Assembly: GCA_001789855.1 (NCBI GenBank)
Contig: MGAT01000001.1
Coordinates: forward strand, 1-17,098
DNA: 17,098 nt
Source: Candidatus Roizmanbacteria bacterium RIFCSPLOWO2_01_FULL_44_13
GTDB lineage: Bacteria; Patescibacteriota; Microgenomatia; UBA1406; GWC2-37-13
Direction: 5' to 3'
Position numbers and translations under genes: made by a program. Shown here in pieces: positions 1-17,098 of this stretch. Numbering within the stretch: the stretch's first letter is position 1; each line of letters opens with the position of its first letter. The notes below the pieces were generated by a model. The model saw only the letters and a list, made by a program, of their open reading frames with translations, had not been told where the DNA came from and did no database searches.

Positions 1-228
1 AAGGCAGACCTGCGCGACCTGGCCTTGATTTTGCCGGTGATTTTGTTGGTGGCTATAGTATTTTACGTTTTGGGAATAGACGTCAACGCCGTCTTAATGA
101 AGGGAAATTTTCCGACGGTTTTTAATGATATAATGAATAAGATTAACCGATATTTTTTGTTCGTTTTTTTAATCAATTTCGGCCTGTTTGTTGTAGTGAA
201 AACGGTTAACAGATTTTTATCAAAATGA
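1..228 (+). CDS. Small membrane protein, 3' part (5' end may lie outside the window)
   Basis: I do not recognise this family. The frame is open from base 1, so the gene may begin upstream of the window; the first possible internal start is TTG at 25. The visible product has two hydrophobic segments, one starting near ILPVILLVAIVFYVLG and one near YFLFVFLINFGLFVVV, separated by a short polar stretch containing NDIMNKINR, and ends in a basic tail. This predicts a two-helix membrane protein. Its stop codon overlaps the start of the following pilin-like gene in an ATGA arrangement, which suggests translational coupling. Its function may therefore be linked to the same secretion or conjugation-like apparatus, but that is inference from position only. 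Confidence 0.6.
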   Translation, partial: KADLRDLALILPVILLVAIVFYVLGIDVNAVLMKGNFPTVFNDIMNKINRYFLFVFLINFGLFVVVKTVNRFLSK

Positions 229-542
229 ATAAACTATTGTCGCAAACTTTAAACCTCAACGGCACAGAAATTAAGGGGCCGCTCGACGAAGGCATCAATA
301 ATCTGGGAGACGTGGTCAGCCGGATTCTGTCATTTTTGATGCCCATGGCCGGCATAGTCCTTCTTTTTGTCTTGATCTGGGGAGGGTACGATTTTATGAT
401 GTCGCAGGGCAACCCCGAAAAAATCAAGGGCGCCCAGGCGAAAATCACCTCGGGGCTGATCGGCTTTTTTCTCCTCATCGCTTCTTATTTAATCGTGCGC
501 GTCATATCAGCAATATTTGGACTTAATACAGGAATACTATAA
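225..542 (+). CDS. VirB2/TrbC-like pilin protein (Mbov_0395-type)
   Basis: This 105-aa protein has a polar N-terminus, a hydrophobic helix at about residues 35-58 (core IVLLFVLIWGGYDFMMSQG), a short charged loop NPEKIKGAQAK and a second hydrophobic helix at about 74-98. This two-helix layout, with WGGYDFMMSQGNPEKI followed by a helix containing GFFLLIASYLIV, is typical of the small TrbC/VirB2-like pilins annotated as Mbov_0395 family in mycoplasmas and abundant in CPR genomes. Members are thought to be membrane-stored pilin subunits of type IV secretion-like machines. The start ATG overlaps the stop of the preceding membrane protein gene. No VirB4 or VirD4 ATPase is visible here; the rest of such a system, if any, would lie upstream of the window. 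Confidence 0.75.
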   Translation: MNKLLSQTLNLNGTEIKGPLDEGINNLGDVVSRILSFLMPMAGIVLLFVLIWGGYDFMMSQGNPEKIKGAQAKITSGLIGFFLLIASYLIVRVISAIFGLNTGIL

Positions 543-570
543 TTGTTTTTTGATTGTTTTAATGTATAAT
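543..570 (+). promoter_or_regulatory. Putative sigma70-type promoter for the kinase-methyltransferase gene
   Basis: A perfect TATAAT at 565-570 is preceded 16 bases upstream by TTGTTT at 543-548. It lies directly after the pilin stop codon and about 88 bases before the next start codon. Predicted transcription would begin near 576-578, upstream of the hairpin at 623-646. This is called by eye only. Confidence 0.5.
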
Positions 571-622
571 TTAGGGGTAGATATGAGTCTAGAAAAGCAA
601 ATTTAGAACAGCTTTGAGTTAT

Positions 623-646
623 CCCCGCCACAGGCGGGGTTTTTTT
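623..646 (+). terminator. Strong intrinsic terminator in the leader of the kinase-methyltransferase gene (possible attenuator)
   Basis: A perfect 7-bp GC-rich stem, CCCCGCC (623-629) with GGCGGGG (633-639), closes a 3-base loop and is followed by seven T (640-646). This is a textbook rho-independent terminator. It ends only 11 bases before the ATG at 658, so there is no room for a promoter between it and that gene. It could end the pilin transcript, but it would also stop transcripts from the promoter-like sequence at 543-570, which makes attenuation plausible. A weaker upstream stem, AAAGC (594-598) with GCTTT (611-615), precedes it. Confidence 0.85.
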
Positions 647-657
647 AAGACAAAAAA

Positions 658-1998
658 ATGTTTAAAAAATCCGAACCTCCAATTGTCATCTCCGTCGGCG
701 GCAGCCTGATCGTTCCGAACGGCGGAGTGGATACGAATTTTTTGTCCAACCTCAATAAACTGATCAGAAATCAAGTTATAAAAGGTAGACGGTTTTTACT
801 GGTTGCGGGCGGAGGTAATATCGCCAGGCACTACCGGGACGCCGGGAAACAGATAATAGGAGATATTACCGATGAGGATTTGGATTGGCTGGCGATCCAC
901 ACCACCCGCCTCAACGCCCATCTTTTAAGAACGATATTCCAGGACATTGCCAACCCCAGGATTGTCATCAACTATGAAAAAAAGATTGCCAATTGGAAAG
1001 AACCAGTGGCAATCGGCGCCGGGTGGAAACCGGGTTGGTCGACCGACTACGACGCCGTCATTTTAGCCCGCGATTATAAGGCTAATGTGATAATAAATCT
1101 TTCCAACGTCGACCGCGTCTATGACCGCGACCCAAACAAATTTAAAGACGCCCGTCCGATTGAAAAAATGACCTGGGACGAGATGGAAAAACTGGTTGGC
1201 AATAAGTGGTCTCCTGGGTTGAACATGCCGTTTGACCCGATCGCTACTCAGTTGTCAAAGCAATATGGTTTAACGGTGATTATCGCCCCGGGCCACGACT
1301 TCAAAAATTTGGAAAACATCATCGAGGGAGAACCCTTTAAGGGTACGGTGATACAACCTTTCAAGATAGACGCCGGTTTTTACGACCACGACTATTATCT
1401 GGGAAAAAAAGGCGGGCACCGGTTCAACCGGGTCGAATCTTTAGGGGGCAAGATTTTTTACAACGCAATGAATTTTATTAGAGCACTCATCATAAAACTG
1501 TCGCTGAATCCCAAAAATTGTTTGGAGGTCGGCTGCGGCCTCGGCCACCTTATCCGCTGGTTGAGATTTTTTGGCATCGACGCCCACGGAATCGATTTCT
1601 CCGCTTACGCCCACAAACTCGCGCCCCCAGATATCAAGCCGTATATGAAAGTGGCCGATGTGGCCGACATCCCTTACAAGGATGACAGTTTCGACCTGGT
1701 CGTGTCTTTCAATCTTTTGCAGCACTTGGAAAGATCGAAGATAAAGCAGGCCGTCCAAGAAACGGTCCGCGTTTCCAGAAAATATATTTTCCACAAAATA
1801 ATCACTTCCGACCACAATATCCTGTATGGGTTATTTCATAGACGGAATTTTTCGGATGTATCATTCTTTCACACCAAGTACTGGCTAAAGTTGTTTTCCT
1901 CATTTAAAACAGTCACGGTAAAAACCGCTTCCCTGCTAAACCCGTTTGACTTCGTCGGCTCACGTTTTTTACTAAAGAAAAAGCAAAATGATTCTTAA
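658..1998 (+). CDS. Fusion: archaeal-type UMP kinase + SAM-dependent methyltransferase
   Basis: Residues about 8-234 form an amino-acid-kinase fold of the archaeal-type uridylate kinase (PyrH): N-terminal VISVGGSL, the GGGNIARHYRDAG glycine-rich segment, DLDWLAIHTTRLNAHLL, then NLSNVDRVYDRDP, WSPGLNMPFDP and a terminal GTVIQP. Such enzymes phosphorylate UMP to UDP with ATP. After a linker, residues about 285-405 form a class I methyltransferase, with motif I LEVGCGLG at 289-296, an acidic HGIDFS strand after it, and the motif-IV-like region DDSFDLVVSFNLLQHL. The two halves share one uninterrupted frame. The start ATG lacks a Shine-Dalgarno motif and sits just after a terminator hairpin; the 3' end overlaps recF by 11 nt. 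The methyl acceptor cannot be read from sequence. The kinase assignment is firm at family level; the biological reason for the fusion is unknown. Confidence 0.82.
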   Translation: MFKKSEPPIVISVGGSLIVPNGGVDTNFLSNLNKLIRNQVIKGRRFLLVAGGGNIARHYRDAGKQIIGDITDEDLDWLAIHTTRLNAHLLRTIFQDIANPRIVINYEKKIANWKEPVAIGAGWKPGWSTDYDAVILARDYKANVIINLSNVDRVYDRDPNKFKDARPIEKMTWDEMEKLVGNKWSPGLNMPFDPIATQLSKQYGLTVIIAPGHDFKNLENIIEGEPFKGTVIQPFKIDAGFYDHDYYLGKKGGHRFNRVESLGGKIFYNAMNFIRALIIKLSLNPKNCLEVGCGLGHLIRWLRFFGIDAHGIDFSAYAHKLAPPDIKPYMKVADVADIPYKDDSFDLVVSFNLLQHLERSKIKQAVQETVRVSRKYIFHKIITSDHNILYGLFHRRNFSDVSFFHTKYWLKLFSSFKTVTVKTASLLNPFDFVGSRFLLKKKQNDS

Positions 1999-3031
1999 AA
2001 AAATCAGCCTCTCCAATTTCCGCAACTTCAAAAACCAGGAACTCGTTTTCAACCGGCGCCTGACCATCGTCGCCGGCGAAAATTCCCGGGGCAAGACAAA
2101 TTTATTGGAGGCGATCTACTTTGTTCTCAAAGGCCAGGGATTTAGAGAAGAAAAAGAGGAGGAATTAATCAACCTAAACTTTAGCCGCGGGAAAGTAACC
2201 GCCGTATTTGAAGACAACGGCGCTGATAACGTTTTTGAAATCGACATCGACAAGTCGAATGGCAAGACGGTCAAGATCTTTTTTGTTGACCGCACCAAGA
2301 AAAGGCTGATTCTTTACAAAAAAGAATTGACGAGCGTGGTTCTTTTTACCCCGGACCAGATAAATATTATCAAGGGGGCGCCCTCATTGCGGCGCGAATA
2401 TTTCAACGCCGTTTTATCCGAGCGGGATGACGAATACAAAAAACACCTGAATAATTTTGAAAACGCCTTAAGGCGTAGAAACAGGATTTTGGAAAAGCAC
2501 GTTTCCGAAATCAAACTGCGCGACGAATTGAGTTTTTGGAACGACTACCTGGAGAAAGAGTCTCGGTATATAACGGAAAAAAGATCAGAATACGTGGTCT
2601 ATTTAAATAATCACAAAAAACTCGATTCGAAAATGTTTTCGATTTCTTATCTGAGGAATGATTTTAGCAAAAAAAACTTGACTGAAGTTTTTCCGAAAGA
2701 GATGGCATTGAGGAAGACTTTGATCGGCCCGCAGAAAGACGATTTCGATATAATCGTTCAAGACGCAACCTCAAAAAAAGACATTCACCGTTATGGGTCC
2801 AGGAGCGAGGAGAGGTTGGCGGTCTTTTGGCTGAAAATAAACGAGTTGAGATATTTTGAGAACGAACTCGGAAAACCGATCTTGCTCCTCGACGATATTT
2901 TTTCCGAGCTCGACTACCACAACAAAAAAATTATCTTGAATTTGATCGGTCAATATCAAACCATTGCTTCGACTACCGATGAAGAATTTCTTAAGGAAAT
3001 TAAAAGCGATAAGGAGATAATAAATCTTTAG
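1988..3031 (+). CDS. recF: DNA replication and repair ATPase RecF
   Basis: This 347-aa SMC-like ATPase is close to the usual RecF length. RecF acts with RecO and RecR to load RecA at single-strand gaps. The N-terminus ISLSNFRNFKNQELVFN is the standard RecF opening; the Walker A motif is GENSRGKTN at 30-38, followed by LLEAIYFV. The ABC signature lies near 270-276 as GSRSEER, degenerate compared with the usual S-x-G-Q-x-R. Walker B and D-loop are LLLDDIFSELD at 299-309. The ATG lies inside the end of the kinase-methyltransferase gene, so the two are probably co-transcribed. It converges on lexA with only 4 bases between the stops and no visible terminator. In many bacteria recF sits beside dnaN or gyrB; here it does not. 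Confidence 0.92.
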   Translation: MILKKISLSNFRNFKNQELVFNRRLTIVAGENSRGKTNLLEAIYFVLKGQGFREEKEEELINLNFSRGKVTAVFEDNGADNVFEIDIDKSNGKTVKIFFVDRTKKRLILYKKELTSVVLFTPDQINIIKGAPSLRREYFNAVLSERDDEYKKHLNNFENALRRRNRILEKHVSEIKLRDELSFWNDYLEKESRYITEKRSEYVVYLNNHKKLDSKMFSISYLRNDFSKKNLTEVFPKEMALRKTLIGPQKDDFDIIVQDATSKKDIHRYGSRSEERLAVFWLKINELRYFENELGKPILLLDDIFSELDYHNKKIILNLIGQYQTIASTTDEEFLKEIKSDKEIINL

Positions 3032-3035
3032 ATAA

Positions 3036-3605
3036 TCAGTTAAGTTTGCGAACGACCGCCTTGACGACTCCATAAATTTCCAAATTTTCCCGAGGGTGAA
3101 AAGGAGGGTATTTCGGGTTGGCCGCTTCAAGATAAGCCAATCTTTTTACTCTATCTTTTTTGAAAATTTTCAAGGTCCACTCGTGGTCGATCTGGGCCAA
3201 GACGATGTCGCCGCTGCCGGCCTCACGTTTGCGCTCTATGATGACGATGTCGCCCTCGAATATTCCGACTCCAGTCAAAGAGTCGCCCGAAACTTTCAGC
3301 AAAAACGCCGAAGCGGGGTCCTCTATTAGATAATCATCCAGGGTCAAATAGTTTTTGTTTTCTTCGGCCAAGATCGGGTAGCCGGCGCGGATTACGCCGT
3401 ACATCGGCAGGGCGAAAAAGTGAGAAGTGGGAGCGAGCTTGCCCGACTCTTTTTTCAAAAGCCCGGCCTCGACCCATTTGTTTATAAGCTTGAAGACGGC
3501 ATTTTTGGAAGAAAAACCAAAAAGCTTGAGCATCTCGGAATAAGAGGGGAGTCTACGGTTTCTCTTGAAAAATTTTTTCAAAGCATTCAATCTGTCGGTT
3601 GCCAT
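3036..3605 (-). CDS. lexA: LexA-type SOS repressor (self-cleaving S24 peptidase)
   Basis: The product from the second ATG (3605) has 189 residues. Residues about 1-58 are a LexA-like winged helix (GFSSKNAVFKLINKWVEAG as recognition region). The rest is the S24/UmuD-like autopeptidase: cleavage site Ala74-Gly75 in VIRAGYP, nucleophile Ser109 in SGDSL and general base Lys146 in EWTLK. The spacings Gly75-Ser109 (34) and Ser109-Lys146 (37) equal those of E. coli LexA (G85, S119, K156). Family knowledge: the protein represses DNA-damage genes until RecA filaments trigger self-cleavage. An in-frame ATG at 3611 would add two residues, but it begins 3 bases after the predicted -10 box and so probably lies upstream of the transcript; I prefer 3605. 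The gene is likely autoregulated (operator at 3620-3635). Confidence 0.93.
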   Translation of the reverse strand: MATDRLNALKKFFKRNRRLPSYSEMLKLFGFSSKNAVFKLINKWVEAGLLKKESGKLAPTSHFFALPMYGVIRAGYPILAEENKNYLTLDDYLIEDPASAFLLKVSGDSLTGVGIFEGDIVIIERKREAGSGDIVLAQIDHEWTLKIFKKDRVKRLAYLEAANPKYPPFHPRENLEIYGVVKAVVRKLN

Positions 3606-3613
3606 ACTCATTC

Positions 3614-3641
3614 ATTATAGTAAACATTTGTTCACTGTCAA
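3614..3641 (-). promoter_or_regulatory. lexA promoter with SOS-type operator filling the spacer
   Basis: Reading the minus strand, a perfect -35 TTGACA (3636-3641) and a perfect -10 TATAAT (3614-3619) are separated by 16 bases. These 16 bases (3620-3635) are GTGAACAAATGTTTAC, an imperfect palindrome with two symmetry mismatches in the 12 arm positions/centre apart from the core, matching the Gram-positive SOS box pattern GAAC-N4-GTTY. A repressor bound here would directly block polymerase. The predicted transcription start falls at or within about 2 bases of the ATG at 3605, giving a leaderless mRNA. Confidence 0.85.
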
Positions 3642-3655
3642 GAGATATTTATACT

Positions 3656-3679
3656 AAAAAACTCGAATCCGTTCGAATT
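3656..3679 (-). terminator. Intrinsic terminator of the rpoB-fusA operon
   Basis: On the minus strand AATTCGAA (3672-3679) pairs with TTCGAGTT (3660-3667), including one G-U pair, around a CGGA loop; the run of T continues through 3656. The stem is AT-rich, so it is weaker than the one at 623-646. It lies about 110 bases after the fusA stop and just upstream of the lexA promoter, which is where a terminator insulating lexA from the operon would be expected. Confidence 0.6.
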
Positions 3680-3689
3680 CTGCGTTTTT

Positions 3690-3767
3690 AAACCCGCAGA
3701 TACCTATTTTGAGGGAACGTTCGTTTGCAAGCGCAGCGGTTCCCGAGAAATACGGTATCGAGGGTTT
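3690..3767 (+). repeat. Long-hairpin repeat element, copy A
   Basis: This intergenic sequence folds almost end to end: AAACCC (3690-3695) with GGGTTT (3762-3767), GATACC (3699-3704) with GGTATC (3754-3759), TATTT (3705-3709) with AAATA (3748-3752), and GGGAAC (3713-3718) with GTTCCC (3739-3744) around a 20-base apical region. A second copy lies at 13967-14046 in the opposite orientation. Copy A is in the 3' untranslated region of the fusA operon, between the fusA stop and its terminator. It encodes no protein. It could be a structured RNA element or a small palindromic mobile repeat. Confidence 0.85.
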
Positions 3768-3786
3768 TATTAATGGAGCGACTCTT

Positions 3787-5889
3787 TTACACCTTATTTT
3801 CTGCCATGGCTTTGGAGATGTTTTTCGGAACCTCTTCGTAGTGGGAAGGCTCCATGTAGAAGATGCCGCGCCCTTCAGTGAGCGACCTTAAGATGGTGGC
3901 GTATCCGGAAAGCTCGGCCAAGGGGACATAACCTTTAATGACGACGGCGCGGGCGCGTTTTTCCGTCCCCAGTATTTTTCCGCGCTTGCTCGAGATGTCG
4001 CCGATGACGACGCCCATGAAATTCTCGGGAACCGTCACTTCCAGTTTCATGATCGGCTCCAACAAAGTGAGTCCAGCTTGTTTGGCGGCGTCCTGGAGAG
4101 CCATCGACCCGGCAATTTTGAAGGCGATGTCGGACGAGTCGACGTCGTGGTAGCTGCCGTCGATCAACGTCACCTCAAAATCCGTCATCGGATAGCCCAA
4201 ATAGACGCCTTTTTCCTTTGCCTCGATCACGCCTTTTTCAACCGAGGGAATGAACTCGGAAGGAATCGATCCACCTTTGATTTTATTGGTGAACTTGAAA
4301 CCTTCGCCTCGGGGCAAGGGGGCGATATTGACGACGCAGTGTCCGTACTGGCCGTGGCCTCCGGTTTGCTTGATGTATTTGGCTTCCACGTCGAGTGCTT
4401 CTCTTGTGACGGTTTCCTTATAAGCCACCTGCGGCTTGCCGACGTTGACGTTCATTCCCATCTCCCGCTTCATCCGGTCAACAAGAATTTCTAAATGGAG
4501 TTCTCCCATTCCGGACATAATCGTCTGACCCGTTTCGTGGTTTACCTTGACCTTGAAGGTCGGGTCTTCCTCGGCCAGCCTCTGCAAGGTGTAGGAAAGT
4601 TTTTCCTGGTCGGCTTTGGTCTTAGGTTCGATGGCAAGCGAAATGACCGGTTCGGGGAAATTAATTTTCTCGAGGATCAATGGCGCGGCCGGGTCGGCTA
4701 GAGTGTCGCCGGTTTTCGTGTCTTTCGGGCCAACCAAGGCGATGATCTCTCCGGCGTAAGCCTTATCAATTTCTTCGCGGTTGTTGGCGTGCATCAATAA
4801 GAGGCGGCTGACGCGTTCTTGTTTGTCGCGGTTGACGTTATAGACGTAGCTACCGGACTCGAGCGTCCCCGAATAGACTCTGACATAAGTCAGTTTTCCC
4901 ACGTGGGGGTCGAGTTGAATTTTAAAAGCCAGGGCGGCAAATTTTTCCCCCGGCGTCAACTTTCTTTTTACTTCGGCGTTAGTTTTCGGATCGTGTCCGG
5001 TAATTTCATCCAAATCGACGGGAGAGGGCAGATAGTCGACGATCGCGTTCAAGATGGGCTGAACCGCCTTGTTTCGGAGCGATGTGCCGCAGTAAACAGG
5101 AATTAGTTTGTAGGCGATGACGGCGCGGCGCAACGCGGCTTTCAATTCGGGAACGGTAATTTCTTTGGCGCTTAAATATTTGTCCAAAAGTTTGTCGTCG
5201 GTCTCGGCAATTTTTTCCACCAGCTTGGCGCGGGCCTTCGTTGCAGCGTCTTTCAGATCGGCCGGGATTTTCTCCACCCTAAATTCAATTCCCTGTTCGT
5301 CTTTATCCCAATATTTGGCTTTCATTTCGAATAAATCAATAACGCCTTTGAAGTCGGACTCCTTGCCTATAGGGTAGACCATGACCGCCGGATGCGCCCC
5401 GAGGCGGTCCCTAATTTCCTCGACGGTAGCGTCAAAGTCGGCGCCCAACTTGTCCATTTTGTTGATGAAGCAGATTCTCGGCACTTTGTATTTATCGGCC
5501 TGCCGCCAGACGGTTTCCGATTGCGATTGCACCCCTTCTTCGGCGTCGAAGATGACGACGCCCCCGTCCAAAACCCTCAAAGACCTCTCGACCTCGGCGG
5601 TGAAATCGACGTGGCCGGGAGTGTCGATTATATTGATGCGGACGTCGTTCCAGAAAGTGGTTGTCGCGGCAGAGACAATGGTAATGCCGCGTTCTTTTTC
5701 CTGCGCCATCCAGTCCATTTGGGTGGTTCCTTCGTCGATGTCGCCGATCTTGTATGAGCGACCCGTGTAAAAGAGAAATCTTTCCGTCGTCGTGGTTTTA
5801 CCCGAGTCGATATGGGCGATGATCCCGACATTGCGGATTTTATCCAACGGAACATTGCGGTCTTTAGTAATGATTGATTGCTGTGCCAT
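3787..5889 (-). CDS. fusA: Translation elongation factor G
   Basis: This 700-aa GTPase drives ribosomal translocation and, with RRF, ribosome recycling. The G domain shows G1 [19 protein letters not shown] (25-43; Ser where Ala is usual), [11 protein letters not shown] for G2, DTPGH at 89-93 for G3 and INKMD for G4. Domain II ([12 protein letters not shown]), domain III ([34 protein letters not shown]), domain IV ([26 protein letters not shown]) and the C-terminal domain V with [17 protein letters not shown] are all in order. Length and motifs are complete and normal. It is the last gene of the rpoB-rpoC-rpsL-rpsG-fusA operon, 6 bases after rpsG. No tuf gene follows, unlike the classical str operon. 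Confidence 0.98.
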
Positions 5890-5895
5890 AGGAAT

Positions 5896-6369
5896 TTACC
5901 ACTTCAGGTGGGAGAATGCCTTATTGGTTTCGGCCAATTTTTCGGTCTGGGCTTTTTTCGTGACGGCGGCACCGAGGTTTTTCGCCGCGTCGGTTATCTC
6001 CGCCAGAAGTTTGCCGGCAAAAGAATGAAATTCCTTATTGCTCCGTGCCCGTGCGGCGGTGATAATCCAATTTAAGGCAAGGTATAGTTTTCGGCTCCGC
6101 CTCACTTCGATAGGAACCAAGTATGACGCTCCTCCCAATCTTCTGGGTTTGACTTCGTGAAGAGGGGAGACATTATCGATTGCCTGGTGGAAAACCTTGA
6201 TCGGTTCTTGACCCTGGCTTTTCAGTTTTTCAAAAACGTCGTAGACGAGGCGCTCGGCGACGCTCTTTTTGCCTTCGAGCATGACGTAGTTGATGAACTT
6301 CGCCACTTCCAGGCTTTGATAAACCTTATCCGGTTTGACTGATAGTCTTTTATAAGCGTGTCTTGGCAT
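5896..6369 (-). CDS. rpsG: 30S ribosomal protein S7
   Basis: S7 is a primary 16S rRNA-binding protein that nucleates the 30S head and lies at the E site and decoding channel. The 157-aa product starts MPRHAYKRLSVKPD, contains the conserved VYDVFEKLK, NVSPLHEVKPRRLGGASY and VPIEVRRSRKLYLALNWI segments and ends NKAFSHLKW, matching the usual bacterial NRAFAHYRW end. Length is typical. It sits 6 bases after rpsL and 6 before fusA, so it is translated from the same polycistronic mRNA. In other bacteria S7 represses its own operon by binding the rpsL-rpsG intercistronic RNA; here that gap is too short to hold the known E. coli-type site, so autoregulation, if present, must work differently (inference). 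Confidence 0.98.
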   Translation of the reverse strand: MPRHAYKRLSVKPDKVYQSLEVAKFINYVMLEGKKSVAERLVYDVFEKLKSQGQEPIKVFHQAIDNVSPLHEVKPRRLGGASYLVPIEVRRSRKLYLALNWIITAARARSNKEFHSFAGKLLAEITDAAKNLGAAVTKKAQTEKLAETNKAFSHLKW

Positions 6370-6375
6370 AATAGA

Positions 6376-6798
6376 TTAGGCGGCCTTTACTTTCGGCAAT
6401 TTGGCGCCGTATTTTGATCGGGAAGTAGTGCGGTTGTCGACGCCTCCGGTGTCAAACTTGCCGCGGACAATATGATATTTAACTCCCGGCAGATCCTTCA
6501 CCCGGCCACCGCGGACCAGCACAATCGAGTGTTCGGCTAAATTGTGGCCGACGCCTTGGATATAGGCGGTCACTTCCATTTTATTGGAGAGCCTCACCCT
6601 GGCAACCTTTCTCAAAGCCGAGTTCGGCTTTTTCGGCGTCATGGTGCGAACTACCGTACAAACCCCTCTTTTTAGGGGGTTGTTGACTTTAAGGTAGCGA
6701 CGCTTGAGCGAATTAAAATTCTGCTTTAAAGCGATCGACTTAGACTTTTTTGTCCTTGTCTTCCTTCCCTTTTTGATCAGTTGGTTGGTTGTTGGCAT
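6376..6798 (-). CDS. rpsL: 30S ribosomal protein S12
   Basis: S12 lies at the decoding centre of the 30S subunit and controls accuracy. I take the start at the ATG at 6798, because the protein then opens [13 protein letters not shown], the normal S12 N-terminus; a TTG at 6810 would add four residues. The 140-aa product carries the extra N-terminal stretch (about residues 22-37, [15 protein letters not shown]) found in Gram-positive-type S12 and absent from E. coli. The streptomycin-related loop [11 protein letters not shown] and the [13 protein letters not shown] segment, including the aspartate that is methylthiolated in many bacteria, are unchanged, so no streptomycin resistance substitution is apparent. 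The 5' end overlaps the rpoC 3' end by 59 bases. Confidence 0.97.
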
Positions 6799-9700
6799 AA
6801 ACGCTTTCAAATTTACCGTAATATTTATCGATTAATTCAGCGGTAACTGGAATTAATCTGCCAATTATAACATTTTCTTTCAGGCCCAACAAGTAGTCGA
6901 CTTGGCCTTTGATGGCGGCGGAACTTAATACGTTTGTGGTTTGCTCAAATGAAGCGGCCGACAGCCACGAGTCGGTATAAATTGAAGCTCGGGTGATGCC
7001 AAGGATGGAAATCTTGCCGGTGGCCGGTTTTTGGCCTTTAGCCAAGGCCCTTTTGTTTTCCTCTACAAATCTGATCCGTGAAACGACCTCGTCTTTGATA
7101 AACGCCGTGTCGCCTTCGTCTTCTATAATGACCTTATCGCTCATCTTTCTAATAATGACTTCGAAATGTTTATCGTGGATGGCGATTCCTTGCGATTCAT
7201 AGACTTTTTGGATTTCGTCCAACAGATAGATCTGGGCACTCCTTAGTCCTCTGATCGACAAGACGTCGTTTAGGTCGAGGTAGCCCTCCGAAAGCGGAGT
7301 TCCGGAAGCAACGAGATCTCCGTCCTTGATTTTCAATTTTTGCGATATCGGAATGATAAATTCCTGCTCTTTTATATTGGAATCTTTGTCAGCGGACGTA
7401 ATCTTGACAGAATAGACTTCCTTTTCCGTGTCTTCCTGGATTGTTGCCTTGCCCGATATCTCGGCGATCGGGGAGACTATCTTCGGCGTCCTCGTTTCAA
7501 ACAGTTCCTCGACCCTAGGCAGACCTTGGGTGACGTCGGAAATCACGATACCGCCGAAGTGCCTTACCCGCATCGTCAACTGGGTGCCCGGTTCGCCGAC
7601 CGATTGGGCGGCAATCACTCCGACAGGAACGCCGATATCGACAATTTTATTGGTGGAAAGGTCTGTGCCGTAGCACTTTTGGCAGATGCCGTAGGGCGAC
7701 TGACAGAACAAAGGCGATCGGATGACAACTTTTTCGACATTATTTTTAATCAATAAATCGACTTTTTCTTGATCCAAAAGCGAATTTTTTTCGGCCAGCG
7801 TTTTTCCGTCTTTGACGATGTCGGCCATCGCGTAGCGGTTTTTGATTCTCTCTTTGAATTTGTCGCCTCGGACCATGTCGGTTGAAATTATCAGGCCTTC
7901 CTCGACGTGACAATCTTCTTGGCGGATGATCATGTCGTGGGCGACGTCGACGAGCCTGCGCGTCAGGTATCCGGCGTCGGCGGTTTTTAGGGCCGAGTCG
8001 GTCAAGCCTTTTCTTGCTCCCCGGGCGGAGATGACGTATTCAAAAATAGACAATCCCTGGCGGTAGTTAGATTTTGTTGGTACTTCGATGATCTTGCCCA
8101 ATGGGTCGACGACCAATCCTTTCATGGCGCTCAATTGCTTCAGCTGTTCTCGGGACGCTCTCGCGCCGCCGGACTTGATGATGATTTTCACCGGATTTTC
8201 TTCATCCAACTGCGCCCAGGTTTTGTCGGCCAGGGTTTCAGTGGTATCGATCCAAAGCTTGTTGGAATAACGTTTCTTTTCCTCGATAGTGAGCAGGCCT
8301 TGTTCAAAATTGCGCCTGACTTTTTCGATTTCGCGCTCGGTTTCGCCGATGATTTTGTCCTTGTCGGGAATAATTTCGCAGTCAAAAATAGAAACGGAAA
8401 GCCCTCCGGAAATCGTCGCTGCCCAGAAACCGACTTCCTTGACGCGGTCGATCAATTCACCGACGACCTTGGTATCAAACAATTTCATTGCCTTCAAGAC
8501 AAGGTTCTTTATATCGGAAGCCTTGACTTCCTCGTTGACAAATCTCAATTCATTGGGTAGGGTATCATTGAAAATGATCCGCCCGATGGTAGTCCTTATG
8601 ACGCGGCCGTCGACCTTGACCAAGATCGGCTCCCGCAAACTTACCTTGCCGACGGAAAAGAAGTTTATAGCTTCCGCGGCGTTGGCGTAAGCTTTTATGT
8701 CTTTGTCTTTTTTGTTGGCAAGGTGCGAGTTCATCGTCGTCAGATAGTAACAACCGAGAGCCATTTCTTTGTTCGGCAGAACTATCGGGGAGCCGTCGGC
8801 CGGTTTCAAAAGATTGTGGTATGGAAGCATCCTTTCCTTGACTTCATTAATCGCATTTTTGGAAAGGGGCAAAAACACCCCCATGGCGTCTCCGTCAAAG
8901 TCGGCATTGTATCCGGCGCAGACGGTCGGATGGAGTTTGATGGCGTGGCTGTCGGTCAATACCGGGTAGAAACCGAGGACAGACAGTTTATGGAGCGTCG
9001 GCGCCCGGTTCAACAATACCGGGTGGTCTCGGGTAATTTCCTCCAAAATGTCGTAAACGATCGACTCTTTTTTTTCCAAGAAATTCTTGGCGCTTTTAAT
9101 GTTCGGCGCAAGACCCCTGATGATAATTTCATGCAGGAGGAATGGTTTAAATAGTTCCAGAGCCATTTCTTTGGGGAGGCCGACTTGATCCAATTTCAAC
9201 TCGGGTCCGACGATGATCGTCGAGCGTCCGGAATAGTCGACTCTTTTTCCGAGCAAATTTTGGCGGAATCTTCCCTGTTTGCCGCGCAAAATATCGGAAA
9301 GGGATTTTTGTACTTTTGAGGCGACCGCGCCTCCTCGCCCCCGGCCCCTCGATTTCTGCAAGTCGATCAATGAATCGACCGCTTCCTGAAGCATTCTTTT
9401 TTCGTTGCGGAGAATTATTTCCGGCGCGCCCAAGTCGATGAGCTGTTTGAGCCTGTTATTTCGATTAATCACTCGACGATAAAAGTCATTGAGGTCGCTC
9501 GTTGCAAATTTGCCTCCCGGCAACTGAACCACCGGCCGCAAATCGGGCGGAATAACCGGCAAGACCGTCAACACCATCCATTTCGGGTCTATTTTTGCTT
9601 TGATGAAGGCCTCGATCGCCCTGACTTTTTTCAACAATTTATTTCTTCTTTCTCCCCTGGATTCGGATAAATATTTCAGAGCAGTCGTATACTCTTTTTG

Positions 9701-10540
9701 GATGTCAAATCCCGCCAGAATGTCGTAAAGCGCCTCGCTGCCCATTCCAACCGTTACGAAGTCTTCGACATTTTTTTCCTTGAGGTAGAGATAGTCGTCT
9801 TCTTCAATCACGTCATAGACTTCGATCGATTTGACGATCTTAGCTAATCGGTCAAAGAAGGCGGTTTTTTTTGATTTTTTTTCGACGAACTGATTGGACG
9901 ATAGTTTCAGATGCTCTCTTTCTTTAAAGTCGGTTTCCTGGCCCGTCATTTCAAGTTGTTCCTGGTTGGTAATTTTTTTCTTGGCGTCCTCCATTTGTTT
10001 GGCGAAGCCGGCCTTGATTTTTTCTTCTTCGCGGACTCTTTCCTCGTCCAGCGTTTTAATCTCGTCTTGCCCGATTTGTTGAATTACCTTTAGAGATTTT
10101 TTCTGTTTTTCGCGGTCCACCTCGGTGACAAGGTATAAAGCGTAGTAGATAATTCTTTCAAGCTGTTGAGGCGGAATGCCGAGGACAATGCTCAAGATCG
10201 AGGAAGAACCCTTGAAGTACCAGATGTGGGCAATCGGAGAGGCGAGTTTAATGTGGCCCATCCTCTCCCGGCGAACCGCCGAAGTGGTGATCTCGACTCC
10301 GCAGCGGTCGCAGACGATTCCTTTATAACGCATTCTTTTATATTTGCCGCAGTAACACTCGTAGTCTTTGGTCGGCCCAAAGATCCTTTCGTCAAACAAG
10401 CCGTCTTTTTCCGCCCGGAATGTCCGGTAGTTGATCGTTTCCGGTTTTGTCACTTCGCCGTGGGACCACTCTTTGACTCGTTCGGGCGAGGCGAGAGAAA
10501 TCCTTAGGCCGGAAAAATCTACAAGGTTAAGATCATCCAT
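6740..10540 (-). CDS. rpoC: DNA-directed RNA polymerase subunit beta'
   Basis: The 1266-aa catalytic clamp subunit. The N-terminal zinc ribbon has Cys62, Cys64, Cys77 and Cys80 ([19 protein letters not shown]). The magnesium-binding motif NADFDGD is at 545-551. The second zinc site is Cys877, Cys946, Cys953 and Cys956, with the last three spaced as in E. coli. The bridge helix/trigger loop region ([41 protein letters not shown]) is intact. Between [11 protein letters not shown] and GMGSEAL (about 141-264) there is a long charged, coiled-coil-like insertion not present in E. coli. The start ATG is 94 bases after the rpoB stop, beyond a cluster of palindromes. The C-terminal tail, ending KEDKDKKV, reads 59 bases into rpsL. 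Confidence 0.98.
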
Positions 10541-10554
10541 AGTTATTTACTCAG

Positions 10555-10571
10555 TCCTATTAATAATAGGA
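10555..10571. repeat. Perfect 17-base palindrome in the rpoB-rpoC gap
   Basis: TCCTATTA and TAATAGGA form perfect 8-base arms around a single A at 10563. It lies 15 bases upstream of the rpoC start. It may be part of the palindromic cluster continuing to 10638 or a stem in the intercistronic mRNA near the rpoC start. No function is established. Confidence 0.8.
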
Positions 10572-10610
10572 TCCTGCGACTCTCCCGATTAGATCGGGAT
10601 CGCTCAGGAT
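10571..10610. repeat. REP-like palindromic element in the rpoB-rpoC gap
   Basis: A 40-base hairpin: ATCCTG (10571-10576) with CAGGAT (10605-10610), CGA (10577-10579) with TCG (10600-10602), and TCCCGAT (10583-10589) with ATCGGGA (10593-10599) around a TAG loop. The motif CGCTCAGGATGAC at its right edge is one I recall from intergenic palindromic repeats in many bacterial genomes; that is memory, not a search. In the operon mRNA this would be a stable intercistronic stem. Confidence 0.8.
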
Positions 10611-10638
10611 GACCCTCTTTATTTGTTATGAGGGTCAT
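10609..10638. repeat. Hairpin spanning the rpoB stop codon
   Basis: ATGACCCTC (10609-10617) and GAGGGTCAT (10630-10638) are perfect 9-base arms around a 12-base AT-rich loop. The rpoB stop codon (10635-10637) lies inside one arm, so the hairpin begins within the last base of the rpoB coding sequence. It overlaps the neighbouring 40-base palindrome by two bases. No long T-run follows on the minus strand, so it does not look like a terminator. An effect on rpoB/rpoC ratio or mRNA stability is possible but unproven. Confidence 0.8.
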
Positions 10639-13600
10639 TTAATGTAATCAATTGATAATCCGAGGGCGTTTAATTCTTTGACCAAAACGTGGAACGATTC
10701 GGGAACCGAAGATTGGGGAATGTCGATGCCTTTAATGATTGATTCAAAGGCTTTGGTTCGACCGCGAACGTCATCAGATTTAATCGTCAACATTTCCTGC
10801 AAAGTGTAAGGAACTCGGTGCGACTCGAGGGCCCAGACCTCCATTTCGCCAAACCGTTGTCCGCCGAGCTGTGATTTTCCTCCCAACGGTTGTTGAGTAA
10901 CCAAAGAGTATGGACCGACGGATCTGGCGTGAAATTTGTCTTCGACCATATGAATAAGTTTCATGATGTAGGTCGTTCCAACCATCACTTTTCTTTCATA
11001 AGGCAACCCGGTTTGACCATCATAAAGAGTGACCTTGTTGTCAACCGGCAGGCCGATCTTTTTCAGGTTTTCGCTTACGAAATCTTCCCTCATCTTTTCA
11101 AAAACCGGAGCGGAAATGCTCATGTTGTTTTTTACCGCAATCGTTCCAATCAGGTTTTCAAAAAGCTGGCCCAAATTCATACGGGAAAGAATCGAGAGGG
11201 GGGAGAGAATGACGTCAACCGGCGTGCCGTCGGCAAGATATGGCATATCCCAGGCCGGGAGGACTTTGGAAATGACTCCCTTGTTTCCGTGGCGTCCAGC
11301 CAGTTTGTCTCCGACGGAAATTTTTCTCAATTGGGCGGTATTGACAATCATTCTCTTTAAGATGCTCGGTTCGAGTTCGTTCGGGTCGCGTTTGCCGTCG
11401 ATCACTTCGATATTGACAACGTATCCTTGTTTTCCATATGGAACGCGGAGCGACGTGTCTTTGATATCTTTGGCTTTTTCCCCAAAAATCGCACGCAACA
11501 ATCTTTCTTCGGCGGTCAGTTCCTTCTCTCCCTTAGGAGCAACTTTTCCGACCAAAATGTCTCCGCCCTTGACTTCGGTTCCAACCAGTACCAACCCATC
11601 CTTGTCCAAATTCTGCAAAACTTCTTCGCGGACGTTGGGGATGTCGCGTGTCAATTCCTCCGGGCCGAGCTTGGTGTCGACCAAATCGGCGACGAATTCT
11701 TCCATAGTGACCGAGGTCAAAACGTCTTCTTTGACCAGGCGGTCGGAAATGACAAAGCCGTCTTCGTATCCCAAACCGTTCAGTGAAGTGTAGGCAACGA
11801 CAAGATTTTTGCCCAGGGCGAGCCTTCCATTATCGGTTGCCGGGCCATCGATAATTATCTGTCCTTTTTTCACGCGCTCCCGTTTTTCCACCCTCGGCTT
11901 TTGGTCAAAAGCGACGTCTTTATTGGTGCGGACAAATCTCTCGAGAGGATAGGTATAGGTTTTGCCGCTTTTTCCTTTCATGACCATTTTTTCTCCGTCG
12001 ACGTATTTAACGACGCCGTCTTCTGGTGCCCTGAGGGTTCGTCCTAAAGCCAGGCTGATTTTTTCTTCCATGCCGGTGCCGACGATCGGTGCCGACGGGT
12101 CTATAAGCGGGACCGCCTGGCACTGCATGTGTGTTCCCATCAAAGCCCGCGAGGCGTCGTCGTTTTGGAGGAACGGAATTAAGGAAGCCGATGCTCCGAC
12201 CACTTGGCGGGCGGAAATGTCTATGAAATCGAGTTTTTCGGTTTCGATCTCGACGATGTCTCCCATATGTCGGGCAACGACGGTGTCGTGGCCAATGTAA
12301 CCGGAGTCATCGATGCGGATGTCGTTCGAGGAAATATAATATTTTTCTTCGTCGTCGGCCTGAAGATAAACTATATGGTTACTAATCTTGACTTTTGTCT
12401 TGCCCCCGGTCTTGACTTTTTCCAGCTTGCGATAGGGCGTTTCCAAAAATCCGTATCCGTTTACTTTAGCGTAAAGGGCCATATAAGTAACGACGCCGAT
12501 ATTTGGTCCTTCGGGTGATCTTATCGGGCAGATTCGCCCGTATTGGGACGATGAAATGTCGCGGATCGAGAACGAAGCCCTTTCCTTTTCTATCCCTCCC
12601 GGACCTCCGACGGTAATTCTCCTTAAATTGTCGAGTTCGGACAAGGGATTGGTCTGGTCGACGATGGTCGATAGTTGGCTGGTTCGATAAAAAGAATTGA
12701 TGGCGACAATGATCGGCTTGGAGTTGACTACTTGAGAGGGAGTGACGGTGACGTCGCTGGTGACCAAGCTCATTCTTTCTTTGATTTCCCGGGAAACGCG
12801 TACCATTCCTACCCTGATCCCATACATGCTAATCAGTTCTCCGACGGTACGGAGTCTTCGATTGCCCAGGTGATCGATATTGTCAAAACTGCCTTTTTGC
12901 TGAGTGAGGCCGACCAGATATTTGATCGTCTCGACGAGATCGGCTTTTGTCAATAGTTGATTTTCTTTTTTCTCCTCGTCCAAGCTGATTCCGAGTTTCT
13001 TGTTGATTTTATAGCGCCCGACGCGGGCCAGAGAATAGCGGCGAGGGTTAAAAAATAAATTATTGATGGTTTCGTAGGCGTTGTCAAGAATAAGGGGCTC
13101 GCCGGGGCGCACTTTTCGGTAGATCTCTAAAGTGGCCTCGTCTTTGGTTTTGGTTTGATCCTTTTTTAAGGTAGGAAGAATGTATTTTTCCACGAGACCT
13201 TGATCCAAACCTTGGAAGTTCGTTAGGATTTCGTTGTCGTTTTCTCCTTCAAAGGCGCGGATGAAGGCGGTCGCCAAAAACTTTCTTTTTTTATTGACTT
13301 TTACCTCGACCAAGTTGTTCTTGTTGATGGTGATGTCAATCCAGGCGCCGATATACGGGCGAAGCTCGGCATTATACAAAGTCAGGCCGGTTGTCTTATC
13401 GATTTCGGCGGTGAAATAGACGCCAGGGGAGCGGACGATCTGATTGATGATTGCTCTTTCGATTCCGTTTATGATAAACGTGCCCCGGTCTGTCATCTTC
13501 GGCAAATTAAAGAAATAAACGTCCTGGGATTTTTCTGCCCCGGTTCTTTTGTTCAAAAGGCGGAGCTTTAAATAGACAGGCGTGTCGTAGGTGAGTTTTT

Positions 13601-13853
13601 TTTGAAGACAGAGGGCGAGTTCGTAGCGGGGCTCTCCGAAATAGACGTCCTCGAAAAAGAGGGTAAACTTTTTCCCGGTGTAGTCGTCGATCGGGAAAAA
13701 TTCTTTTAGAATCTCTTTTATGTCGATTTTCAGCAACCGGTTCCAGGACTGCTTTTGCACCTCGATCAAGTCAAACTCGGCGAGCGCAGGATCCCCTTTC
13801 CCGAGCAGAAGATTCTTTTGGGGTTTATTTTTGATTTTATCTTTCGTAGTCAT
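10635..13853 (-). CDS. rpoB: DNA-directed RNA polymerase subunit beta
   Basis: The 1072-aa catalytic subunit, shorter than E. coli RpoB (1342) because it lacks the large E. coli insertions. Recognisable segments in order are FNLPKMTDRGTFIINGIERA, IVRSPGVYF, the rifampicin-pocket region SQLSTIVDQTNPLSE through GRICPIRSPEGPNIGVV, AFMP-less QNDDASRALMGTHMQCQAVPL, GYNGYED-equivalent LNGLGYEDGFVIS, GDKLAGRHGNKGVISK and the C-terminal GGQRFGEMEVWALE. In the rifampicin pocket, E. coli positions Q513, H526 and S531 correspond to Thr396, Asn409 and Thr414, suggesting natural drug insensitivity. It heads the operon; no rplJ-rplL lies directly upstream. The ATG has no Shine-Dalgarno motif. Transcription probably starts about 50 bases upstream. 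Confidence 0.98.
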   Translation of the reverse strand: MTTKDKIKNKPQKNLLLGKGDPALAEFDLIEVQKQSWNRLLKIDIKEILKEFFPIDDYTGKKFTLFFEDVYFGEPRYELALCLQKKLTYDTPVYLKLRLLNKRTGAEKSQDVYFFNLPKMTDRGTFIINGIERAIINQIVRSPGVYFTAEIDKTTGLTLYNAELRPYIGAWIDITINKNNLVEVKVNKKRKFLATAFIRAFEGENDNEILTNFQGLDQGLVEKYILPTLKKDQTKTKDEATLEIYRKVRPGEPLILDNAYETINNLFFNPRRYSLARVGRYKINKKLGISLDEEKKENQLLTKADLVETIKYLVGLTQQKGSFDNIDHLGNRRLRTVGELISMYGIRVGMVRVSREIKERMSLVTSDVTVTPSQVVNSKPIIVAINSFYRTSQLSTIVDQTNPLSELDNLRRITVGGPGGIEKERASFSIRDISSSQYGRICPIRSPEGPNIGVVTYMALYAKVNGYGFLETPYRKLEKVKTGGKTKVKISNHIVYLQADDEEKYYISSNDIRIDDSGYIGHDTVVARHMGDIVEIETEKLDFIDISARQVVGASASLIPFLQNDDASRALMGTHMQCQAVPLIDPSAPIVGTGMEEKISLALGRTLRAPEDGVVKYVDGEKMVMKGKSGKTYTYPLERFVRTNKDVAFDQKPRVEKRERVKKGQIIIDGPATDNGRLALGKNLVVAYTSLNGLGYEDGFVISDRLVKEDVLTSVTMEEFVADLVDTKLGPEELTRDIPNVREEVLQNLDKDGLVLVGTEVKGGDILVGKVAPKGEKELTAEERLLRAIFGEKAKDIKDTSLRVPYGKQGYVVNIEVIDGKRDPNELEPSILKRMIVNTAQLRKISVGDKLAGRHGNKGVISKVLPAWDMPYLADGTPVDVILSPLSILSRMNLGQLFENLIGTIAVKNNMSISAPVFEKMREDFVSENLKKIGLPVDNKVTLYDGQTGLPYERKVMVGTTYIMKLIHMVEDKFHARSVGPYSLVTQQPLGGKSQLGGQRFGEMEVWALESHRVPYTLQEMLTIKSDDVRGRTKAFESIIKGIDIPQSSVPESFHVLVKELNALGLSIDYIK

Positions 13854-13874
13854 CTCTTGGTGGGTAGATAATAG

Positions 13875-13902
13875 AAAAAAACCCCTAATTAATCAAAGGG
13901 TT
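13875..13902 (-). terminator. Terminator-like hairpin in the rpoB leader (possible attenuator)
   Basis: On the minus strand AACCC (13898-13902) can pair with GGGTT (within 13880-13885), followed by a run of seven T (13875-13881). The stem is only about 5 bp with a 12-14 base loop, so it is weak. It lies between the predicted transcription start near 13907 and the rpoB ATG at 13853, so a function would be attenuation rather than operon termination. Confidence 0.4.
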
Positions 13903-13913
13903 AGAAAAAAACT

Positions 13914-13947
13914 ATTATATCATACATTGGCGGTCTTTTAAAGTCAA
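13914..13947 (-). promoter_or_regulatory. Promoter of the rpoB-rpoC-rpsL-rpsG-fusA operon
   Basis: On the minus strand TTGACT (13942-13947) is followed after 17 bases by TATGAT (13919-13924). Overlapping it is an extended -10, TGATATAAT, with TATAAT at 13914-13919. Either arrangement places the start near 13907-13912, about 55 bases before rpoB. No other promoter-like sequence of this quality was seen within the operon. Confidence 0.7.
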
Positions 13948-13966
13948 ACGTATTTGAGGTCAATTC

Positions 13967-14046
13967 AAGACCCTCGATACCGTATTTTTCATGAACCGCT
14001 GCGCTTGCAAACGAATGTTCGTTCAAAATAGGTATCTACGAGTCTT
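13967..14046 (-). repeat. Long-hairpin repeat element, copy B (inverted relative to copy A)
   Basis: On the minus strand AAGAC (14042-14046) pairs with GTCTT (13967-13971), GATACC (14031-14036) with GGTATC (13976-13981), TATTTT with AAAATA, and GAAC with GTTC near the apex. By hand alignment its minus strand matches the plus strand of 3696-3765 at about 63 of 70 positions, while the outermost stem differs in sequence but still pairs. It begins at the stop codon of the upstream small membrane protein gene and ends about 20 bases before the rpoB promoter -35. Confidence 0.85.
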
Positions 14047-14333
14047 TAGTTATCCTTAATAAAAAACCGTTTACCTTTGTTACTGTGACTCGGGACAAGG
14101 AGCTTGATTTTACCTAGGATTGAATGCAGGGTGGAAAGCTTCTTCTGGTACTTTTTTTCTTTGGTTTTTTCTTCCTTTATTTCTTTTTTCTCGAGGTTGA
14201 CCAGGAGGTGGCCGTTTTTTTTGATGGCTGACCTCAACTCCCTCAGCACAAATATCAGCTGGAGGCCGGTAACAACGACCAGAATAGTTGTTACCGTTAT
14301 CGCAACAATGAGCAAGAATTGCGGTGCGTCCAT
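14046..14333 (-). CDS. Small single-TM protein with charged coiled-coil tail
   Basis: I do not recognise a named family. I start it at the ATG at 14333 (MDAPQFLLIV), one base after the nucleotidyltransferase stop, rather than at a TTG at 14369 that would overlap that gene. The 95-aa product has one hydrophobic segment at about residues 4-30 (FLLIVAITVTTILVVVTGLQ), followed by a polar helix rich in Lys and Glu (about 31-70, with KEIKEEKTKEKK) and a basic C-terminus. This suggests an N-terminally anchored protein with a cytoplasmic coiled-coil tail; the general form resembles DUF948-like proteins, but there is not enough to assign it. It is the last gene of the envelope cluster, and its stop codon touches hairpin copy B. 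Confidence 0.75.
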   Translation of the reverse strand: MDAPQFLLIVAITVTTILVVVTGLQLIFVLRELRSAIKKNGHLLVNLEKKEIKEEKTKEKKYQKKLSTLHSILGKIKLLVPSHSNKGKRFFIKDN

Positions 14334-14334
14334 A

Positions 14335-15075
14335 TCACAGTTTTCCGGCTTGAATTTTTTCGGCGACAAGGTTATTGGCTTTCAAAAGTTCGTCGTGGGA
14401 GGTTCCGGCGTCGATCCACCAGTCCAAAAGGTCGCACTCGAGCGTTCCCTCTTTGAGGTATACGTTGTTCAAATCGGTCACCTCTAGTTCGCCGCGGTCG
14501 GAGGGCTTTAATTTGGCGACAAAGTCAAATACCCGGTTGTCGTAGAAATAAACGCCCGTCTGGGCGATGTTGGATTTTGGCTTTTCCGGCTTTTCCTCGA
14601 TAGAAATAACCTTTCCGGCACTATCAATTTCTATGACGCCGTAATGCTTGGATTCCATTCCGGGCATTCTGATCCCAAAAACGACCGCGCCCTTCTCCCT
14701 TTTTTTAAACTTTTCTACGGTTGGCTTGAGATTATAGTTAAAAATGTTGTCGCCCAAGATGACGGCGATTTTTTCGTCGCCGGCAAACTCTTTCGCGCCT
14801 CCTATGGCGTTGGCGATTCCGGCCTTGGGATTTTCCTGAACAGAATAATAGAACTTTACTCCAAATTCAGCCCCGCCTTTGAGCAAGTTGGTAAACTGCC
14901 CGGCGTGGTCGGGGGAGCAGGAAATGAGAACCTCTTTGATACCGGCCTTCACGAGGGACTCAATTGGATAATAAATCATTGGCTTGTTGTAAACCGGGAG
15001 GAGGTGTTTGTTTGTCACCCAAGTCAAAGGTCTTAAACGGGTAGCGAGGCCTCCTGCGAGAATGACTCCTTTCAT
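14335..15075 (-). CDS. Sugar-1-phosphate nucleotidyltransferase (RmlA-like)
   Basis: The 246-aa product opens MKGVILAGGLATRLRPLTWV, the nucleotide-binding motif of the NTP_transferase family, with TNKHLLPVYNKPMIYYPIES directly after it, as in glucose-1-phosphate thymidylyltransferases. Further family landmarks are LGDNIF, YGVIEIDSAGKVISIEEKPE, TGVYFYD, RGELEVTDLNNVYL and WWIDAGTSHDELLKAN. The family joins a hexose-1-phosphate to dTTP or UTP to give an activated sugar for surface glycans. It is shorter than typical RmlA (about 290 aa), lacking part of the C-terminal helical region. No rmlB, rmlC or rmlD is in the window, so whether the product is dTDP-glucose is open. It lies 3 bases after the 3-TM protein gene, in an operon with surface proteins. 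Confidence 0.88.
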   Translation of the reverse strand: MKGVILAGGLATRLRPLTWVTNKHLLPVYNKPMIYYPIESLVKAGIKEVLISCSPDHAGQFTNLLKGGAEFGVKFYYSVQENPKAGIANAIGGAKEFAGDEKIAVILGDNIFNYNLKPTVEKFKKREKGAVVFGIRMPGMESKHYGVIEIDSAGKVISIEEKPEKPKSNIAQTGVYFYDNRVFDFVAKLKPSDRGELEVTDLNNVYLKEGTLECDLLDWWIDAGTSHDELLKANNLVAEKIQAGKL

Positions 15076-15078
15076 AAA

Positions 15079-15339
15079 TCAATTTGGGAAAATTATAATT
15101 TTCATTAAAAATACCAAAGTAAAGGCGATGAGGATATATTCTATCACAATTTTCAAGTGGAGCGAATCTTCAATGACGTGGTGGTAGACGCCCCAAATAA
15201 TATAAAAAATTGCAAAAGAAGTCAGAAAAATGAATTCCAAAAACCTCTCTCCCTTAAAAATATTGAGGGCGACAAGAAAAAATATTCCGGCTGTGACGAG
15301 GAGGAGATAGTCGAACAGGTGTTTTTTGATTTCGGTCAT
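15079..15339 (-). CDS. Small three-helix membrane protein
   Basis: I do not recognise the family. The 86-aa product has three hydrophobic segments: about residues 9-27 (YLLLVTAGIFFLVALNIF), 33-52 (FLEFIFLTSFAIFYIIWG) and 62-84 (LKIVIEYILIAFTLVFLMKI). Between the second and third is a VYHHVIEDSLH loop with three histidines and two acidic residues, which could bind metal, but this is speculation. It sits between the CAP protein gene (1 base gap) and the nucleotidyltransferase gene (3 base gap), so it is almost certainly co-translated with them. It is real rather than a shadow frame because it fills the space with that spacing and a clear membrane pattern. Confidence 0.8.
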   Translation of the reverse strand: MTEIKKHLFDYLLLVTAGIFFLVALNIFKGERFLEFIFLTSFAIFYIIWGVYHHVIEDSLHLKIVIEYILIAFTLVFLMKIIIFPN

Positions 15340-15340
15340 A

Positions 15341-16204
15341 TTAGAGAATGGCGCCTCGGCTGAAAATCAATAACCCTAAAAACATAAAGAAAATAAAAAC
15401 AAAATGGGCGAGGTTTTTGCCTCCGACTCTTATTATATTGAATTTATTGGCGAAGTAGAAATCGAGGGCGAGGGCAGCCAAGAGGAAACTCAAAAAGACA
15501 ATGTTAACGTTAAAAGAAAGCGTCGGAAGGCTAATTTTTTTGTTAGCCGACTGTTTTGCCAAGACGGCTTGTTCCTCTCCGATTGTCGGCGCCGGTTCTT
15601 GTGCGGCGATTACCGGCGGGCTGAGTGTGGCCAAACTGGTCGACGGAGTCCCGAACATCTGGACGACAAGGGTGGTCTCCTCGCCATTAATGACTCCGTT
15701 GACGACGGCAAATCCGACTTCCTTATATTCTTTTTTTAGAATGTTTTCGCGGTGGCTTTGAGACTTCATCCAGGCGTCGACCACACCTTGGCTAAAGAGA
15801 AAATTTTTGGCGAGGTTTTCTCCGGCAAATTCATAAGCGTATCCCGAAGTGATCATAAAATCCCAAGGAGTTTTTCCGGACGGCGAGTAGTGGGCCCAAT
15901 AATTGTAGATGAACATATCGTTGGCTTTTTCTTCGGCGGCCTTGGCCAACTTATCGTTATAGGTCAGCGTTGAAAGATTGTTTTTATGGCGCTCTCCGTT
16001 TGTTAATTCATAGAGCTTTGAGGTAGTAATATCGGTGGCAAAGCCGAGAACGTTATTCAACCCCATCTGTTTGAAGCTAAAGGTCAAAACCAAAGCTAAA
16101 ATCAGGTAGAATCCCAAAAAATCAGGATGAAGAGAACGGGCTTTAAAGTTATTCTCCTCGTGGGGGATAAAGAAATGAAAGAAGAATTTTTTTAGGCGCT
16201 GCAT
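15341..16204 (-). CDS. Membrane-embedded CAP (SCP/YkwD-like) domain protein
   Basis: The 287-aa product has a TM helix at about residues 29-44 (FLGFYLILALVLTFSF), an extracellular CAP domain at about 62-187, a Pro/Ala/Gln-rich linker, and two TM helices near the C-terminus (about 231-250 and 264-282). CAP landmarks are LTNGERHKNNL, AHYSPSG with His105, FAGENLA with Glu129 and SQSHRENIL with His151, followed by YKEVGFAV. These residues form the CAP cavity typical of bacterial YkwD-like proteins, whose biochemical function remains largely unclear. The arrangement of a leading TM, CAP domain and trailing TM pair is common in CPR genomes as I recall. The start overlaps the preceding lamin-tail gene by 56 bases. 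It is likely displayed on the cell surface. Confidence 0.9.
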   Translation of the reverse strand: MQRLKKFFFHFFIPHEENNFKARSLHPDFLGFYLILALVLTFSFKQMGLNNVLGFATDITTSKLYELTNGERHKNNLSTLTYNDKLAKAAEEKANDMFIYNYWAHYSPSGKTPWDFMITSGYAYEFAGENLAKNFLFSQGVVDAWMKSQSHRENILKKEYKEVGFAVVNGVINGEETTLVVQMFGTPSTSLATLSPPVIAAQEPAPTIGEEQAVLAKQSANKKISLPTLSFNVNIVFLSFLLAALALDFYFANKFNIIRVGGKNLAHFVFIFFMFLGLLIFSRGAIL

Positions 16205-17098
16205 ACTTAAATTTCATTTTAAATAAAATCGCGAACATAGTCAAAAGGGAATGAGAGAAAGATAAAAACGAAAATTGCGAAGCCGCAGAATTGCGAAGAT
16301 TTTTTTTCTCCGCTACTCCCAAAACTTCAACTTTCCCAACTCGATTGTTTTTGGTCTTTACTTGGTATTTTACCGGTTTTGCCGTAACGGCAACCGGTTT
16401 TGCCGGGGAAGAAATTTTGGTTGTAGTCATTGTTGGTGAAGGCATGGAAGCGACCAACACCAAAGGAGTCAGGCAGGAATTATTAACTGCTTCATAAGAC
16501 GACGCCTGCAGGCAGAAGTCTTCCTCCCCAAGGGCGCGTCCGTATGTTTGTCCGGCAATCGAAGTAAAGTACTCGAAGTCGTCTTTCAAGGTTTTATTAA
16601 AGTCGAGGAGTCTAACGCCGTCGCCGTCGTTATTGAAAACAGACGAAGTAAGGACATAAACCTTATAGCTTTTGGCCGGAATCTCCAAGGAAAATTTTTT
16701 GGGGGAGGAGCCGGCGCCTTCTTTATCGTCAACATACCAATCAGCTAAATCAACGGGAAAATCGTTGTCGTTGTAGAACTCGACCCATTCGTTTTCGCCG
16801 GGCAAAGGATTGACCATTACCTCGCTCAAGAAAATATTGCCGAAGGAGACGGGAGTGGGAAACGGAGTCGGTGGTGCGGTTGGAGTTGGGGTGAGAGTTG
16901 GTGTTGATGTTGGAGTTGGGGTCAAGACAAAACACGCGGGCAGATTGGAAGAATTCTTAGTGACAGATGTAGTAGCTATCCAATTGTCCCCGCCGTCGGG
17001 ACAGCGGGAATATGACTGCAAAGAACTCAAAGTACTGCTGTAAGTAGCAATATTGACTATTTCATTGATACTGTTTTTCAGAAAGATAGTATCTCCGG
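16149..17098 (-). CDS. Surface protein with lamin-tail domains and Thr-Pro linker (5' end outside window)
   Basis: The frame stays open to the window edge, so the true start is upstream. The visible part begins with the end of one lamin-tail-like domain (GDTIFLKNS, SYSRCPDGGDNWI, typical of LTD C-termini), then a Thr-Pro linker near 16862-16925 (LTPTPTSTPTLTPTPTAPP), then a second lamin-tail domain (IFLSEVMVNPLPGENEWVEF, LADWYVDDKEGAGSSP, GDGVRLLDFNK, QTYGRALGEEDF). After this come a Ser/Thr/Pro-rich stretch, a basic region and a hydrophobic segment near the C-terminus (FSFLSFSHSLLTMFAILF), predicting C-terminal membrane anchoring with the domains outside. Bacterial lamin-tail domains are found in secreted or surface proteins, often in repeats. 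The 3' end overlaps the CAP gene by 56 bases. Confidence 0.85.
   Translation of the reverse strand, partial: GDTIFLKNSINEIVNIATYSSTLSSLQSYSRCPDGGDNWIATTSVTKNSSNLPACFVLTPTPTSTPTLTPTPTAPPTPFPTPVSFGNIFLSEVMVNPLPGENEWVEFYNDNDFPVDLADWYVDDKEGAGSSPKKFSLEIPAKSYKVYVLTSSVFNNDGDGVRLLDFNKTLKDDFEYFTSIAGQTYGRALGEEDFCLQASSYEAVNNSCLTPLVLVASMPSPTMTTTKISSPAKPVAVTAKPVKYQVKTKNNRVGKVEVLGVAEKKNLRNSAASQFSFLSFSHSLLTMFAILFKMKFKYAAPKKILLSFLYPPRGE
16862..16923. repeat. Degenerate tandem repeat coding for the Thr-Pro linker
   Basis: On the plus strand variants of GGAGTTGGGGT and GTTGGTGTTG recur in near-tandem order; on the coding minus strand they give alternating Pro-Thr/Ser/Leu codons. It is a low-complexity coding repeat that can change length by slippage, so the linker length may vary between strains or be misassembled. 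Confidence 0.75.

Follow-up and report, generated by a model that had tools for sequence, protein, structure and literature searches.

The two long hairpins that bracket the rpoB-fusA block of Candidatus Roizmanbacteria bacterium RIFCSPLOWO2_01_FULL_44_13 belong to a palindrome family with a conserved, covarying skeleton, which multiplied in this genome and which relatives lack at the corresponding loci. We consider it probable that each is a copy of a non-autonomous mobile, protein-coding palindrome working like the Rickettsia palindromic elements (RPEs), a rare type of selfish DNA. The stretch of DNA analysed, called the window here, comprised 17,098 nt (GCA_001789855.1, contig MGAT01000001.1, positions 1-17,098 of the forward strand; lineage Bacteria; Patescibacteriota; Microgenomatia; UBA1406; GWC2-37-13). 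The features around the two copies are:

3036..3611, minus strand: lexA-like gene (S24-peptidase), downstream neighbour of copy 1
3657..3689, plus strand: miniature hairpin with a C-TC-G / C-TGC-G frame like the copies, directly adjoining copy 1 but oppositely oriented
3690..3767, minus strand: copy 1 of the palindromic element, located in the spacer from fusA to the lexA-like gene (model match 3689-3768); its family strand, on the minus strand, reads CTCGATACC...GGTATCTGCG
3787..5889, minus strand: fusA, encoding elongation factor G; neighbours copy 1 on its upstream side
10635..13853, minus strand: rpoB, downstream of copy 2
13967..14046, plus strand: copy 2 of the palindromic element, upstream of the rpoB promoter-like sequence (model match 13967-14046)
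14046..14369, minus strand: 107-aa frame with no assigned function, its stop codon touching copy 2

A miniature hairpin similar to that at 3657..3689 adjoins another element copy (locus L033, 5855-5897).

The sequence-only reading had described an inverted, closely similar pair of folding elements, each 3′ of a minus-strand gene, and all of this was confirmed. A repeat search returned 3692-3768 and 13967-14043 as arms of 77 nt, 88% complementary and separated by 10,198 nt. Each strand of each element folded better than all 200 dinucleotide shuffles, with z values of -4.5 and -6.1 for copy 1 and -3.5 and -4.3 for copy 2 (two strands). The outer stem differs in a compensatory manner (AAACCC/GGGTTT versus AAGAC/GTCTT). 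Copy 1 lies 19 nt beyond the fusA end at 3787, and the 107-aa minus-strand frame ends at 14046, its stop codon overlapping the last base of the copy 2 outer arm. A stretch similar to this frame is present in the rpoB loci of six relatives.

Copies were counted in the 467-kb assembly of the same genome (81% completeness) and in the genus, for which 20 genomes were compared, our own included. The assembly gave 22 strong and three weak matches, indicating a dispersed family; the window pair is thus nothing special, being two of the 22 strong copies. Matches were found in 17 of the 20 genomes, with 0 to 22 copies per genome. The own-genome copies are near-identical and have unrelated flanks. All 21 distinct own copies have their closest counterpart within the own genome, not among the foreign copies compared (mean nearest identity 0.91 versus 0.70), a burst of multiplication particular to this genome. 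In most relatives the copies are equally near to foreign and own copies, indicating that many of them are old and inherited. A scan of a genome collection returned four stretches, three of them from Roizmanbacteria; the fourth, from Cytophagaceae (L048), is without the outer features and was not retained. Viral carriage was searched with two patterns: the first gave one stretch (L051) without the outer features of the family, and the broader one gave none.

The inverted pair had also been read as possible sites for inversion of the intervening 10-kb block. A recombination switch inverting the rpoB-fusA block would accord with the inverted pair and its 88% match over 77 nt, but the block is uninverted wherever synteny could be read. 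In 11 of 19 relatives the genes upstream of rpoB are the same and keep their order and orientation, and the lexA-like gene directly follows fusA in three. No element was found in the 38 rpoB and fusA loci of relatives, and the pair is only part of a dispersed set. We therefore regard a switch as scarcely credible. Many near-identical copies with unrelated flanks, the burst in the own genome and the empty rpoB and fusA loci of relatives support instead the small mobile palindrome that the sequence-only reading had offered as another possibility.

The element is mostly about 70-105 nt long, and diverged copies share one skeleton, which comprises, from outside inward, a variable outer stem, an asymmetric TC/TNC loop, a GATACC/GGTATC stem with a bulged G and a variable inner hairpin. 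In the 63-copy consensus the inner stem is conserved and the outer arms are mostly AAAGC/GCTTT but vary freely. The outer pairs are mostly A-T, A-T, G-C and C-G, and the ends read (A)AAGC and GCTTT, with CTTCG preceding the right arm. Further own-genome copies carry AAAAGC/GCTTTT, AAAA/TTTT, AGGG/CCCT and GTT/AAC as outer stems. Among the alignments, A2 left out partial copies and a copy with an N run (L018), while A4 held 46 of 48 sources at a stricter E and lacks three reverse-strand readings of A3. In the 63 copies pairing is kept by compensatory changes: 94.9% of cells pair versus 80.8% in shuffles, two-sided changes number 142 versus 28, and the best slid control reached 55.3% pairing. 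Wobble counts, made to tell RNA from DNA, gave more A-C than G-T (113 versus 60 overall), but two columns account for 53 of the 113, and the A-C surplus is not tied to the transcribed strand. Flank complementarity exceeds shuffles in own-genome and intragenic copies but not in other intergenic copies. The loop alone, as any stem with a TC/TNC loop, was rejected as a signal, the C-TC-G class ranking only second (one strand) or sixth (both strands) among loop classes. Beyond the family, a broad hairpin descriptor returned two miniature hairpins of the C-TC-G class.

Strong covariation could also mark a cis-acting structured RNA or a protein-binding site that is maintained because it serves the host. 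Such a function might favor the coding strand, with which the family strand coincides in 51 of 76 intragenic and 56 of 79 tandem copies, yet copies occur on both strands, their number varies from 0 to 22 within one genus and the host genes are unrelated. The Rfam scan of the window at the gathering cut-off gave no match to the element, and eight loci searched at E up to 0.1 gave only four tRNAs. A host function of this kind appears quite improbable to us. The earlier suggestion of a known structured RNA was likewise not borne out, given the missing Rfam match and the many relatives' copies inside open frames.

The placement of the copies follows two patterns. Spacer copies mostly lie right behind stop codons (median distance to the nearest, 2 nt), and many relatives' copies lie in frame within conserved genes, adding about 23-47 codons each. 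Outside the own genome, 74 of 175 copies fall within open frames 80 aa or longer; these frames are mechanical calls, of which a few are shorter than 100 aa. The host genes include Tgt, QueA, DprA, TatD, LeuRS and MurD, and 17 of 20 host proteins tested had NCBIfam matches at 1e-10. Lengths modulo 3 leave remainders 0/1/2 in 12/37/27 intragenic and 37/41/45 intergenic rows, which is only a hint because the borders vary. The position behind stop codons, the location of both window copies with a gene end on one side and a promoter-like sequence on the other, and the A-rich left and T-rich right arms (mostly AAAGC/GCTTT) would fit bidirectional intrinsic terminators, maintained after genes as insulators of transcription units. 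However, so many copies within open frames argue against this, as do the free variation of the outer arms and the conservation of the inner stem. Moreover, where a copy occupies a tandem spacer on the sense strand (55 cases), the median distance to the next start is 17 nt, and a terminator there would silence the gene that follows. Terminators are thus an unlikely explanation.

The tRNA-modifying enzyme Tgt was used for a closer comparison. All 18 copies called within the Tgt main frame keep the frame open and lie on the coding strand. Among the 27 Tgt rows, one was left out because it reads an already counted copy in reverse (E 0.029), and eight are marked outside the main frame, one of them (L260) in the Tgt of G016 beyond an N run. 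The loop table leaves out G016, G028 and a partial Tgt (L250). Lengths were compared in 47 of the 120 listed homologues. Nearly all length variation is confined to three loops of 6-60, 9-59 and 12-50 residues, the remainder being 330-352 residues, and these loops carry fresh, decayed or no inserts. A single open frame runs across the matched parts of 54 of 56 Tgt genes; the two exceptions are an N run and a frameshift, no element having been called where the frame breaks. One insert-bearing Tgt protein represents 12 sequences on seven contigs and is therefore not an error of one assembly.

Palindromes in Magnusiomyces mitochondria are a precedent for inserts that are spliced out or bypassed by the ribosome. 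The conserved fold of the Roizmanbacteria element, with Watson-Crick pairing as frequent in intragenic as in intergenic copies (90.2% and 91.6%), would be compatible with such an insertion at the RNA level. But the open frames of the Tgt genes and of the copies called in them count against it, because without translation neither would be needed. We judge this explanation very improbable.

A mobile protein-coding palindrome thus remains our preferred reading, and it seems likely as a whole, movement being judged from distribution, since no closely related strain pair gave exact insertion borders. Inserts would be tolerated where they land in permissive loops or in the narrow gap separating a stop codon from the next start, selection having removed the others. 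With less certainty, spreading probably proceeds via a folded single strand recognised by a trans-acting enzyme, because no target-site duplication was seen and the bulge and asymmetric loop are conserved parts. Direct repeats of 2-8 nt at the borders of 194 copies were not above shuffled pairings. Y1 (HUH) transposases, which act on REP and IS200/IS605 hairpins, offer the analogy. As mover candidates, Y1_Tnp and RVT_1 (PF00078) were searched in the genus. A reverse transcriptase was rejected, PF00078 being found in none of the 20 genomes. Y1 genes are present in 15 of the 17 element-bearing genomes versus none of the three element-free ones. The correlation fails in the own genome, where despite the burst no Y1 was found in the 81% complete assembly. 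At the 24 Y1 loci examined (51 rows listed) there was no real element, with one match at E 4.3. Y1, which follows element presence without physical linkage, would thus be no more than a candidate mover.

The family was then set beside known systems. RPEs and their Wolbachia counterparts are described as hairpins of about 100 nt found in spacers and in frame in unrelated conserved genes, with no known mover (PMC2229807, PMC10969869). The Roizmanbacteria palindrome is likewise short and occurs in both kinds of place; the likeness is one of form and placement. It differs in its bacterial group and in the skeleton with bulged G and TC/TNC loop, and its consensus lacks the CGTC end reported for R. 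conorii RPEs (PMC3733652). Like GTAG REP/RAYT systems, the element forms imperfect hairpins behind and sometimes within genes, in a genus where 15 of 20 genomes have Y1 genes; unlike them, it has no GTAG at the consensus foot (column 148 is T in 48, G in 12 and A in 3 of 63 copies, and the A form alone reads GTAG on the other strand) and does not flank the 24 Y1 loci examined, as it would in a REPtron. MITEs such as ERIC, RUP and NEMIS are described as short, dispersed and non-coding on their own, with inverted-repeat ends (PMC2229807). The element shares these traits, but is almost wholly one hairpin and showed no target-site duplication.

The layout also resembles that of integron attC sites, which have an outer box with a GTT/AAC core, an unpaired spacer, an inner box with an extrahelical base and a variable terminal structure. 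In contrast, the outer stem here is mostly AAAGC/GCTTT and varies freely, and copies lie in operon spacers and genes, apparently outside cassette arrays. Clustered copies on some contigs had prompted the idea of a gene-cassette array, which was not favored because the surrounding frames look like those of ordinary operons, the element occupying their spacers. More tentatively, and with rather low probability, the palindromes might be substrates of an undescribed Roizmanbacteria single-strand recombination system. The folded site (stem, bulged G, TC/TNC loop) would be excised and inserted without duplicating its target and could exchange its terminal hairpin, like attC outside an integron. The system would repeatedly drive short peptides into the same housekeeping-enzyme loops. 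If so, loop evolution in this clade would be largely powered by a selfish element.

Our literature search found no report of such an element for the Roizmanbacteria lineage. Protein-coding palindromes are discussed mainly in Rickettsia and Wolbachia, with REPs within genes in some other bacteria (PMC3733652). Inserts of about 23-47 codons in tRNA-modifying enzymes, tRNA ligases, DprA and a cell-wall ligase, all from Patescibacteria with small genomes, would point to a repeated origin of this strategy. The three Tgt loops form a natural series on the birth and tolerance of new protein segments, and the conserved skeleton offers a starting point in the search for the enzyme that mobilises palindromes of this kind, a long-standing question.

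The hairpin pair of the window, which the sequence-only reading had described as inverted elements, is genuine: a repeat search of the window recovered an inverted match of 77 nt, 88% complementary, between 3692-3768 and 13967-14043, and both hairpins, on either strand, folded better than 200 of 200 shuffles.

Copies of the palindromic element in the window
3690-3767, family strand minus: copy 1, 3′ of fusA
13967-14046, family strand plus: copy 2, 3′ of a 107-aa frame and touched by its stop codon

These two copies are ordinary family members, and the interest lies in the family as a whole. A miniature hairpin (3657-3689) abuts copy 1, with the frame C-TC-G/C-TGC-G common to both, and a second miniature with the same loop frame was found beside another full copy (stretch L033, 5855-5897); the sequence of both miniatures is CTCGAAT...ATTCTGCG. 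At 13869-13947 on the minus strand, rpoB promoter-like sequence (TTGACT...TATAAT) is followed by a hairpin (CCC...GGGG) and T run, placed right at the presumed rpoB transcript start. A similar hairpin and T run occurs in the rpoB leaders of most relatives. The structure may serve rpoB-rpoC as a leader attenuator.

A BLAST search of the own assembly, which is 81% complete and has 467,269 bases in 31 contigs, gave 28 rows with copy 1 as query, read as about 25 separate copies, full or partial. A covariance model built from 63 diverse copies (R2) gave 22 strong and 3 weak matches there. The flanks of these copies are unrelated to one another. For all 21 distinct own copies the nearest neighbour was another own copy rather than any foreign copy compared, with a mean nearest identity of 0.91 to own versus 0.70 to foreign copies. 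By these identities, the own-genome copies form a burst. Of 14 relatives compared in this way, most had own and foreign neighbours that were about equally close, as expected of older, partly inherited copies. Two own copies (L023, G000:C17:16107-16173; L027, G000:C17:10692-10732) retain the skeleton, but their inner hairpin differs or is nearly missing, as if this terminal part could be swapped or lost.

The aligned copies share a conserved skeleton. The outer stem is most commonly AAAGC/GCTTT but varies freely; inward of it follow a TC/TNC internal loop and an inner conserved stem, in which GATACC, followed by an extra G, faces GGTATC. Beyond this stem come two variable pairs, next TTT/AAA, and then mostly TCG...CTCA, which encloses an inner hairpin whose sequence and size differ greatly between copies. 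In 63 distinct sequences scored at 17 pairs, 94.9% of cells paired versus 80.8% in shuffles, and the best slid control reached 55.3%. Two-sided changes were seen in 14 of the 17 pairs, with 142 two-sided cells versus 28 in shuffles. The structure was derived from the same sequences, which biases these figures in its favour, and kinship inflates the counts; the gap is large even so.

By plain DNA similarity only one of 56 relatives (G017) had a match, a weak one, with the same skeleton and another inner hairpin. When 21 own copies were used to build a covariance model (R1), 39 of the 72 GTDB family genomes, the own genome among them, had matches at E 0.01. R2 gave 171 matches at 1e-5, in 17 of the 20 genus genomes including the own one; in a class sample of 373 genomes at least 39 had matches at 1e-4 (11 candidates scored per genome), and in a phylum sample of 379 two had matches at 1e-6, the own genome being one of them. 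A pattern search of named records gave four stretches, three from Candidatus Roizmanbacteria. The element belongs mainly to one family and the order around it; copies elsewhere are scattered.

The matching loci were compared in 19 relatives. Upstream of rpoB, 11 had the neighbouring genes of the window in unchanged order and orientation; of the other eight loci, four had less than 130 nt of upstream sequence and four lacked these neighbours in the 0.9-1.5 kb available. The fusA gene was found in 18 of 19, with a lexA-like gene directly 3′ in three. None of the 38 relative rpoB or fusA loci had an element at E 0.05, and in G003 no hairpin stands between the homologue of the 107-aa frame and the rpoB promoter-like sequence, to which the spacer leads directly. 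Because the matching loci of relatives are without the element, both window copies look like gains of this lineage. The proposal that the pair could invert the 10-kb block found no backing, as no flip was seen in any relative with readable synteny (11 of 19 at rpoB, three at fusA).

Other repeats occur in the relatives. A different palindromic repeat (GTCATTCCCGCG..GGCGGGAATC) lies directly or closely 3′ of fusA in five of them (L309, L312, L313, L315, L316), which makes this spacer a target of at least two repeat families. Elsewhere, CAAATAAACAAAT-like words cluster in AT-rich stretches (L046, G017:C7, about 10.7-12.5 kb and 18.2 kb) and form further hairpin-rich repeats in relatives. The fusA match of G003 (L318, L319; G003:C12:44013-44481) is split into two pieces in separate open frames, of 599 and 84 aa, by a frameshift or an assembly error.

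The positions of 199 aligned rows (194 distinct) were compared with frames of 80 aa or more that had been called mechanically. Copies lay wholly within such a frame in 74 of 175 rows outside the own genome and in 2 of 24 within it. Family strand and coding strand coincided in 51 of the 76 intragenic rows and, among tandem spacers within 400 nt, in 56 of 79. Intergenic copies lay at a median of 2 nt on the stop side (108 distances, 82 between -25 and 20 nt) and 19 nt on the start side (134 distances, 59 in that range). With frames below 100 aa excluded, the stop codon was no more than 5 nt away in 48 of 81 tandem copies (sense 35 of 55, antisense 13 of 26), and 37 of the 50 with at least 10 nt of spacer remaining were closer to the stop than to the start.

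Interrupted proteins met repeatedly across genomes were the Tgt, DprA, Fmt, TatD, NAD synthase and MiaB groups. When 20 host proteins, one or two per gene group, were submitted, 17 matched NCBIfam families at 1e-10, not all above curated cut-offs, and three had no match at that threshold.

Host proteins matching NCBIfam families
Tgt, DprA, Fmt, TatD, tyrosine-tRNA ligase, acetate-CoA ligase, glutamate dehydrogenase
NadE, QueA, MiaB, M16-like peptidase, MurD, P-type ATPase
LeuRS, LepA (gene possibly incomplete because the frame is short, 437 aa), two glycosyltransferases

In a glutamate dehydrogenase pair, one member carries the element where its relative has a short native linker. The acetate-CoA ligase of G010 has an element in a loop, and one relative has another repeat-like insert there.

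Tgt, a conserved tRNA-modifying enzyme, is a less biased test of in-frame insertion. Its gene was found in 56 of 72 genomes searched, and in 54 the matched parts lay in a single open frame, some of them truncated by a contig end; the exceptions were an N run (G016) and a frameshift with no called element in the locus (G028). An element search of 54 Tgt loci at E up to 0.05 gave 27 rows. Eighteen, from 14 genomes, lay within the main frame of Tgt, and every one was on the coding strand and kept the frame open; seven lay outside Tgt, one in the G016 Tgt past the N run, and one was the reverse reading of a counted copy. Under a random frame, 18 of 18 open would have a probability of (1/3)^18, though copies at one site may have common ancestry. 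The insertions map to three loops of 6-60, 9-59 and 12-50 residues, the rest of the protein measuring 330-352 (47 aligned of the 120 homologues listed), and alignment to solved TGT structures placed gaps at the same three places. The Tgt query was identical to a database entry representing 12 sequences on 7 contigs.

As to mobility, border direct repeats were not above shuffled pairings when the ends of copies were compared, and reverse transcriptase (PF00078) was found in none of the 20 genus genomes. Y1_Tnp (PF01797) was present in 15 of these, all with elements. It was absent from all three element-free genomes but also from the own genome and G004, both with elements; by hand calculation, the chance of the three all falling among the five Y1-free genomes is 10/1140. 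No element was present at any of the 24 Y1 loci examined. Movement of a folded single strand by a trans-acting enzyme would fit best.

Among known palindromes, the nearest analogue is the Rickettsia palindromic element (RPE), described as a palindrome of 105-146 bp that occupies spacers and also, in frame, conserved genes (PMC2229807, PMC10969869). One account gives CGTC ends for R. conorii RPEs and has GTAG REPs, hairpin repeats, accompanying RAYTs and lying mostly downstream of coding regions; intragenic REPs exist, recB of two species being hit at about the same site (PMC3733652). Bypassed palindromes are described from yeast mitochondria (PMC6649704). The Roizmanbacteria palindrome shares the behaviour of RPEs and REPs, but not the tags (CGTC, GTAG) given in these accounts. 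Among the hits listed by searches of mostly open-access literature, none reported such an element for Patescibacteria. The palindromic family is dispersed, structurally constrained and gene-invading and, by analogy, would work like RPEs.
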